DNA from: Pseudomonas sp. EpS/L25
GTDB taxonomy: Bacteria; Pseudomonadota; Gammaproteobacteria; Pseudomonadales; Pseudomonadaceae
DNA length: 64,000 nucleotides
Assembly (NCBI RefSeq): GCF_001512295.1
Contig: NZ_LNUP01000018.1
Location: forward strand, 332,191 to 396,190
Direction: 5' to 3'
How positions within the stretch are numbered: the first letter of the stretch is position 1; each line of letters opens with the position of its first letter. Positions 1 to 64,000 of the stretch are shown here, piece after piece. Position numbers and translations under genes: made by a program. The notes below the pieces were generated by a model. That model was not told the DNA's origin, made no database searches, and saw nothing but the letters and a program-made list of their open reading frames with translations.

Positions 1-925
1 CGGCCGTCAGGTACATCTCGGTGGTGCTGCCTGGGGTCATGCCCAGGCCCAGGGTGGTGAAGGGCAGGGCGAACACCTTGGCCAGCAGCCAGGCGATCAG
101 GAAGGTGGCGACCAGGCAGAGCAGGGTGTAGAGCGTAGCCAGCAGCAGAAAGCGCGGCGAGCGGCGAAAGAAGGCGCGGTCGAAGTGACACCCCAGGGTG
201 ACGCCGATGAGCATCTGGGCCAGGTGACTCAGCGTCGGCGGCAGGCTGGTAACCAGACCGCTGGAGGCGGTGACCAGGCAACACAGCGCCAGGGGGCCGA
301 ACATCCAGGGATTGGGCCAGCCGCGGCGCTTCCAGGCCAGGGCCGCTACCAGGCCCGCCGCCAGCAGCGGCGCTAGCCAGCGCCAGTCCGGCGGGGGCGG
401 CACGTGGGCGGCATGGGCGATACCTGGCACGCCCCAGAGCATGGCCGGCGGCACCACCAGCACGATGATCACCAGGCGCAGGGTATGGGCGGCGGCGACC
501 TTGGGCGCATCGGCGCCATGGCGTTCGGCCAGATTGATCATCTCGGCGAAGTTCGCCGGCATGAAGGCGAAGAAGGCGGTCTTGCGTTCCGTGCCCAGGC
601 GCTGCACCGCCATGATGCCGAGCAGCGCCAGCAGCAGGGTGGCGACGGCGGCCAGGGCCATCAATGGCAGGTGGCCGACGACCTCGGTCAGTACCGCCGG
701 AGTGAAATGCAGGCCGATGGCCGTGGCGATCAGCCATTGCCCGGCCGGGCGGCCGTGGGGAATGGCGCTGATGCGCCAGCCCAGGCAGCGGCACAGGGTC
801 ACCGCGACCAGCGCGCCGGTGATCCAGGGCAGCGGCCAGTGGACCAGGCTGGCGAGCCAGCCGCCGAACAGGCCGACAAAGGGGGTGGGCCACCAGGGGC
901 GAGGCGCGAAGCGGGAGGTCGGCAT
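1..925 (-). CDS. AbrB-family (PF05145) membrane protein, partial
   Basis: The gene starts at the ATG at 925 and runs off the left edge, so about 308 codons are visible and the C-terminus is missing. The translation (MPTSRFAPRPWWPTPF...) is almost entirely hydrophobic, with many membrane segments. A conserved cytoplasmic-loop motif, PANFAEMINLAERHGA, is followed near the left edge by PGSTTEM, matching the two duplicated halves of the AbrB/'ammonia monooxygenase' membrane family. The family's substrates are poorly known; the 'AbrB transcriptional regulator' name in databases is misleading. It starts 28 bp after the LysR gene stop and is probably the last visible gene of the LeuB-like/kinase/LysR operon, so uptake or efflux of the island's substrate is a reasonable inference. 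Confidence 0.75.
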   Translation of the reverse strand, partial: MPTSRFAPRPWWPTPFVGLFGGWLASLVHWPLPWITGALVAVTLCRCLGWRISAIPHGRPAGQWLIATAIGLHFTPAVLTEVVGHLPLMALAAVATLLLALLGIMAVQRLGTERKTAFFAFMPANFAEMINLAERHGADAPKVAAAHTLRLVIIVLVVPPAMLWGVPGIAHAAHVPPPPDWRWLAPLLAAGLVAALAWKRRGWPNPWMFGPLALCCLVTASSGLVTSLPPTLSHLAQMLIGVTLGCHFDRAFFRRSPRFLLLATLYTLLCLVATFLIAWLLAKVFALPFTTLGLGMTPGSTTEMYLTA

Positions 926-953
926 GGCGTTGTTCAGGGATCCGGTAGCAGGT

Positions 954-1850
954 TCAGGAACGTAGATGACCGACGAAAGCCTTGGCCACGGGCGACAGCG
1001 CACTGTAGCGCCGCACCACCACGACGATGGCGCGACTGGCCCAGGCTTCGTCCAGCTCCAGGGCCACCAGTTTCATCGGCTTGAGATAGGGCCGCACGAT
1101 GGATTCGGGCAACACGCACAGGCCCAGGCGAATCGCCGCCAGGCGGCACATCGCCTCGAAGCTGCTGATGCGCACGCGCTGACGGATACTGCGCTCGAGC
1201 AGCGCCGCCTGGCGCGAGAGCAGGACGTTCATCGAGCTTTCCACGTGGGGACCGATGAACTCGTGGTCCAGGGTCGCGGCGAAGCTTACCCGCTTGTGCC
1301 CGGCCAGGGGGTGATCCGCGGCGGCGATCACTACCAGTCGCTCGCGGCGATAGGCGAAGGTCTCCAGGTCCAGGGCGGCGGTATCGGCCGCAACGATGCC
1401 CACATCCGCGCGACCTTCCGCCACCGCCTGGACAATGCTGCCGCCCACCCGCTCCTCTATGTCGAAATCGACCCGCGGATAGAGGCCCATGAAGCTGGCG
1501 AGGTCCGGAGTCAGGTGGTTGGTCAGCGCGGAGGTGATGGCTTGCAGGCGGATATGGCCGGTGGCGCCGCTGCCGTGCTCGTTGAGTTCCAGCTGCATGT
1601 GACGAAGATCGTCATGCACCCGCTCCACATAGTGCAGCATGGTCTCGCCAGCCGGGGTCAGCCCCATGCCGCGAGCATGACGGATGAACAGCGGCACCCC
1701 GACCTGGTCTTCCAGTTCGCTGATTCTCTTGCTCACGGCAGAGACCGCCAGGTGGCAGAGCCGCGCGGCGCGGGTGACGTTGCGCTCCTGGGCCACCACC
1801 CGGAAGACGTTCAGGCTGACTAGGTCATAGCGTGGCGGAGAGCCGCTCAT
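954..1850 (-). CDS. LysR-family transcriptional regulator
   Basis: 298 aa, the usual LysR length. The N-terminal winged helix (about residues 8-65) carries FRVVAQERNVTRAARLCHLA and ISELEDQVGVPLFIRHARG. A periplasmic-binding-protein-like effector domain follows (about 90-295). I chose the ATG at 1850 rather than an upstream in-frame start at 1958 because a GAGG Shine-Dalgarno sits just before it and the HTH then starts at the normal distance. The gene lies between the DUF1537 kinase (19 bp gap) and the AbrB-family gene on the same strand, so it appears to be transcribed within the operon rather than divergently, which is less common for LysR regulators. The effector is unknown; a sugar-acid or carboxylate intermediate is inferred from context. 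Confidence 0.9.
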   Translation of the reverse strand: MSGSPPRYDLVSLNVFRVVAQERNVTRAARLCHLAVSAVSKRISELEDQVGVPLFIRHARGMGLTPAGETMLHYVERVHDDLRHMQLELNEHGSGATGHIRLQAITSALTNHLTPDLASFMGLYPRVDFDIEERVGGSIVQAVAEGRADVGIVAADTAALDLETFAYRRERLVVIAAADHPLAGHKRVSFAATLDHEFIGPHVESSMNVLLSRQAALLERSIRQRVRISSFEAMCRLAAIRLGLCVLPESIVRPYLKPMKLVALELDEAWASRAIVVVVRRYSALSPVAKAFVGHLRS

Positions 1851-1869
1851 GGGCGATCCTCGCAAGGGG

Positions 1870-3141
1870 TCAGGGGGCGACGGCCAGAGCCCGTTCAAAG
1901 AAGTCCGGCGTACCGAAGTTGCCAGACTTGAGCGCCAGAGCGATGTCGCCCTGGGCACCGCTGCCCAGGGTCCAGGGTACTCCAGGTGCGATGGGAGCGC
2001 CGATACGCAGGCTGGAGATCGCCAGCGCCTTCACTACCGCGCCGGAGGTTTCGCCCCCGGCCACCACCAGGCGTCTCACTCCACGCTCACGTAGGCCGCT
2101 AGCGATACGCGCCAGGGCGTCTTCGACCAACTGGCCGGCCCGTTCCACTCCCAGTTGAGCCTGGGCCTTGCGTACCTCTTCGGGATCGGCACTGCCGTAA
2201 ATGAGGACTGGTTCCTGCGCCAGGCGCGGTTCGGCCCAGGCCAGTGCGGCGCTGACCTGATCCTCGCCAGCGGCCAGGGCCAGCGGATCGAGGCGAAAGC
2301 CCGGTCGGTGCGCTAGCCAGACGGCAACCTGCCCGCGGGTAGCGGTCGAACAGCTGCCCGATAGCACGGCAGCGTGACCCGGCATAGCGGGCAGCGCTGC
2401 CGCTTCGGCATGGGCAGCCAGCAGGCCGCGACGGCGGAAGTTGGCCGGCAGTCCCAGCGCCACGCCGGAGCCGCCGGTGACCAGCGGATGATCCGCCACT
2501 GCGGCGCCTATGGCGTGAAGGTCGGCATTGTCGATGGCGTCGACGATGGCATGACGGACGCCCTGCGCCTGGAGGTCGGCCAGGGCCGTGGAGAGCGCGG
2601 CGCTGCCCTGGCGCACCTGGGGCAGGCGTACCAGGCCCACGGGGTGGGGCGTCTGGGCTTGCAGCACCCGCATCAGGTTGCTGTCGGTCATGGGCGTCAG
2701 CGGATGGTGGCGCATGCCCGACTCGGCCAATGGCTGGTCACCCACGAACAGCTGACCGAGGTAGAGCGTCCGGCCGTTCTCGGGGAAGGCGGGGCAGGCG
2801 ATGCTCAACTTGGCGCCGAGGGCTTCGGCCAGGGCGTCGGCGACCGGTCCGATGTTGCCGGCAGCGGTGGAGTCGAAGGTGGAGCAATACTTGAAGAAGA
2901 ACTGCTGGCAACCCAGCTCCTGCAGATAGGCGAGGGCCGCCAAGGACTGGGCGACCGCCTTGGTGGCGGGCAGGGTACGGGACTTGAGGGCGACCACCAC
3001 GGCATCGGCGTCGGCGGGCAGCGGGCCCTCCGGCACGCCTAGTACCTGAACGGTGCGCATGCCCTGGGCCACCAGGGTACTGGCGAGGTCGGTCCCGCCG
3101 GTGAAGTCGTCGGCAATGCAGCCCAGTAGCGGCGTGGCCAT
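1870..3141 (-). CDS. DUF1537 four-carbon acid-sugar kinase (OtnK/DtnK type)
   Basis: 423 aa, typical for the family. The N-terminal domain opens with LLGCIADDFTGGTDLAS (Asp11/Asp12), the DUF1537 substrate-binding signature. The C-terminal nucleotide-binding domain ends with VVAGGETSGAVV (about residues 359-371) and then LGSGAQGDIALALKSGNFG. Characterised members phosphorylate 3-oxo-tetronates (OtnK) or D-threonate (DtnK) at O4 using ATP. The ATG at 3141 gives the canonical N-terminus; a much longer in-frame extension to 3684 overlaps the LeuB-like gene and is spurious. It lies 68 bp downstream of the LeuB-like dehydrogenase on the same strand. Sequence alone does not tell whether the substrate is an oxidised or a free aldonate. 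An inverted repeat (3171-3193, arms CCCGGGG/CCCCGGG) lies in the gap before the gene. Confidence 0.88.
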   Translation of the reverse strand: MATPLLGCIADDFTGGTDLASTLVAQGMRTVQVLGVPEGPLPADADAVVVALKSRTLPATKAVAQSLAALAYLQELGCQQFFFKYCSTFDSTAAGNIGPVADALAEALGAKLSIACPAFPENGRTLYLGQLFVGDQPLAESGMRHHPLTPMTDSNLMRVLQAQTPHPVGLVRLPQVRQGSAALSTALADLQAQGVRHAIVDAIDNADLHAIGAAVADHPLVTGGSGVALGLPANFRRRGLLAAHAEAAALPAMPGHAAVLSGSCSTATRGQVAVWLAHRPGFRLDPLALAAGEDQVSAALAWAEPRLAQEPVLIYGSADPEEVRKAQAQLGVERAGQLVEDALARIASGLRERGVRRLVVAGGETSGAVVKALAISSLRIGAPIAPGVPWTLGSGAQGDIALALKSGNFGTPDFFERALAVAP

Positions 3142-3209
3142 GGGGATTTTCCTTGTTCTTGTCAGGGATGCCCGGGGCGCGAATGTCCCCGGGAGCAACG
3201 GGTACCGCC

Positions 3210-4280
3210 CTAGCCGCGCAGAACCTGGGCCACCGCTTGGCCAAAGGCGGCGCAGCCCAGGCTGCCGCCCAGGTCGGCGGTGCGCTTGGCCGGATCTTCC
3301 AGCACCTTGTCCACCGCCTGGTCGATCGCTGCGGCCGCTTCCTGCAGCTTGGCATTGCCACGGTGCTCGCCCATCCAGTGCAGCATCATGCCGATGGACA
3401 GGATCATCGATACCGGGTTGGCCTTGTCCTGGCCGGCGATGTCCGGCGCCGAGCCATGCTGGGCCTGGGCGCAGCAATGGATGTTGCTGGCCATGATGGA
3501 GCCGGCGAGGCCCAGGCTGCCGGAAAGTTCGCTGGCCAGGTCGCTGATGATGTCGCCATAGAAGTTGGTGGCCACCAGCACGTCGAAGCGTTCGGGGTTG
3601 CGCACCAGATGCGCGGTGGAGGCGTCCACCAGCAGGTCGTCCAGCTGCACCTCGGGGAATTCCTTGGCCACGTTGCGCACGCATTCAAGGAACAGGCCGT
3701 CGGTCATGTGGAAGCTGTTGGCCTTGTGGATGGCGGTGACCTTGCGGCGGCGCTTCATCGCCAGCTCGAAGGCCTGGCGGGCGATGCGCTCGCTGCAGTG
3801 GCGGGTGATCTTGCGAGTGGACAGCGCCATGTCCGGGGAGGGCATCACCTCGCCCCAGCCGCGGCTCATGTTGCGATCCGGATAGAAGCCTTCGGTGGCC
3901 TCGCGCATGATCACCAGGTCCATGCTCTTGCCTTCCTTCATGTTGGAGGCGAGGAACGGCCGGGTGCGCGCCGGGCGCACGTTGGCATAAAGATCGAGAC
4001 CGATGCGAAAGCCGGCAGAGACGTTGCGACCGCCTTTCTCAGGCGCCGGGTAGTCGGCATGGGACTGGGTGCCGAGGATCACGCCATCGTAGGTCTTGGC
4101 CTTTTCCAGGGTCTCGTCGCGCAGAGTGATGCCGTGCTTCTCCAGGCTGGTGAAGCCGACGTCGTCGTAATCGAAGGTCAATCCCAGGCCGAACTTCTCG
4201 TTGGCGACATCCAGCACGGACATGGACGCCTGGATGATTTCAGGACCGATACCGTCGCAGGGCAGGACCAGAATGCGCAT
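3210..4280 (-). CDS. Isocitrate/isopropylmalate dehydrogenase-family oxidative decarboxylase (LeuB-like)
   Basis: 356 aa. The family landmarks are all present: N-terminal LPCDGIGPEI, the substrate-binding YANVRPAR, MREATEGFY, KANSFHMTDGLF, FYGDIISDLASEL for metal ligands, and HGSAPDIAGQDKANP for nucleotide binding. The family oxidises a hydroxyl next to a carboxylate-bearing carbon and usually releases CO2 using NAD(P). It is probably not the biosynthetic LeuB: it sits in a catabolic island directly upstream of a DUF1537 kinase. It may act on tartrate or malate (TDH-like) or on a phosphorylated tetronate, taking the role PdxA2 plays in the D-threonate pathway. The ATG at 4280 is preceded by AAGGAG. 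A 28-bp operator-like palindrome lies 77 bp upstream. Confidence 0.85.
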   Translation of the reverse strand: MRILVLPCDGIGPEIIQASMSVLDVANEKFGLGLTFDYDDVGFTSLEKHGITLRDETLEKAKTYDGVILGTQSHADYPAPEKGGRNVSAGFRIGLDLYANVRPARTRPFLASNMKEGKSMDLVIMREATEGFYPDRNMSRGWGEVMPSPDMALSTRKITRHCSERIARQAFELAMKRRRKVTAIHKANSFHMTDGLFLECVRNVAKEFPEVQLDDLLVDASTAHLVRNPERFDVLVATNFYGDIISDLASELSGSLGLAGSIMASNIHCCAQAQHGSAPDIAGQDKANPVSMILSIGMMLHWMGEHRGNAKLQEAAAAIDQAVDKVLEDPAKRTADLGGSLGCAAFGQAVAQVLRG

Positions 4281-4356
4281 TGTTTTCTCCTTGTAGATTC
4301 TGTGGGAACGTCGGCCTGGTGGGTGAGCCTAGGGCGATCACGACATCACCAAACTC

Positions 4357-4384
4357 TTTGTACTTTATGTCACCTAAAAACAAT
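4357..4384. promoter_or_regulatory. 28-bp interrupted palindrome, island operator site 1
   Basis: The site reads TTTGTACT, ten bases, TAAAAACAAT. It has the same 28-bp length and arms as three other intergenic sites in the island (7794, 11197, 14180). It lies 77 bp upstream of the LeuB-like start. The rest of the 225-bp gap (4281-4505) is AT-rich relative to the genes and shows no ORF. A GntR-type operator is inferred; the arms could also contribute promoter elements. Confidence 0.6.
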
Positions 4385-4505
4385 TCGTGCAACGGCGCAG
4401 GACAAAAAAAGCGGTGCCTATTCGTGGCTTGCGAACGCGCGCGCGCAACGCCTGTACGGAGGACGGCCGGGTAGGAGAGGTGGAAGGTTCAGGCGGGTGG
4501 GCAGA

Positions 4506-5426
4506 TCAGGCTGGCTGCTTTGCCGCGTCTTCTTCGGCGGCTTCGAGTTGGCGGTCCTGGGCGGCCTTGAGCCGGCTGACCACATCGAGATGCTGGTGCA
4601 GGAAGAGCGCCGCTTCTTCGCGACTGCCGCCTTCGAGCAGGTCGAGGATATGCAGGTGTTCCTGACTCTGGCCGATCTGCCGTGAGCGTTCGACGTTGGA
4701 ACGATAGGCCATGAAGCGACGCAACTGATTCTGCCGGCGGATGGCTTCGAGCAGGAAGACGTTGCCCGAGCAGCGCACCAGCAATTCGTGGAAGCTGGAG
4801 CCGATCTCGAACAGCTGGGCGCGGGACAGGGTGAACAGCTCCCCGTCCAGCAGCCGTTGCTGCCACTGACGGGCCTGGGCGAAGGCGCGCTTGTCGATGC
4901 GATAGCCCGGCTCGCGCAGGGCGAAGGGCTCGATGGCCATGCGGAAGCGATAGCTCTGGATATGGGCTTCACTGTCATGCAGGAAGGTATTGATCTCCCA
5001 CCCCTGGCCAGGGCGGCGTTCGATCATGGCCTCGCTGGCCAGGCGGTTGAGCACCTTGAGCAACTGGCCGCGGGGGATCTGGTAGCGCCGCAGCAACTCG
5101 GCCTCGAAAAAGCTGCTGCGGATGTCGCCACGCAGCATGTCGTCCACCACCCGCAGGTAGAGCTCCTCATAGGGATCGTCCTCGCTGGGCAGGGCCGTCT
5201 GCTCGATGGTGCTGGCATTACGGGTCAGGAAGAAGCCGCGATTAGGCTCCTTGCGCGCCAGTCCCAGCTCTTCGAGAAGGGCAAAACCGCGTCGTACCGG
5301 TGAACGGGAAACCCCCAGCTCCTTGGCGAAGGCCTCTTCGCGCAACGGATCGCCGGCCTTCATCGAGCGGGCACGGGCAAGATCGATGATGCGCGGGGCG
5401 AGCTGTTCGGCGAGGTCTTTTTTCAT
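4506..5426 (-). CDS. GntR-family regulator with two N-terminal winged helices
   Basis: 306 aa, longer than a standard 220-250 aa FadR/FCD regulator. The first wHTH (about residues 5-70) contains REEAFAKELGVSRSPVRRGF and LARKEPNRGFFL. A second wHTH-like unit follows at about 90-150: LRVVDDMLRGDIRSSFFEAE, LLRRYQIPRGQLLKVLNRLA, then IERRPGQGWEI. The C-terminal half is an all-helical FCD-like ligand domain with HELLVRCSGNVFLLEAIRRQ. It is the only GntR protein in the island and the natural candidate to bind the 28-bp sites. An inverted repeat at 5449-5464 lies 22 bp upstream of its start, possibly for autoregulation. The C-terminal tail is acidic and Ala-rich. Confidence 0.88.
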   Translation of the reverse strand: MKKDLAEQLAPRIIDLARARSMKAGDPLREEAFAKELGVSRSPVRRGFALLEELGLARKEPNRGFFLTRNASTIEQTALPSEDDPYEELYLRVVDDMLRGDIRSSFFEAELLRRYQIPRGQLLKVLNRLASEAMIERRPGQGWEINTFLHDSEAHIQSYRFRMAIEPFALREPGYRIDKRAFAQARQWQQRLLDGELFTLSRAQLFEIGSSFHELLVRCSGNVFLLEAIRRQNQLRRFMAYRSNVERSRQIGQSQEHLHILDLLEGGSREEAALFLHQHLDVVSRLKAAQDRQLEAAEEDAAKQPA

Positions 5427-5448
5427 CGGGATTCTTCTGGACTACGGG

Positions 5449-5464
5449 TACTGGAAGGCCAGTA
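5449..5464. promoter_or_regulatory. Inverted repeat upstream of the GntR gene
   Basis: TACTGG-AAGG-CCAGTA is a perfect 6-bp inverted repeat. It is flanked by two direct copies of ACGGGTA (5444-5450 and 5464-5470) spaced 20 bp apart. Its position just upstream of the GntR start suggests an operator or a leader structure. It does not resemble the 28-bp island motif. Confidence 0.35.
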
Positions 5465-5541
5465 CGGGTAGGTTGGCTAACTCGTTTTCGCGGATTGCCG
5501 TGACGTTACCACAACGGCGACCGCTGGAGCATTTGAGCGGC

Positions 5542-5570
5542 CGGTGACGGCGCCGGAAGCGCCGTCACCG
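5542..5570 (-). terminator. Hairpin after the CitMHS gene
   Basis: CGGTGACGGCGC, a five-base loop, then GCGCCGTCACCG form a perfect 12-bp stem 7 bp beyond the CitMHS stop on the minus strand. There is no U-tract, so it may be a stabiliser or a weak intrinsic terminator separating SDR-CitMHS from the GntR gene. Confidence 0.55.
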
Positions 5571-5576
5571 AGGCCT

Positions 5577-6914
5577 TCAGACTGCCGAATAGAGGGGAAA
5601 GAGTCCCAGCGCCATGGAGGCCGCCATGATCAAAAAGCTCAGGGCGAACGCCCATTTCATGGTGTATTTCTGGTGGTCACTAAACTCCACTCCGGCCAGG
5701 CCCACCAGCAGATAGGTGGACGCTACCAGAGGACTGAGCAGATGCACGGGCTGCCCGATGAGCGAAGCCCGACCGATCTCCGCCGCCCCTATGCCATAGG
5801 CCTCGGCTGCGTGGGCCAGTACCGGCAGTACGCCATAGTAGAAGGCGTCGTTGGACATGAAGAAAGTGCCGGGGATGCTCAGCAGCGCGGTGATGGGCGC
5901 CAGGTAGTTACCCCAGCTTTCCGGCAGGGCCCAGAGCAGCGAGCCGGACATCGCCTTGACCATGCCGGTCCCGGAGAGGATGCCGGCGAAGATGCCGGCG
6001 GCGATGAATATCGAGATCTGGGTGAGCGCTGCGGGTGCATGGGCTGATATACGCCGACGCTGGTCGTCCATCTGCCGATAGTTGATGGTGAGGGCGATGC
6101 AGAAGGCGACCATGAACAGGATCGGCAGCGGCAACAATTCGATCACCAGGCAGGTCATCAGCGCCAGGGTAAGGATGGCGTTGAACCAGAACAGCTTGGG
6201 CCGGCGGAGCTCGGCGTTCTCATCGCTCAAGGTGAGCAGATCACCCATGTCTTCGTCCATGCCAGTCGCGCGTAGCGAGTTGCTGCCCGGCGCGACCAGC
6301 AGACCCAGACGGCGCCGCTCCCGCAGCCCCAGCCAGAACGCCAACGCCAGGACCCCGATGAAGCTGATAATCATCGGCGGAATCAGCGGAATGAACAGCT
6401 GGCTGGTTTCCACCTGCAGCGCGGCGGCGACCCGCGCCATGGGTCCGCTCCAGGGCAGCAGGTTGGTGACGCTGGCAGCGAGGATGACCACGCAGGGCAG
6501 GATCAGTGGATTCAAGCGCAGCCGCCGGAACAGCGGCAGCATGGCGGTCAGGGTGATCATGTAGGTGGTGGAACCGTCGCCGTCCAGGGAGACCATGCCG
6601 GCCAGCAGGGTGGCGAAGAGCACGGCTTTGGCGGGGTCGCCTTTGATCAGCTTGATGAAGGTGCGGATGATGGGGTCGAACAGTCCGGTATCGAACATCA
6701 GGCCGAAGTAGAGGATGGCGAACATCACCATGATGGCGGTCGGCGCGACCTTGCGCAGGCCATCGATCATCATTGGCCCCATCTCCGGAGCGAAGCCGCC
6801 AATGATGGCGAAGATGATGGGGATGATGGTCAGGGCCACCAAGGGCGGCAGCCGCTTGGTCATGATCAGTGCCATGAAGGTCACGATCATTCCATAGCCG
6901 AGCAGAGAGAGCAT
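5577..6914 (-). CDS. CitMHS-family carboxylate transporter
   Basis: 445 aa with about 12 hydrophobic segments. The start MLSLLGYGMIVTFMALIMTK, the loop MVSLDGDGSTTYMIT and LLPWSGPMARVAAAL are typical of the citrate-Mg2+:H+ symporter (CitMHS) family in the ion-transporter superfamily. Members import citrate-metal complexes or other carboxylates. The ATG at 6914 follows CCAGGAG. A merged 747-aa reading frame through the SDR gene in another frame is artefactual. It lies 68 bp downstream of the SDR gene and is probably co-transcribed. With DctA nearby and the AbrB-family protein, the island has three carboxylate-transporter-like proteins. The substrate is not deducible. Confidence 0.88.
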   Translation of the reverse strand: MLSLLGYGMIVTFMALIMTKRLPPLVALTIIPIIFAIIGGFAPEMGPMMIDGLRKVAPTAIMVMFAILYFGLMFDTGLFDPIIRTFIKLIKGDPAKAVLFATLLAGMVSLDGDGSTTYMITLTAMLPLFRRLRLNPLILPCVVILAASVTNLLPWSGPMARVAAALQVETSQLFIPLIPPMIISFIGVLALAFWLGLRERRRLGLLVAPGSNSLRATGMDEDMGDLLTLSDENAELRRPKLFWFNAILTLALMTCLVIELLPLPILFMVAFCIALTINYRQMDDQRRRISAHAPAALTQISIFIAAGIFAGILSGTGMVKAMSGSLLWALPESWGNYLAPITALLSIPGTFFMSNDAFYYGVLPVLAHAAEAYGIGAAEIGRASLIGQPVHLLSPLVASTYLLVGLAGVEFSDHQKYTMKWAFALSFLIMAASMALGLFPLYSAV

Positions 6915-6982
6915 CTGTATCTCCTGGTTCCAAAATACAACTTTTGTTGTGGTTGTCGTTGTGATCCGGTGGAGGAGCGTAA

Positions 6983-7726
6983 TTAGCTCATGTGCAGGCC
7001 ACCATTGAGGGAGAAGTCCGCACCGGTGGCGAAGGCCGATTCGTCCGAGGCGAGCCAGGAGCAGATAGAAGCAATCTCTTCCGGAGTGCCCAGGCGCCGC
7101 ATAGGAATCTCGTGGACGATACGGTCCATGAGATCGGTGCGGGTCAAGGCCTTGAGCCGAGGCGTGGCGATGTAGCCGGGCGAGACGGTATTGACCGTCA
7201 CCCCGCGCGCCGCCAGTTCGCGGGCCAGCGCGCGGGTGAAGCCCCGTATTGCCGACTTGGCGGTGGAGTAGTTGACCTGACCGACATGACCGAGTTGGGC
7301 GTTGACTGAAGAGATATTGATGATCCGGCCCCAGCCGCGGGAGGTCATGCCATCGATCACCTGGCGGGTGACATTGAACAGCGAGTTGAGGTTGGTATCG
7401 ATGACGGTCTGCCAGTCGCCCGGCTGCATGTCGCGGAACACCACGTTGCAGGCGGTGCCGGCGTTGTTGACCAGCACATCGATCGGTCCGACCTCGTCGC
7501 GGATCTTGGCGAAGGCGGCGCGCGTGGATTCCCAATCGGCGACGTTGCCTTCGGCGGCGATGAACTCGAAGCCCAGCTTGCGCTGCTGCGCGAGCCAGTC
7601 GGTCTTGAGTGGTGAATCCGGTCCGCAGCCAGCGATGACGGTGAAGCCGTCCCGGGCCAGGCGTTGGCAGACGGCAGTACCCAAGCCGCCCATGCCGGCG
7701 GTGACGAAGGCGATACGCTTGCTCAT
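6983..7726 (-). CDS. Short-chain dehydrogenase/reductase (PhaB/FabG-like)
   Basis: 247 aa. Classical SDR motifs: cofactor loop TAGMGGLGTAV near the N-terminus, NNAG (VLVNNAGTACN), the catalytic Ser in IINISSVNAQLG, YSTAK (Tyr/Lys pair), and PGYIATP. Sequence style is closest to acetoacetyl-CoA reductase-type SDRs, but the context is sugar-acid catabolism, so oxidation or reduction of a hydroxyacid is more likely than PHB synthesis. The ATG at 7726 is preceded by AGGAGA. It heads the SDR-CitMHS operon and is divergent from the OtnC-like gene; the 28-bp palindrome at 7794 lies between them. Confidence 0.85.
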   Translation of the reverse strand: MSKRIAFVTAGMGGLGTAVCQRLARDGFTVIAGCGPDSPLKTDWLAQQRKLGFEFIAAEGNVADWESTRAAFAKIRDEVGPIDVLVNNAGTACNVVFRDMQPGDWQTVIDTNLNSLFNVTRQVIDGMTSRGWGRIINISSVNAQLGHVGQVNYSTAKSAIRGFTRALARELAARGVTVNTVSPGYIATPRLKALTRTDLMDRIVHEIPMRRLGTPEEIASICSWLASDESAFATGADFSLNGGLHMS

Positions 7727-7793
7727 GTGTTGCTCTCCTGTTGTCGTTTTTGTCAGTTGCGAGCCCTTGTACGAGCAAGGTACGGTGCGTCAT

Positions 7794-7821
7794 ATTGTTC
7801 TGTAAACATCTAAAATACAAT
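7794..7821. promoter_or_regulatory. 28-bp interrupted palindrome, island operator site 2
   Basis: ATTGTTCT, ten bases, AAAATACAAT. It lies in the 198-bp divergent region, 68 bp from the SDR start and 104 bp from the OtnC-like start, so one site could control both operons. Confidence 0.65.
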
Positions 7822-7924
7822 TTGTCGACGTTCTGCGCGTTTCCTGTCGGCCGTCGAAGTCTTCCACGGCAACGGGCAGTTCTGTCGGGACTGAGAACTA
7901 GAACGAGTAACCAGAGAGGCTTAC

Positions 7925-8563
7925 ATGACCCCGGAAAGTCGCTTGCGTGAAGAAATTTGTACGATCGGCGAAAACTTCTATCGACGCGGCTACTGCGTCG
8001 GCAGCGCTGGCAACATCAGTGCGCGCCTCGAGGATGGCTGGCTGATCACCCCTACCGATGCCTGCCTGGGCCGCCTCGATCCGGTGGCGATTGCCAAGGT
8101 CAGCAGCAGGGGCGAATGGCTATCGGGGGACAAACCTTCGAAGACCTTGACGCTGCATCGGCGGATCTATGAGCGGGCCACTAGCGCGAATGCGGTGGTC
8201 CATACTCATTCCACCTCCCTCGTCGCGCTCACGTTGCTGGAATGCTGGCGCAGCGATGCCATCCTGCCGCCTATCACGCCCTACCAGGTCATGAAGGTCG
8301 GGCGCATTCCGTTGATTCGCTATCGCCGGCCCGGTGCCTCCGAGGTGGCCGACGAGGTCGCCCAGTTGGCGGCGGAGGTCCGCGGCGTGATGCTGGAGCG
8401 ACTGGGCCCGGTCCTCTGGGAAAGCTCGGTGAGCCGGGCCAGCTATGCCCTTGAAGAATTGGAGGAGACGGCGCGTCTGTGGCTGCAGACCACGCCTCGC
8501 CCCGCGCCTCTAGATGATGTTGCCGTGGCCGAACTGAGCGCCGTCTTCGGAGCTAGTTGGTGA
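7925..8563 (+). CDS. Class II aldolase-family protein, OtnC-like, with altered active site
   Basis: 212 aa, the size of 3-oxo-tetronate 4-phosphate decarboxylase (OtnC). Shared landmarks include GSAGNISARL (28-35), ITPTDACLG, LSGDKPSK, VVHTHSTS with metal ligands His93/His95, and YALEELEETARL. Two expected catalytic features look lost. The acid/base Glu normally in the 'SKE/SSE' motif is Thr74 (PSKTLTLH), and the third metal ligand, normally His in 'NHGPV', is Leu160 (ERLGPVL). If my recollection of family residues is right, ordinary OtnC chemistry is doubtful. It heads the divergent operon with the lactonase-like gene, whose GTG start overlaps its stop. Confidence 0.85.
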   Translation: MTPESRLREEICTIGENFYRRGYCVGSAGNISARLEDGWLITPTDACLGRLDPVAIAKVSSRGEWLSGDKPSKTLTLHRRIYERATSANAVVHTHSTSLVALTLLECWRSDAILPPITPYQVMKVGRIPLIRYRRPGASEVADEVAQLAAEVRGVMLERLGPVLWESSVSRASYALEELEETARLWLQTTPRPAPLDDVAVAELSAVFGASW

Positions 8564-9744
8564 GCGGGCCCCTCTCGCAGGCATCCGACTCAGGGGCTTC
8601 GTGGGTATTCACGGGCTCCGGAGCGGTCCTGGGCTGCTATCGCTTCCAGCCGGAAGCGGGTGAGCTGGAATGGATCAGCGAAAGGGCGCTACCCGCCAAG
8701 ATCCAGTACGCCACCTTCGATCCGCAGCGACGGCTGGTCTATGTGGCCGTGAGTGATGCTGGCGCGGGCGTAACCGGCGCCCCGGGGCACCTCCACCAGT
8801 TACACACACTCGGCCTGGATACCTTACCGGCAGCGCCACGCATCATCTGCGAGCCACTGACGTTGCCGGAACGACCGATCCACGTAGCCTTGGATACCCA
8901 GGGCGCTGCCTTGCTGATCGCCTTCAACCGGTCCGGGAGCATCGCCCGAGTGGCATTGGATACCCTGGGCTGTCCACGCAACGAGCCGGTGACTACCTTG
9001 CCCGCCGGCATATTCACCCATCAGGTTCTTCCTGCTCCCAACGGCCAGTATGTGATCGCCTTGAGTCGTGGCAATGCGGCCACGGCAGGACGGGAAGAAG
9101 AGCGGGGTAGTGTTCATCTCTACCGGTACCGGGCGGGGGCGCTGCTAGAAACTGGCTATCACCCCTGTGAGCCACAGCTTGGCCCCCGTCACCTGGCCTT
9201 CCATCCCATGAGGCCTTGGCTATACATGGCCATGGAGCGAGGAAATGCGCTGCGTCACCACCACCTCGATGAGCAAGGCGAACCGGTCTTTCCGGCCGTC
9301 GACCACGTGCCCACTCTGCGAGATGCAGAGCACGGGCGGCTGGACCGGCAGAAAGGAGGCTGTCTGGTCTGCCATCCCAACGGCCGCCATCTTTACGTCA
9401 GCAATCGCTCAGACATCATTGAAATGCGAGGTGGTCGCCCCGAGCTCAGTGCTGGTGAAAATACGATTGCCGTCTTCGCGCTCGATCAGCTCACTGGCGC
9501 GCCGCGTCTAGTCCAGCAATTAGACAGCGGCGGAATAGAGCCACGTTGCCTCGCGATCGACGGTTCGGGTCGCTGGCTTATCGTCGGAAATCAACTACCC
9601 GCCTGGCTGCCAGCGGCCGCGCGTTATCAGCCGGCCAACTTGGCTGTCTTTCGCATCGGTGAGGAAGGTCGGCTGGATTACCACGGCCAACACCAGCTGG
9701 CAGCGTACGCCAGCCTGTTCTGGCTGGACGTACTTCCCGCCTAA
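8560..9744 (+). CDS. Lactonase-family beta-propeller protein (PF10282-like)
   Basis: 394 aa. Repeating blade-like segments, such as FDPQRRLVYVAVSDAG, LAFHPMRPWLYMAMERG, VCHPNGRHLYVSNRSD and LAIDGSGRWLIVGNQ, match the seven-bladed 6-phosphogluconolactonase/muconate-cycloisomerase-type propeller family. No signal peptide is seen, so it is likely cytoplasmic. I use the GTG at 8560, which overlaps the OtnC-like stop as GTGA and suggests translational coupling; a TTG one codon upstream is possible. Hydrolysis of an aldonolactone to feed the acid-sugar pathway is the simplest guess, but many members of this fold have no confirmed activity. Confidence 0.75.
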   Translation: MSGPLSQASDSGASWVFTGSGAVLGCYRFQPEAGELEWISERALPAKIQYATFDPQRRLVYVAVSDAGAGVTGAPGHLHQLHTLGLDTLPAAPRIICEPLTLPERPIHVALDTQGAALLIAFNRSGSIARVALDTLGCPRNEPVTTLPAGIFTHQVLPAPNGQYVIALSRGNAATAGREEERGSVHLYRYRAGALLETGYHPCEPQLGPRHLAFHPMRPWLYMAMERGNALRHHHLDEQGEPVFPAVDHVPTLRDAEHGRLDRQKGGCLVCHPNGRHLYVSNRSDIIEMRGGRPELSAGENTIAVFALDQLTGAPRLVQQLDSGGIEPRCLAIDGSGRWLIVGNQLPAWLPAAARYQPANLAVFRIGEEGRLDYHGQHQLAAYASLFWLDVLPA

Positions 9745-9764
9745 GGGGCCAGACGGCTGTTCGC

Positions 9765-11126
9765 TCAGCTACGCGGCAAGGCGTCCGGGTCCAACCGCGA
9801 GGTTGTCGGCGCCGACAGGGGGGCGCTCGTGGATGGAGTAGCGTCCGCCTTCAGTTCAGGTTCTGGCCGCCGCTCCAACGCGGCGTGCATCCGCTCCAGG
9901 TCCAGCGAACCCTCCCATTTGGCGATCACCACACCGGCGACGGCATTGCCGATGATGGACGTTAAAGCCCGCGCCTCGCCCATGAACCGATCGATACCCA
10001 CCAGCAAGGCGATTGCACTAAGAGGTAGCACCTGCACCGCGCTCAAGGTAGCCGCGAGCGCTACGAAGCCACCGCCCGGAACGCCGCTCATGCCCTTGGA
10101 CGTAAACAGGCCGATCCCAAGGATGGTGAGCTGCTGCATCAGGGTCAGCGGGGTATCGGTCGCCTGGGCGATGAATAGCACCGACATGGTGAGGTAGATG
10201 CAGACGCCGTCCAGATTGAAAGCGTAGCCAGTGGGGATCACCAGGCCGACCACCTCTTTCTTGCAGCCAGCCTTTTCCAGTTTCTGTAGAAGACCAGGCA
10301 GGGCTGGTTCGGCGCTGGCGGTACCCAGGGTGATCAGCAATTCGGTCTTCAGGTAGGCCAGGAACTTGAACAGGTTGATGCCGCATGCCTGCAGGATGCC
10401 GCCCAGCACCAGGCCGATGAAGAGAATGCAGGTGACATAGAAGGTCAGCATCAAGTAACCGAGCGAGGCAAGGCTGCCGATACCGTACTTCCCGACGGTG
10501 AAGGCGATCGCGCCGAAGGCTCCCAAGGGAGCGAATTTCATCAGATAGCCGATGATCGAGAACAGAGTGGTCAGGCACTGATCGATAACGTCCACCAGTC
10601 CGCGCACCCTGTCTCCGCCTTGGGCCAGCGCCATGCCAAACAGCACGGCCAGAAACACCACCGGCAGGATCTCGCCGTGCACGAAGGCGCCGACCAGCGT
10701 CTCGGGGATGATGTGCAGGAAAAATTCCTTCAGCGACTGTTCGGCGGCCACCTTGGCATAGCCGGCGACCGCGTTCAGGTCCAGCGAGCGGGGATCGACG
10801 TGCATGCCGGCACCCGGCTGCATCAGATGGGCCACCAGGATGCCGATCAGCAGGGCCAGGGTGGTGACCACCTCGAAGTAGAGCAGCGCCTTGGCGCCCA
10901 CGCGACCGACCGCCTTGACGTCGCCCATCCGGGCAATGCCGACCACGACGGTGGCGAAGACTACCGGTGCCACCAGCATTTTGATCAGCTTGATGAAGGC
11001 ATCGCCCAAAACCTTGAGCTGGACGGCGGCCTGGGCGTCGACCAGGGCGAACAGAGCGCCCAAGACGACCCCGATGAGGACTTGGACATAGAGCGGGGGC
11101 ATACGACGGGAGATAGCTGACGCCAT
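9765..11126 (-). CDS. dctA: C4-dicarboxylate:cation symporter, DctA family
   Basis: 453 aa. DAACS family signature regions are present: IKLIKMLVAPVVFATVVVGI, the serine-rich re-entrant region LITLGTASAEPALPGLL, PTGYAFNLDGVCIYLTM, TSKGMSGVPGGGFVALAATL and DRFMGEARALTSIIGNAVAG. DctA imports succinate, fumarate, malate or related acids with Na+/H+. The C-terminus has an unusual Pro/Ser/Thr-rich tail (SAPLSAPTTSRLDPDALP). The ATG at 11126 has AAGGAG upstream. This is likely a specialised paralogue within the island, because a 28-bp operator-like palindrome lies 71 bp upstream. It is convergent with the lactonase-like gene. Confidence 0.85.
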   Translation of the reverse strand: MASAISRRMPPLYVQVLIGVVLGALFALVDAQAAVQLKVLGDAFIKLIKMLVAPVVFATVVVGIARMGDVKAVGRVGAKALLYFEVVTTLALLIGILVAHLMQPGAGMHVDPRSLDLNAVAGYAKVAAEQSLKEFFLHIIPETLVGAFVHGEILPVVFLAVLFGMALAQGGDRVRGLVDVIDQCLTTLFSIIGYLMKFAPLGAFGAIAFTVGKYGIGSLASLGYLMLTFYVTCILFIGLVLGGILQACGINLFKFLAYLKTELLITLGTASAEPALPGLLQKLEKAGCKKEVVGLVIPTGYAFNLDGVCIYLTMSVLFIAQATDTPLTLMQQLTILGIGLFTSKGMSGVPGGGFVALAATLSAVQVLPLSAIALLVGIDRFMGEARALTSIIGNAVAGVVIAKWEGSLDLERMHAALERRPEPELKADATPSTSAPLSAPTTSRLDPDALPRS

Positions 11127-11196
11127 GGTCGAGCTCCTTGACTACGGTGTTGTTATTGTCGAGCTCCACTCATGAGGAGCTATCGGGGTAGTATTT

Positions 11197-11224
11197 ATTG
11201 TTCTTCAATAAATCAAAATACAAT
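11197..11224. promoter_or_regulatory. 28-bp interrupted palindrome, island operator site 3
   Basis: ATTGTTCT, ten bases, AAAATACAAT; the arms are identical to site 2. It lies 71 bp upstream of dctA, in the gap to the aconitase gene, which is transcribed toward dctA. Confidence 0.65.
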
Positions 11225-11315
11225 CTAGATCAAGTCGGGACGTCCGGCAATGCTGGCAGACGCTCGCTCCAGAGCACTGTGCGTGGGCAATGAAGAGGAT
11301 GTGACAGGGTGGGCA

Positions 11316-11336
11316 GGCGGACCCTTGGGGTCCGCC
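11316..11336 (-). terminator. Hairpin after the island aconitase
   Basis: GGCGGACCC, TTG, GGGTCCGCC form a perfect 9-bp stem 20 bp beyond the aconitase stop. No U-tract follows on the minus strand, so termination strength is uncertain. Confidence 0.5.
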
Positions 11337-11356
11337 ACTACAACAGGGCGCGGCGT

Positions 11357-14044
11357 CTAGGCGTCGCTGTCACCCAGGGTCTTGCGGATCACATACGGCA
11401 GGATGCCGCCCTGGCGCAGGTAGAGGATCTCCTGGCTGGAATCCAGCGGCAGCTCCAGCGTGACGCTGGCCTGGCGACCGTCCGAGCGGGTGATCTGTAG
11501 GGTGATAGGATTCAATCCGACGCGCAGCTCGTCCAAGCCATAGAAGTCCAGGCGCTCGTCACCGGTCAGGCACAGGCTCTCGGCGACTTGCCCGGCGGGG
11601 AAGCGCACCGGGAAGATGCCCATGCCGATCAGGTTGCTGCGGTGAATTCGTTCGAAGCTCTGTGCCACCACCAGCCTGACGCCCAGGGTAGCCTGGGCCT
11701 TGGCCGCCCAGTCACGACTGGAGCCGGCGCCGTAGTTGATGCCGGCGAACACCACCAGTGGCGTGCCGCGGCGGACCCAACTGAGGGCGGCGTCGTACAC
11801 CGGCAAGACCTCGCCGTCGGCTGCCCGCGCCCAGCCGCCCTGGCCCGGATGCGCCGGCAGCAGGCGATTCTTCACTGCGCGGTTGACGAAGGCACCGCGC
11901 ATCATCACCTCGTGATTGCTGCGCCGGGTCGAGTATTGATTGAGGTCTTCCGGCGTCTCGCCATGGTCGACCAGCCAGCGGCCGGCCGGACTGTCCAGGG
12001 GAATGGCACTGGCCGGCGAGATGTGGTCGGTGGTGATGTTATCGCCCAGCACCATCAGCGTGCGGGCGTCGCGTACGGCCAGCGACGTCGGCGGCTCTGG
12101 GGTAATCCCCTGCAGATAGATCGGCCGGCGCAGATAGGTCGAGCTGGGCGACCAGGGAAAGCGCACGCTGCCCTCGGCGGACAACGCCTGCCAGTGATGG
12201 GTCCCATCCCAGAGAGTGGCGTTGCGCTGGCGGAACAACTCCGGGCGCACTGTCTCGCGGACCAGCGCCTGGACGTCGTCATCGTCCGGCATCAGGTCGC
12301 GCAGGTAGACCGGCTGACCGGCTTGATCCAGGCCCAGCACGGCCTGTTCGAGATCGACGTCGATACTGCCGGCGAGGGCATAGGCGACTACGAGGGCCGG
12401 CGAAGCCAGGTAGCCGAATTGCGCCTTGGGATTGACCCGGCCTTCGAAGTTGCGATTGCCCGAGAGCACTACCACCGTTTTCAGGCCCTGATCGGCGAAG
12501 GCTTCCACATGAGGTTCGAACTTGCCCGAGTTGCCGATGCAGGTCATGCAGCCGAAACCCGCCAGCTCGAAACCAAGGGCGGCGAAGTCGCTCAGCAGGT
12601 CGGCGTCCTGCAGGTAGTCGGCCACTACCCGGGAGCCAGGCGATAGGGAGGTCTTCACCCAGGGCTTGCGCGTGAGGCCACGCGCCCGCGCCCGTCGCGC
12701 CAGCAGCCCCGCCTGGATCATCTGGCTCGGATTGGCGGTATTGGTGCAACTGGTGATGGCGGCGATGGAGATGGCGCCGTGGGTCAGCGGCTGGCCAAAA
12801 CTCGGCTCGAAATAATCCGCCGGGGCAGGGGTGGAGCGGGCGATCAACGCCGTATCCGGTTCGGCACGGACCTGGGCACGAAAGGAGTTGGCGGCTTCAG
12901 CCAGTGGCTGCCACTGATGCGGCTGGTGCGGACCGGCCACGCTTGGCTCGATGCTGGCGAGATCCAGCGTGATGACCTCGGTGAAGGTGGGCTCGGGATC
13001 TTCGTCGTGGCGCCACAGGGTCTGCACCTCCAGGTAAGCGGCGACCCGCTCGCGCAGCTCGGGGCTGCGGCCGGTGAGCTCGAGGTACTCCATGGTCACC
13101 GTATCGAAGGGAAAGAACACCACGGTCGCGCCGTATTCCGGTGCCATGTTGGACAGGGTGCCGCGGGCGGCCCAACTCAGGCCCGACAGGCCCGGTCCGC
13201 AGAACTCGACGAACTTACCCACCACGCCGCGCTGACGCAGCAGCTGGGTGACTTTCAAGGATAGGTCTGTGGCGGTCACCCCCGGACGCAGCGCATTGGT
13301 CACATGGATACCGATGACCTCGGGAAAACTGATCGGTACTGGCTCGCCCAGCATGGCCGCCTGTCCTTCCAGGCCGCCCACGCCCCAGCCGAGGATGCCG
13401 ATGGCGTTGATCATCGGCGTATGGCTGTCGGTGGCGACCATGTCGTCCGGGTGCAGCAGCGGTTGGCCGTCGCTGGTCTCGCTTTCCCAAACCACGGTGC
13501 CCAGGGACTCCATGTTGACCTGGTGGATGATGCCAGTGCCCGGTGGGACCACCTTGAAGTTGTCCAGGCTCTCCTGCGCCCACTTGATGAACTGGTAGCG
13601 CTCGGTGTTGCGGCGGTAATCGATGTCCAGATTGGCTTCCACCGCGTCCGGCTCGGCGAAGCGTTCGACGATCACCGAGTGGTCGATGGTCAGCACCGCC
13701 GGGATGCGTGGATTCATCCGGCTCGGATCGCCGCCCAGTTCGGCCACCATGTCGCGCATGCCGGCGAAGTCGGCCAGGGCGGGCAGGCAGGTGGTGTCGT
13801 GGAACATCAAGCGGTTGGGCAGGAAGGGTGCTTCGCACGGCGGCCCTTCGCCACGGGCACGGGCCAATACCGGCGGTAGCGCCTCGGGAAAGCAGCGGGC
13901 GACGTTTTCCACCAGCAGACGCAGGGAGTAGGGCAGGCGCGCCAGGGTGTCGGCATCGAACAGACGCTTGAGGTCAACATAGGCGTAATGCCGGTCGCCG
14001 AGGGTGAGCTGGCCGGTGTAGGTGGAATCCAGGGCAAACTTCAT
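11357..14044 (-). CDS. Aconitase A-family hydratase, divergent island paralogue
   Basis: 895 aa, full AcnA length, with four-domain architecture and a C-terminal swivel domain. Cluster cysteines are present in AITSCTNTANP and FGCMTCIGNSG, and the active-site arginine-rich stretch INYGAGSSRDWAAKAQ is intact. It differs from the second aconitase at 28027-30726 at several normally conserved places: EYGATVVFFPFD instead of EYGATCGFFPVD, VEFCGPG instead of VEFFGDG, and GCMTC instead of GCTTC. It sits in the catabolic island with its own 28-bp operator-like site, so it may isomerise a citrate analogue rather than serve the TCA cycle. AcnD-type methylcitrate dehydratase is an alternative, but no prp genes are nearby. 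Confidence 0.85.
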   Translation of the reverse strand: MKFALDSTYTGQLTLGDRHYAYVDLKRLFDADTLARLPYSLRLLVENVARCFPEALPPVLARARGEGPPCEAPFLPNRLMFHDTTCLPALADFAGMRDMVAELGGDPSRMNPRIPAVLTIDHSVIVERFAEPDAVEANLDIDYRRNTERYQFIKWAQESLDNFKVVPPGTGIIHQVNMESLGTVVWESETSDGQPLLHPDDMVATDSHTPMINAIGILGWGVGGLEGQAAMLGEPVPISFPEVIGIHVTNALRPGVTATDLSLKVTQLLRQRGVVGKFVEFCGPGLSGLSWAARGTLSNMAPEYGATVVFFPFDTVTMEYLELTGRSPELRERVAAYLEVQTLWRHDEDPEPTFTEVITLDLASIEPSVAGPHQPHQWQPLAEAANSFRAQVRAEPDTALIARSTPAPADYFEPSFGQPLTHGAISIAAITSCTNTANPSQMIQAGLLARRARARGLTRKPWVKTSLSPGSRVVADYLQDADLLSDFAALGFELAGFGCMTCIGNSGKFEPHVEAFADQGLKTVVVLSGNRNFEGRVNPKAQFGYLASPALVVAYALAGSIDVDLEQAVLGLDQAGQPVYLRDLMPDDDDVQALVRETVRPELFRQRNATLWDGTHHWQALSAEGSVRFPWSPSSTYLRRPIYLQGITPEPPTSLAVRDARTLMVLGDNITTDHISPASAIPLDSPAGRWLVDHGETPEDLNQYSTRRSNHEVMMRGAFVNRAVKNRLLPAHPGQGGWARAADGEVLPVYDAALSWVRRGTPLVVFAGINYGAGSSRDWAAKAQATLGVRLVVAQSFERIHRSNLIGMGIFPVRFPAGQVAESLCLTGDERLDFYGLDELRVGLNPITLQITRSDGRQASVTLELPLDSSQEILYLRQGGILPYVIRKTLGDSDA

Positions 14045-14179
14045 GGGCTGTCCGGTCTGGTTGTCGTGATCGTGGGCGGTGTGAACGTCATGCTAGGAAA
14101 GCTGGCAGTCACTCGAAATTGGTATCTGGCTAACGCAGCGTTCTCGGTCGGCGAACGCTGGAATCCAGGTGCGGCTAAT

Positions 14180-14207
14180 ATTGTTCTTTATGGATATAAA
14201 AGACAAT
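14180..14207. promoter_or_regulatory. 28-bp interrupted palindrome, island operator site 4
   Basis: ATTGTTCT, ten bases, AAAAGACAAT. It lies in the 235-bp divergent gap between the aconitase (136 bp away) and the TerC gene (73 bp away). The rest of the gap shows no ORF. Confidence 0.65.
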
Positions 14208-14279
14208 AATAGTGACCTGAAATCATTCTGGGCTGTTGCTGCCCAAGGGGCGTCAGCTCCTAAATAGACGAGGTCCACC

Positions 14280-14963
14280 TTGCTTAACGCCCTGTCCGAT
14301 CCGGTCTTCCTGACCAGTCTGCTCCAGATCGTCATCATCGATATCCTGCTCGGCGGCGACAACGCCGTGGTGATCGCCCTGGCCTGTCGGCGTCTGCCGG
14401 AAGCGCAACGCCGCAAGGCCATCCTGGGCGGGGTGGCGGGCGCCGTGATCCTGCGCATCCTGCTGCTGTTCGTCGCCAGCTACGTGCTGGGCTGGCCGCT
14501 GCTCAAGGTGGTGGGCGGCGTGCTGCTGCTGTGGATCGGCATCAAGTTGCTGCTGCCCGAGGACGACGAGGCCGACGTCAAGGCCGGTACCACCCTGGGC
14601 CAGGCCATCTGGATCATCATGGTGGCCGACGTGGTGATGAGTCTGGACAACGTCATCGCCGTGGCGGGCGCCGCCCAGGGCCATCTGGGCCTGGCCGTCG
14701 CCGGGGTGCTCATCAGCATCCCCATCATCATCTTCGGCAGCCAGCTCATCCTGAAGCTCATGGAAAGGTTTCGCTGGCTGGTGGTGGCCGGCGCGGCCCT
14801 GCTCGGCTGGATCGCCGGCAAGCTGATCGCCAGCGACGAACTCCTGCAGGCTTGGCTCGGTACTGGAGACCTGCACTGGGTTCCCTATGCGGCTGGCGTC
14901 GGCGGCGTCCTCATCGTGCTCGTGACCGGCCAACTGTTGGCACGGCGAACGGTTACGGCCTGA
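14280..14963 (+). CDS. TerC-family integral membrane protein (YjbE-like)
   Basis: 227 aa with about seven membrane segments. The TerC signature is duplicated: IIDILLGGDNAVVIALACR near the N-terminus and VVMSLDNVIAVAGAAQGH in the middle, each carrying the conserved acidic/Asn metal-binding-like motif. Family members are linked to tellurite resistance or Mn2+ efflux. The apparent start is TTG at 14280, preceded by GAGG at a good distance; no early in-frame ATG exists. It is followed 30 bp later by the RraA-fold gene. It may share the divergent control region (site 4) with the aconitase. Transport of metal for the island's metalloenzymes is speculation. Confidence 0.82.
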   Translation: MLNALSDPVFLTSLLQIVIIDILLGGDNAVVIALACRRLPEAQRRKAILGGVAGAVILRILLLFVASYVLGWPLLKVVGGVLLLWIGIKLLLPEDDEADVKAGTTLGQAIWIIMVADVVMSLDNVIAVAGAAQGHLGLAVAGVLISIPIIIFGSQLILKLMERFRWLVVAGAALLGWIAGKLIASDELLQAWLGTGDLHWVPYAAGVGGVLIVLVTGQLLARRTVTA

Positions 14964-14993
14964 CCGATCTTTCGACCACCAAGGAGCATCACC

Positions 14994-15467
14994 ATGACCT
15001 TCAAGACCACTGATCTCTGCGACGCGCATGGCGACCACGCGAGGGTTCTGCAGCCGATCTTCCAGGACCTGGGCGGGCGGCCTGATTTCGTCGGGCCGGC
15101 GCTGACGGTCAGGTGCTTCGAGGACAACTCGCGCATCAAGGAACTCAGCCAGCAGCCGGGTGAGGGGCGCGTGCTGGTGGTCGATGGTGGCGGCAGCGAC
15201 CGCTGTGCGCTGCTCGGCGACATCATCGCGGAGGACCTGGTGAAGAACGGCTGGGCCGGTGCGCTCATCTATGGCCAGGTCCGCGACAAGGCGGTGCTGA
15301 CCGGGTTGCCGCTGGCCATCAAGGCGCTGGGCGTCTCACCGCGCAAGTCGGTCAAGCGTAACGAAGGCCAGATCGGCGAGCCGGTGACCTTTGCCGGGCA
15401 GACGATCCGCAACGGTGATCACCTTTATGCCGACGCCGACGGCGTGATTATCCTCGACGCCCACTAA
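14994..15467 (+). CDS. RraA-fold protein: RNase E regulator or class II HMG/OAA aldolase-type enzyme
   Basis: 157 aa. N-terminal TTDLCDAHGDHARVLQPIF, then RVLVVDGGGSDRCALLGD, LIYGQVRDKAVLTG and GDHLYADADGVIIL are clear RraA-family features. The segment from Asp in LLGDII to RD in GQVRD has exactly 20 intervening residues, giving the D-X20-R-D motif of the HMG/CHA aldolase and oxaloacetate decarboxylase members of this fold. As I recall, E. coli RraA has RQ rather than RD here. A metabolic role is therefore possible, and the catabolic setting favours it. AAGGAG precedes the ATG. It is likely co-transcribed with terC. Confidence 0.85.
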   Translation: MTFKTTDLCDAHGDHARVLQPIFQDLGGRPDFVGPALTVRCFEDNSRIKELSQQPGEGRVLVVDGGGSDRCALLGDIIAEDLVKNGWAGALIYGQVRDKAVLTGLPLAIKALGVSPRKSVKRNEGQIGEPVTFAGQTIRNGDHLYADADGVIILDAH

Positions 15468-15484
15468 GGCGTTTATCGGCCATC

Positions 15485-15503
15485 GGCCGCCCTCCAGGCG
15501 GCC
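15485..15503 (+). terminator. GC-rich hairpin between the RraA-fold and racemase-family genes
   Basis: GGCCGCC, CTCCA, GGCGGCC form a 7-bp stem ending 5 bp before the racemase-family ATG. There is no U-tract. It could attenuate read-through or overlap the initiation region of the next gene. Confidence 0.3.
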
Positions 15504-15508
15504 CTTCA

Positions 15509-16189
15509 ATGAGCGCTATCGCCATGACCGCTGCCAAACGCGTCTTTCTGATTCACGCCACCCGCATTGCGATCGAACCCATCAACGCTGCCTTCGCTCA
15601 AGGCTGGCCAGAGGCGAAGCGTTTCGATCTCTGGGACGACTCGCTGTCGAAGGACGCCGGTACCGCCGGGGGTAGTACCCCGGCGCTTGACCAGCGCATC
15701 CAGGACCTCGCCGATCATGCCTTTCGCAGCGAGGCCGACGCCGTGCTTTTTACCTGCTCTGCCTTTTCCAGCGCCATCGAAGCCTGCCAGCGTCGTCATC
15801 AGCGACCTGTCCTCAAGCCCAATGAAGCGATGGTGCAGGAGGCGCTGGCCATAGGCGGACGCATCGCTGCCCTGACAACCTTTGGCCCGGCAGGCGCGGC
15901 CATTGTCAGCGACTTCGAGCGCGAGGCAAGCCGCCGTGGCCAGGCGGCGGACATCACACCGATCCTCTGCGAAGGCGCGCTGGAAGCCCTGCATGCGGGT
16001 GACCAGGCCCGCCACGACGCCCTGATCGCCGCAACTGCAGAGCGGCTACGCGGCGACTACGACATGCTCTGCTTCGCGCAATTCTCAATGACCGCTGCCC
16101 AATCGGCCAGCGAAGCCGCCTGGGGCGGCTCGGTGCTTACCACGCCGACCAGCGCCGTGCGGCGGCTGCGGCAGCTGCTTGAAGGGTAG
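15509..16189 (+). CDS. Asp/Glu/hydantoin racemase-superfamily protein
   Basis: 226 aa. Two pseudo-symmetric halves each carry a family cysteine: VLFTCSAFSSAI in the first and MLCFAQFSMTAA in the second. The start region VFLIHATRIAIEPINAAF is typical. The family includes amino-acid racemases, hydantoin racemase, arylmalonate decarboxylase and maleate isomerase; which reaction applies here is not visible. Maleate-isomerase or decarboxylase chemistry would fit the carboxylate island. The ATG at 15509 is used; a second in-frame ATG at 15524 is an alternative. It is the last gene of the island on the plus strand. Confidence 0.75.
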   Translation: MSAIAMTAAKRVFLIHATRIAIEPINAAFAQGWPEAKRFDLWDDSLSKDAGTAGGSTPALDQRIQDLADHAFRSEADAVLFTCSAFSSAIEACQRRHQRPVLKPNEAMVQEALAIGGRIAALTTFGPAGAAIVSDFEREASRRGQAADITPILCEGALEALHAGDQARHDALIAATAERLRGDYDMLCFAQFSMTAAQSASEAAWGGSVLTTPTSAVRRLRQLLEG

Positions 16190-16327
16190 GACCGTTCCAG
16201 CGTTCGAACACTCACCCAGTTCGGCATCTCCGTGCATATGGTTAGATAAATTCCTTCTTTACCAAAAGTTATAACAGCTCATTAGCCTATAACGCTTTCG
16301 GATAGCCAGTCGGCACGGAGCGTGATG

Positions 16328-17335
16328 ATGAGCAGGGTAGGGAAGGGGGTTGCGGCGCTTGCCGCTGTGGTTGGTGCCCTCGGGTTCGCCGCTTGCGCCA
16401 CGGCCGAGGGCAGGATCAGCATCGCCCAGCAATTCGGCATCGGCTACCTGATCCTCGACGTGGTACGCGATCAGAAATTGATCGAGAAGCACGGCAAGCA
16501 GGCCGGCCTGGATATCCAGGTGGACTGGAACAGCATCTCCGGTGCCACCGCCATGAACGAAGCGCTGCTGGCCGGCGCCCTGGACGTGGTCTCGGCCGGG
16601 GTGCCACCGATGCTGACCGTCTGGGATCGCACCCGCGGACGGCAGAACGTCAAGGCTATCGCGGCGCTGGGTGCCATGCCCAACTACCTGCTGAGCAACC
16701 GCGCCGAGGTCAAGTCGATCAAGGACCTGACCGACCAGGACCGCATTGCCGTACCGGCCGCGGGCGTGGGCTTCCAGTCCCGCACCCTGCAGATCGAGAC
16801 GGCCAAGGTCTTCGGCGACGCCCAGTACAAGAAATTCGATTCGATCAGCGTGAGCCTGCCGCATCCCGATGCCAATGCCGCCCTGACCGCCGGTGGCTCC
16901 GAGATCACTACCCATTTCTCCAGCCCGCCGTTCCAGTACCAGGCGCTGGAGAATCCCAAGGTCCACCGCATCCTCAGCAGCTACGACGTGCTCGGCGGGC
17001 CGGGCACCTTCAACGTGCTCTACACCACCGAGAAATTCCACGACGAGAATCCCAAGACCTATCGCGCCTTCTACGACGCCCTGGTGGAAGCCGCCGCCTT
17101 CATCCGTGCCAATAAGGCCGCCGCGGCCGAGGCGTACATCCGGGTGGAGAACTCCAGGCTGCCCCTGGTCCTGGTGCAGCGCATCGTCGAGGACCCGGAG
17201 ATCGACTTCACCGTCGAGCCGCAGCGCACCTTCGTCTACGCCCAGAAGCTGCACGAGCTGGGCGTGCTGAAACACCAGGCTGCCTCCTGGCAGGACTATT
17301 TCTTCCCTGAAGCCCACGAGCGTCCCGGCAGCTGA
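16328..17335 (+). CDS. ABC transporter periplasmic binding protein for sulfonates or sulfate esters
   Basis: About 335 aa. An N-terminal signal region (VAALAAVVGALGFAACATA) is followed by an NMT1/TauA-like binding fold beginning ISIAQQFGIGYLILDVV and including ALLAGALDVVSAGVPPML. The GTG-ATG-ATG run offers starts at 16322, 16325 and 16328; the third has the best spacing from GGAG at 16317. First gene of a binding protein-dioxygenase-ATPase-permease operon like the AtsR/TauA systems of pseudomonads. The ATG of the dioxygenase follows 25 bp later. The 138-bp upstream gap is AT-rich, with two TATAAC elements (16271-16300) but no clear operator. Confidence 0.82.
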   Translation: MSRVGKGVAALAAVVGALGFAACATAEGRISIAQQFGIGYLILDVVRDQKLIEKHGKQAGLDIQVDWNSISGATAMNEALLAGALDVVSAGVPPMLTVWDRTRGRQNVKAIAALGAMPNYLLSNRAEVKSIKDLTDQDRIAVPAAGVGFQSRTLQIETAKVFGDAQYKKFDSISVSLPHPDANAALTAGGSEITTHFSSPPFQYQALENPKVHRILSSYDVLGGPGTFNVLYTTEKFHDENPKTYRAFYDALVEAAAFIRANKAAAAEAYIRVENSRLPLVLVQRIVEDPEIDFTVEPQRTFVYAQKLHELGVLKHQAASWQDYFFPEAHERPGS

Positions 17336-17360
17336 GCCGGACCACCAAGGAGAAAACTCC

Positions 17361-18242
17361 ATGACCCTCGCCGCCCACGCACCGGCTGCTGGCCAAGCCT
17401 TCGAGATCCGTCCCTTCGGCAACCTCGGGGCCGAGATCATCGGTATCGATCTGGCCCAGCCACTCAATGCCGAAGACTTCGCCCGCGTGCATCGCGCCCA
17501 TCTGGAGCACCACGTGGTGGTGTTCCGCGACCAGCGCATCACCCCCGAGCAGCAGATCGCCTTCAGCCGCCGCTTCGGTGAGCTGCAGATCCACGTGCTC
17601 AAGCAATTCCACCTGACCGGCCATCCGGAGATCCTGATCGTCTCCAACATCATCGAAGACGGCCAGCCCATCGGTCTCGGCGATGCCGGCAAGTTCTGGC
17701 ATTCGGATCTCTCCTACAAGGAGCTGCCGAGCCTGGGCTCCATGCTGCATGCCCAGGAGTTGCCGGAGGAGGGCGGCGATACGCTCTTCGCCAACATGCA
17801 CCTGGCCTACGACACCCTGCCGGACGCGATCAAGCGCCAGCTCGAAGGCTTGCAGGCCGAGCATTCCTACACCGCCACCTACGCCAAGCCCAAGTTCGAG
17901 GGCAACTGGCGGCCGACCCTGACCGCCGAGCAGCTGGCCGAGGTCAAGGCGGTGGTGCATCCGGTGGTGCGCACCCACCCGGAGAACGGCCGCAAGGCGC
18001 TGTTCGTCAGCGAGGGCTTCACCACCCACATCGTCGGCCTGCCGGAAGACGAGAGTCGCGACCTGCTCGACCAGTTGTATGCCCACAGCGTCAAGCCCGA
18101 GCACCTCTATCGCCACCAGTGGCAACCCCATGATCTGGTGTTCTGGGACAACCGCTCGCTGCTGCACCTGGCCGCCGGCTGCCCCAACCATATGAGGCGC
18201 AAGCTGTATCGCACCACCATCCAGGGCGACGTGCCCTTTTGA
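17361..18242 (+). CDS. TauD/TfdA-family alpha-ketoglutarate dioxygenase (AtsK-like)
   Basis: 293 aa. The Fe(II) facial triad is visible as FWHSD (His114, Asp116) and a distal His in RSLLHLAAG, with the 2-oxoglutarate-binding Arg in RRKLYRTT. N-terminal GAEIIGIDLAQPLN matches the family. Members oxygenate taurine or alkyl sulfate esters to release sulfite or sulfate. The neighbouring ABC importer supports a sulfur-scavenging role; taurine versus alkylsulfate is not resolved. AAGGAG precedes the ATG. It overlaps nothing and is followed 14 bp later by the ATPase. Confidence 0.88.
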   Translation: MTLAAHAPAAGQAFEIRPFGNLGAEIIGIDLAQPLNAEDFARVHRAHLEHHVVVFRDQRITPEQQIAFSRRFGELQIHVLKQFHLTGHPEILIVSNIIEDGQPIGLGDAGKFWHSDLSYKELPSLGSMLHAQELPEEGGDTLFANMHLAYDTLPDAIKRQLEGLQAEHSYTATYAKPKFEGNWRPTLTAEQLAEVKAVVHPVVRTHPENGRKALFVSEGFTTHIVGLPEDESRDLLDQLYAHSVKPEHLYRHQWQPHDLVFWDNRSLLHLAAGCPNHMRRKLYRTTIQGDVPF

Positions 18243-18256
18243 CGCGGGAGACGATC

Positions 18257-19138
18257 ATGAACGCACCCCTCGCTTCCCGTCCGCACCTGACCCTGGCACA
18301 GACCCAGCCACTGCTGCAGGTGCAGGACCTCGACCTCGAATACCGTACCCGCGAACGCCGGGTACGGGCTACCCACCAGGTATCCTTCGAGGTGCACGGC
18401 GCCGATCGCTTCGTCCTGCTCGGTCCGTCCGGCTGCGGCAAGTCCAGCTTGCTCAAGTCGGTAGCGGGCTTCCTGCCGCCGCTGAACGGTGAGATTCGTC
18501 TGGAGGGCCAGCCGGTCAAGGGGCCCGGACCGGATCGCATCGTGGTGTTCCAGGAATTCGATCAGCTCCCGCCATGGAAGACGGTGCTGGAGAACACCAT
18601 GTTCCCGCTGCTCGCCAGCCGCCAGGCCAGTCGTGGCGAGGCCCGCGAGCGGGCGCTGCACTACCTGGACAAGGTCGGCCTGGCGCGTTTCGTCGACGCC
18701 TATCCGCACCATCTCTCCGGTGGCATGAAGCAGCGGGTGGCCATCGCCCGCGCTCTGGCCATGCAGCCCAAGGTGCTGCTGATGGACGAGCCCTTCGCCG
18801 CCCTGGATGCCCTGACCCGGCGCAAGATGCAGGAAGAGCTGCTGGCCCTCTGGGACGAGGTGCGCTTCACCCTGTTGTTCGTCACCCACTCCATCGAGGA
18901 GGCGCTGGTGGTGGGCAATCGCATTTTGCTCTTGTCGCCCCATCCGGGCCGGGTGCGGGCCGAGCTCAACTGCCACCAGTTCGGCCTCGAAGACTTCGGC
19001 GGCGCCGAATTCCAGAGCACCGCGCTGCGCATCCACAACCTGCTGTTCCCCGACGACGTCCAGACGCTGCCACCGGAGGTGGCCGACGAGCGCCTGCGCC
19101 TGCAGCAGGCCATCGTCCAGGGCCGCATTTCCTACTAG
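18257..19138 (+). CDS. ABC transporter ATP-binding subunit (TauB/SsuB family)
   Basis: 293 aa from the ATG at 18257 (GGGAG upstream); an in-frame TTG at 18239 overlaps the previous gene and is unlikely. Walker [11 protein letters not shown]-loop [12 protein letters not shown], signature [15 protein letters not shown], Walker [13 protein letters not shown] and switch His in VTHSIEEAL are all intact. It has a C-terminal extension of about 50 residues ([13 protein letters not shown]...) beyond the standard domain, seen in some AtsC-type proteins. It energises the permease encoded 18 bp downstream. Confidence 0.9.
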
Positions 19139-19156
19139 CAGTTCGAGGTAGACCCC

Positions 19157-20023
19157 ATGACACGACAGCCCCCGGTACGAGCCGAATACCAACTGGACCT
19201 CCCATCCCTCAACGACCTGCCGTTGGCGGTCGAGCTGCCGCTCGCCACCCGCCTGTGGAGCCAGGCCTGGCTGCGCAAGCTGTTGATCCTGGCGATCCTC
19301 ATGCTGGTCTGGGAGGCGGTGGCCCGCTGGCAGGGCAACGACCTGCTGCTGCCCAGTTTCCTGCAGACCGCCGCCGCCTTCTGGGATGGCCTGGTCACCG
19401 GGGAATTGCCGGCCAAGGTCGCCATCTCCCTCGGTACCCTGCTCAAGGGCTACCTGCTGGGCGTGGTGCTGGCCCTGGCGCTCAGCGCCCTGGCGGTCTC
19501 CACCCAGTTCGGTCGCGACCTGCTCGGCACCCTGACCTCGATGTTCAATCCGCTGCCGGCCATCGCCCTGCTGCCCCTGGCGCTGCTCTGGTTCGGCCTC
19601 GGCGAGAACAGCCTGGTGTTCGTGCTGGTACATTCGGTGCTCTGGCCCATGGCGCTCAACACCTATTCGGGGTTTCTCGGCGTCTCCGACACCCTGCGCA
19701 TGGCCGGGCGCAACTACGGCCTCAAGGGTCTGAGATACGTCGGGCTGATCCTCATCCCGGCGGCCCTGCCGGCCATCGTCTCGGGCCTGAAGATCGGCTG
19801 GGCCTTCGCCTGGCGCACCCTGATCGCCGCCGAGCTGGTGTTCGGTGCCTCCAGCGGCAAGGGCGGCCTGGGCTGGTACATCTTCCAGAACCGCAACGAG
19901 CTCTACACTGATCGCGTCTTCGCCGGCCTTGCCGCGGTGATCATCATCGGCCTGCTGGTGGAGGGCCTGGTGTTCGCCACCCTGGAGCGGATGACGGTGA
20001 AGAAGTGGGGGATGCAGCGGTAG
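19157..20023 (+). CDS. ABC transporter permease (TauC/SsuC family)
   Basis: 288 aa with about six membrane segments. The cytoplasmic EAA-like loop is visible in DTLRMAGRNYGLKGLRYVGLILIPAALP (in part: RMAGRNYGL and LIPAALPAIVSGLKIGWAFA). Its N-terminus carries about 35 hydrophilic residues before the first helix. It completes the importer. It may also serve the two SsuA-like binding proteins of the next operon, which have no permease of their own. Confidence 0.9.
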   Translation: MTRQPPVRAEYQLDLPSLNDLPLAVELPLATRLWSQAWLRKLLILAILMLVWEAVARWQGNDLLLPSFLQTAAAFWDGLVTGELPAKVAISLGTLLKGYLLGVVLALALSALAVSTQFGRDLLGTLTSMFNPLPAIALLPLALLWFGLGENSLVFVLVHSVLWPMALNTYSGFLGVSDTLRMAGRNYGLKGLRYVGLILIPAALPAIVSGLKIGWAFAWRTLIAAELVFGASSGKGGLGWYIFQNRNELYTDRVFAGLAAVIIIGLLVEGLVFATLERMTVKKWGMQR

Positions 20024-20050
20024 GGATTCTGCCAGGCTCTACACCTCCTC

Positions 20051-20076
20051 ATCGCGGCCATGGGCCGCTCCTACGG
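20051..20076 (-). repeat. REP element, first of an inverted pair
   Basis: ATCGCGGCCATGGGCCGCTC followed by CTACGG is the complement of the common Pseudomonas REP core (GTAGGAGCGGCCCATGGCC...). It lies 27 bp after the permease stop. Its partner in opposite orientation is at 20251. The 408-bp gap 20024-20431 holds no gene that I can support. Confidence 0.8.
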
Positions 20077-20195
20077 GCACGGTGGCTATGCTCGACCGCG
20101 GTTTTCCAGGCTTGACCGAGACCGATGCTCGCTCGAATAACCCCCCTCCCTTTGGCAAAGGGCGGGCTGCGGGCGCCCTTCGTAGCGAACACCCG

Positions 20196-20229
20196 GTGGA
20201 AAAGGCTGCGCCGTTTTCCACGCTACGGC
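20196..20229. repeat. Short intergenic hairpin repeat, family B
   Basis: GTGGAAAAGGCTGCGCCGTT followed by TTCCACGCTACGG is a palindrome-like unit. Related copies occur at 32681-32712 and 32730-32761. It lies between the two REP elements. Confidence 0.65.
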
Positions 20230-20250
20230 GCTATGGGTAAGAATGCTCCT

Positions 20251-20274
20251 GTAGGAGCGGCCCATGGCCGCGAT
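20251..20274 (+). repeat. REP element, second of an inverted pair
   Basis: GTAGGAGCGGCCCATGGCCG followed by CGAT is a canonical Pseudomonas REP core. Together with the copy at 20051 it makes an inverted pair spaced by about 175 bp, wider than a compact REPIN. Confidence 0.8.
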
Positions 20275-20332
20275 TAATGTTACGGCATCCTGATACATGC
20301 GAAATTCAAATAAAACTAGAATTAGGATATGC

Positions 20333-20356
20333 GCATAAGGAATTTCCTTCTTATGC
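20333..20356. promoter_or_regulatory. Inverted repeat upstream of the LLM monooxygenase operon
   Basis: GCATAAG, ten bases, CTTATGC: perfect 7-bp arms in an AT-rich island (20290-20360) 76 bp before the monooxygenase ATG. A CysB- or LysR-type operator, or a promoter-proximal element of the sulfur operon, is inferred from position only. Confidence 0.4.
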
Positions 20357-20431
20357 CCTGCCTGCCTAAGGTGGACCCCAGCCAACGCCTTTCCTGAAGG
20401 CACCCTTTCACCTCGGCACGGGATCCACTCC

Positions 20432-21520
20432 ATGAGCGTTCAATTCCTCGGCATGATCGGCCACCGCCTCACCTCGGAGATCATTGCCCCCTCCGGTCCC
20501 ATCTTCGACAAGGGCTACGTCACCCGTTTCGCCCAGGCCCACGAGCAGGCCGGCTTTGATCGCATCCTGGTCGGCTACTGGTCCGATCAGCCCGATGGCT
20601 TCCTGGTCACCGCCCTGGCCGGGCAAGCCACCCGGACGCTCAAGTTCCTGCTGGCCCACCGCCCCGGCTTCGTCGCCCCGACCCTGGCGGCGCGCAAGCT
20701 GGCCACCCTCGATCATCTGCTCGACGGCCGCCTGGCGGTACACATCATCAGCGGCGGCAGCGATGGCGAACAGCGCAAGGACGGCGACTGGCTCGATCAC
20801 GACCAGCGCTACGCCCGTACCGAGGAATTCCTCGACGTGGTGCGCCAGGAGTGGACCGCTACCCAGCCGTTCGACCATGAGGGCGAGCATTACCGGGTCG
20901 CGCATGGCTTCTCCGCCATCAAGCCGTTGCAGCAACCGAGCCTGCCGGTTTACTTCGGGGGTTCCTCGCCCGCCGCGCTGCGGGTGGCCGGCAAGCACGC
21001 CGATGTCTTCGCGCTGTGGGGTGAGTCCCTGGCCCAGACCCGCGAGACCCTCTTCGCGGTCCGCGCCGAGGCGGCGCGCCATGGCCGCACGCCGAAATTC
21101 AACGTCTCCTTCCGGGTGATCCTCGGTGATACCGAGGACGACGCCTGGGCGAAGGCCGAAGCCATCCGCCAACAGGCCAAGGCGCGCCTGGCCGCTGAAG
21201 GCGCCGTGCACCCGGCCAAGCCGGAAGCCGTGGGTGCCCAGCGCCTGCGCGACACCGTGGCCCTGGGCGATAGGGTGGATCGCCGCCTCTGGACCGGCAT
21301 CGCCGCCCTGGTGGGCGGCGGGCACAACTCCACCGCTTTGGTGGGCACCGCCGAGCAGGTCGCCGATGCCTTGCTGGATTACTACGACCTGGGCGTCGAC
21401 AGCTTCCTGATCCGCGGCTTCGATCCGCTCAACGACGCCGTCGAATACGGTCGCGAGCTGATCCCGCTTACGCGTGAGAAGGTCGCCGCGCGCCTGGCCG
21501 GCGCCCGTCGTACCGGCTGA
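20432..21520 (+). CDS. LLM-class FMNH2-dependent alkanesulfonate monooxygenase (SsuD-like)
   Basis: 362 aa. Luciferase-like TIM barrel with FDRILVGYWSDQPDGFLVTA, LLAHRPGFVAPTLAARKLAT, LDGRLAVHIISGGSDGEQR and YFGGSSPAALRVAGKHADVF, all typical of SsuD/MsuD-type enzymes that release sulfite from alkanesulfonates using FMNH2 and O2. No flavin reductase (SsuE) is encoded in the window, so reduced flavin must come from elsewhere. First gene of the second sulfur operon; the next gene starts 70 bp later. Confidence 0.88.
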   Translation: MSVQFLGMIGHRLTSEIIAPSGPIFDKGYVTRFAQAHEQAGFDRILVGYWSDQPDGFLVTALAGQATRTLKFLLAHRPGFVAPTLAARKLATLDHLLDGRLAVHIISGGSDGEQRKDGDWLDHDQRYARTEEFLDVVRQEWTATQPFDHEGEHYRVAHGFSAIKPLQQPSLPVYFGGSSPAALRVAGKHADVFALWGESLAQTRETLFAVRAEAARHGRTPKFNVSFRVILGDTEDDAWAKAEAIRQQAKARLAAEGAVHPAKPEAVGAQRLRDTVALGDRVDRRLWTGIAALVGGGHNSTALVGTAEQVADALLDYYDLGVDSFLIRGFDPLNDAVEYGRELIPLTREKVAARLAGARRTG

Positions 21521-21590
21521 AGCCTTCTGGCCAACCCACCGCGCGACCGTACCCACGGAGCGCTCCCGAGCCCTTCGAGGAGACGCCTTC

Positions 21591-22538
21591 GTGATCAAGG
21601 GATTGCTATTTGCCGCCGGCCTGCTGGCCGGTACCTCCGCCAGCCTGGCCAAGGCGGTCACCCTCACCATCGGTGACCAGTTCTACTACAGCAGCACCCT
21701 GTTGGAGCAGGCCGGCGAGCTCAAGGAACTGCCCTACGAGATCCAGTGGAAGAGATTCAATGCCGGCGGGCCGGTGGTGGAGGCGCTCAACGTCGGCTCC
21801 ATCGACCTGGGCATCGTCGGCGACACGCCGGTGATCGCCCTGGCCGCCCGCGGTGGACCGGTCAAGGTGGTGGCGGTGACCCGCAATCGCCCGGACGGCA
21901 CCGCCATCGTGGTCGGCAAGGATTCACCCATCGAGACGGTGGCGGATCTGGCCGGCAAGCGCGTGGCCATCTGGAAGGGCTCCTGGAGCCAGCAACTGGT
22001 CTACTCGGCGCTGGAACAGGCCGGGCTGCCCAGCGATGCGCCGCGCTACAGCTACCTGATGCCCACCGAGGCGGTAGCCGCCTTGAGCCAGGGCACGCTC
22101 GACGCCACCGCCACCTGGGAGCCCTACGTGAGCATGGTGGAGCGCCAGGGTGGACGGGTGCTGGTCACCGCCAAGGACCTGATGCCGGCCCCGGTCTACG
22201 TGGTAGCCAACACCCAGCACCTGGACGAGAACCGCGCCGCCATCGGCGATTTCGTCGCCCGCCTGCAACGCGCCCGTAGTTGGGCCCGCGACCACGTCGA
22301 TGCCTACGCCCAGGCCTGGGCCAAGCGCAACAACTCCGATCCGGCCATCGCCGAACGCTGGTTCCGCCGCGATGCCACCTGGGTCGAGCCGATCAGCGCC
22401 CAGACCCTCAGCGATGGTCAGAAGACCGCCGATTTCCTGGTCAAGGCCGGGGTGCTGCAACAGCCCTACGACGTCCAGTCGCTCTATGACCAGAGCTTCA
22501 ATCGTTATCTGCAGACGCCCCGGGAGGCCAGCCGATGA
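21591..22538 (+). CDS. SsuA-like aliphatic sulfonate binding protein 1
   Basis: About 315 aa. I prefer the GTG at 21591, preceded by GAGGAG at 8 bp, over the upstream in-frame start at 21474 that overlaps the previous gene; the protein then begins VIKGLLFAAGLLAGTSASLA, a clean signal peptide. Binding-fold motifs include ALNVGSIDLGIVGDTPVIAL, KRVAIWKGSWSQQLVYSAL and TWEPYVSMV. It resembles the product at 25185-26144 closely enough to be a paralogue. No permease or ATPase gene accompanies it. Its stop overlaps the next ATG (ATGA). Confidence 0.85.
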   Translation: MIKGLLFAAGLLAGTSASLAKAVTLTIGDQFYYSSTLLEQAGELKELPYEIQWKRFNAGGPVVEALNVGSIDLGIVGDTPVIALAARGGPVKVVAVTRNRPDGTAIVVGKDSPIETVADLAGKRVAIWKGSWSQQLVYSALEQAGLPSDAPRYSYLMPTEAVAALSQGTLDATATWEPYVSMVERQGGRVLVTAKDLMPAPVYVVANTQHLDENRAAIGDFVARLQRARSWARDHVDAYAQAWAKRNNSDPAIAERWFRRDATWVEPISAQTLSDGQKTADFLVKAGVLQQPYDVQSLYDQSFNRYLQTPREASR

Positions 22539-23860
22539 GTCGCCAACTGCACCTCGCCGGCTTCCTGCTGGCCGGTCCCGTCGTCCATAGCCATGCCGTC
22601 TGGCGCCACCCTGAGACCCAGGGCGACTTCCTCGACCCGGACTACTACGTGCGTGCGGCCAAGGCCCTGGAGGAAGGGCTGTTCGATTTCCTGTTCTTCG
22701 CCGACCGCCTGGCCGTGGGCGACCAGCTTGGCGGCTCGCGGGAAACCGCCCTGCGCCTGGGCGCCCAGGACGCCACCCGCCTCGATCCGCTGCCGCTACT
22801 GTCCTATCTGGTCGCCCATACCCGCCACCTCGGCCTGGGCTGTACTCGCTCCACCACCTACTACGAGCCGGCCCATGTCGCCCGGGCCTTCGCCACCCTC
22901 GATCACCTGTCCCGCGGGCGCGCCGCCTGGAACATCGTCACCTCGATGAACGACAGCGAAGGCCGGTTGTTCGGCAAGGATCGCCATCTGGAGCACGACC
23001 TGCGCTACGACCGCGCCGACGAATTCGTCGAGGTGGCGGTAAAGCTCTGGCGCAGCTGGGGTCCGCAGGCCCTGCACCTGGATCGGGAAGGCGGGGTGCT
23101 GGCCGATCCGGCGCAGGTTCGCTCTCTGAATCACCAGGGCAACTGGTTCCGCGTGGAAGGCCCGCTCAATATTCCGCGCAGCCCCCAGGGCCGCCCCGTG
23201 CTGATCCAGGCCGGTTCCAGCGGCCGCGGACGGCGCTTCGGCGCGCGCTGGGCCGAGGCCATCTTCACCATCCAGCCGAATCTCGCCGCCATGCGTGCCT
23301 TTCGCGACGACGTGCGCCGCCAGGTGCTGGAGCAGGGACGCTCTCCCGATGGCTGCAAGATCCTTACCTCGGTCATGCCCTTCATCGGCGGCAGCGAAGC
23401 CGAGGCGCGCGCCAAGCAGGAAAGGCACAACGCCCTGGCACAACCGGAGGTGGGGCTGATCACCCTTTGCTCCCAGCTCAATATCGACCTCTCCCGCTTC
23501 ACCCTGGATACGGCCCTGGGCGAGGTGGCCGAGGTCGGCGACCTGCCGCCGGCCGCTGCCGAGAAGCTCCTGGCGCTGGGGCCGCGCACCACCCTGGCCG
23601 AATTGGGTCGCAGCTACGCCGCCAGCGTCCGTGTGCCGCAGCTGGCGGGTACCGGTGCCCAGATCGCCGAACGGCTGGCCGAGTGGTTCGAAGCCGGCGG
23701 CTGCGATGGCTTCGTGATTTCCCCCGGCTACCTGCCGGGTTCCTTCGTCGAATTCAGCGAGAGCGTGGTGCCGCACCTGCAGCGACGCGGCCTGTTCCGA
23801 CGCCAGTACCAGGGCGAGACCCTGAGAGATCAACTGGGCCTCGGCCCTCTGGAGGACTAG
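22535..23860 (+). CDS. NtaA/SnaA/DszA-family FMN-dependent monooxygenase
   Basis: 441 aa. Family features: LDPDYYVRAAKALEEGLFDF, FFADRLAVGD, GLGCTRSTTYYEPAHVARAF, GRAAWNIVTSMND and QAGSSGRGRRFGARWAEAIF. This LLM subfamily oxygenates substrates such as nitrilotriacetate or organosulfur compounds with FMNH2. Its operon position points to C-S cleavage of a sulfonate or sulfone. Start codon overlaps the preceding stop by four bases; the following gene begins immediately after its stop. Confidence 0.85.
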   Translation: MSRQLHLAGFLLAGPVVHSHAVWRHPETQGDFLDPDYYVRAAKALEEGLFDFLFFADRLAVGDQLGGSRETALRLGAQDATRLDPLPLLSYLVAHTRHLGLGCTRSTTYYEPAHVARAFATLDHLSRGRAAWNIVTSMNDSEGRLFGKDRHLEHDLRYDRADEFVEVAVKLWRSWGPQALHLDREGGVLADPAQVRSLNHQGNWFRVEGPLNIPRSPQGRPVLIQAGSSGRGRRFGARWAEAIFTIQPNLAAMRAFRDDVRRQVLEQGRSPDGCKILTSVMPFIGGSEAEARAKQERHNALAQPEVGLITLCSQLNIDLSRFTLDTALGEVAEVGDLPPAAAEKLLALGPRTTLAELGRSYAASVRVPQLAGTGAQIAERLAEWFEAGGCDGFVISPGYLPGSFVEFSESVVPHLQRRGLFRRQYQGETLRDQLGLGPLED

Positions 23861-25039
23861 ATGAGCATGATCAAGGAGGCCGACGGCTGGCTGGCCCTGG
23901 CCCGCGAAATAGCCGTGGAGTTCGCCGCCCGGGTGGTGGCCGACGAGCGTGACCGGGTCCGCCCCGATGCCCAATTGCAAAGACTCAAGGACAGCGGCCT
24001 GACCAATCTGGTCATTCCCGTGCGGCTCGGGGGCGCCGGTCAGCCCTGGTCGTTGGCCATGCGGGTGCTGCGCGAGATCGCCGCCGGCGACGGCTCGGTG
24101 GGGATGCTCCTTGGCTATCACCTGCTCAACACCGTCAACCTGCGCCGCGAGCCTCAGCCGCGGCGCGACCAGTTGCTGGCGGAGGTCGCCGAGGGGCGGC
24201 TGTGGCTGGCCGGGGTGATCAATCCTCGCGACGACGACATCCGCGCCATCCCGGTCGCCGGCGGCTATCGCCTGACCGGACGCAAGGGCTTCTGCAGCGG
24301 CGCCGCCTTCGCCGACCGACTTGCCATCAGCGCCCGCGACCAGGTAAGCGGGGCGCGGCTGATGCTCACCCTGCCGGCGGATCGTCCGGGACTGGTGTAC
24401 GCCGATGACTGGGACCACTTCGGGGTGGCCCGCAGCGACAGCGGCAGCTTCACCCTCACCGAAGTCTGGGCCAGCGCCGAGGAAGCCCAGGTCTGCGACC
24501 TGGAGGATGCCAGCGACTTCGCCGCGGTGATCCGCACCCCGGTCAATCAGTCGGCCTTCACCCAGTACTACCTGGGCGCCGCCCAGGGTGTTCTGCGGGA
24601 GGCGCGGCGTTATCTCCATGAAGAGGCCCGGCCCTGGGTGCATTCCCTGGCCACCCACGCCACCGAGGACCAACTGGTGCTGAGCCAGGTGGGCGAGCTG
24701 TGGATCGCCCTGCAGGGCGCCGTGGCCCTGGCGGACGTGGCAGCAGGCCGGGTGGATGCCCTGCTCGCGGCTGATGACGCCTTCACCGCCGAACTGCGCG
24801 GCGAGACCTTCATCGCCGTGGCCAGCGCCAAGGTGCTGGCGGCCCGTACCGCCCTGGACGTCACCACCCGGGTGTTCGATGCCCTGGGCGCCCGCGCCAC
24901 CCACAACCGCCTGGGCCTGGACCGCTTCTGGCGCGATGTCCGCACCCACAGCCTGCATGATCCCCTGGCCTACAAGGTGCTGGAGGTCGGCCGCTATGCG
25001 GTCAATGGCCAGTATCCCGGCATCCGTGCCTATACCTGA
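23861..25039 (+). CDS. Acyl-CoA dehydrogenase-like flavoprotein monooxygenase (SfnB/DszC type)
   Basis: 392 aa with the three-part acyl-CoA dehydrogenase fold: helical N-terminus (LKDSGLTNLVIPVRLGGAGQ), beta middle domain (GGYRLTGRKGFCSGAAFAD) and helical C-terminus (VASAKVLAARTALDVTTRVF, HDPLAYKVLEVGRYAVNG). Such proteins in sulfur operons are thought to oxygenate, rather than dehydrogenate, sulfur compounds. The ATG directly abuts the previous stop, with GGAGG inside the preceding gene's end. An intergenic repeat (family A) begins 6 bp after its stop. Confidence 0.85.
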   Translation: MSMIKEADGWLALAREIAVEFAARVVADERDRVRPDAQLQRLKDSGLTNLVIPVRLGGAGQPWSLAMRVLREIAAGDGSVGMLLGYHLLNTVNLRREPQPRRDQLLAEVAEGRLWLAGVINPRDDDIRAIPVAGGYRLTGRKGFCSGAAFADRLAISARDQVSGARLMLTLPADRPGLVYADDWDHFGVARSDSGSFTLTEVWASAEEAQVCDLEDASDFAAVIRTPVNQSAFTQYYLGAAQGVLREARRYLHEEARPWVHSLATHATEDQLVLSQVGELWIALQGAVALADVAAGRVDALLAADDAFTAELRGETFIAVASAKVLAARTALDVTTRVFDALGARATHNRLGLDRFWRDVRTHSLHDPLAYKVLEVGRYAVNGQYPGIRAYT

Positions 25040-25045
25040 CTTAAA

Positions 25046-25164
25046 GTCTGCTGCGCGTCGGCCAAACGGCGTTGAAAAGACCTTCGGAATGCTCATTTAC
25101 CCTTCGTAAACTCCGCTTCCTCAGGTCTTTTCGCCTTGTTTGTCTCTAGCTCGCGAGCCTTTGA
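25046..25164. repeat. Intergenic repeat family A, short copy
   Basis: It begins GTCTGCTGCGCGTCGGCC, has a core with GAATGCTCATTTAC and CGTAAACTCCGCTTCCTC, and ends TGTCTCTAGCTCGCGAGCC. A longer copy with the same landmarks in the same order occurs at 31999-32203. It lies immediately downstream of a stop codon in both cases. The core pairs TTTAC with GTAAA. Confidence 0.75.
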
Positions 25165-25184
25165 ATAAGCACTAAGGAATTCCC

Positions 25185-26144
25185 ATGCTGCGCAAAATCC
25201 TCGCGAGTCTCACCCTCGGCCTGCTGGCCGCCACCCAGGCGTTGGCCACCACCCTGGTGGTGGGCGACCAGAGTTACAACACCCGCACCGTGATGGAGGC
25301 GGCCGGGGTCCTACACGGCCTGCCGTACCAATTGGAGTGGAAGCAATTCACCGCCGGCTCGCCGGTGGCCGAGGCGCTCAACGTCGGTAGCCTCGACCTG
25401 GGGCTACTGGGCGATGCGCCCCCGTTGTTCCTCGGTGCCCTGGGCGCACCGATCAAGGTAGTCGGCATCAGCCGCCAGAGCCTGGACGGCGTGGCGGTGC
25501 TGGTGCGCGGCGATTCCAGCATCCGCAGCCTGGCGGATTTGCCGGGCAAGACGGTGGCGATCTGGAAGGGGTCCTGGAGCCAGCAGCTGGCATTGTCCGC
25601 CCTGGACCGCGCGGGCGTGCCGCGCGATCAGGTGAGCTTCCGCTATCTCAATGCCCTGGATGCCTCCCACGCCCTGGAAGGCGGCTCAGTGGACGCCATC
25701 GCCACCTGGGAACCCTATGTCACCCAGGCCCAGCGCCACGGCGCTCGGGTGCTCACCACCGCCGAAGGCCTGATCCCTGCGCAAAGCTTCGTGGTCGCCA
25801 GCCAGGGTGCGCTGGACGATGCGGCCAAGCACCAGGCCATTGCCGACTTCCTCCAGCGGCTGCACCAGGCGCGCACCTGGGCCAATGCCGATCCCGAGCA
25901 TACGGCGCGCTACGCCAGCGCCTGGGCCGAGCGCACCCGCGCCGACGCTGCGATCGCCCAGGCCTGGTTCGCCCGAGCGCGCACCGCTATTGGACCGGTC
26001 ACACCGGCGGCCATCGCCCAGGCGCAGCGTACCGTCGACTTCTTCGCCGCTGAGGGCCTGGTCAAGGGTTATGACGCCAGCCGCCTGTTCTACGACGGCT
26101 TTGGCACGAGCCTGGCGCCGCTGACAGAGACGGCACAGCGCTGA
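25185..26144 (+). CDS. SsuA-like aliphatic sulfonate binding protein 2
   Basis: 319 aa. Signal peptide MLRKILASLTLGLLAATQAL, then ALNVGSLDLGLLGDAPPLFL, KTVAIWKGSWSQQLALSALD and TWEPYVTQAQ. Paralogue of the protein at 21591-22538, with the same motif order; probably binds a related organosulfonate. It is separated from the upstream flavoprotein by the family A repeat and an AT-rich stretch (AATAAGCACTAAGGAATTCC), so it may have its own promoter. No transporter subunits follow. Confidence 0.87.
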   Translation: MLRKILASLTLGLLAATQALATTLVVGDQSYNTRTVMEAAGVLHGLPYQLEWKQFTAGSPVAEALNVGSLDLGLLGDAPPLFLGALGAPIKVVGISRQSLDGVAVLVRGDSSIRSLADLPGKTVAIWKGSWSQQLALSALDRAGVPRDQVSFRYLNALDASHALEGGSVDAIATWEPYVTQAQRHGARVLTTAEGLIPAQSFVVASQGALDDAAKHQAIADFLQRLHQARTWANADPEHTARYASAWAERTRADAAIAQAWFARARTAIGPVTPAAIAQAQRTVDFFAAEGLVKGYDASRLFYDGFGTSLAPLTETAQR

Positions 26145-26173
26145 GCCCGATACCGACGTGGAGGCGTTGCGTT

Positions 26174-27109
26174 ATGCTTGAGGCGCATGTCCATCAGCCG
26201 GAAGTCAGACGCCTCCTCATGAAGACCGACGATATCGAAGCCTTCGTCGCGGTGATCCGCAGTGGCTCCCTCAACGCCGCTGCCCTGTCCCTGGGGCTCA
26301 CCCAGCCGGCCATCACCCGCCGGCTGCAGAGTCTCGAACAGGATCTCGGGGTCGAGTTGCTCGACCGCCACACCAAGCCACTCAAGCCGACCCGCCTGGG
26401 CCAGGAGGTCTATGGTCACTGCCGCGCCATCCTGCGCGAGATGGATGCCCTGCGCGAGCGGGTGGCGGGCGATGCCCCGCCGTCCGGGCTGCTGCGCCTG
26501 GGCGTGCCCCAGACCCTAGGCGATGCGCTGTTGCTGGAGGCCGTGAAGGACATCCGCACCCGCTACCCGGAGCTGCGCACCCAGGTGGCGACCGGCTGGG
26601 GCAGCGTACTGGTCAGCCGTATCGAGCACGGCGAGCTGGACGGCGCCCTGGTGCTGTTCCCGGCCAACAAGGTGTTTCCCGACGGCGTCGAGGCCCAGGC
26701 CCTGGGCGCCATGCCGCTGCAGGTGGTTTGCGCGCGCGACCAGTTGCCACCCAGGGCGCAGCGGCTGGCCGACATCCAGGGCCAGGGCTGGGTGCTCAAC
26801 CCCGACGGCTGCGGCTTTCGCGCCAGCCTGCAGCGCACCTTGGCCGAACAGGGCCAGGCGCTACGCATCAACCTGGAAACCTATGGCACTGAACTCCAAC
26901 TCGGCCTGGTGGCCGATGGCCAAGGGCTCGGCCTGGTCCCGGCGCCGCTACTGGCGCGCAGTGTCCACCGCGAACGTCTGGCGGCCCTCCCGCTGAAGGA
27001 CTTCAAGCCGGAAATCCAGCTATGGCTGATCCACCCACGCTTTCTCGGGCCGTTGCAGGAGGTGGTCGAAGGGTTCGGGCGGGATGCGCAGTGCTTGCTG
27101 GAGGGCTGA
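26174..27109 (+). CDS. LysR-family regulator of the sulfur cluster
   Basis: 311 aa from the ATG at 26174, which has GGAGG nine bases upstream; an internal ATG at 26219 gives the more usual LysR N-terminus (MKTDDIEAFVAVIRSGSLNA) but lacks a clear ribosome-binding site. HTH motif: AAALSLGLTQPAITRRLQSL, followed by LGVELLDRHTKPLKPT. The effector domain contains LGLVADGQGLGLVPAPLLA. It lies 29 bp after the second SsuA-like gene on the same strand, so it may be part of that unit and regulate sulfonate uptake; CysB/Cbl-like function is inferred, not shown. Confidence 0.88.
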   Translation: MLEAHVHQPEVRRLLMKTDDIEAFVAVIRSGSLNAAALSLGLTQPAITRRLQSLEQDLGVELLDRHTKPLKPTRLGQEVYGHCRAILREMDALRERVAGDAPPSGLLRLGVPQTLGDALLLEAVKDIRTRYPELRTQVATGWGSVLVSRIEHGELDGALVLFPANKVFPDGVEAQALGAMPLQVVCARDQLPPRAQRLADIQGQGWVLNPDGCGFRASLQRTLAEQGQALRINLETYGTELQLGLVADGQGLGLVPAPLLARSVHRERLAALPLKDFKPEIQLWLIHPRFLGPLQEVVEGFGRDAQCLLEG

Positions 27110-27115
27110 GGCCAC

Positions 27116-27711
27116 TCACTCGATAGCGGAGCCTATGCAACGAGCGAATATTCGCTCCAGTGCACGGTAGTCGCAGTGGACGGCGGCGACGTTGGCAGCT
27201 ATCCATTCATCGCGCGCTACCGGTGACCAATCGATCTGGTAGCCCGCGTTGATGATGAGATGCTCGAACAGCAGGCGCTGGGCACGGCCGTTGCCATCGC
27301 GGAAAGGGTGCACCATGTTCAGATCGCCGTAGAGTTCGGCACTCAACCCGATCAGGACGTCACGGGATTGCCCCTCGAACCAGTTTTCCGCCTGCATTTT
27401 CGCAAACAGCTTGTTGGCCTCCGGTATCAGCCGGTGCGCTGTACAAAGCGGGTGCTGTCCTTGGCAATATCGAGGGTGCGCAGTTCGCCAGCCCAGGGGT
27501 AGATGTCTTGGAACAGCAGCCGATGCAGTTGGCACAGACAGTCAAGGTCGTAGGTCGGTAATTCGAACATCAACTTGCTGGCCGCGAGTCGAGAGAGATC
27601 GCGTTCGGCTGCCGCCAGTAACTTGTCATCCCGGATGTCGAGCAGGTTGCGTAAGGTCGTGGTGCCGGGATAGCAGTACGGATCCTGACCGACTCCGTAC
27701 TTATCGATCAT
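27116..27711 (-). pseudogene. Fic-domain AMPylase toxin, frameshifted
   Basis: Two reading frames make one Fic protein. The N-terminal part (27427-27711) reads MIDKYGVGQDPYCYPGTTTL ... IYPWAGELRTLDIAKDSTRF and ends at a stop. The C-terminal part (from about 27445 down to 27116) reads RLIPEANKLFAKMQAENWF and contains the catalytic HPFRDGNGRAQR. Moving between frames needs one extra base at about 27428-27445, consistent with a single-base deletion. All Fic catalytic residues survive in the distal fragment but are out of frame. The start overlaps the stop of the YhfG-like antitoxin (ATGA). A sequencing error cannot be excluded. Confidence 0.85.
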
Positions 27712-27884
27712 TGCGCCTGGCTCAGACGTCGGTAATGCGCGAGAAGGGCTTGCTTATCTTTCCCGACGGTTTCCAGAGCGTCGGATTTCAGGTCAAAGCC
27801 TTCCAGTTTCAAGCTGGCTACATAGTTGGCCTGACGTATACGTATGTAGTAGCGCCGTTTCGTATCCAGATTGGGCTGGGGCAT
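27708..27884 (-). CDS. YhfG/FicA-type antitoxin of the Fic pair
   Basis: 58 aa from the ATG at 27884 (AGAGG eight bases upstream); a second in-frame ATG at 27899 overlaps that Shine-Dalgarno. The residues ASLKLEGFDL contain the S-x-x-x-E-G inhibitory motif of class I Fic antitoxins, whose Glu blocks ATP binding in the Fic active site. YIRIRQANYVASLKLEGF matches the helical YhfG arrangement. It precedes and overlaps the broken toxin gene, the expected operon order. The antitoxin is intact while the toxin is not. Confidence 0.82.
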   Translation of the reverse strand: MPQPNLDTKRRYYIRIRQANYVASLKLEGFDLKSDALETVGKDKQALLAHYRRLSQAQ

Positions 27885-27994
27885 GAGTATACCTCTCACA
27901 GGGCGCTTTCAAGTTTAGCTGAAGCCGCCCGTCCTAGTGGAACCTGGCTGTTCGAGTCCAGGTGGCATGAACGGATATCCTGGAAATGGGAGGT

Positions 27995-28019
27995 TGCCCC
28001 GGTCGCAGTGACCGGGGCA
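27995..28019 (-). terminator. Terminator-like hairpin after acnA
   Basis: TGCCCCGGTC, GCAGT, GACCGGGGCA: a perfect 10-bp stem 8 bp downstream of the acnA stop. No long U-run follows on the minus strand. Confidence 0.6.
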
Positions 28020-28026
28020 GGGTTCA

Positions 28027-30726
<2,700 letters not shown>

Positions 30727-30923
30727 CAGGGGTCTCCTTATCGACGCTTCGACGGTTGCCCGCTGGCCGTTCGAGCCTCGAAAGGTGAAAGAGACCCGAA
30801 CCAGCGCTGGGCGGACTGATTTTTCTAGGTGTAGTACTGGACCGATAGGCGCCGTCTACGTTCCCTGTCTGGCGCGCTGGGGTATAGTGCGCGCCCTGCG
30901 TGACCCCTTGAGGAAGCCCCGTC

Positions 30924-31985
30924 GTGAATACCCTGTTGCTGCTGTGCCGTACCGGTTTCGAAAGCGAAGTCTGCGCCGAACTCGGCGAACGGGCGGCGCT
31001 GCTCGGCGTGGCCGGTTACGCCAAGGGCAAGCCGGGGACAGCCTATGCTGAATTCGTCTGCGGCGACGCGGCGGGTGCGGCCCGGCTGATGCAGAACATC
31101 CACTTCGCCGAGCTGATCTTTCCGCGCCAGTGGTCGCGCGGCGCCTTTCTCGGCCTGCCCGAGCAGGATCGCATCGGTCCGCTGCTGGAGCTGTTGGCTG
31201 ACTATCCCGTCTGCGGCAGCCTGGCCCTGGAGATGCCCGACACCAACGACGGCAAGGCGCTGTCCACCTTTTGCAAGAAGTTCGAGCGCCCCCTGACCCT
31301 GGCGCTGCGCAAGGCCGGCCGCCTGGTGGACGATGCCCGGGCGCCGCGGCTGCAGCTGACTTTTCTCAGCGGGCGCGAGGTCTTCGTCGGCCTGGTCGAG
31401 CCGGACAACGCCGCGCTCTGGCCCATGGGCATTCCGCGGCTGAGATTTCCCCGCGAGGCCCCCAGTCGCTCGACCCTCAAGCTGGAAGAGGCCTGGCACC
31501 ACTTCATTCCGCGTCCCGAATGGGAAACCCGGCTGTCCTCCGAGATGCGCGCGGTCGATCTGGGCGCTGCCCCAGGTGGCTGGACCTGGCAACTGGTGGC
31601 CCGCGAGATGCTGGTCACGGCGGTGGACAACGGCCCCATGAACGAGGCGCTGATGGATACCGGCCTCGTCGAGCACCTGCAGGTCGACGGCTACGCCTTC
31701 GTCCCCAAGCGACCGGTGGATTGGATGGTCTGCGACATCGTCGAGAAGCCCGCCCGTACCGCGGCGCTGATCGAGCGCTGGATCGGTGAGGGCCATTGCC
31801 GCGAGGCGGTGGTTAACCTCAAGCTGCCGATGAAACAGCGCTATCGCGAAGTGGCCGGCATCCTCGAACGCCTGCACGACCACTTCGCAGGCCGCGGCCT
31901 GCGCGTCACCATCGGCTGCAAGCAGCTCTACCACGACCGCGAGGAAGTGACCTGTCACCTGCGGCGGCTGGATAAGAAACCCTGA
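30924..31985 (+). CDS. rlmM: 23S rRNA 2'-O-ribose C2498 methyltransferase RlmM
   Basis: 353 aa, GTG start with GAGGA upstream. N-terminal THUMP-like region (NTLLLLCRTGFESEVCAEL) and a C-terminal Rossmann methyltransferase domain with the SAM-binding VDLGAAPGGWTWQLV (about residues 210-224), VDGYAFVPKRPVDWMVCDIV and the catalytic-type Lys in VVNLKLPMKQRY. It methylates C2498 in the peptidyl transferase loop of 23S rRNA. A good -10-like TATAGT lies about 35 bp upstream of the start. A family A repeat starts 14 bp downstream. Confidence 0.95.
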   Translation: MNTLLLLCRTGFESEVCAELGERAALLGVAGYAKGKPGTAYAEFVCGDAAGAARLMQNIHFAELIFPRQWSRGAFLGLPEQDRIGPLLELLADYPVCGSLALEMPDTNDGKALSTFCKKFERPLTLALRKAGRLVDDARAPRLQLTFLSGREVFVGLVEPDNAALWPMGIPRLRFPREAPSRSTLKLEEAWHHFIPRPEWETRLSSEMRAVDLGAAPGGWTWQLVAREMLVTAVDNGPMNEALMDTGLVEHLQVDGYAFVPKRPVDWMVCDIVEKPARTAALIERWIGEGHCREAVVNLKLPMKQRYREVAGILERLHDHFAGRGLRVTIGCKQLYHDREEVTCHLRRLDKKP

Positions 31986-31998
31986 GAACCTATCCAAC

Positions 31999-32203
31999 GT
32001 TTGCTGCGCGTCGGCCAGGCTGCGTTGAAAACTGCCTGGATCGCCAGCCCCACCTGGGCGGCCCCGTCGCAATGCTCATTCACAGCTCGTAAACTGCGCT
32101 TCCTCGGCGTTTGATTCGCTGGCGCTCACCCTTCGGGCCAGCCGTTGGCTGTTACTCCCGCTGGTCGTTGCGCCTTCCCTGTCTCTAGCTCGCGAAACTT
32201 TGC
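31999..32203. repeat. Intergenic repeat family A, long copy
   Basis: It starts GTTTGCTGCGCGTCGGCC and GCGTTGAAAA, then has an extra segment (about 32035-32070), the shared CAATGCTCATTCAC, CGTAAACTGCGCTTCCTC, a second extra segment (about 32115-32165), and ends CCTGTCTCTAGCTCGCGAAA. The order is identical to the copy at 25046, with two insertions. The remainder of the gap up to tusA is AT-rich with no ORF. Confidence 0.75.
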
Positions 32204-32255
32204 ACAGATTCTCGCGCCTACTCGATGTCTATTTTAAGCGTTTTCTGGAGTACCG

Positions 32256-32495
32256 ATGACCCTCGAAGCCGATGCCACCCTCGACGCCAGCGGGCTGAAT
32301 TGTCCGGAGCCGGTGATGATGCTGCACAACAAGGTGCGCGACATCGCTCCCGGCGCCTTGCTCAAGATCATTGCCACCGACCCCTCCACCCAGCGCGACA
32401 TCCCCAAGTTCTGCGTCTTCCTCGGCCATGAACTGGTGGAAAGGAGCGAAGGGGAAGGGCGTTATCTATATTGGATTCGCAAGAAGGTGGAGTGA
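32256..32495 (+). CDS. tusA: Sulfur-carrier protein TusA
   Basis: 79 aa. The family motif [16 protein letters not shown] includes the CPxP cysteine that carries persulfide sulfur for 2-thiouridine formation in t[23 protein letters not shown] and the C-terminal YLYWIRKK match TusA/SirA. Preceded by GGAG. A monocistronic unit is likely, since the family A repeat lies upstream and family B/C repeats lie downstream. Confidence 0.93.
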
Positions 32496-32560
32496 GGGTG
32501 CTCCGCCTGGGCCGAGATGGTGCCATCGTCGAAGCCCGACGGTGCGATGCGGAGTTCGGC

Positions 32561-32663
32561 CTGTTGGGCTTCGCTTGCGCTCAGCCCAACCTACGATGCA
32601 CCGCCGCGCGGGCCCGGCTCTCGTAGGTTGGGTTGAGACGGCTCTATCGTCGAAGCCCAACGG
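32561..32663. repeat. Inverted intergenic repeat, family C
   Basis: CTGTTGGGCTTCG ... TCAGCCCAACCTACG (32561-32595) is followed by CGTAGGTTGGGTTGA ... CGAAGCCCAAC (32622-32661) in opposite orientation. Each half is itself hairpin-forming. It occupies most of the 267-bp gap between tusA and the SGNH gene together with the two family B units. Confidence 0.65.
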
Positions 32664-32680
32664 ACCGATGCCAAGCGAGT

Positions 32681-32761
32681 CGTAGCGTGGAAAACCGCGT
32701 AGCGTTTTCCACTGTGTGGTCTCGCGTCCGCGGACAAGGCTGCGCCGTTGTCCACGCTACG
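32681..32761. repeat. Two family B hairpin units
   Basis: CGTAGCGTGGAAAACCGCGT followed by AGCGTTTTCCAC (32681-32712) and GCGGACAAGGCTGCGCCGTT followed by GTCCACGCTACG (32730-32761) are variants of the unit at 20196. The second ends right at the stop of the SGNH hydrolase. Confidence 0.6.
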
Positions 32762-32762
32762 C

Positions 32763-33413
32763 TCAGGCGCTTGCGGCCGCTCTGACCACCCCCACCAGGT
32801 GCTCCCCCAGCCGCAGATGCTGGTCCGCCGCGAAATGTACGCCGTCCACCGGACTCACCCGGATGATCTCGCCCGCATCGACGAAGGCCGCGCCCTGGGC
32901 TGCGGCCACCTGGCGATAACGTGCGGCCAACTCGCGGGACTTGGCTGCGCCGCCGACGAAGATCTCGCCGAGAAAGCCCACTTCCTCGATGGGCGCCGGG
33001 GCCATCACGATCAGCTTGGGCTGGCCACCATCCGGGCCGGCGTTGCAGCGCCCGATCTCCTCCAGCAGCACCTGCAAGGCACTAGCGATGTCCGCCGGCG
33101 TCATCGAAAGACGGGCCTTCAGATCGTTGGTGCCCAGCATCAGGATGAGCACATCCACCGGTAGCTGGCTTTCCAGGCAAGGCCGCAGGTAGCTAAGGCC
33201 GTTCTTGTGGTGGCCATCGATGGGATCGTCGTGGACCGTGGTGCGGGCGGGCAGCCCTTCCTCGATCAACCGCCAGTCGTGACCCAGGCCACGGGCCAGC
33301 ACGCCGGTCCAGCGCTCGTCCCAGCCGAAGCGTTCGAGTACGCCGGGCTGGGTCATGGGGCGGGTACCGTGGGTATTGGAGTCGCCGTAGCAGAGCAGGG
33401 TGCGCAGGGGCAT
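32763..33413 (-). CDS. SGNH/GDSL-family hydrolase (arylesterase-like)
   Basis: 216 aa. The four SGNH blocks are visible: nucleophile block LLCYGDSNTHGT (Ser in GDSN), conserved Gly in HHKNGLSYL, Asn block LMLGTNDLKARL, and catalytic Asp/His in DGVHFAADQH near the C-terminus. No signal peptide is seen. Family members are acetyl/aryl esterases or lipases of broad specificity, so the physiological ester is unknown. The ATG has GAGGA upstream. Flanked by intergenic repeats. Confidence 0.88.
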   Translation of the reverse strand: MPLRTLLCYGDSNTHGTRPMTQPGVLERFGWDERWTGVLARGLGHDWRLIEEGLPARTTVHDDPIDGHHKNGLSYLRPCLESQLPVDVLILMLGTNDLKARLSMTPADIASALQVLLEEIGRCNAGPDGGQPKLIVMAPAPIEEVGFLGEIFVGGAAKSRELAARYRQVAAAQGAAFVDAGEIIRVSPVDGVHFAADQHLRLGEHLVGVVRAAASA

Positions 33414-33501
33414 GGGAAATCCTCGTTGGTGCAGGTCATTCCCACCCTAGAGGCTATTCCCGCCGGTCGCGAGGGCCGGTGGTCGTGCCAGCGAAGCCGA
33501 G

Positions 33502-35655
33502 TCAGCCCTCGCTCGGCGCTTCGCCGCCCCGCGTAGCAGGGTCCGGCGGCGGCCCACCCGTCTCGTAGCGCACGTTCATGCGTGGCGAGGCCAGCTCGAT
33601 GCCGGCGTCGTCCAGGTAGCGCTTGAGCCTGAGGTTGAAGGCCCGCGAGACCTCCCACTGCTTGATCGGCGCGGTCTTGAAGCGGAATCTCAGGATGGCC
33701 ATGCCGGAATCGAAGCTCTCCACCCCCTGCAGCTCCAGCGGCGACCAGATGTCCCGGCCGATGAGCGGGTCCTGGCGCAGCGAGCGGCCGACCTCCTGGA
33801 CCATCTCGATGGCCTTGTCCACCGAGAGCGCCTGGGGAATGGGCAGGCGGAAGATGGCGTAGCCGAACTGCCGCGAGTAGTTCTGGATGCTCTTGATCTC
33901 GCTGAAGGGGATGGTGTGGACGATGCCGTCGATGTCCCTCAGGCGTACGGTACGGATGGTCAGGCCCTCGACGGTGCCCAGGTGGTTGCCCACGTCGACG
34001 TAGTCGCCGATGGCCAGGGAGTCCTCGATGATGATGAACAGCCCGGTGATGAGGTCGGCCACCAGGCTCTGGGCACCGAAGCCTACCGCCAGGCCGATGA
34101 CGCCGGCACCGGCCAGCAGCGGGGTGACGTTCACGCCCATGTTGGCCAGGGCGACGATCAGGGCGATGACGAAGATGGTCAGGAACAGCACGTTGCGGAT
34201 CAGCGGCAACATGGTCTGGGCACGCGCGTTGTTGGGGCTGACGCGGTGCAGGTTGAGGCCGCGGTGGATGGCGGTGTCGGCCAGGATCCACACCAGCCAG
34301 GCCAGCAGCAGGGTGCCGCCGAGGCCGAAGAACTTGCTGGCGACCACATGGCCGTCGCCCTGGCTGAATCTCAGCAGGGAGACGTCCCAGGCGCGCAGTG
34401 CCAGTTCGATGCTCGTCAGCCAGATGACGATGCCCAGCACCAGCACGAAGAAGGCCCGCAGCCGCTCGGCATAGGCCTCCTGGATGCGGCCGTGGTGGCG
34501 TCGACGCAGCAGTCGCGCTCGCACCAGGGCATTCAGGCCCAGGGCGGCGCCCAGCAGTACCGCGCTGAGCAGGGCACGGCGCAGGGCGTCGCTGGTATCG
34601 CCCGCAGAGACGAAGGTAGCCACCACCGAGACCGCCACCAGGATCAGCAGCGGCAGGTGCCAGAGCCGGGCGATCAGGTGGCGCACGCCCTGTAGGCCAT
34701 GCAGCGCCTGGCGCTTGGCCAGGGGCTGGTTGCGGATCAGGTGGGCAACCGGGCGCCGGAATCTCAGCACGAACTGGGCACTGAGCAGTGCGGCGCAGAC
34801 GTTGGCGCCGATGGCGATGACGGCGGCCAGGTGCGGCCCGAGGGTCTCGGCCAGGTGCGGATCGCTGGCCGCACCACCCAGGGCGGCCAGGCTGCCGATG
34901 ATCCACAGTGGGCGGAAGGCGCGCCGGCGCAGGATCAGCAACGCGCGGTTACGGTGGGCACCGCTGGGCAGGGAGCAGATGATCACCACGGTGGCGGCGA
35001 ACAACGGACCGGTCACCGCAGCGTAGGCCAGGGTCACGGCCACCGTCTTGCCGAGGGAATCCGGCAGCCAGAGCGACACCACCAGGGTGAGGACGAAGGC
35101 CACCAGCCAAGGGGCCAGCTTGCGCAGGGCGAAGCGCACCAGATCCAGGGGACGGGGCCTGAGCGGCAGTTCCTCGGACAGCCCGAATCTCACTCGCAGG
35201 CGATGGCTGAGGGTCTTGAGACCGAGGGCGCAGCCGGCCCAGAAGGCCAGGGTGACGACGAAGCCGGAGAGCAGATCCAGGCGTTGTTCGGGCGCGGGTG
35301 CCAGCGCGGCCAGCTCGGCACCGGCCTGCTCCAGCTGGAATTGCCAGCGCTCGCGCAGGTTGTCGCGCTGCAATTGGTTTTCGACCACCGTGAGGGTGTC
35401 GGTGATCAGGCCGATCACGCCTTGCGAGGCGCTGGGCTCGGCCTTGGCCTGGGCGGCCTGGAGTTTCTTCAGGTCGGCGAGCAGGCGATTGCGCTGCTGG
35501 TCGCTTTCCAGGGTCTTGATGACCTGGTCCAGGGACTGGCCGAACTGCGGATCGACCTGATCCTTCTGGGTGGTCGGCAGGCCCGGTATGGCCGCCTGTG
35601 CCGGACCGATGAGGATGAAGCAAAGACAGAACAGCTGTAGCAGGCGAAAGATCAT
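33502..35655 (-). CDS. Large MscS-family mechanosensitive channel (YbiO-like)
   Basis: 717 aa. An N-terminal signal peptide (FCLCFILIGPAQA) and periplasmic helical region with heptad-like stretches (about 30-120) precede about ten membrane segments. The pore-lining helix TM3 and beta domain are recognisable: VTPLLAGAGVIGLAVGFGAQ, LVADLITGLFIIIEDSLAIG and DYVDVGNHLGTVEGLTIRTV, followed by VHTIPFSEIKSIQNYSRQF. It protects against hypo-osmotic shock by opening under membrane tension. Size and layout resemble E. coli YbiO more than MscS or MscK. Confidence 0.9.
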   Translation of the reverse strand: MIFRLLQLFCLCFILIGPAQAAIPGLPTTQKDQVDPQFGQSLDQVIKTLESDQQRNRLLADLKKLQAAQAKAEPSASQGVIGLITDTLTVVENQLQRDNLRERWQFQLEQAGAELAALAPAPEQRLDLLSGFVVTLAFWAGCALGLKTLSHRLRVRFGLSEELPLRPRPLDLVRFALRKLAPWLVAFVLTLVVSLWLPDSLGKTVAVTLAYAAVTGPLFAATVVIICSLPSGAHRNRALLILRRRAFRPLWIIGSLAALGGAASDPHLAETLGPHLAAVIAIGANVCAALLSAQFVLRFRRPVAHLIRNQPLAKRQALHGLQGVRHLIARLWHLPLLILVAVSVVATFVSAGDTSDALRRALLSAVLLGAALGLNALVRARLLRRRHHGRIQEAYAERLRAFFVLVLGIVIWLTSIELALRAWDVSLLRFSQGDGHVVASKFFGLGGTLLLAWLVWILADTAIHRGLNLHRVSPNNARAQTMLPLIRNVLFLTIFVIALIVALANMGVNVTPLLAGAGVIGLAVGFGAQSLVADLITGLFIIIEDSLAIGDYVDVGNHLGTVEGLTIRTVRLRDIDGIVHTIPFSEIKSIQNYSRQFGYAIFRLPIPQALSVDKAIEMVQEVGRSLRQDPLIGRDIWSPLELQGVESFDSGMAILRFRFKTAPIKQWEVSRAFNLRLKRYLDDAGIELASPRMNVRYETGGPPPDPATRGGEAPSEG

Positions 35656-35744
35656 CGCAGCCGCACTCTCGCGAAAGGAGGAAACGCTCGTCTTGGACGG
35701 CGCGGGGCCGTCCGACGAGGCGGGCAGTGTAACAAGGCCGCGTA

Positions 35745-37106
35745 CTAGGCGCGGTGGATGCGTCGACGGGCACTACGCGCCAGGCGCACCGCGAGCAGGA
35801 TGGCGGCGCAGGTCAGGCCCAGCACCAGACCCTGCCACAGCCCGGCCGGCCCGCGCGGCGCACCGAACCAGTCGCTCAGCCCCAGCGCCCAGCCTACCGG
35901 CAGTCCCACGCCCCAATAGGCCAGCAGGGTGATGAGCATGGTGGCGCGGGTGTCCTGGTAGCCGCGCAGGGCGCCGGCGGCGGTGACCTGGATGGCGTCG
36001 GAGAACTGGAAGATGCCGGCGAACACCAGCAGCGAGGCCGCCAGCTGGATCACCGCCAGGTCCTGGGAATAGAGGCCGGCGATGAAGGTGCGCGCAGTGA
36101 GCATCAGAGTGCAGGAGACGCAGGCGCAGAGCAGCCCGGCGGCCATGCCGACGCCAGCAGCGAAGCGTGCCTCCCGCGGTTCGCCGCGGCCCAGGGCCTG
36201 GCCGACCCGTACCGTCACCGCCATCCCCAGCGCCAGGGGCACCATGAACACCAGCCCGGAAAAATTGAGCGCCACCTGGTGCCCGGCGACCACGGTCGGA
36301 CCCAGCTCGCCGATCAGCAGGGCGACCACGGAAAAGATGCTGGATTCGGCGAACACCGCGATGCCGATGGGCACGCCGATGGCGAGCAGGGCGCGCAGCG
36401 TCGGTCCGTGCGGGCGCTCGAAGCGGGCGAAGAGGGCGCAGGGGCGATAGCGCTCGGTGCGCACGATCGCCAGCATGGCCAGCAGCATCGCCCACATCAC
36501 CGTGCCGGAGGCGAAGCCACAGCCGGCGCCGCCCAGGGCCGGCATGCCCAGGTGGCCATGAATGAAGATCCAGTTCAGCGGTACGTTGAGCGCGAGGCCC
36601 GCGAGGCCCACCAGCATCGCCGGTCGGGTGCGTCCCAGACCATCGCTGAAGCAACGCAGCACGTAGTAGAAGGCCGTCGCGGGCAGGCCCATGGCGATGC
36701 CCTTGAGATAGAGCAGGGTCGGGCCGATCAACTGGGGATCGACATGCATGGCCACCAGCAGGGGGCGGGCGTTGAGCAGCAGCAGGCTGGCGACGAGGCC
36801 GCAGCCCAGGGCGAGCCACAGCGCCTGGCGGACCAGCGGGCCGATCTCGCCGGTGCGGCCGCCACCGTGGCGTTCGGCAACCTTGGGCGTAGTGGCGAGC
36901 AGGATACCGGTCATCAGCAGGAACACGGGAATCCACACCGAGTTGCCCAGGGCGACGGCGGCGAGGTCCAGCGGTCCGACGCGACCGGCCATGACGGCGT
37001 CGACGAAGCCCATGGCCGAGTGGGAGAGCTGGGCGATGACGATGGGCGCCGCCAGGGACAGCAGGGCGCCGAATTCACGTCTGATGCGGGGCAAGGAGGC
37101 AGTCAC
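35745..37106 (-). CDS. MATE-family multidrug/Na+ exporter (NorM-like)
   Basis: 453 aa with 12 predicted membrane segments in two similar halves. Features: [60 protein letters not shown] and [24 protein letters not shown] proteins export cationic drugs using Na+ or H+. The start is GTG at 37106 with a weak Shine-Dalgarno; no better ATG lies nearby. It is divergent from pdxB. Confidence 0.9.
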
Positions 37107-37234
37107 TTGATCGTTCGGTCAGCTTCGGGGCCGCTAGTCTAGTCCTCATGGCTATCCTGGCAACCTTCGCGGCGATCGTTGCCTGCCGTGATTGGCCTGC
37201 TAAAGTGCCGGTCCTCCGACCCGAGTGCCCAGGC

Positions 37235-38380
37235 ATGCACATCCTCGCCGACGAAAACATTCCACTGCTGGACGCCTTCTTCGCTCCCCATGCAACACTG
37301 GAGCGCCTGCCGGGCAGGGCCTTCGATCACGCCGCCGTGAGCCGCGCCGATGCCCTGCTGGTCCGCTCCATCACGCCGGTGGACGAGGCTCTGCTGAAGG
37401 ATTCGCCGGTACGCTTCGTCGGCACCTGCACCATAGGCACCGATCACCTCGACCTCGACTATCTCGACCGTACCGGCATCCGCTGGAGCAACGCCCCCGG
37501 TTGCAATGCCCGGGGCGTGGTGGACTGGGTGCTCGGCGCCCTGCTGGCAATGGCCGACTGGGCGGGAACCGAGCTGTCCAGCCGCACCTACGGCATCGTC
37601 GGTGCCGGGCAGGTCGGCGGGCGCCTGGCCGCGGTGCTGCGTGGCCTCGGTTGGACGGTGCTGGTCTGCGATCCGCCCCGCCAGGCTGCGGAGGGCGGCG
37701 ACTTCTACCGCCTGGATGAGCTGATCGAGCGCTGCGACGTGCTCTGCCTGCACACTCCCCTGATCCGGGATGGCGATCACCGCACCCTGCACCTGTTCGA
37801 TGCCGCGCGCCTGGCCCGCCTGCGTCCAGGTACCTGGCTGCTCAATGCCTGCCGTGGCGAGGTGGTCGACAACGTCGCTCTGCGCGCCCTCCTGGCAGGT
37901 GGCGCCGCGGTGGCGGTGGCGCTGGATGTCTGGGAGGGCGAGCCGGGCATCGACCCCGAGCTGGCCACGCTGTGCCGGATCGCGACGCCTCATATCGCCG
38001 GGCACAGTCTGGAAGGCAAGTGGCGTGGGACGGCGCAGATCTATCAGGCGTTCTGCGCCTGGGCCGGCGTGACGCCGCGGCTGACCCTGGCTGAATTGCT
38101 GCCGCCACAACACCTCGAGCGCTTGGTTTTCGGCGAGGAGGTATCGGAGGCGACCGCCTTCAAGCGCATCTGCCGGGCGGTCTACGATCCGCGCGACGAC
38201 GATGCGGCGCTACGCGCGACCCTCGGCCTGCCGGCCCTGGCGCGTGCCCAGGCGTTCGACGCCCTGCGCAAGGGCTATCCCATGCGTCGGGAGATTCCGG
38301 GGCTGGTGCTCGAAGGGGCGGGCGTGGCTCGCCTGGCGAGTGCCCTGGGGTGCGACTGGCGACATGGCGACGGCTCCTGA
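37235..38380 (+). CDS. pdxB: Erythronate-4-phosphate dehydrogenase
   Basis: 381 aa. Oxidises 4-phosphoerythronate in pyridoxal phosphate synthesis. D-2-hydroxyacid dehydrogenase fold: [16 protein letters not shown] start, [36 protein letters not shown]-binding [20 protein letters not shown], catalytic Arg in [11 protein letters not shown], Glu in [12 protein letters not shown] and His in [12 protein letters not shown], followed by the PdxB-specific C-terminal dimerisation domain. The ATG at 37235 gives the canonical N-terminus; the longer ORF start at 37148 is not used. Confidence 0.95.
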
Positions 38381-38489
38381 AAGGCTGCGTCGCTTAGGAC
38401 CGAACGGCGGTTGAAGCGTTCAGCCCGGTCGCACACTCGCCGGTCGGCCAAGGCGGCCGAGCGACGTGATCATCGACTAGGCGTCGGGC

Positions 38490-38771
38490 TCAGTGGTATT
38501 CGCAAAGGTAGGCGGTATCTTCTGCTACCTTGAGCTGGAACTTGGCGTTGGCCGGCACGGTGAACTGGCTGCCCGCGGTGAAGGTTTCCCAGCTCTCGCT
38601 GCCTGGCAGTTTGACGGTCAGGGCGCCGGCTACCACGTGCATGACCTCCAGCTGGCTGGTGCCGAACTCGTATTCGCCGGGTGCCATCACGCCCAGGGTG
38701 GCGGGCTTGGACTTGAGGCTGAAGGCGATGGATTTGACGGTGCCGTCGAAGTATTCGTTGACCTTGAACAT
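38490..38771 (-). CDS. ppnP: Pyrimidine/purine nucleoside phosphorylase PpnP
   Basis: 93 aa, the normal length of the YaiE/DUF1255 cupin. [37 protein letters not shown] and the C-terminal [11 protein letters not shown] match closely. PpnP splits diverse nucleosides with phosphate to a free base and ribose-1-phosphate. The ATG at 38771 has AAGGA upstream. Downstream of the convergent pdxB; the 110-bp gap has no recognisable feature. Confidence 0.93.
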
Positions 38772-38845
38772 CGGATTTCCTTGTGCGAGAGCGGTTAGAA
38801 CCGTCCGCGAGTATGCCCAAGGCCGTCCCCCGCTGTCACCGGTTC

Positions 38846-39403
38846 TCAGCCCTGGCGCGTGAAGGCCGCCAGGCTCGCCGGCAGCAGCTTGGCGGTGTTG
38901 CGGGCATCGGTCTCGGCCCGGTGCAGCACGCCGGTGAAGGTAAGGCCGGCCGACTCCAGAGCCGCGGTGAGCCCCAGCGGCTTGGTCAGGCCACGTGCCT
39001 TGGCGAAGGCCTGTCTGAGGTTGCGGTGCGGGACGCGTGCCAGATGGGTGTGCAGGTCGTGCTCGCGCCAGGCCCGCTCCAGCAGGCGGCGGTCGAAGTC
39101 GCCCCAGCTGCACCAGCCGGCCAGGGTGGTCTCGTAGGCGCTCAGCCAGCTTTCGAAGCAGATCCAGGCGTCTTCCAGGCGCCCGGCGGCATCGACGTCC
39201 GCCTGGCTGATGTGGGTGAGCTCGCGGCAGAAGGGCGTGAGCAGCGGCAGGCGGCGCGGCTGGACGAAGCTCTGGTAGCGATCCAGCTCCTGGCCCTCGG
39301 CGTCCACCATCACCGCGCCGATCTCGATGATTTCCATCAGCTCTATCGGCCAGCCGCCTTCGTCGGTGGTCGCTTCCAAGTCCAGCACCAACCAATGCTT
39401 CAT
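38846..39403 (-). CDS. DEDDh 3'-5' exonuclease (KapD/ERI-1-like)
   Basis: 185 aa. DEDDh motifs: [13 protein letters not shown] (Asp, Glu), a middle Asp in [16 protein letters not shown], and [14 protein letters not shown] with the catalytic His and Asp. The domain spans essentially the whole protein. Related proteins trim RNA or act as stand-alone proofreading-like exonucleases; the substrate is unknown. The ATG at 39403 has GAGGA at seven bases; an upstream GTG at 39409 is too close to that site. Confidence 0.87.
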
Positions 39404-39587
39404 CGTCACGTCCTCGGCCGGCCGCCTCGTTCATCGCAGATATGACGGTGGAAACCTCGCGGGGTTGCGTAGCAGCCCGCGCGCGGATGTCACATTCATG
39501 ACTCGATAGTGACATCTGGTCACGATTCGCTTGTGAGACCCCCGCCTTGCTCTTAAGCTTGGAGCCTCCTTCCTGCGAGTTTCACCC

Positions 39588-39842
39588 ATGGAGTGCCGTC
39601 CGGGTTGTGGCGCCTGTTGCATCGCGCCGTCGATCTCCTCACCACTGCCGCGCATGCCCCAGGGCAAGCCGTCCGGCGTGCGCTGTGCCCATCTGGACGC
39701 TACCAATCGTTGCGACCTGTTCGGCTCGCCGCTACGCCCTGCCGTCTGCGGTGGCTTCCTGGCCGAGCCGGCCTTCTGCGGTACCAGCAGTGCCGAGGCC
39801 ATGGCGATCCTCCTGCGCCTCGAGGGTGAAACCGCCGCCTGA
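39588..39842 (+). CDS. YkgJ-family cysteine-cluster protein
   Basis: 84 aa with the metal-binding Cys pattern of YkgJ/UPF0153 proteins: MECRPGCGACCIAPSISSPL, then RCAHLDATNRCDLFG, PAVCGGF and AEPAFCG. Probably binds zinc or an Fe-S cluster; function unknown. Followed 51 bp later by the START-domain gene on the same strand. The ATG is the first codon of the motif region and fits family starts. Confidence 0.85.
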   Translation: MECRPGCGACCIAPSISSPLPRMPQGKPSGVRCAHLDATNRCDLFGSPLRPAVCGGFLAEPAFCGTSSAEAMAILLRLEGETAA

Positions 39843-39893
39843 TTCCGATTGCCGCTAGCGCTCTCCGACAACCACAACAACAAGGGACGTCCC

Positions 39894-40493
39894 ATGCACA
39901 AGCCGCTTCGCTCCATCCTCGCCCTGACCCTGCTCGCAGCCGCCGGCCTCGCCCAGGCCGAGGATTGGCAACTCGCCAAGCAGGAAGACGGTATCCAGGT
40001 CTACACCCGCGCCGTGCCCGGCTCCAAGTACAAGGCCTACCGCGGCGTGGTCCAGATCAAGGCCGATCCGGCCGCCATCGCCAAGCTGCAGGACGACCCG
40101 GTGGGGTCGTGCAAGTGGATCTTCCGTTGCCAGTCGCTGCAGGTGCTCAAGCGTCAGGACAACCAGGCCTGGACCTACATGCGCATCGACATGCCCTGGC
40201 CGGTGACCGCCCGCGACGTGGTGCTGCACGTGACCGAGCAGAAAACCCCAGACGGCGGCTTCACCCGTATCCTCGAAGGTCAGCCGGACTACCGCCCCTC
40301 CGCCGACGGCTATGTGCGCGTAGCGAGCTTCCAGGGCCAGTGGCGCGTAGTGCCGAAGAACGGTGGCTCGGAAGTGACCTACGAAGCCCAGAGCGAACCG
40401 GGCGGCAGCGTGCCGTCCTGGCTGGCCAACAGCTTCGTGGTGGATGCGCCGCTCAATACCCTGAAGGGCCTGCGCCAGGCCGCGCAACGCTGA
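39894..40493 (+). CDS. Periplasmic START-domain lipid-binding-like protein
   Basis: 199 aa. Signal peptide LRSILALTLLAAAGLAQA with cleavage before EDWQLAKQ. The mature part is a START/polyketide-cyclase fold: EDGIQVYTRAVPGSKYKAYR, SCKWIFRCQSLQVLKRQDNQ, MPWPVTARDVVLHVTEQ and ANSFVVDAPLNTLKGLRQAA. Such proteins bind hydrophobic ligands; the ligand is unknown here. The ATG at 39894 is used in place of an upstream in-frame start at 39849, as it gives a proper signal peptide and has AAGGGA upstream. Confidence 0.85.
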   Translation: MHKPLRSILALTLLAAAGLAQAEDWQLAKQEDGIQVYTRAVPGSKYKAYRGVVQIKADPAAIAKLQDDPVGSCKWIFRCQSLQVLKRQDNQAWTYMRIDMPWPVTARDVVLHVTEQKTPDGGFTRILEGQPDYRPSADGYVRVASFQGQWRVVPKNGGSEVTYEAQSEPGGSVPSWLANSFVVDAPLNTLKGLRQAAQR

Positions 40494-40543
40494 TCGAGGG
40501 CGGGGCTCCGGTGGCGGAACCCGCTGGAGCCCGATCGTTCGAC

Positions 40544-40618
40544 TAATACCACCCCTGCCATCGGTCGCCTCCGGGTAGGCTATGGCACTCGCCGCTATCA
40601 TCGATTAATACCACCCCT
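40544..40618. repeat. Two direct copies of TAATACCACCCCT
   Basis: The 13-mer TAATACCACCCCT occurs at 40544-40556 and 40606-40618, spaced 62 bp, in the convergent gap between the START gene and msrQ. The second copy is followed by an AT-rich ATAAG. No ORF or terminator is evident here. Confidence 0.5.
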
Positions 40619-40665
40619 ATAAGTGCAAGGTGGAAAGTTGTCCTTCCTACCTCGGCTACCCGTGA

Positions 40666-41277
40666 TCAACGGGTGGGGATCGTCGCCGATTGGCTGCGGC
40701 GTCGACGGCGCCAGCCGTCCACCACTCGGAAGGCCAGTAGCGCAGCGCCGATCGCGGCATAGATCGCCCACTCCTCGAGGTCCGAGCGCACGATCCAGAG
40801 GTAGTGCAGCAGGCCTAGGCCCAGTACCAGATAGGCCAGCCGATGCAGCTCCTTCCAGCGTTTGCCCAGGCGGCGCATGGCCGGTCGATTGGAGGTGACG
40901 GCCAGCGCCAGCAGGATCAGCAGGGCTGCGGCGCCGACGATGATGTAGGGCCGGCGCTGCAATTCCACGCCCAGTTGCGACAGGTCGAACCCCAGCACGA
41001 AGGCCAGGTAGCCGAGGAAATGCAGCAGGGCGTAGGTGAAGGTCCAGAGGCCGAGCTGGCGACGGATCACCGGCCAGAGTTTCCAGCGAGTCAGGCGCGA
41101 CAGTGGGGTGAGGCTCAGCGTAAGCAGGAGCAGCACCAGGGCGCCGGTGCCCAGCTTGTCCACCAGCGCCTTGCCCGGGTCCGGGCCGAAGGCGAAGATC
41201 CAGGCCTGGTACAGCCACCACAGCGGCGGGCAGAGCGCCGCGACGAACACCGCGCCGCGCCAGAGCAGCAACCCCAT
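40666..41277 (-). CDS. msrQ: Heme-binding membrane subunit of the MsrPQ methionine sulfoxide reductase
   Basis: 203 aa with six membrane segments in the ferric-reductase-like fold. [56 protein letters not shown] and [20 protein letters not shown] show the histidines expected to bind heme. It passes electrons from the respiratory chain to periplasmic MsrP. Its ATG overlaps the msrP stop by one base (TGATG), consistent with translational coupling. Ends with an Arg-rich cytoplasmic tail ([15 protein letters not shown]). Confidence 0.92.
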
Positions 41278-42287
41278 CAGTAGTTTCTCCGCAGATCCAT
41301 GCCGGCGTAGAGCGAGGCCACTTCCTCGCCATAGCCGTTGAACATCAGCGTCGGTCGTACGTTGGGGCTGAACAGGCCGCTCGGCAGGCGGCGCTCGCGG
41401 GCCTGGCTCCAGCGTGGGTGGTCCACTTCCGGATTGACGTTGGCATAGAAGCCGTACTCGTTGGGTGCCATGCCCTGCCAGGTGGTGCGTGGCTGCTCTT
41501 CCACGAGGCTGATGCGGACGATGGACTTGATGCCCTTGAAGCCGTACTTCCAGGGCACGATCAGGCGCAGCGGCGCGCCATTCTGATTGGGCAGCACCCG
41601 GCCGTACATGCCCACCGTCATCAGCGTCAGCGGATGCATGGCTTCGTCGAGTCGCAGGCCTTCCACATAGGGCCAGTCCAGCAGGGCGAAGCTGGAGTTC
41701 ATGCCCGGCATGTGCTGCGGGTCCTTGAGCGTCTCGAATCTGACGTAGCGTGCCTTGCCGGTGGGTTCGACGCGCTTGAGCAGGCTGGCCAGCGGAAAGC
41801 CGAGCCAGGGGATGACCATGGACCAGGCCTCCACGCACCTCATGCGGTAGATGCGCTCTTCCAGGGTGTCGGGGGCGAACAGGTCTTCCAGGCCATAGGT
41901 ACCGGGCTTGCCGACCTCGCCGTCGACCACCACACTCCAGGGCTGGGTGGGCAACTGGGCGGCGTGGGCGGCGGGGTCGCTCTTGTCCGGGCCGAATTCG
42001 TAGAAGTTGTTGTAGTGGGTGGCGTCCTTGAAGGGGGTGATGTCCTCGCCCTTGACCGTGGCCGCCTGCCAGCGGGTATCCGGCAACTTGCGCTCGAACC
42101 AGTCCGGACCCTTGGCGGCCTCGACGTCGCCATAGGTGGAGGCAGCGGCCAGTGCCCAGCCGGGCAGGGCGGCGCCGGCGAGCAGGGCGCCGCCGGCACC
42201 GAGCAACTGGCGACGGGAGAGATAGACGGCTTCGGGGGTGATCTCCGACGCACGACAGGCGGAGCGCGGAACGATCTTGATCGGCAT
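41277..42287 (-). CDS. msrP: Periplasmic methionine sulfoxide reductase catalytic subunit MsrP
   Basis: 336 aa molybdopterin protein that repairs oxidised methionines in the periplasm. A twin-arginine signal, [20 protein letters not shown] (from about residue 22), is followed by the sulfite-oxidase-type domain. The molybdenum-ligating Cys is in [19 protein letters not shown]. Other features: [17 protein letters not shown] and [18 protein letters not shown]. The ATG at 42287 gives the family N-terminus ([12 protein letters not shown]). Divergent from the dihydroxyacetone kinase gene. Confidence 0.93.
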
Positions 42288-42497
42288 GTGAACCTCGACG
42301 GGGGCAGCGCGCACAGCGGCGCGGCGAACGATCAGCGTGAGACATCCCGGTCACGAAAAGCTCCCACGCGCTGACGATAGCCTGCCGTGATGGTCCGGCG
42401 GAAGGCCGTCACGCTTTGGGTGACGCCACCCCGCGGTCGCCGGGCAGGTCCGGGGCCCCGTGCCATACTGCAGAACCCTCGCCCTCAGGAGTGCCCG

Positions 42498-44195
42498 ATG
42501 AAGAAGCTGATCAACAGCCCCACCGCGGTGGTGCGTGAATTGCTCGAAGGTCTGGTGAGCCTCGATCCCGCTCTGGCCTTGCTGGTCGACGAACAGGTCA
42601 TCCTGCGGCAACCGCTGGCCGCCGCCGCGGAGCGTCCGGTGGCGGTGATCTCCGGTGGGGGCAGCGGTCACGAACCGGCCCACGCCGGCTACGTTGGCGA
42701 GGGAATGCTGACCGCCGCGGTAGCCGGTGACGTCTTCACCTCGCCCAGCGTGGACGCGGTACTGGCGGCCATCCGCGCCGCTGCGGGAGCTGCCGGGGCG
42801 CTGCTGGTGGTGAAGAATTATACCGGCGACCGCCTCAACTTCGGCCTCGCCGCCGAACTGGCCCGCAGCGAAGGCATTCCCGTGGAGACGGTGCTGGTGG
42901 CCGATGACGCCGCCCTGCGCCATACCGTGGCCCCCGAGAAGCGACGGGGCATCGCTGGCACCGTGCTGATCCACAAGCTCGCGGGGGCCGCGGCCGCTGC
43001 AGGCCTGCCGCTGGCCGAGGTGGCCGGTCTCGCCCGGGCGGCAAGTGCCGAACTGCGCAGCATGGGCGTGGCGCTCGGTGCCTGCACCGTGCCGGCGGTA
43101 GGGCATCCGGGTTTTGCGCTAGCGGACGACGAAGTGGAATGGGGCCTGGGCATCCATGGCGAGCAGGGCGTCGAACGCGGTCCCTGGCTGGGCGCCGATG
43201 CCACCGTGGCACGACTGCTGGATACCCTGATCGAAGATGGCGGCTTTTCCCCGGGAACGCGCTTGGCGCTGCTGGTCAATGGCCTGGGCGCCACGCCGCC
43301 ACTGGAGCTCGCCCTGGTGGCGCGGGCGGCGTTGATCGACTTGCGACGACGGGGGCTGGTGGTGGAACGGGCCTGGACCGGCACCTTTCTCAGCGCCCTG
43401 GACATGCCCGGCTGCTCGCTGTCGCTGCTGCCGGTGGACGACGACCGCTTGGCCTGGCTGGACGCCCCGACCCGGGCGCGGGCCTGGCCCGGCGACGGGC
43501 GACTGCCGGCCACGCCCTGCCGGCTGCCCGCGCCTCAGGCGCCGGGCGAGGCGGTGACCGGGGCGCCGGGCCCCCTGGCGGAGCCCTTGCGCAGGGCCGC
43601 GGCGGCGGTGATCGCCAGCCTGCTGGCCAACGAAGCCCGCCTGACCGAGCTGGATAGCCGTGCGGGCGATGGCGACCTGGGCACCAGTCTGGCCCGCGGC
43701 GCCGAGGCGATCAAGACCCTGCCGGCCACGGTCTGGTACGCCCCGACGACGGCCCTCGCGGCCATGGGCCAGGCCCTACGGCGGGCCATTGGTGGCAGTT
43801 CCGGGCCCTTCTATGCCTGCGCCCTGTTGCGGGCTGCCCAGGTGCTGGATGGCGTGGAACGTCCCACCCTGGCCCAGTGGACCGAGGCCTTCGATCAGGG
43901 CGTCCAGGCCCTCGCCGAGCTGGGCGGTGCCCAGCCGGGACAGCGCACCATGCTCGATGCACTGAGGCCTGCCGCGGATGCCTTGCACGCGGCCGCGCAC
44001 GCCGGCTCGCCGGCCGCACAGGCGTTCGCCGCGGCACTCGCTGCCGCCCGGAAGGGCGCCGAGGCTACTGCCGACATGGTCCCGGCCCAGGGGCGTGCCA
44101 GCTACCTGGGCAACCGGGTGCTGGGCATTCCCGACGGCGGTGCGGTGGCCGTGGTCTGCTGGTTGGAGGCGCTGGAGCCGGTGATCGTCGCCTAG
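42498..44195 (+). CDS. Fused DhaK-DhaL dihydroxyacetone kinase (ATP-dependent type)
   Basis: 565 aa, a two-domain kinase that phosphorylates dihydroxyacetone with ATP. The N-terminal DhaK domain has ISGGGSGHEPAHAGYVGEGM, the covalent-substrate His region GLGIHGEQGVERG (family usually GEPG) and DDVA-type residues. A linker at about 330-370 is followed by DhaL with DSRAGDGDLGTSLARG (Mg-ATP Asp cluster; usually GDGDTG), GGSSGPFYACAL and the C-terminal DMVPAQGRASYLGNR. CAGGAG precedes the ATG at 42498. It could process dihydroxyacetone from sugar-acid breakdown, though it is 28 kb from that island. Confidence 0.9.
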   Translation: MKKLINSPTAVVRELLEGLVSLDPALALLVDEQVILRQPLAAAAERPVAVISGGGSGHEPAHAGYVGEGMLTAAVAGDVFTSPSVDAVLAAIRAAAGAAGALLVVKNYTGDRLNFGLAAELARSEGIPVETVLVADDAALRHTVAPEKRRGIAGTVLIHKLAGAAAAAGLPLAEVAGLARAASAELRSMGVALGACTVPAVGHPGFALADDEVEWGLGIHGEQGVERGPWLGADATVARLLDTLIEDGGFSPGTRLALLVNGLGATPPLELALVARAALIDLRRRGLVVERAWTGTFLSALDMPGCSLSLLPVDDDRLAWLDAPTRARAWPGDGRLPATPCRLPAPQAPGEAVTGAPGPLAEPLRRAAAAVIASLLANEARLTELDSRAGDGDLGTSLARGAEAIKTLPATVWYAPTTALAAMGQALRRAIGGSSGPFYACALLRAAQVLDGVERPTLAQWTEAFDQGVQALAELGGAQPGQRTMLDALRPAADALHAAAHAGSPAAQAFAAALAAARKGAEATADMVPAQGRASYLGNRVLGIPDGGAVAVVCWLEALEPVIVA

Positions 44196-44228
44196 GCTCT
44201 ATACGAAAGGTACCTACGCTCTCAGCGG

Positions 44229-44592
44229 ATGACGTTCAACGGCAGGAGCCGTACCGGTGAAAAGGCAGCTGGCCGCTGCAGCGACCTAGCCTGGATGGAC
44301 CGGCCGGAGCCGAGCCGCGTTCGAGCGCAGCGGGTGCGGTGTCGCCCCGGGAAAAACCCAGTGCAGCGGTGGCACCGGCGCCGTTTGCCGGCAGTTCACC
44401 GGCAGGTCTTCCATCCCTTCTGGAGACCGCCGCTGTCCATCCTGCCGCGGTTGCCGGCCTTCGATTCGAGCCTACCAGGTGCCGACCCAGGACCTGCGCA
44501 TCGACCTGGCGCGGATGCCGATGCGTCCCGCCAGTGGCCTGATCCTGAGCGATGTCCAGCAGGTGCAGCGCACCCATGGTCCGCTCGGCTAG
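44229..44592 (+). pseudogene. Possible decayed small gene in a 407-bp gap
   Basis: The gap 44196-44602 lacks an intact plausible gene. Successive plus-strand frames give protein-like pieces: MTFNGRSRTGEKAAGRC from 44229, then PSAAVAPAPFAGSSPAG and LPSLLETAAVHPAAVAGLRF from about 44360, then RAYQVPTQDLRIDLARMPM ending at the stop 44590-44592. Two frame changes would join them into one Pro/Ala-rich protein of about 120 aa. I do not recognise a function, and the reading could be GC-driven coincidence. Confidence 0.25.
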
Positions 44593-44602
44593 GCCGAATC
44601 CG

Positions 44603-46207
44603 TCAGGCCGGGACGAAGGGTGGCTCTTCGCAAATCTCGATCAGCAGCGGCCGGTCGTCCGGAGCGTCGGTGAGCAGCGCCTGCAGATGATCCAGGTCGC
44701 GGGCGCGCTCGGCCAGGCAGCCGAAGGCCCGCGCCAGGGCGAGGAAATCCGGGGTGACCAGATCGACCCCCAGCGGGGTGATGTCCCGGCGCTCCATGTA
44801 GCGGCGGATCTCGCCATAGCCTTGGTTGTTCCACAGCAGGATGACGACGCCGATCCGCGCCTCCACGGCGCTCGCCAGTTCGCTCAGGGTGAACAGCAGC
44901 CCGCCGTCGCCCACCAGGCACACCACCGGCCTCGTCGGTTCGGCCAACCGGGCGCCCAGGGCAGCCGGCAGGCCATAACCCAGGGTACCGTAGCCGGTGG
45001 AGGCGTTGAACCAGCGCCGTGGCCCGTCCAGCTCCACCAGGTGGTTGCCGGCGTAGACGGTCTGGGTCGAGTCGCCGACGTAGCGGGCGTCGGGGAGGGC
45101 GCTTCGCACGCGGTCGAACAGCGCGCGGAAGTGCGTCCAGTTGGCTAGTTCTTCCGCCAAGGCCGCCTGGGCCGCAGCGGTGCGTTGGGCGCCCGGACTG
45201 GTCGGATCAAGTCCACGGGCCGGCAGGCGCGCGAGCAGACCGCGCAGCGCGGCCTGGGCATCGCCCACCAGCCCCAGCCAGGGCTGGTGGTTGGCCACCA
45301 GCATGCGTGGGTCCAGGTCGATGCGGATCAGGTCGCCGGTCAGGCGGAAGCCGCCGTCGAAGACCACGTCGTAATCGGTCTCGCCCAGTTCGGTACCCAC
45401 CGCCAGGATGACGTCCGCCTGCTGGGCCAGCTCCCGTATCGGCGGCAGCGCCTGGTTGCTGCCCAGCGCCAGGGGGTGGCCGGGTGGCAACAGGCCCTTG
45501 GCATTGATGGTGGTGGCGGTGGGGGAGTCCAGGGCGGCGGCCAGGTCGCGTACTTCGGTAGCCGCCCGCTGGCAGCCGCCGCCGATCAGTAACAGGGGAC
45601 GCTCGGCGCTTCGCAGGCGCCCGGCGGCGCGGTCGAGCAGGGTGGCGGCCGGTTCCGGTCGCGCCAGTGTGGGCTTGGGCAGCACCCTCAGGTGTTCGGC
45701 CGGCGCGGTGATGATGTCCAGCGGCATTTCCAGATGGACCGGCCGCGGCCGCTCGCCCTCGAACACCGCGAAGGCCCGGGCCAGCACCGCGGGCAGGCCG
45801 TCGACGTCCAGCAGGGTATGGCTGAAGACGGTCACCCCGGCGGTCAGGTTGCGCTGGTTGGGCAGTTCATGGAGATAGCCGGCGCCATGGCCGAGGCGGG
45901 CACGCTCGTTGACGCTGGAGATCACCAGCATGGGGACCGAATCGGCGTAGGCCTGGGCCATGGCGGTGAGGATGTTGGTCAGCCCCGGTCCGCTGATGAC
46001 GAAGCACACTCCGGGCCGGCCACTGGCGCGGGCATAGCCGTCGGCCATGAAACCGGCGCCCTGCTCATGGCGCGGGGTGATGTGGCGGATGCCGCTGCCG
46101 GGCAGGCCGCGGTAGAGCTCCACGGTGTGCACCCCGGGGATGCCGAAGACGGTATCCACGCCCCAGGCGGCCAGTTGGTGGACCAGGTATTCGCCACAGG
46201 TGGTCAT
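44603..46207 (-). CDS. ThDP-dependent decarboxylase, 2-ketoarginine decarboxylase (AruI)-like
   Basis: 534 aa in the acetolactate synthase/benzoylformate decarboxylase superfamily. N-terminal ThDP pyrimidine domain: FGIPGVHTVELYRGL and RHEQGAGFMADGYARASGRP with the catalytic Glu. The C-terminal cofactor domain has GDGGLLFTLSELASAVEA then WNNQGYGEI, the GDG...NN motif. In the arginine transaminase pathway a related enzyme turns 5-guanidino-2-oxopentanoate into 4-guanidinobutyraldehyde, the precursor of guanidinobutyrate. Linkage to gbuA supports this role. It starts 24 bp after the symporter stop on the same strand. Confidence 0.85.
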   Translation of the reverse strand: MTTCGEYLVHQLAAWGVDTVFGIPGVHTVELYRGLPGSGIRHITPRHEQGAGFMADGYARASGRPGVCFVISGPGLTNILTAMAQAYADSVPMLVISSVNERARLGHGAGYLHELPNQRNLTAGVTVFSHTLLDVDGLPAVLARAFAVFEGERPRPVHLEMPLDIITAPAEHLRVLPKPTLARPEPAATLLDRAAGRLRSAERPLLLIGGGCQRAATEVRDLAAALDSPTATTINAKGLLPPGHPLALGSNQALPPIRELAQQADVILAVGTELGETDYDVVFDGGFRLTGDLIRIDLDPRMLVANHQPWLGLVGDAQAALRGLLARLPARGLDPTSPGAQRTAAAQAALAEELANWTHFRALFDRVRSALPDARYVGDSTQTVYAGNHLVELDGPRRWFNASTGYGTLGYGLPAALGARLAEPTRPVVCLVGDGGLLFTLSELASAVEARIGVVILLWNNQGYGEIRRYMERRDITPLGVDLVTPDFLALARAFGCLAERARDLDHLQALLTDAPDDRPLLIEICEEPPFVPA

Positions 46208-46231
46208 GCGTTCGTTCTCCTTGGGCGTCGA

Positions 46232-47611
46232 TCAGACGGGCCGGACGGCCACGCGGGCTCTGGGGGCGAGCAGGCTCACCAGGACGAAGCTGGCCAGGCT
46301 CAGCCCCAGGCTGAAATAGATGGGCGTATTGGCTTCCAGGCCATCCTTGAGCATGAAGACGATGGCCGCACCGGAGCCCAGCAGCATGCTCGCCAGGGCG
46401 CCGGTCGTGGTCGCGCGCTTCCAGAGGATGGCACCGAGCAGCGGCACCAGGATGCCACCGACCAGCAGGTTGTAGGCCAGGGTCAAGGCGCCGATCACGT
46501 CGTTCACCAGCAGGGCGATGGCCAGCACCGCGAGGCCGGTGAGCCCGGTGAAGAGGCGCGCCATACCCAGCGTCGAGGCCTTGCCGCCGCGCAGTCGGGG
46601 CAGCAGGTCCTCGGTCAGGGTGGTGGAGGCGGCCAGCAGACCGGCGCTGGCGGTGGACATCATGGCGGCCAGGGCGGCGGCGATCACCAGGCCGCGGATA
46701 CCATCCGGCAGCGCGGCGCGGACGATGGCGGCGAAGGCGTTGTTGGCATCGGCGAGATCCGGCAGCAGGATGCGCGCGCACATGCCGATCAGGGCGCCGA
46801 CCAGGCCATAGAGGACGCAGTAGACGCCGGCCAGGCTGCCGGCCACCCGTGCCACTCGCTCGCTGCGCGCGGTGAAGACGCGCTGCCAGATGTCCTGGCC
46901 GATGAGGATGCCGAAGAAGTAGATCAGGAAGTAGGTGAGGATAGTGTCGTAGCCGATGGTGGTCAGGGCGAAGGCGCTGGCCGGCAGCTTGGCCACCAGG
47001 GCGTCCCAGCCGCCGACCCGGGTCAGGCAGAGTGGCAGCAGGACGAACATCAGGCCCACCGTCTTGATGATGAACTGGACGATGTCGGTCAGCGTCAGCG
47101 ACCACATGCCACCGATGCTGGAATAGACCACCACCACGCCGCCGCCCAGCAGGATGGCGCTCCAGAACTGCAACTCGAACAGCACCTGGATCACCGTGCC
47201 GATGGCCAGGATCGATACCACGCTGATCATCAGCGCATAGACGAACATGATGGCGGCGCTGGCCTGGCGCGCCAGGGGCGTGTAGCGCCGTTCCAGCACC
47301 TGGGTCACGGTGAAGATGCGCAGCTTGAGCAGCGGCTTGGCAAGGAACAGGTTGAGCACCAGGATGCCGCCGCCGAGCATGGCGCACAGCCAGAAGCCCG
47401 ACAAACCGTGGACATAGCCCAGGCGTACGGTGCCGACGGTGGCCGCACCGCCCAGCACCGTGGCGGCCATGGTACCCAGGTAGCAGGCCGGACCGAGATT
47501 GCGGCCGGCGACGAGGAATTCTTCCTGGTTGCGGGCGCGGCGCATGCCGTACCAGCCGAGCAGGAGCATGGCCAGGGCATAGGCCAGGACGACGGAAATA
47601 TCCAGGATCAT
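46232..47611 (-). CDS. Sodium:solute symporter (SSS family)
   Basis: 459 aa, about 12-13 membrane segments. Family features: MRRARNQEEFLVAGRNLGPA, VLGGAATVGTVRLGYVHGL, YSSIGGMWSLTLTDIVQFII and AAALAAMMSTASAGLLAAST with the Na+-binding serines. It lies between the ThDP decarboxylase and a cytosine-permease-type transporter in the gbu locus, so 4-guanidinobutyrate or a related guanidino compound is the likely substrate. As I recall, the same gene order occurs beside gbuA in P. aeruginosa (PA1417-PA1419). Confidence 0.85.
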   Translation of the reverse strand: MILDISVVLAYALAMLLLGWYGMRRARNQEEFLVAGRNLGPACYLGTMAATVLGGAATVGTVRLGYVHGLSGFWLCAMLGGGILVLNLFLAKPLLKLRIFTVTQVLERRYTPLARQASAAIMFVYALMISVVSILAIGTVIQVLFELQFWSAILLGGGVVVVYSSIGGMWSLTLTDIVQFIIKTVGLMFVLLPLCLTRVGGWDALVAKLPASAFALTTIGYDTILTYFLIYFFGILIGQDIWQRVFTARSERVARVAGSLAGVYCVLYGLVGALIGMCARILLPDLADANNAFAAIVRAALPDGIRGLVIAAALAAMMSTASAGLLAASTTLTEDLLPRLRGGKASTLGMARLFTGLTGLAVLAIALLVNDVIGALTLAYNLLVGGILVPLLGAILWKRATTTGALASMLLGSGAAIVFMLKDGLEANTPIYFSLGLSLASFVLVSLLAPRARVAVRPV

Positions 47612-47674
47612 CGAAGGGATCTCTTGTCGGTGTGAGGAGCCGGCTCGGCCAGCCCCGGGTTGGACTGGGCGTGT

Positions 47675-49177
47675 TCAGGCGATGCCGGCGCGCTCCAGCG
47701 GATGATCGGCCACCCGCCGTGGCCGCCGTGCCCCGGCCGGGCCGTAGACGCTGGCGGGCTCGGGGAACGCGAGCAGTAGCGCCAGGTAGAGCAGGGCGGC
47801 GCTGCCCAGGCTGAGCGGCAGGCTCAGGTCGATGCCGCCGGCCAGTTCCCCCAGCGGCCCGACGAACTGGCCGGGCAGGTTGACGAAGGCCAGGCCGAGC
47901 AGGGCGCTGGGAATCCAGGCGCCCATGCCCCGCCAGTTCCAGCCGTGGTGAAACCAGTAGCGACCGCCGCGTTCGCCGCGGGTGAACACCTGGAGATCGT
48001 CCGGGCAGTAGAAGCCGCGGCGCACCAGCAGGCCGAGGATCATGATCACCATCCAGGGCGTGGTGCAGGTCACGATCAGCACGGCGAAGGTGGAGACGCT
48101 TTGCACCAGGTTGAAGGCGAAGCGCCCGATGAAGATGAAGGCGATGGCCGCCAGGCCGATCAGCAGGGTGGCCCGCACCCGAGTCAGCAGCCGTGGCAGC
48201 ACGCTGGAGAGATCCAGCCCGGTGCCATAGAGCGCCGTGGTCCCGGTGGAGAGGCCGCCGATCACCGCCAGCAGGCACACCGGCAGGAAGTACCAGGTGG
48301 GCGCGATGGCCAGCAGGCCACCGACATAGTTGTTCTGGGCGATGTAGTCGGGGGCACGCACCGCCACCAGGGAGGCGGTGGCCAGGCCGAACAGGAAGGG
48401 GATCAGGGTGGCGGCCTGGGCGGCGATCACCGCCAGCAGGATGCGCAGGCGGGGCGTCTGTCGCGGGATATAGCGCGACCAGTCGCCGAGAAAGGCACCG
48501 AAGGATACCGGGTTGCTCATGGCCACCAGGGCGGCGCCGACGAAGGCTGCCCAGAACCCCGGCTGGCCCAGCTGCAGGTTGCCGGCGTAGGCGGCGTCGA
48601 AGCCCCCGGCGAAGGCCGGGATACCCAGCAGGAACAGCAGGCTGGCGCTGACCACGGCGATCTTGTTCACCCACAGCATGAAGCGGAAGCCGTAGAGGCA
48701 GACCGTCAGCACCAGCACGGCGAACAGGCCGTAGGCCAGGCCCAGGCTCAGGGCGTTCTCCGGCAGCCCGACCAGGCGCTGGGCACCACCTACCAGGGCA
48801 TCGCCGGAACTCCACACCGACAGCGAGAAGAAGGCGATGGCGGTGAGCAGCGACAGGAAGGAGCCGACGATACGACCGTGTACGCCGAAATGGGCACCGG
48901 ACGAGACCGCGTTGTTGGTGCCATTGAGGGCGCCGAACAAGCCCATGGGCGCCAGGATTAGGGCACCGCAGGCGACCCCGGCGACGATGGCCAGCACCCC
49001 GGCCTGGAACGACAGTCCGAACAGGATCGGAAAGCTCCCCAGTACGGCGGTGGCGAAGGTGTTGGCACCGCCGAAGATCAGGCGGAACAGGTCGAAGGGA
49101 GTGGCGCTACGTTCGTGGTCGGGAATCTGCTCGACCCCGAAGGTTTCGACACGGGTGATGCCGTCATGATGGTCCAT
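47675..49177 (-). CDS. NCS1-family (cytosine/purine permease-type) transporter
   Basis: 500 aa with about 12 membrane segments. Start region IPDHERSATPFDLFRLIFGG and ANTFATAVLGSFPILFGLSF, then FGALNGTNNAVSSGAHFGVH and FGAFLGDWSRYIPRQTPRLR, are typical of nucleobase-cation symporter 1 proteins. Because it belongs to the gbu cluster, it probably takes up a guanidino compound or urea-related substrate rather than a nucleobase. The 182-bp gap before gbuA contains no gene that I can support. Confidence 0.83.
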   Translation of the reverse strand: MDHHDGITRVETFGVEQIPDHERSATPFDLFRLIFGGANTFATAVLGSFPILFGLSFQAGVLAIVAGVACGALILAPMGLFGALNGTNNAVSSGAHFGVHGRIVGSFLSLLTAIAFFSLSVWSSGDALVGGAQRLVGLPENALSLGLAYGLFAVLVLTVCLYGFRFMLWVNKIAVVSASLLFLLGIPAFAGGFDAAYAGNLQLGQPGFWAAFVGAALVAMSNPVSFGAFLGDWSRYIPRQTPRLRILLAVIAAQAATLIPFLFGLATASLVAVRAPDYIAQNNYVGGLLAIAPTWYFLPVCLLAVIGGLSTGTTALYGTGLDLSSVLPRLLTRVRATLLIGLAAIAFIFIGRFAFNLVQSVSTFAVLIVTCTTPWMVIMILGLLVRRGFYCPDDLQVFTRGERGGRYWFHHGWNWRGMGAWIPSALLGLAFVNLPGQFVGPLGELAGGIDLSLPLSLGSAALLYLALLLAFPEPASVYGPAGARRPRRVADHPLERAGIA

Positions 49178-49359
49178 GGATGACGCCTCGACACGGTTAT
49201 ACGCAGGCCAGGGCCGCGCTCTTGTTGTCGACGGACCGGGCGGTCCATCGGGGTGTTCGGCAGTGAAAGGACAGCGGGTGGGCGACCGTCATGGCGGGTC
49301 ACCTCACCTGGGGGCCTGCTCAACGTCCGCTTGCGAGACGTCGCCTGGGCATTCCGGAC

Positions 49360-50310
49360 TCAGCGGTAGGCCACCCCCGGCAGCACGCAGAGCATCTCGT
49401 AGAGCAGGTTGGCACCGAGCAGGGCGGTGTTGCCGGTGGTGTCGTAGGGCGGCGAGACTTCTACCAGATCGCAGCCCACCAGATCGAGGCCGCGGCAGCC
49501 GCGGATGATCTCCAGCGCCTGGATGGTGGTCAGGCCGCCGATCTCCGGGGTGCCGGTGCCTGGCGCCCAGGCGGGGTCGATGCTGTCTATGTCGTAGGAC
49601 AGATACACCGGGCCGCCCCCGACCCGTTCGCGCACCTCGGCCATCAGCGGCGCCAGGGAGTTGTGCCAGCATTCCTCGGCCTGGACCACACGGAAACCCT
49701 GCTGGCGGCACCAGTCGAAGTCGTCGGCGGCGTAGCCCTGGGCACGCAGGCCGATCTGCACCACCCGGTCGCAGTCCAGCAGATCCTCCTCCACGGCGCG
49801 GCGGAAGGTGGTGCCATGGGCGATCTTCTCGCCGAACATGTGCTCGTTGACGTCGGCGTGGGCATCCACGTGCACCAGGCCGACCTTGCCGTACTTCTTC
49901 TTCAGCGCACGCAGGATGGGCAGGGTCAGGGTGTGATCGCCACCCAGGGTGAGGGGGATGACAGCGTGCTCCAGCACCCGGTCGTAGTGCTCCTCGATCA
50001 GTCGCACGGTATCCAGCAGGTTGAAGGTGTTGATGGCCACGTCGCCCAGGTCGGCGACGCTCAGCGAATCGAAGGGCGCCGCCCCCGTGGCCATGTTGTA
50101 CGGACGGATCATCACCGACTCGCTGCGGATCTGCCGCGGGCCGAAGCGGGTTCCCGAGCGCAGCGAGGTGCCGATGTCCAGCGGAATGCCGATGAAGGCG
50201 GCGTCCAGGCCGGCGGCGGAGGCGAGATGGGGCAGCCGCAGCATGCTGGCGATGCCACCGAAGCGAGGCATCTCGTTGCCGCCCAGCGGCTGGTGCAGGA
50301 TCTTTTCCAC
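49360..50310 (-). CDS. gbuA: Guanidinobutyrase
   Basis: 316 aa ureohydrolase that splits 4-guanidinobutyrate into 4-aminobutyrate and urea. Mn-binding motifs are intact: LGGDHTLTLP, HVDAHADVNE and SYDIDSIDPAWAPGTGTPE. Sequence is close to what I remember of P. aeruginosa GbuA, including HQPLGGNEMPRFGGIASML. I use the GTG at 50310, preceded by AGAGGA, rather than an upstream in-frame ATG at 50388 that would add about 26 unrelated residues. Divergent from gbuR across a perfect palindrome. Confidence 0.92.
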   Translation of the reverse strand: MEKILHQPLGGNEMPRFGGIASMLRLPHLASAAGLDAAFIGIPLDIGTSLRSGTRFGPRQIRSESVMIRPYNMATGAAPFDSLSVADLGDVAINTFNLLDTVRLIEEHYDRVLEHAVIPLTLGGDHTLTLPILRALKKKYGKVGLVHVDAHADVNEHMFGEKIAHGTTFRRAVEEDLLDCDRVVQIGLRAQGYAADDFDWCRQQGFRVVQAEECWHNSLAPLMAEVRERVGGGPVYLSYDIDSIDPAWAPGTGTPEIGGLTTIQALEIIRGCRGLDLVGCDLVEVSPPYDTTGNTALLGANLLYEMLCVLPGVAYR

Positions 50311-50388
50311 GGGACATCCTCTTGGTTCTGATGCCTCGATTGTGCAAAGCCCGCAGCAGGCGAAGAATCGCCAAGGGCAAAAAATCAC

Positions 50389-50404
50389 TTCAGAAATTTC
50401 TGAA
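50389..50404. promoter_or_regulatory. Perfect 16-bp palindrome between gbuA and gbuR
   Basis: TTCAGAAATTTCTGAA is a perfect palindrome centred 86 bp upstream of gbuA and 50 bp upstream of gbuR. This is the position and symmetry expected for a LysR operator controlling both genes, though it does not carry the classic T-N11-A spacing alone. Confidence 0.6.
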
Positions 50405-50446
50405 CCAATGGCTAGATGGCCAGGGCGTGCCTACCGGGAGTCCTCC

Positions 50447-51346
50447 ATGGCCAATGCTCTCCACGATATCCGCCTGCTCAAGCTGTTCGCCTGCGTGGTG
50501 CGCCACCAGGGCTTCGCCGCGGCCCAGCAGGAACTGAATCTCTCCACCTCGGCCATCAGCACCTACATGAGCCAGCTGGAAGGGCAGCTCGGCGTCACCC
50601 TCTGCCATCGTGGCCGCGGCGGCTTCGCCCTCACCAGCAAGGGCGAGCTCTTCCACCAGGAAACCTTGCGTATCCTCGGCGAGATCGAAGGCTTCGAGCG
50701 CTACGCCACCACCCTTCGGGGCGAGCTCAGCGGCACCCTCAACCTGGGCGTGCTCGACTCCCTTTCCAGCGAGCCGGCGCTGCCGCTGGCCGATGTGATC
50801 GGCAGCTACACCCACGACTATCCCGGCGTGCACCTGCACCTGGCGGTGACCAGCCCCTACGAGCTGCAGCTGGGCGTGCTGGAAGGGCGCCTGGACCTGG
50901 CCGTGGGCGCCTTCTCCGCGCGCATGAATGGCGTGGTCTACCAGCCGCTGTATCGCGAGCAGCACTGGCTCTACTGCAGCGATCGGCATCCGCTGTTCCT
51001 GGAACGGCGCGTGCCCGCCGAGATCATCACCCGCCAGCGCATGGTGCGCCGCGGCTACTGGAGCCAGGCCGAACTCGCCCGCCACGGCTTCAAGGAAAGC
51101 GCCGCTACCGTGGAAAGCATGGAAGCCCAGCTGGTGCTCATCCTCTCCGGCGCCTACATCGGCTACCTGCCGGAGCACTACGTCCACGCCTGGGTCGACC
51201 AGGGACGCCTCAAGGCACTGCAGCCCGCCACCTTCGGCTACCAGGCGCCGTTCTCGCTGATCACCCGCCGGGGTAGGGGAAAGGAGCCGCTCATCCAGAG
51301 TTTTCAGCGAATTCTTAAAGCCCAGATGCAGGACGCCGATAGGTAG
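50447..51346 (+). CDS. gbuR: LysR-family regulator of the guanidinobutyrate locus
   Basis: 299 aa. wHTH near the N-terminus: HDIRLLKLFACVVRHQGFAA, LNLSTSAISTYMSQLEGQLG, CHRGRGGFALTSKGELFHQE. The effector domain includes LSGTLNLGVLDSLSSEPALP and ILSGAYIGYLPEHYVHAWVD. The ATG at 50447 has GGGAG upstream; the long upstream reading-frame extension overlaps gbuA. Divergent placement supports activation of gbuA by guanidinobutyrate, as described for P. aeruginosa GbuR. Its 3' end contains the sigma-28-like promoter for aer. Confidence 0.85.
   Translation: MANALHDIRLLKLFACVVRHQGFAAAQQELNLSTSAISTYMSQLEGQLGVTLCHRGRGGFALTSKGELFHQETLRILGEIEGFERYATTLRGELSGTLNLGVLDSLSSEPALPLADVIGSYTHDYPGVHLHLAVTSPYELQLGVLEGRLDLAVGAFSARMNGVVYQPLYREQHWLYCSDRHPLFLERRVPAEIITRQRMVRRGYWSQAELARHGFKESAATVESMEAQLVLILSGAYIGYLPEHYVHAWVDQGRLKALQPATFGYQAPFSLITRRGRGKEPLIQSFQRILKAQMQDADR
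51316..51342 (+). promoter_or_regulatory. Sigma-28 (FliA)-type promoter for aer
   Basis: TAAAG at 51316-51320 and GCCGATAG at 51335-51342 leave 15 bases between TAAA and GCCGATAG, matching the TAAA-N15-GCCGATAA consensus with one mismatch in the -10. It lies within the last codons of gbuR, about 113 bp before the aer ATG. Flagellar co-regulation of an aerotaxis receptor is expected. Confidence 0.6.
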
Positions 51347-51454
51347 TCTGACGATAACCAAGCGGTAGACGTCATCACCTGTGCAGACATTGAGCCCCCA
51401 TTGAAACGGCCCATCCGCACGGAGTAGATAACCAGACAAATAAGGCACCCCGCG

Positions 51455-53020
51455 ATGCGCACGAATTTGCCGGTCACCCAGCAAGGCCGAACCTTCAAGG
51501 AAGAAGAGCGACTCATCTCCACCACCGACCTGCAAGGCAATATCACCTACTGCAACGAGGCGTTCATCGCCATCAGTGGCTATACCCGGGAGGAGTTGAT
51601 CGGCAGTCCGCACAACCTGGTGCGCCACCCCGACATGCCGCCGCCGGTGTTCGGCCACATGTGGGCGACCCTCAAGGACGGCAAGCCGTGGATGGGCATC
51701 GTCAAGAATCGCTGCAAGAACGGCGACTTCTACTGGGTCAGCGCCTATGTGACGCCTATCCTGGAGCATGGCCGAGTGATCGGCTACGAATCCGTCCGCT
51801 CGCTACCCAGCGCCGACGAAGTCCGGCGCGCTGGCGTGCTCTATGCCCGCATCAATGCCGGCAAGGCCCCCGTACCCTTGACCCGCCGCCTCGGCAGGGC
51901 GATCTCCGCCTGCTGGTCGACGGTGGCGGCCACCGGCGTCATCCTGGGCGGGCACTTCCTGCTGGACGATACCACCCAGGCGGTGCTCATCGTCGCCGCC
52001 CTGCTGGGCATCAGCGCCCACCAGCTGTATCGCCAGCGGGCCAGCATCGAGCGCATTCTCGCCGATCATCCGAAGATGTTCTCCAGCAACGTGGTCGCGC
52101 CGACCTATAGCGATCAGTGCGGCGCCCCGGCCCGTCTGGATCTGGCCCTGCACAGCGAAGCCGCGCGGCTGCAGACCGCCCTGACCCGACTGGCCGACGT
52201 CGGCGACAGCGTGCGCCTGAAGGCCCGTGAATCCTCTCAGTTGGCGCAGTCCGAAGCCGAGCTGCTGGAACAGCAGCGCCACGAGACCGACCAGTCCGCT
52301 GCCGCCATCACCCAGATGACCTCCACCATCCATGAGGTCTCGCAGAACGTCCAGGAAACCGCCCAGGCGGCCTCCAACGCCGAGAGCCTGGTGCTCTCCG
52401 GCCGGGACAAGGCCGAGGAAAGCCTCAATTCCATGCGCGAACTGGGCACCGCCGTCAGCGACATCGGCCAGGCCGTGGGTGAGCTGGCCAATTCGACCCA
52501 GAGCATCGGCAGCGTCGCCGACGTCATCACCGCCATCGCCGAACAGACCAACCTCCTGGCGCTCAACGCGGCCATCGAGGCGGCGCGGGCCGGGGAAGCC
52601 GGCCGCGGTTTCGCCGTGGTGGCCGACGAGGTCCGCTCCCTGGCCTCGCGCACCCGGGAATCCACCGAGCAGATCCACCAGATCATCGCCAACCTGCAGG
52701 CCAACGCCGACCGCGCCGTTGCCACCGCCAGCCGCGGCGAAGAGACCTCGCGCCAGAGCGAGCGCCACTCCGCCGCCGTGCGCGAGTCCCTGGAAGGCAT
52801 CAGCGAATCGGTCAGCCGCATCACCGCCATGAGCCAGCAGATGGCCACCGCCGTGGAAGAGCAGAGCCACGTCTCGGAAGACATCAATCGCCAGATCAGC
52901 CGCATCGCGGAGTTGTCCGACCACAGCTCGGCCCAGGCCCTACGCGGTTCGGAGCTCAGCCGCGAACTCGAGGGCATGGCCGACTACCTGCACGATCTCA
53001 CCGCGCGCTTCAATCGCTGA
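51455..53020 (+). CDS. aer: Aerotaxis receptor Aer (PAS-type methyl-accepting chemotaxis protein)
   Basis: 521 aa. N-terminal PAS domain (about 10-120): [60 protein letters not shown], which binds FAD in Aer. A hydrophobic anchor (about 150-190: [33 protein letters not shown]) is followed by an MCP signalling domain with the conserved hairpin tip [20 protein letters not shown]. It steers cells toward favourable redox or oxygen levels through CheA/CheW. As I recall, P. aeruginosa aer is beside acnA; here it is about 21 kb away next to gbuR. Confidence 0.9.
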
Positions 53021-53082
53021 TTCGCCGGGCGGACGGCGGCGATCCGGTATGATCGCCGCCGTCTCTCGCCGCGGAAGTACCG

Positions 53083-53694
53083 ATGTCCCGTCCCGCCTGT
53101 ACCCGCTGCCAGCGCCCCGTGCCGCTGTGCCTCTGTGCGCTGATCCCCCGTCTGCAAAGCCGTACTCGGGTGCTGTTGCTGCAGCATCCCAGTGAGCGGC
53201 GCCATCCGCTCAATACCGCGCGGCTGGCCGCACTGGGGCTGGTCAACGCCCGGCTGGAGATCGGCGAAGAGTTTCCGGAGCTGCCGCTCTGGCTGGAAGG
53301 CCAGGAGGCTCGCCTGTTGTTCCCGGGGCCGGAGGCGATCCGCCTCGATCTATTGCCTCCGTCTGCCGAGACGTGCCCACCGCGCCTGCTGGTGGTCCCC
53401 GACGGCACCTGGCGCAAGGCGCGCCTGCTGCTGCATGCCAATCCGGCCCTGGCGGCGCTGCCGAGGGTGACACTGCCACCTGGCCCACCGTCGCGCTATC
53501 GCGTCCGCAAGGCACCGGCGGCGGATGCCGTGTCGACGATCGAGGCGGTGGTGGCGGCGTTGAACATCCTGGACGCCCCGGCGCGCTTCGAGGCGCTGTT
53601 GGCCCCTTTCGAGACCCTCATCGAAGGCCAGATCACCGCCATGGGCATGGAAACCTTTGCACGCAATCACGGCATGCCAGAGCAGGACGCCTAG
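53083..53694 (+). CDS. tapT: DTW-domain tRNA-uridine aminocarboxypropyltransferase
   Basis: 203 aa. Cys-rich N-terminus CTRCQRPVPLCLCALIP probably binds zinc; RVLLLQHPSERRHPLNTARL and the D-x-T-W core PDGTWRKARLLLHAN follow, with YRVRKAPAADAVSTIEAV downstream. Such enzymes add the 3-amino-3-carboxypropyl group from SAM to uridine-47 of tRNAs (acp3U). The start ATG follows GGAAG. It stands alone after aer on the plus strand. Confidence 0.88.
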   Translation: MSRPACTRCQRPVPLCLCALIPRLQSRTRVLLLQHPSERRHPLNTARLAALGLVNARLEIGEEFPELPLWLEGQEARLLFPGPEAIRLDLLPPSAETCPPRLLVVPDGTWRKARLLLHANPALAALPRVTLPPGPPSRYRVRKAPAADAVSTIEAVVAALNILDAPARFEALLAPFETLIEGQITAMGMETFARNHGMPEQDA

Positions 53695-53751
53695 GGAATT
53701 CACTGGCGGTCCTGCCACTCTACCTAGGGTAGCCCGCAGAGGAGACTCGCC

Positions 53752-53928
53752 ATGCCCAGTGTCCGCGTCCGCCAGGACCACCAATTCACGACCCTTTCGA
53801 TCTTCGCCATGCCCCATGCCGGTGGCGAACCTGACCAGCCCGATCCGGCCCCCATCCAGCCCGACGAGCCGGGCGAGCCCACCGTCCCCGACCAACCACC
53901 GCCCACCCCCATGGCGGAAGCCGCCTAG
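53752..53928 (+). CDS. Small Pro/Asp-rich protein of unknown function
   Basis: 58 aa. The ATG has an excellent GAGGAG ribosome-binding site ending 7 bases upstream, and a strong terminator begins 21 bp after the stop. The first 20 residues (MPSVRVRQDHQFTTLSIFAM) are ordinary; residues 25-53 are a low-complexity Pro/Asp/Glu/Gln segment (EPDQPDPAPIQPDEPGEP and TVPDQPPPTP), so the tail is acidic and disordered. No homologue recognised. It may be a genuine short gene missed by length cut-offs. Confidence 0.55.
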   Translation: MPSVRVRQDHQFTTLSIFAMPHAGGEPDQPDPAPIQPDEPGEPTVPDQPPPTPMAEAA

Positions 53929-53948
53929 AGGTTTTCCCGGCCGGCTAG

Positions 53949-53990
53949 AAGAAGGGGCGATCATCGCTGATCGCCCCTTCTTCTTATTTC
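53949..53990. terminator. Strong intrinsic terminator, probably bidirectional
   Basis: A 15-bp perfect stem (AAGAAGGGGCGATCA, TCGC loop, TGATCGCCCCTTCTT) is followed by CTTATTTC. It sits between the small plus-strand ORF and the convergent YbaN-like gene. Confidence 0.9.
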
Positions 53991-53998
53991 ATCGATCA

Positions 53999-54397
53999 TC
54001 AGCACCGCGTCTTCTGCCTCAGTAGATAGACGGTCACGGCGGCGCAACTGGTGAAGGCCGCCACCCGCGCCCAGACGTAGGGCACCAGCCAGCAGGAAAA
54101 GCCCACGCTGATCCACATGGCGACGATGGCGTAGACCTTGCCCTTGAGCGGTATGCCTTCGCCTTCCAGGTAGGGCTTGACCCAAGGCCCCAGCCATCGG
54201 TGGTTGATCAACCACAGATAGAAGCGCTCCGAGCTGCGCATGAAGCAGGCCGCGGCCAGCAGCAGGAAGGGCGTGGTGGGCAGCAGCGGCAAGAAGGCGC
54301 CGATGATGCCCAGGGCGACGCTCAGCCAGCCGACGCCCAGCAGCAGGTAGCGAACCCAGCCCTTCTTCTGGCGGGGCCTGGAGCTGGCTCCTTCCAT
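53999..54397 (-). CDS. YbaN/DUF454 inner-membrane protein
   Basis: 132 aa. A basic N-terminus ([14 protein letters not shown]) precedes membrane segments [20 protein letters not shown] and [20 protein letters not shown], then [20 protein letters not shown] and two further helices. This order is characteristic of DUF454/YbaN. Function unknown. The start lies 3 bp after the YecA-like gene stop, so the two are co-transcribed. Confidence 0.87.
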
Positions 54398-54400
54398 CGC

Positions 54401-54985
54401 TCAGTGACGCGGCTTGAGCAGCGCCGGCTTTTCTTCCGGGGAATGGCAGAGCAGGAACAGCTGGGTCAGCAGTTCCGGGATCTGCACCATCATGTCGGCG
54501 ACCAGGCGACGGTCCTGGGCGATCTCGGCGAATTCGGGTTGTTCGTCGAACAGACCCGAGCCAACCATGATCGGCAGCAGCAGCTCGCTGACTTCGTCTT
54601 CCGCGTCTTCGAACCACACGGCCTCGCGGAGGAACACGCCTTCCATGAAACCGATGCACCAGCCGCGGAGCTCGGAGTCGTCCGGCTCGGGGCCGAGGTC
54701 CAGGTCGCAGGGCAGGTCGAGTTCTTCATCGCTGCCGAGGATGCGCAGGATATGCGCCTTGAGCTGCACCAGGGCCTGCTCGATGTCTGCCTGCTGGGTG
54801 GCATCGCGGTACTGCGGCGGCTCGGCGAACAGGGCGTCGATCCACTCGCGCTCGGGGACCTCTTCCGGGCAGATGGACAGGGCGGTCAGGTAGCCGTGGG
54901 CGGCTACGTAGTCGAGCGCTTCTTCGTGCAGATCGTCTGCATCGAGAAAATCGCGCAGACGGGTCAATTGTTCGGCGAAGGACAT
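54401..54985 (-). CDS. YecA/UPF0149-family protein
   Basis: 194 aa, acidic and helical. [20 protein letters not shown], the [20 protein letters not shown] segment and [15 protein letters not shown] are typical of the YgfB/YecA UPF0149 domain. The C-terminal SEC-C-like zinc motif found in some YecA proteins is absent; it ends [14 protein letters not shown]. Function unknown. Divergent from recQ, with a 162-bp gap. Confidence 0.85.
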
Positions 54986-55147
54986 CGGCTACTTACCTCG
55001 GAAAGGATTCGAAAGGGCGGAACGGCGGGAATTGTAGACGAGCGACAGGGTAACGTCGAACGCGTCGGCACCTGGTCGGCCGATGGAAAAGGCCAGCCGC
55101 AGCGAGCCCGGCATCCGTATAATGCCCCTTCGATTCGAGGAGGTTTC

Positions 55148-57286
55148 ATGTCAGAACCCGCGCTGCGCATCCTAAAAGACGTCTTCGGCTACGATGCCTT
55201 CCGGGGCAACCAGGCCCGGATCATCGAGCGCGTGGCGAACGGTGGCGATGCGCTGGTGCTGATGCCCACCGGCGGTGGCAAGTCCCTCTGCTACCAGGTG
55301 CCAGCCTTGCTACGACCCGGCGTGGCCGTGGTGGTCTCGCCGCTGATCGCCCTGATGGACGACCAGGTCGCTACCCTCCTGGAACTGGGCGTGTCGGCGA
55401 CGGCGCTCAACTCCACCATGACCGGCGAACAGCAGCGGTCCGTCGCCGCGCAGCTGGAGCGTGGCGAAATCAAGCTGCTCTACCTCGCGCCGGAACGCCT
55501 GGTCCAGCCGCGCATGCTGGACTTCCTCAAGCGCCTGCCGATCGCCCTGTTCGCCATCGACGAAGCCCACTGCGTCTCCCAGTGGGGGCACGACTTCCGC
55601 CCCGAATACATGCAGCTCGGCCAACTGGCCGAGCACTTCCCCGGCGTGCCCCGCCTGGCGCTCACCGCCACCGCGGACTCCCGCACCCGGGAGGAGATGG
55701 CCACCCGCCTGCACCTGGAGCAGGCCGAGCGCTTTCTTTCCAGCTTCGATCGTCCCAACATCTTCTACCGCATCGTGCCCAAGGAAGCGCCGCGCAAGCA
55801 ACTGCTGGCCTTTCTCGCCGAACGGCGCGGCGATGCCGGCATCGTCTACTGCATGTCGCGCAAGAAGGTGGAGGAGGTCGCCGAGCAACTCAGCAACCAG
55901 GGCTTCCCGGCCTTGCCCTATCACGCCGGCCTGCCCAACGACGTCCGCGCCGCCAACCAGAAGCGTTTCCTCAACGAGGAAGGGCTGATCATGGTCGCCA
56001 CCATCGCCTTTGGCATGGGCATCGACAAGCCCAACGTGCGCTTCGTCGCCCATCTCGACCTGCCCAAGAGCCTGGAGGCCTACTACCAGGAGACCGGTCG
56101 CGCCGGTCGTGATGGCCTGCCCGCCGATGCCTGGATGGCCTACGGCCTGCAGGACGTGCTGCTGCTGCGGCAGATGATGCAGAACTCCGAGGGCGACGAG
56201 CGACACAAGCGCATCGAGCGCCACAAGCTCGAAGCCATGCTGGCGCTCTGCGAGGAAACCCGCTGCCGCCGGCAGGTGCTGCTGGCCTACTTCGATGAAC
56301 ACCTGCCGCAGCCCTGCGGCCATTGCGACAACTGCATCGATACGGTCGAAACCTGGGATGCCACCGAACCCGCACGGCAAGCGCTGTCGGCCATCTACCG
56401 CAGCGGTCAGCGCTATGGGGTAGGGCACCTGGTCGACATCCTGCTCGGTCGCGAGACCGAGAAGATCGTCAGCCTCGGCCACCAGCGCCTGGCCGTGTTC
56501 GGTCTGGGCAAGGCCCGCGGCGAAGACGAGTGGCGCACCCTGTTCCGCCAACTGGTCGCCCGTGGCCTGGCCGAGGTGGACGTCGACGGCTTCGGCGGCC
56601 TGCGCCTGACCGAGAGCTGTCGGCCATTGCTGCGTGGCGAGGTCAGCATCGAATTGCGCCGTGATCCCAAACCCCAGCGTGGCCGGGGCGCGAGCAGCGG
56701 GTCTTCCGCCAGTGCCGCCAGTCAGCTGGTGCGTGCCGACGAGCGCGAGCAATGGGAGGTGTTGCGTACGCTCCGGCGCAAGCTGGCCGAGGAGCATTCG
56801 GTCCCGCCCTATGTCATCTTCCCCGATGCCACCTTGCTGGAGATGCTGCGTAGCCAGCCGCGCTCGCTCGACGAGATGAGCCGGGTCAGCGGCGTCGGGG
56901 CGCGCAAGCTCGAACGCTACGGTCAGGCCTTCCTCGATGCCCTGACCGGCGGCGCGGCCGCGCCGGCGCCAGTGGTCGACGTCCGCCACGAGGTCCTGAC
57001 CCTGGTACGCGCCGGTATGACGCCGGAACAGGCCGCGCGCCAGCTCGATTGCTCGGAAAAGAATGTCTATGCACTATTGGCCGAGGCGATCGCCCAGCAG
57101 CAGATCGCCCTGGAGCAGGCGCTGGACTTGCCCGAGGACCTGCTGGCCGAGATCCAGGACGTCTTCCTCGAAGACGACGGCGAATTGCCGCCGGTGGCGC
57201 AGATCGCCAGTCGTTTCGAAGGGCGCGTCGCCGTGGGCGCGCTCTACTGCGTGCGGGCCGCCCTGCAGGCGGAATTGGCCGACTAG
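55148..57286 (+). CDS. recQ: ATP-dependent DNA helicase RecQ
   Basis: 712 aa, 3'-5' helicase for recombination and replication restart. Superfamily 2 motifs in order: [12 protein letters not shown] (motif I), [13 protein letters not shown] (Ia), [17 protein letters not shown] (II and the aromatic-rich loop), LTATAD (III), [19 protein letters not shown] (V) and [10 protein letters not shown] (VI). The RQC zinc site is visible in [18 protein letters not shown] and CGHCDNCID, followed by a winged helix and an HRDC domain (about 535-605). A C-terminal extension of about 100 residues contains a helix-turn-helix-like [20 protein letters not shown]. Start ATG at 55148 has GAGGAGG upstream. Confidence 0.95.
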
Positions 57287-57359
57287 CGCGGCGCAGCGGT
57301 TGCCCCCGCGTGCCTACAACCAGAATAATGAGAAAATCCAAGCACAAGGTTTAGCCTGA

Positions 57360-57794
57360 ATGACTACCGATCCACACCTGTTCGGCCGCCAGATTTTCCA
57401 TGTCTCCCGTGCCTGGCGGGCAGAGCTCGATCGCCGCCTGAGCCACCTGGGACTGTCCCAGGCGCGCTGGCAGGTGTTGCTGAACCTGGCACGGATGAAA
57501 GGCGTCCAGCCCACCCAGCGCGAACTCGCCCAGAGCATCAGCATCGAGGGGCCGACCCTGGCCCGCCTGCTGGATGGCCTGGAGAAGCAGGGCCTGGTGA
57601 AGCGGCTGGCAGTCACCGAAGACCGTCGCGCCAAACGCATCATGCTGACCCAGGAAGCCGGTCCGCTGATCGAGAAGATCGAAACCATCGCCGAAGCCCT
57701 GCGCAAGGAACTGCTCAGCGGCCTGGACGACGAAGAGATCGCCATCTGCCAGCAGGTACACCAGCGCGTGCTCGCCAACCTGGAGCGTGGCTGA
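57360..57794 (+). CDS. MarR-family transcriptional regulator
   Basis: 144 aa. Winged-helix motifs: LGLSQARWQVLLNLARM, PTQRELAQSISIEGPTLARL, LDGLEKQGLVKRLAVTEDRR, AKRIMLT, with long dimerisation helices at both ends. It lies 73 bp after recQ on the same strand. As I recall, P. aeruginosa has the same order (recQ ... MarR, FimV-like, plpD; PA3344-PA3339). The ligand and regulon are unknown. Confidence 0.88.
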   Translation: MTTDPHLFGRQIFHVSRAWRAELDRRLSHLGLSQARWQVLLNLARMKGVQPTQRELAQSISIEGPTLARLLDGLEKQGLVKRLAVTEDRRAKRIMLTQEAGPLIEKIETIAEALRKELLSGLDDEEIAICQQVHQRVLANLERG

Positions 57795-57946
57795 CCGCCG
57801 CTCGGCGGCACGCCGACCCTCCGCACAACCGCTTATCCCATCCGTCGGTGCGGGACAGGGCGTCTGGCACCGAGTCTGACGCGCTACCCCGGGCGGGACG
57901 TCGTTTTTCGTTCACGACCGGCGGTTTGCCGTCTGTCGGTATCGAT

Positions 57947-57977
57947 GCTACGTTCCAGCGTAGCGGGGGCGCTTTTT
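57947..57977 (+). terminator. Candidate terminator after the MarR gene
   Basis: GCTACG, TTCCAG, CGTAGC form a 6-bp stem followed by GGGGGCGCTTTTT. The rest of the 238-bp gap to the FimV-like gene has no other feature. Confidence 0.35.
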
Positions 57978-58032
57978 GTGAGCTGCCGCGCTAAAACACC
58001 GGTTTCTTCGAATACCTGACGCAGCGGTATCC

Positions 58033-60204
58033 ATGGTCGCGAAACGCCGTCCCCTTGCCTTGTTCATCCTGTCGGCCGCGATGCTGACCACTACTCCTCA
58101 AGCGGCGCTGGCGCTCGGCCTCGGTGGTATCACCCTGCAGTCTTCGCTCAACGAACCCCTGCGCGCACGGATCGAGCTGGTCAATATCGGCGATGCCGAG
58201 CCCGGGGACTTCCATATCCATCTGGCGCCCAACGATGCCTTCGCCCGGGCCGGTGTCGATCGTACCCAGTTCATGGACGACCTGGTATTCACCCCCCACC
58301 TGCGTACCGCGGCCGGCAGCTACATCGAGGTCACCTCGCGGCGCTCATTGGTCGAACCCTACCTGGGCTTCATCGTTCAGCTGGAGCAACCCGGCGGCAA
58401 GCAGTTGCGCGAATTCACCCTGCTGGTCGATCCGCCGCGCAGTGGGGGCGTGCCCACCAGCGTGGCAAGCACCGCACCGGCCCGCGCCGTTGCACCGGCC
58501 CGCGCCACGGCGGCACCCGCCACGCCGACGCCGCCCAGGGCGCCGGCCGCGCCCCAGCTATCCGGGCTCGCGCCCACGCCCGGCCTCACTGCCGGTGCGG
58601 GCATCTATCAGACGCGTCCCAAGGACACCCTCTGGAGCATCGCCAAGCGGCTGGGGCCCATGGCCAACCGTTCGGCCGAGCAACTGATGGCCGATCTGTT
58701 CGCCCTCAACCCCGCATCCTTTTCCAACAACGATCCGCGGCGACTCAAGGCTGGCCAGGTCCTGCGACTACCGGCTGGCGTCAGCGAGCCCGTGGTCGAG
58801 CAACCCGTTGCGACCAAGTCCGCCCCCAGACCCGCTCCCGCGCCTGTGGTGACGCCGGCGCTGCCGGCCGCGCCAACCGCGAGTGCGCCCCCGCCTGCAT
58901 CACCACCGCCCGCGGTACCCGCCCCGGCGGCCTCCAGCGTGCCCAGCACCGCCGCGGCCGCGCCACCGCCTGCGGTAACCGGCGAAGATGCCAAGCCGCT
59001 GCTCGTCACCCAGGACCTGGGACGTCAGGTAGGGGACCTGGAAGGCCAGCTCAACCAGCTGCAGTCGCGCTACGACACCCTGCTGGAGCAGAAGGAAGCA
59101 CTCATCGCCCAACTGCAGGAGGAGCGCGATGGCCTGCAACAGCAGCTCAAGCAGGCGCGTTCGGTAGCCTTGGTGCCGGCGGTCCCAGCCACCGCGCCCG
59201 TCACGTCCGCGGCACCGCCGAATCAGGCGACCTCTAGCGCACCTGCGGCGGCGGGTGCTGCCGAAGAGGAGGGACTGTTTTCCCTGCGCACCCTGGTGCT
59301 GGCCGGTTCCGCGGCCGTGCTGGCGCTGGCTGGCGTGCTCTGGTGGCGACGTCGGCGCACCGTTGAGGTCGTGGCGGTCGCTGAGGAGGATGAAGTCCAA
59401 CGTGCCGAGCCGCTTCCCGCGCCGGTGCTGATGGCGACCCAGGCCGACTCCCTGCGACCCAAGGCCGTCGCCGCCCCGGCGCCGGCGCCGGTCGACGACC
59501 ATGCCGGGCGCGCGGAGATCTACATCGCCTACGGCCGCTACGGTCAGGCGCGGGAGGTGCTGGAAAGCGGTCTCGCCGAAGACGATCGCCGCCAGGACCT
59601 GCGTCTGCTGCTGCTGCGCGTCCTCGCCACCCTGGGCGAGGCCCAGGCGTTCAATCAGCACGAACAGCGATTCCTCGCCCTCGGTGGGGCAGCGGCCAGT
59701 CTCGCCGTCCTCCACGCCCAGTTTCCTGGAATCTCTGCCGCGCCGGTGGAGGAGCTGGAGGACGAAGACCTGGAACTACCCGACTTCGATGCTCCGGCCA
59801 GCGAATGGTCCGCCGAGTTGCAGTTCCAGGAGCCAGCGCATCCGGCACCGGTGAGCGAAGAGCATTACGATCTGGACCTGGCCGATCTCAGCCTGGACGA
59901 AGCCATTGCCCTCACCGAAGAGCTGGATGCCGATTCCGGCTGGAAGCCGGTCGGCGCCACCGAGGTGGTGGTGCAGGACGACTTCCCCGATGGCTTGGGG
60001 GAATTGCCGGCGGTCTTCGAGCTTGATCTGAGTCTCGACGAGCACTTCATGGACGACGACATCGCCCGTCGCTTCGCCGAGGCGGAAGCCTGCCTCGATC
60101 AGGGCAACGTCCATCAGGCGGCCTCGCTGCTGCAGGAAATCGTCAGCGAGGGAACCGATAGCCAGCGCGAGCGTGCCGAGATCCTATTGTCGCGCCTCGC
60201 CTGA
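58033..60204 (+). CDS. FimV-like inner-membrane peptidoglycan-binding protein
   Basis: 723 aa. Layout: signal peptide; FimV N-terminal domain (LGGITLQSSLNEPLRARIEL ... LREFTLLVDPP, about 30-140); Pro/Ala-rich linker; LysM-like module (YQTRPKDTLWSIAKRLGPMA ... LKAGQVLRLP, about 195-250); a second Pro/Ala linker; coiled coil (LEGQLNQLQSRYDTLLEQKE, about 335-375); one membrane helix (LVLAGSAAVLALAGVLWW); TPR-like helices; and the FimV C-terminal domain (HFMDDDIARRFAEAEACLDQ). FimV organises type IV pili and polar complexes. It resembles a shorter paralogue; full FimV is over 900 aa. Confidence 0.87.
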   Translation: MVAKRRPLALFILSAAMLTTTPQAALALGLGGITLQSSLNEPLRARIELVNIGDAEPGDFHIHLAPNDAFARAGVDRTQFMDDLVFTPHLRTAAGSYIEVTSRRSLVEPYLGFIVQLEQPGGKQLREFTLLVDPPRSGGVPTSVASTAPARAVAPARATAAPATPTPPRAPAAPQLSGLAPTPGLTAGAGIYQTRPKDTLWSIAKRLGPMANRSAEQLMADLFALNPASFSNNDPRRLKAGQVLRLPAGVSEPVVEQPVATKSAPRPAPAPVVTPALPAAPTASAPPPASPPPAVPAPAASSVPSTAAAAPPPAVTGEDAKPLLVTQDLGRQVGDLEGQLNQLQSRYDTLLEQKEALIAQLQEERDGLQQQLKQARSVALVPAVPATAPVTSAAPPNQATSSAPAAAGAAEEEGLFSLRTLVLAGSAAVLALAGVLWWRRRRTVEVVAVAEEDEVQRAEPLPAPVLMATQADSLRPKAVAAPAPAPVDDHAGRAEIYIAYGRYGQAREVLESGLAEDDRRQDLRLLLLRVLATLGEAQAFNQHEQRFLALGGAAASLAVLHAQFPGISAAPVEELEDEDLELPDFDAPASEWSAELQFQEPAHPAPVSEEHYDLDLADLSLDEAIALTEELDADSGWKPVGATEVVVQDDFPDGLGELPAVFELDLSLDEHFMDDDIARRFAEAEACLDQGNVHQAASLLQEIVSEGTDSQRERAEILLSRLA

Positions 60205-60312
60205 TAGGCTCGCCAACCCTGGCCCCGGTCAGGCGCAATCGAACGTTTCCGGACCGCAGGCGCCCGAGCCCCGGGCACCTAATGGCCTGCTTCTGCGCAT
60301 TGCCGATCCAGC

Positions 60313-62511
60313 TCAGAAGCTATTGCCCAGGTTGATGTAGAAGGCGTGCTGGCCCTGGTCGCTCAAGCCATAGGTGAACTTGAGCGGTCCCAATGGCGTG
60401 TCCAGGCCCAGGAACAGACTGGCGGCGCTGATGTTGCCGCTGTCATAGTCGTCGTCTCGGTTCCAGATCCGTCCCTGTTCCAGGCTACCGCCCAGGTAGA
60501 GCGGCGTATCCAGCGGAAACAGCGAGCGCTGGGTGAGCTGGTGGTAGTAGATCAGGCGCGCCAGGCCGTAGTTCTGCCCCGAGAGCGCGTCCTGCCGATA
60601 GCCGGAAAGCTGCCAGGCACCGCCCAGCAGGAAGCTGCTGGTCACCACGTTGGTGTCGTTGTCGGTCGAGAGGGTGCGACCCAGGCCGCCGCCAAGTACG
60701 AAGGTGTTGTAGCCGTAGCTGACGGCCTTGTTCAGATGCAGGTCCAGCTGGCGGTAGCGGGAGTCCGAGCCCAAGGTGGGGTCGAACTGCTTGAGCGTCA
60801 GCGCCAGGTCCTGGCCTTCACGGGGGAAGTTCACGTCATCCAGGTCGTCGAAGGAATAGCGCAGCTCGTAGAAGCCCTCGGTGAAGGTTTCCTCCGGTGT
60901 CTCCCGCGGTCCGACATGGACCTTGGTGCTGCCCCAGTCATGGCCGATGCCCAGCCGCACCTCTCCCTTGTTGCCGATCTGCCGACCCAGATTGAGGCCG
61001 AAGCCATAGCGCTCCCGCCGATACTCCGCGATGGGGTCATTACGCTCCAGTTGCTCGATGTTGCGCGCCTCGCCGCCGATGTAGGGGGCGATGAAATAGC
61101 GTGAGCCCACGTCGAGCGGCTGATAGAACTCGCTGTAGAGCTCCTGGTGATCGCCGATCTGCATCCGCGTCAGCCATTCGCCACCCAGGCGGTTCAGGCC
61201 GTTGATGCGATAGCTGGCGCCGAAGTTGAAGGTACTGTCGCCGCGCAGGTCATCGGAAAGATTGAGGCCGAGTCGCAGGAAGTCCGTGCCGCTGCGCTTG
61301 CCCCGGGCGGAGATCACCAATACGTTATCGCCCGGACCGTCGCGGCGTACCCGATACTCCACCTGGTCGAAGTAGTCCAGGCCGTAGAGGGTGCTCATGT
61401 CGTCCTGCAGGCGGTCGACATTCAGGGGTTCACCCAGGCGCTGCCGGATATAGTGGCGGATCACCTCATCCTCCACCTTGGAGTCGTTCTCGATGCGAAT
61501 GGCGTCGATGACCGGGGTGCGGCTGTCGGGCAGGCGGGAGGCCGCGACCGCCGAGGCGCGACCGTCCCGCGGTTCCCGGCGCAGGGTGGCCAGTTCACCT
61601 GCCATGGCCATAGTGGCGCGATAGCCCGCATCGATCAGCGCCCGCACCTCGGAGAAGTCGGCGCTGGTATAGGCGGCCAGTGGCGGCTGGATGAGCAGGT
61701 CGCCCTTGCCCAGGGTGGCCAGTTGAGCCTCGGAATTGTTGCGGGTCATCAGGGTGGTGGACTGGTTGAGCACGTCCAGTACCGTGGTCAGGTCCTTGCG
61801 CTTGAGCAGGGGCGTACCGATGTCGACCACCACGACCCGTTGCGCGCCCATGGCGCGCGCCACATCGATGGGAATATTGTCGACCATGCCGCCATCCACC
61901 AGCAGACGCCCGTCGATCTCCACCGGGGCGAACACCGCCGGGATCGACATGCTGGCGCGAATGGCGCGCGGCAGATGACCATGGTCGAAGACCACCTTCT
62001 CGCCGGTGGTGATGTCCGTCGCCACGGCGCGGAAGGGTATGGCCAGCTGGTTGAAATCCCGGGTATCGCTGGTATGGACGAACAGCTTCTCCAGCGTCAT
62101 CCCCAGGTTCTGCCCCTGGATTACCCCGATGGGCAGGCCCAGGGTCCCGTCATCACGGAAACTGAGCTTCTGCTTGACCAGGAAGTCGCGATCGTCCTGC
62201 TTGCGTCGGAAGGGCACGTCCTTGCGCGGCGGCTGGTCCGACAGCACCTGCGCCCAGTCCATCTCCAGGGCGATGCGTTCCAGTTCCTCGGCGCTGTAGC
62301 CGGCGGCATAGAGCCCGCCGATCACCGCGCCCATGCTGGTGCCCGCGATGGCGTCGACCTGGATGCCTTGCTCTTCCAGCGCCTTGAGCACGCCGATATG
62401 TGCCAGCCCCCGCGCCGCGCCGCCGGACAGCACCAGACCCACCTTCGGCGGTTCGGCACTCCAGCACAGGGCGGGCAGGAGAAGACAGGCTACCAGCAGC
62501 AACAGGCGCAT
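60313..62511 (-). CDS. plpD: Patatin-like type Vd autotransporter phospholipase
   Basis: 732 aa, close to PlpD of P. aeruginosa. Signal peptide (LLLLVACLLLPALCWS), then a patatin domain with oxyanion loop LVLSGGAARGLAH, nucleophile GTSMG and catalytic Asp in LLVDGGMVDNIP. A POTRA-like segment (about 330-400: TPVIDAIRIENDSKVEDEVI, LDYFDQVEYRV) and a 16-strand-type beta-barrel follow, ending in a C-terminal Phe (YINLGNSF), the outer-membrane insertion signal. The secreted domain is a class A1 phospholipase in the known homologue. The ATG at 62511 is used; a GTG four codons upstream is possible. Confidence 0.92.
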   Translation of the reverse strand: MRLLLLVACLLLPALCWSAEPPKVGLVLSGGAARGLAHIGVLKALEEQGIQVDAIAGTSMGAVIGGLYAAGYSAEELERIALEMDWAQVLSDQPPRKDVPFRRKQDDRDFLVKQKLSFRDDGTLGLPIGVIQGQNLGMTLEKLFVHTSDTRDFNQLAIPFRAVATDITTGEKVVFDHGHLPRAIRASMSIPAVFAPVEIDGRLLVDGGMVDNIPIDVARAMGAQRVVVVDIGTPLLKRKDLTTVLDVLNQSTTLMTRNNSEAQLATLGKGDLLIQPPLAAYTSADFSEVRALIDAGYRATMAMAGELATLRREPRDGRASAVAASRLPDSRTPVIDAIRIENDSKVEDEVIRHYIRQRLGEPLNVDRLQDDMSTLYGLDYFDQVEYRVRRDGPGDNVLVISARGKRSGTDFLRLGLNLSDDLRGDSTFNFGASYRINGLNRLGGEWLTRMQIGDHQELYSEFYQPLDVGSRYFIAPYIGGEARNIEQLERNDPIAEYRRERYGFGLNLGRQIGNKGEVRLGIGHDWGSTKVHVGPRETPEETFTEGFYELRYSFDDLDDVNFPREGQDLALTLKQFDPTLGSDSRYRQLDLHLNKAVSYGYNTFVLGGGLGRTLSTDNDTNVVTSSFLLGGAWQLSGYRQDALSGQNYGLARLIYYHQLTQRSLFPLDTPLYLGGSLEQGRIWNRDDDYDSGNISAASLFLGLDTPLGPLKFTYGLSDQGQHAFYINLGNSF

Positions 62512-62581
62512 AGGTCGGACCACATGGCGGACGGAATCGAGGACTGCGTATTATAGGGAGCCGAGGTTTCAGGGGTGCACC

Positions 62582-62878
62582 GTGATCGACGTCAAACCCA
62601 TCATTACCATCCAGTACTGCACCCAGTGTCAGTGGCTGCTACGTTCCGGTTGGCTGGCCCAGGAACTGCTGAGCACCTTCGGCACCGACCTGGGTGGCGT
62701 CACCCTGCTGCCGGGAACCGGAGGTGTGTTCGAGATCGCCTGTGGCGATGAGCTGCTCTGGGAGCGCAGGAGGGATGGCGGATTTCCCGATGCCCGCACG
62801 CTGAAGAACCTGGTCAGGGACAGGCTGTTTCCGGAGCGCGATCTGGGACACGGCGAAGGAAGGCGGGAAGAGCGGTGA
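62582..62878 (+). CDS. SelT/SelW/SelH-family thioredoxin-like protein (Cys form)
   Basis: 98 aa, GTG start with AGGGG upstream. The redox motif is CTQC in PIITIQYCTQCQWLLRSGWL, with Cys where eukaryotic members have selenocysteine. LLPGTGGVFEIACGDELLWE and DGGFPDARTLKNLVRDRL are typical of the bacterial Rdx family. Function unknown beyond a probable redox role. Divergent from plpD. Confidence 0.88.
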   Translation: MIDVKPIITIQYCTQCQWLLRSGWLAQELLSTFGTDLGGVTLLPGTGGVFEIACGDELLWERRRDGGFPDARTLKNLVRDRLFPERDLGHGEGRREER

Positions 62879-62885
62879 GGGGATG

Positions 62886-62903
62886 GCGCCCCCGGAGGGG
62901 CGT
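62886..62903. terminator. Short GC hairpin between the SelT/SelW-like gene and cspD
   Basis: CGCCCC, CGGA, GGGGCG form a 6-bp stem in the 29-bp convergent gap. It is the only candidate for terminating both genes. Confidence 0.45.
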
Positions 62904-62907
62904 GAGA

Positions 62908-63177
62908 TCAGGCTTCCGTACTGATCGTGTCGCGCACGTCGACAGTGCTGGTGGTGGGGGCGGCTACGCTCACTTCTGCCGGACGTATCTCGACGGCATG
63001 TAAGCCCTTGGGCCCCTGGACGATGTTGAAGTTGACCGCCTGGCCCGCCTTCAATGTGCGGTAGCCGTCCATCTGAATGGCCGAGTAATGAGCGAATAGG
63101 TCTTCATCACTGTTTTCTGCAACGATGAAGCCATATCCTTTGGCGTTGTTGAACCATTTGACCTTGCCACTGAGCAT
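62908..63177 (-). CDS. cspD: Cold-shock domain protein CspD
   Basis: 89 aa. The cold-shock domain has RNP1 KGYGFI and RNP2-like DLFAHYS (start LSGKVKWFNNAKGYGFIVAE). Residues 70-89 form a C-terminal extension beyond CspA length, as in CspD, which inhibits replication in stationary phase and binds single-stranded DNA or RNA. The ATG at 63177 has GAGGGAG upstream. Divergent from clpS, the typical arrangement. Confidence 0.92.
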   Translation of the reverse strand: MLSGKVKWFNNAKGYGFIVAENSDEDLFAHYSAIQMDGYRTLKAGQAVNFNIVQGPKGLHAVEIRPAEVSVAAPTTSTVDVRDTISTEA

Positions 63178-63270
63178 ACCGGCTCCCTCTGCAAAGGACT
63201 CCAAGCCTGGAGTATCATTCGACTACAGTTCCAGTGAATCCGCACAGGCACCACTACGACGGAACCCTTG

Positions 63271-63286
63271 GTACCCCTTGGGGTAC
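63271..63286. promoter_or_regulatory. Inverted repeat in the cspD-clpS intergenic region
   Basis: GTACCCC, TT, GGGGTAC: perfect 7-bp arms, 94 bp upstream of cspD and 113 bp upstream of clpS. No matching regulator is recognised. Confidence 0.35.
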
Positions 63287-63399
63287 AGGATGTTTGTAAC
63301 ACCCTTTCAGTCTTAGTCAAGGCAAGGCAACGGGTGGCTGAGACGTGGATCAAGCTCTTTTTTTCCTGCTATTCATCCCGTAATTCGGAATCGATCAGA

Positions 63400-63756
63400 A
63401 TGCGTGCAATCGACCCCATCCGACTGGCGGCGGACGACAACGATCAACAGGACGGCGACCAAGGTGGCCTGGCGGTGCAGGAGGCAAAACCTGCATTAAA
63501 ACGGCCAGCCAGATATCGCGTTCTGATGTATAACGATGACTACACCCCCATGGAATTCGTCGTCGAGGTGTTGGAACGCTACTTCAGCATGAACCGCGAA
63601 GCGGCTACCCAGGTGATGCTTACCGTGCATACCCAGGGAAAGGCGGTCTGCGGAACATTTACTCGTGACGTAGCTGAAACCAAGGCCATGCAAGTCAATC
63701 AATATGCGAGGGAGTGCAACCACCCGCTGCTGTGCGAAATCGAAATCGAAAGTTGA
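63400..63756 (+). CDS. clpS: ATP-dependent Clp protease adaptor ClpS
   Basis: 118 aa. The N-degron-binding core is intact: [60 protein letters not shown]. ClpS delivers N-end-rule substrates to ClpAP. The N-terminal extension before the core (about 38 residues) is slightly long and Asp/Gln-rich ([14 protein letters not shown]). A weak Shine-Dalgarno precedes the ATG at 63400. It leads directly into clpA. Confidence 0.95.
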
Positions 63757-63757
63757 T

Positions 63758-63791
63758 CTGTGCTGCTTGGGCTACTGTGCTGCTTGGGCTA
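63758..63791 (+). repeat. Perfect tandem duplication of a 17-mer between clpS and clpA
   Basis: CTGTGCTGCTTGGGCTA occurs twice back to back (63758-63774 and 63775-63791), filling most of the 47-bp gap. It ends 12 bp before the clpA ATG, immediately upstream of the clpA Shine-Dalgarno (GAGG, 63793-63796). Confidence 0.85.
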
Positions 63792-63803
63792 TGAGGTGAA
63801 GCT

Positions 63804-64000
63804 ATGTTGAATCGTGAGCTCGAAGTCACCCTGAATCTCGCCTTCAAGGAGGCAAGGACGAAGCGTCATGAATTCATGACCGTTGAGCACCTCCTGCTGG
63901 CGCTGCTGGACAACGAAGCCGCTGCCACCGTCTTGAGAGCTTGCGGCGCCAACATCGATCGCCTGCGCCGCGATCTGTTGGAATTCATAGATTCCACCAC
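63804..64000 (+). CDS. clpA: ATP-dependent Clp protease ATPase subunit ClpA, partial
   Basis: Only the first 65 codons are in the window. MLNRELEVTLNLAFKEART, HEFMTVEHLLLALLDN and LRRDLLEFIDSTT match the ClpA N-domain, which docks ClpS. ClpA unfolds substrates for ClpP. The ATG is preceded by GAGG. The AAA+ modules lie beyond the right edge. Confidence 0.95.
   Translation, partial: MLNRELEVTLNLAFKEARTKRHEFMTVEHLLLALLDNEAAATVLRACGANIDRLRRDLLEFIDST

Follow-up and report, generated by a model that had tools for sequence, protein, structure and literature searches.

A 28-bp operator in a Pseudomonas catabolic island and its probable reader, a GntR/FCD regulator predicted to carry two winged helices per chain

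Introduction

The 64,000-bp stretch of the Pseudomonas sp. EpS/L25 genome analysed here (the window) contains a catabolic island in which the same long palindrome is found in four intergenic regions. This raises the question of which protein reads a 28-bp site, and what could hold its two arms at a fixed distance. An earlier note on this DNA had claimed four such sites under one regulator, and each of the four was found at its coordinates (Table 1).

Results

Table 1. Features of the island, in coordinates of the window
Feature	Position	Strand	Evidence or remark
LysR-type regulator	954..1850	-	Start as in the earlier note; probably not the binder
3-oxo-tetronate kinase family	1870..3159	-	NF043035 634 bits, cut-off 350; start chosen here
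Isocitrate/isopropylmalate dehydrogenase-like (LeuB-like)	3210..4280	-	PF00180; 17 NCBIfam families compared, all below cut-off
28-bp operator, candidate	4357..4384	-	Before LeuB-like dehydrogenase/kinase/LysR operon
GntR/FCD regulator, proposed binder, with a predicted tandem of winged helices	4506..5426	-	Pfam, AlphaFold2, hhalign
FCD ligand domain codons (residues 158-281)	4584..4955	-	PF07729 E 3.9e-12
Winged helix 2 codons (residues 87-145)	4992..5168	-	AlphaFold2 model; PF00392 E 7.1e-6, 26.0 bits, cut-off 27
Winged helix 1 codons (residues 5-67)	5226..5414	-	AlphaFold2 model; PF00392 E 3e-10
CitMHS citrate:proton symporter family (citM)	5577..6914	-	TIGR00784 528 bits, cut-off 259.7; start chosen here
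Degenerate fifth operator, putative	6914..6941	-	Over citM ribosome-binding site and start
Short-chain dehydrogenase (SDR)	6983..7726	-
28-bp operator, candidate	7794..7821	.	Between divergent SDR-citM-gntR and aldolase-lactonase operons
3-oxo-tetronate 4-phosphate decarboxylase family (OtnC-like)	7925..8563	+	NF043034 270 bits, cut-off 250
Beta-propeller lactonase family	8557..9744	+	PF10282
DctA C4-dicarboxylate transporter	9765..11126	-	NF002461 582 bits, cut-off 513
28-bp operator, candidate	11197..11224	-	Before dctA
AcnA-type aconitase	11357..14044	-	TIGR01341 1009 bits, cut-off 945
28-bp operator, candidate	14180..14207	.	Between divergent aconitase and terC
TerC family membrane protein	14280..14963	+	PF03741 169.6 bits; possible target of the 14180 site
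RraA-like protein	14994..15467	+	PF03737 149.8 bits; probable terC operon
Asp/Glu-racemase-like protein	15509..16189	+	PF01177 39 bits, cut-off 31; probable terC operon

The sites are specific to the island. The arms WTTGT and ACAAW with an 18-bp gap were found four times in the window against 0.01 expected, a count that none of 100 shuffles reached. Throughout the 5.4-Mb genome the full pattern of the earlier note has four matches, all in the island (reversed control, 0). The same four places were recovered with ATTGTTCT-N10-AAAATACAAT at up to three mismatches (control, one forward and none reverse), and the loose WTTGT-N18-ACAAW gave seven places, the island four and three elsewhere (control, 1).

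Comparison with relatives showed that the arms are conserved in orthologous islands, at fixed promoter positions. Among 78 related loci, 34 contain 62 WTTGT/ACAAW sites at the 18-bp gap, against 0-10 sites (mean 3.7, maximum 10) at each of forty other gaps (0 to 40). The consensus of 53 distinct sites is symmetric, about ATTGTACT-N12-AGTACAAT; as the search fixes TTGT and ACAA, only half-site positions 1 and 6-14 are free to vary; the information is concentrated in 1, 6, 7 and 8, with hardly any in 9-14. The asymmetric consensus proposed earlier did not hold up, since other loci (L054 and others) carry the C-bearing arm on the opposite side. Perfect 7-bp arms of any sequence, sought from -430 to +30 bp of GntR starts, gave no length peak (28 bp in 2 of 25 loci, up to 4 at other lengths). 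Downstream of the sites, the LeuB start follows after 54-83 bp in nine related cases and the SDR start after 66-84 bp in 14, and the counterpart of the site between aconitase and terC is found 73 bp from terC in loci L042-L044. The weak fifth site noted at the CitMHS start (arms GTTGT...ACAGA on the coding strand) matches in position a strong site that other Pseudomonas loci carry over the citM ribosome-binding site and start, and nine of the 62 related-locus sites reach into the citM start codon by its first base.

A different reading, already raised and doubted in the earlier note, takes the arms for sigma-70 promoter boxes common to the four operons. Towards the aldolase gene, TTGTTC-N15-TACAAT does have 8 of 12 matches, but its spacer is only 15 bp, other placements near the sites score equally well as promoters, and some sites overlap a ribosome-binding site. 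Moreover, the arms are TTGG/CCAA or TTGC/GCAA in other clades with the length unchanged, and this, together with the asymmetry not being kept, makes the promoter reading hardly credible.

It is the fifth base of the arm that varies in other Proteobacteria, being T, G or C in a constant 28-bp frame. With any fifth base allowed (WTTG-Nn-CAAW) there is a peak at this frame, 180 matches against 71-138 at other gaps (8 to 33), whereas A-type arms have no peak at N18 (4 vs up to 15 elsewhere). G-type sites are found in alphaproteobacterial LeuB islands, and C-type sites in enterobacterial islands and aconitase/tricarboxylate clusters. Over the 78 loci together, C-type arms peak only modestly (21 vs up to 18); in the enterobacterial islands, eight loci hold 30 matches at the 28-bp length, with 0-10 at other lengths. 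Seven of these eight loci had no GntR gene in the initial flanks, and in all seven genomes a homologue was found about 1 kb beyond, its start preceded in every case by a C-type site. The possibility that gntR is unlinked to the LeuB island in these genomes, and thus offers a test in trans, was rejected, as the ends overlap the loci at 100% identity in 7 of 7. Around 25 plasmid GntR homologues we found 11 sites in 11 loci at the 28-bp frame and 0-6 at each of the other gaps from 2 to 40, the remaining 14 loci having no perfect site. One enterobacterial genome has two further homologues (L193, L200), and no site was found at either, nor within 1.5 kb of the second GntR homologue of our genome (40%, L139). 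At E <= 1e-40, the GntR was matched in its own genome only among candidates scored from 369 genomes drawn across the class, which may reflect a sparse family or losses from the search cut-off and from the limit on how many candidates were scored.

Two binders had been suggested, the GntR- and the LysR-type protein of the island, and the distribution of the sites favours the former. All 19 loci whose GntR is at least 60% identical have a T-type site, as do 32 of the 52 with a GntR of at least 37.5% identity, against 2 of 26 below. Among the 20 loci above this threshold that have none, five have a G-type site and a few have near-matches; the rest have neither. The presence of a site does not track the LysR gene in the 78 loci (12 of 23 with a LysR of >35% identity, 22 of 55 without; p = 0.45), it being understood that association p-values overstate the significance because the loci are related by descent. 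One could argue for LysR as the binder, and GntR as a mere neighbour, from the LysR gene lying directly behind the LeuB and kinase genes, from its homologues in Pseudomonas and enterobacterial islands and from two related sites that precede a LysR gene by 53 and 63 bp. However, a LysR of >35% identity is missing from 22 of the 34 site-bearing loci, and the sites accompany GntR homologues into clusters of different gene content, so that we consider this very improbable. Judging from these sequence comparisons, the 28-bp sites are very probably operators of the GntR/FCD regulator encoded in the island.

The proposal of one regulator and one regulon is well supported by the genome-wide specificity, the conservation in orthologous islands and the fixed promoter positions. 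From gene order the regulon probably comprises about 13 genes instead of the 11 or so given to it, if one counts gntR (in SDR-citM-gntR), lysR and terC-rraA-racemase.

The GntR protein itself is predicted to carry two winged helices per chain. Pfam detects the GntR winged helix (PF00392) in two stretches with 57.7 bits (cut-off 27) and the FCD domain (PF07729) with 47.1 bits (cut-off 24.3); the AlphaFold2 monomer model contains two winged helices (pLDDT 88.5), which hhalign pairs with each other at a probability of 97%. Residues 84-297 of the model have fold matches to structures of FCD-type regulators. No solved structure spanning both winged helices and the FCD domain is among the Foldseek matches listed, which is not proof of absence, and searches of the open-licence PMC literature gave no GntR protein whose winged helix is duplicated or stands in tandem. 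Arg41, invariant in 44 aligned homologues, aligns by eye with FadR Arg45, for which a table in PMC4494728 gives a specific contact to G, and this position fits the G of the operator arms. Covariation between bases and residues tracks clades, and the residues that covary most strongly are for the most part not in the recognition helices.

Discussion

The conserved spacing suggests that GntR binding may depend on the distance between half-sites, and the predicted pair of winged helices could account for the length of the site. Each chain would consist of two successive winged helices followed by the FCD ligand domain, and an FCD-mediated dimer would set four winged helices along about 2.5 turns of DNA and recognise WTTGT at both ends with the 18-bp gap fixed, the outer arms falling to winged helix 1 and the AT-rich centre to winged helix 2. 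On balance we consider this arrangement likely. The protein could also bind as two ordinary dimers or as a tetramer, as in BusR, with winged helix 2 a non-reading spacer. Tetramers of GntR-type proteins are described for BusR (PMC8517857) and Atu1419 (PMC7797058), winged helix 2 has the more variable recognition helix in the homologue alignment and the site centre is low in information; scored alone, winged helix 2 falls just under the Pfam cut-off and may be a spacer. Against this, the homologues align across both winged-helix domains, and adding a winged helix on either side of a 10-bp FCD palindrome would bring the length to about 28 bp with no need for a tetramer, so that we regard this alternative as rather unlikely.

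As the sites are placed close to promoters or, at citM, over the start itself, we propose that binding of the regulator most probably keeps the genes for taking up and degrading a hydroxylated di- or tricarboxylate repressed until this acid or an intermediate occupies the FCD domain. The LeuB and SDR sites, 54-84 bp before the start codon, would suit activation just as well, and CitO, an FCD citrate regulator, is an activator (PMC4746285); activation is nevertheless hard to square with sites over the citM start codon, and an activating role at most island promoters seems unlikely.

Taken together, it is reasonably likely that a separate GntR subfamily exists in alpha-, beta- and gammaproteobacteria, in which the winged helix has been duplicated within the chain and the dimer reads a ruler-like 28-bp operator, with specificity diversified by swaps of one base in each outer arm (T, G or C) in a frozen 18-bp frame, and which governs aconitase, LeuB-like and tricarboxylate-transport catabolism. 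If true, this would explain a long operator of fixed spacing inside the large FCD group and provide, with three arm types in one frame, a natural series for how tandem winged helices divide the reading of DNA. The motif would also serve to map the regulons and substrates of clusters for hydroxy acids and tricarboxylates in Pseudomonas, Burkholderiales, rhizobia and enterobacteria.

With regard to known systems, two island genes, of the kinase and decarboxylase families, exceed the NCBIfam cut-offs for 3-oxo-tetronate catabolism, to which the island adds the LeuB-like dehydrogenase, aconitase, CitMHS and DctA. The FCD-type (FadR-subfamily) regulators PmiR (7xp0), Atu1419/VanR and FadR share with the island GntR a winged helix, an all-helical FCD domain and TTGT/ACAA-like half-sites. 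They differ in that the matched structures have one winged helix per chain, a typical trait of the FadR subfamily rather than a formal criterion, where two are predicted here, and in that they read about 10 bp, e.g. the 10-bp palindrome of Atu1419 (PMC7797058), where the candidate operator has an 18-bp gap in 28 bp. The FadR-subfamily consensus GTM-N0-1-KAC (PMC4494728) is likewise not the form found here, provided that GntR is the binder, as the arms peak at N18 and not at short gaps. Operators of the YtrA subfamily, as described in the same paper, resemble ours in being long palindromes that carry GT/AC well away from their centre; YtrA proteins, however, have a short C-terminal domain instead of FCD. 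Fixed-distance reading, which here is suggested by the spacing, would be shared with BusR, presented in PMC8517857 as a ‘molecular ruler’ on a bipartite site 22 bp apart. BusR joins a GntR-type winged helix to RCK_C, which the island GntR, with FCD as its effector domain, does not have, and assembles four winged helices through a coiled-coil tetramer, whereas the island GntR is predicted to hold two in one chain.

Sites in the host genome and in related loci

An earlier note had claimed a 28-bp palindromic operator at four places in the window and a weak fifth copy at the start of the CitMHS gene (citM). The four sites are real, lie at the coordinates claimed (see table) and are the window's only matches to WTTGT-N18-ACAAW, for which 0.01 would be expected. 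Scanning the 5.4-Mb genome with the arms as drawn in that note returned the four island sites and nothing else; a consensus allowing up to three mismatches found the same four places (control: 1 forward, 0 reverse), and the loosest form, WTTGT-N18-ACAAW, gave seven matches, the four sites and three more (control: 1). Identities of 99-100% for the LeuB-like protein place the genome near Pseudomonas oryzihabitans. Four same-genus genomes holding the island (G002, G003, G007, G009) have 3-5 matches to the loosest form each, 2-3 of them in the island. Their islands lack the aldolase, lactonase and dctA genes between SDR and aconitase, and in P. massiliensis (L045) the aldolase is present, divergent from SDR.

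A search baited with the LeuB-like protein found 322 stretches that fit a pattern, 315 of them encoding a relative; the best 80 of these 315 gave 78 loci (L042-L119, 1.56 Mb). In these loci, WTTGT/ACAAW with an 18-bp gap (T-type, after the fifth base of the arm) occurs 62 times in 34 of the 78 loci, compared with 0-10 times (mean 3.7) at each of the forty remaining gaps between 0 and 40 and 0-8 times for arms read backwards as a control. Taken together, the 53 distinct sites give a symmetric consensus in which, TTGT/ACAA being fixed by the search, half-site positions 1 and 6-8 are informative and 9-14 hardly so. Measured from the tblastn start of a window-gene homologue, 52 of the 62 sites fall between -40 and 400 bp (28 of 82 matches at gaps 8-28 except 18); the other ten are unassigned, and part of them look like chance matches. 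The citM sites also overlap the ribosome-binding site of citM, and the weak fifth site of the window occupies the same position.

Positions of 28-bp sites and associated features
Set or locus	Feature	Coordinates	Number of sites	Distance
Window	site 1	4357-4384
Window	site 2	7794-7821
Window	site 3	11197-11224
Window	site 4	14180-14207
Window	weak fifth site	6914-6941
Window	aldolase, lactonase, dctA	7925-11224
Related loci	before SDR		14	66-84 bp
Related loci	before LeuB		9	54-83 bp
Related loci	at citM		9	all overlap first base of start codon
Related loci	at racemase-like gene		9	17-110 bp
Related loci	at terC		3	73 bp
Related loci	at LysR, aldolase, GntR		2 each
Related loci	at RraA, aconitase		1 each
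L122, L124	further T-type site	1501-1528
L108	second G-type site	8858
L102	second G-type site	8860
L036	second YY7 set	2299-7731
L042	second YY7 set	18312-20453
L139	second GntR homologue	1495-2334
L173, L175, L179, L181 (plasmid)	shortly before gntR
L171, L172 (plasmid)	before acnA
L189, L192 (plasmid)	between gntR (or gene upstream of it) and divergent gene
L168 (plasmid)	before substrate-binding-protein gene
L177, L178 (plasmid)	record without annotation

A further T-type site, roughly 10 kb away from LeuB, is common to G002 and G007. The copy in L122 overlaps the beginning of a frame for an aldehyde dehydrogenase (PF00171), which may be an additional member of the regulon. In Pseudomonas oryzihabitans YY7, a second and divergent gene set lies roughly 11 kb away from the first LeuB gene; it comprises CitMHS, SDR and LeuB-like (86%) genes together with another, distinct GntR homologue (36%). 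A TTGT-N18-ACAA site did not turn up in L036, which holds this set.

Association with the GntR regulator

A T-type site is found in all 19 loci whose GntR is at least 60% identical to that of the window, in 32 of 52 at 37.5% or above and in 2 of 26 below 37.5%, whereas 12 of 23 loci with a LysR above 35% identity and 22 of 55 lacking one have such a site (p = 0.45; as the loci share descent, p-values of such associations overstate the evidence). The 20 loci that have a GntR of at least 37.5% identity but lack a T-type site speak against a uniform rule. Of these 20, L089 and L099 have a T-type site in which one outermost base is C or G, and L100 and L101 a site with three mismatches. Five of the 20 (L096, L102, L104, L107, L110) carry a 28-bp WTTGG-N18-CCAAW (G-type) site between GntR and LeuB, as does L108 (GntR 37.1%); all six come from alphaproteobacteria. 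Over all 78 loci, G-type arms occur 15 times at N18, compared with 1-8 times at any other gap between 8 and 30. L108 and L102 each have another G-type site, across the GntR gene and roughly 1 kb away from the first one, which suggests paired operators in some alphaproteobacterial islands.

Enterobacterial LeuB islands have C-type arms, ATTGCATT/AATGCAAT (at most three mismatches), near the starts of kinase, LeuB and SDR, 30 times at 28-bp length in eight loci; every other length tried gave 0-10 occurrences. Within the flanks examined, seven of the eight have no GntR gene; all seven genomes hold a homologue (32-35% identity), and since its stretch overlaps the end of the LeuB locus at 100% identity in all seven, it is part of that island, lying about 1 kb beyond those flanks. 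A C-type site stands upstream of each of these GntR starts (L194-L199, L201); two extra homologues in one of these genomes, L193 (interrupted by a stop) and L200, lack a good site. Two Pasteurellaceae loci (L083, L087) have no GntR homologue in the genome and no C-type site better than three mismatches; one T-type match in L087, distant from all island genes, is taken for chance. The window's own genome encodes a second full-length GntR homologue of the same type (40%; L139, contig C14), with no 28-bp site within 1.5 kb.

A plasmid protein search for GntR homologues (140 records) supplied 25 loci of 60 listed, picked blind to sites, the first six being scanned before the remainder were gathered. 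An 18-bp gap with matching fifth base gave 11 sites, one in each of 11 loci, and the other 14 of the 25 showed none; other gaps from 2 to 40 gave 0-6. At L175 and L181 the divergent neighbour of gntR is a tricarboxylate-transporter gene.

Function and ligand

Island proteins score above an NCBIfam cut-off for the 3-oxo-tetronate kinase and 3-oxo-tetronate-phosphate decarboxylase families, CitMHS, DctA and AcnA; further genes encode LeuB-like dehydrogenase, SDR, lactonase, TerC, RraA-like and Asp/Glu-racemase-like proteins. On several plasmids GntR is accompanied by aconitase, tripartite tricarboxylate transporters, a citrate symporter or lactonases, and on others it is without such neighbours. 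Because of the island's gene content and these plasmid neighbours, the GntR ligand is likely a hydroxylated di- or tricarboxylate. PmiR senses 2-methylisocitrate.

Proposed mechanism and comparison with known systems

The FCD protein Atu1419 has a single winged helix and targets a 10-bp palindrome (PMC7797058), and the core of FadR-subfamily sites is GTM-N0-1-KAC (PMC4494728). With a second winged helix predicted in each GntR chain, either side of the footprint would gain about 9 bp, for a total of about 28 bp. Winged helix 1 is favoured as the predicted reader of the outer arms because its Arg41 is invariant in 44 sequences and aligns by eye with FadR Arg45, which makes a specific contact to G (a table of PMC4494728), and because Arg119, its equivalent in winged helix 2, is Arg in only one of six C-type proteins. 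Residues 45 and 46 vary with site type across the 36 homologues that could be given a single type without ambiguity (24 T, 6 G, 6 C; mixed-type loci and those with two GntR genes left out, and the G-type assignment of L048, with its site 3.5 kb away, doubtful). Since site type tracks clade, many other residues differ in the same way; the differences at 45 and 46 are thus compatible with a role in specificity, not proof of it.

Searches of open-licence papers turned up no GntR protein whose winged helix is duplicated or in tandem. Section 17 of PMC4494728 describes additional, weaker half-sites at a distance of 7-12 nt from ordinary GntR sites, an arrangement unlike the 28-bp sites here. The closest functional parallel is BusR, whose ruler effect comes instead through tetramerising (PMC8517857).
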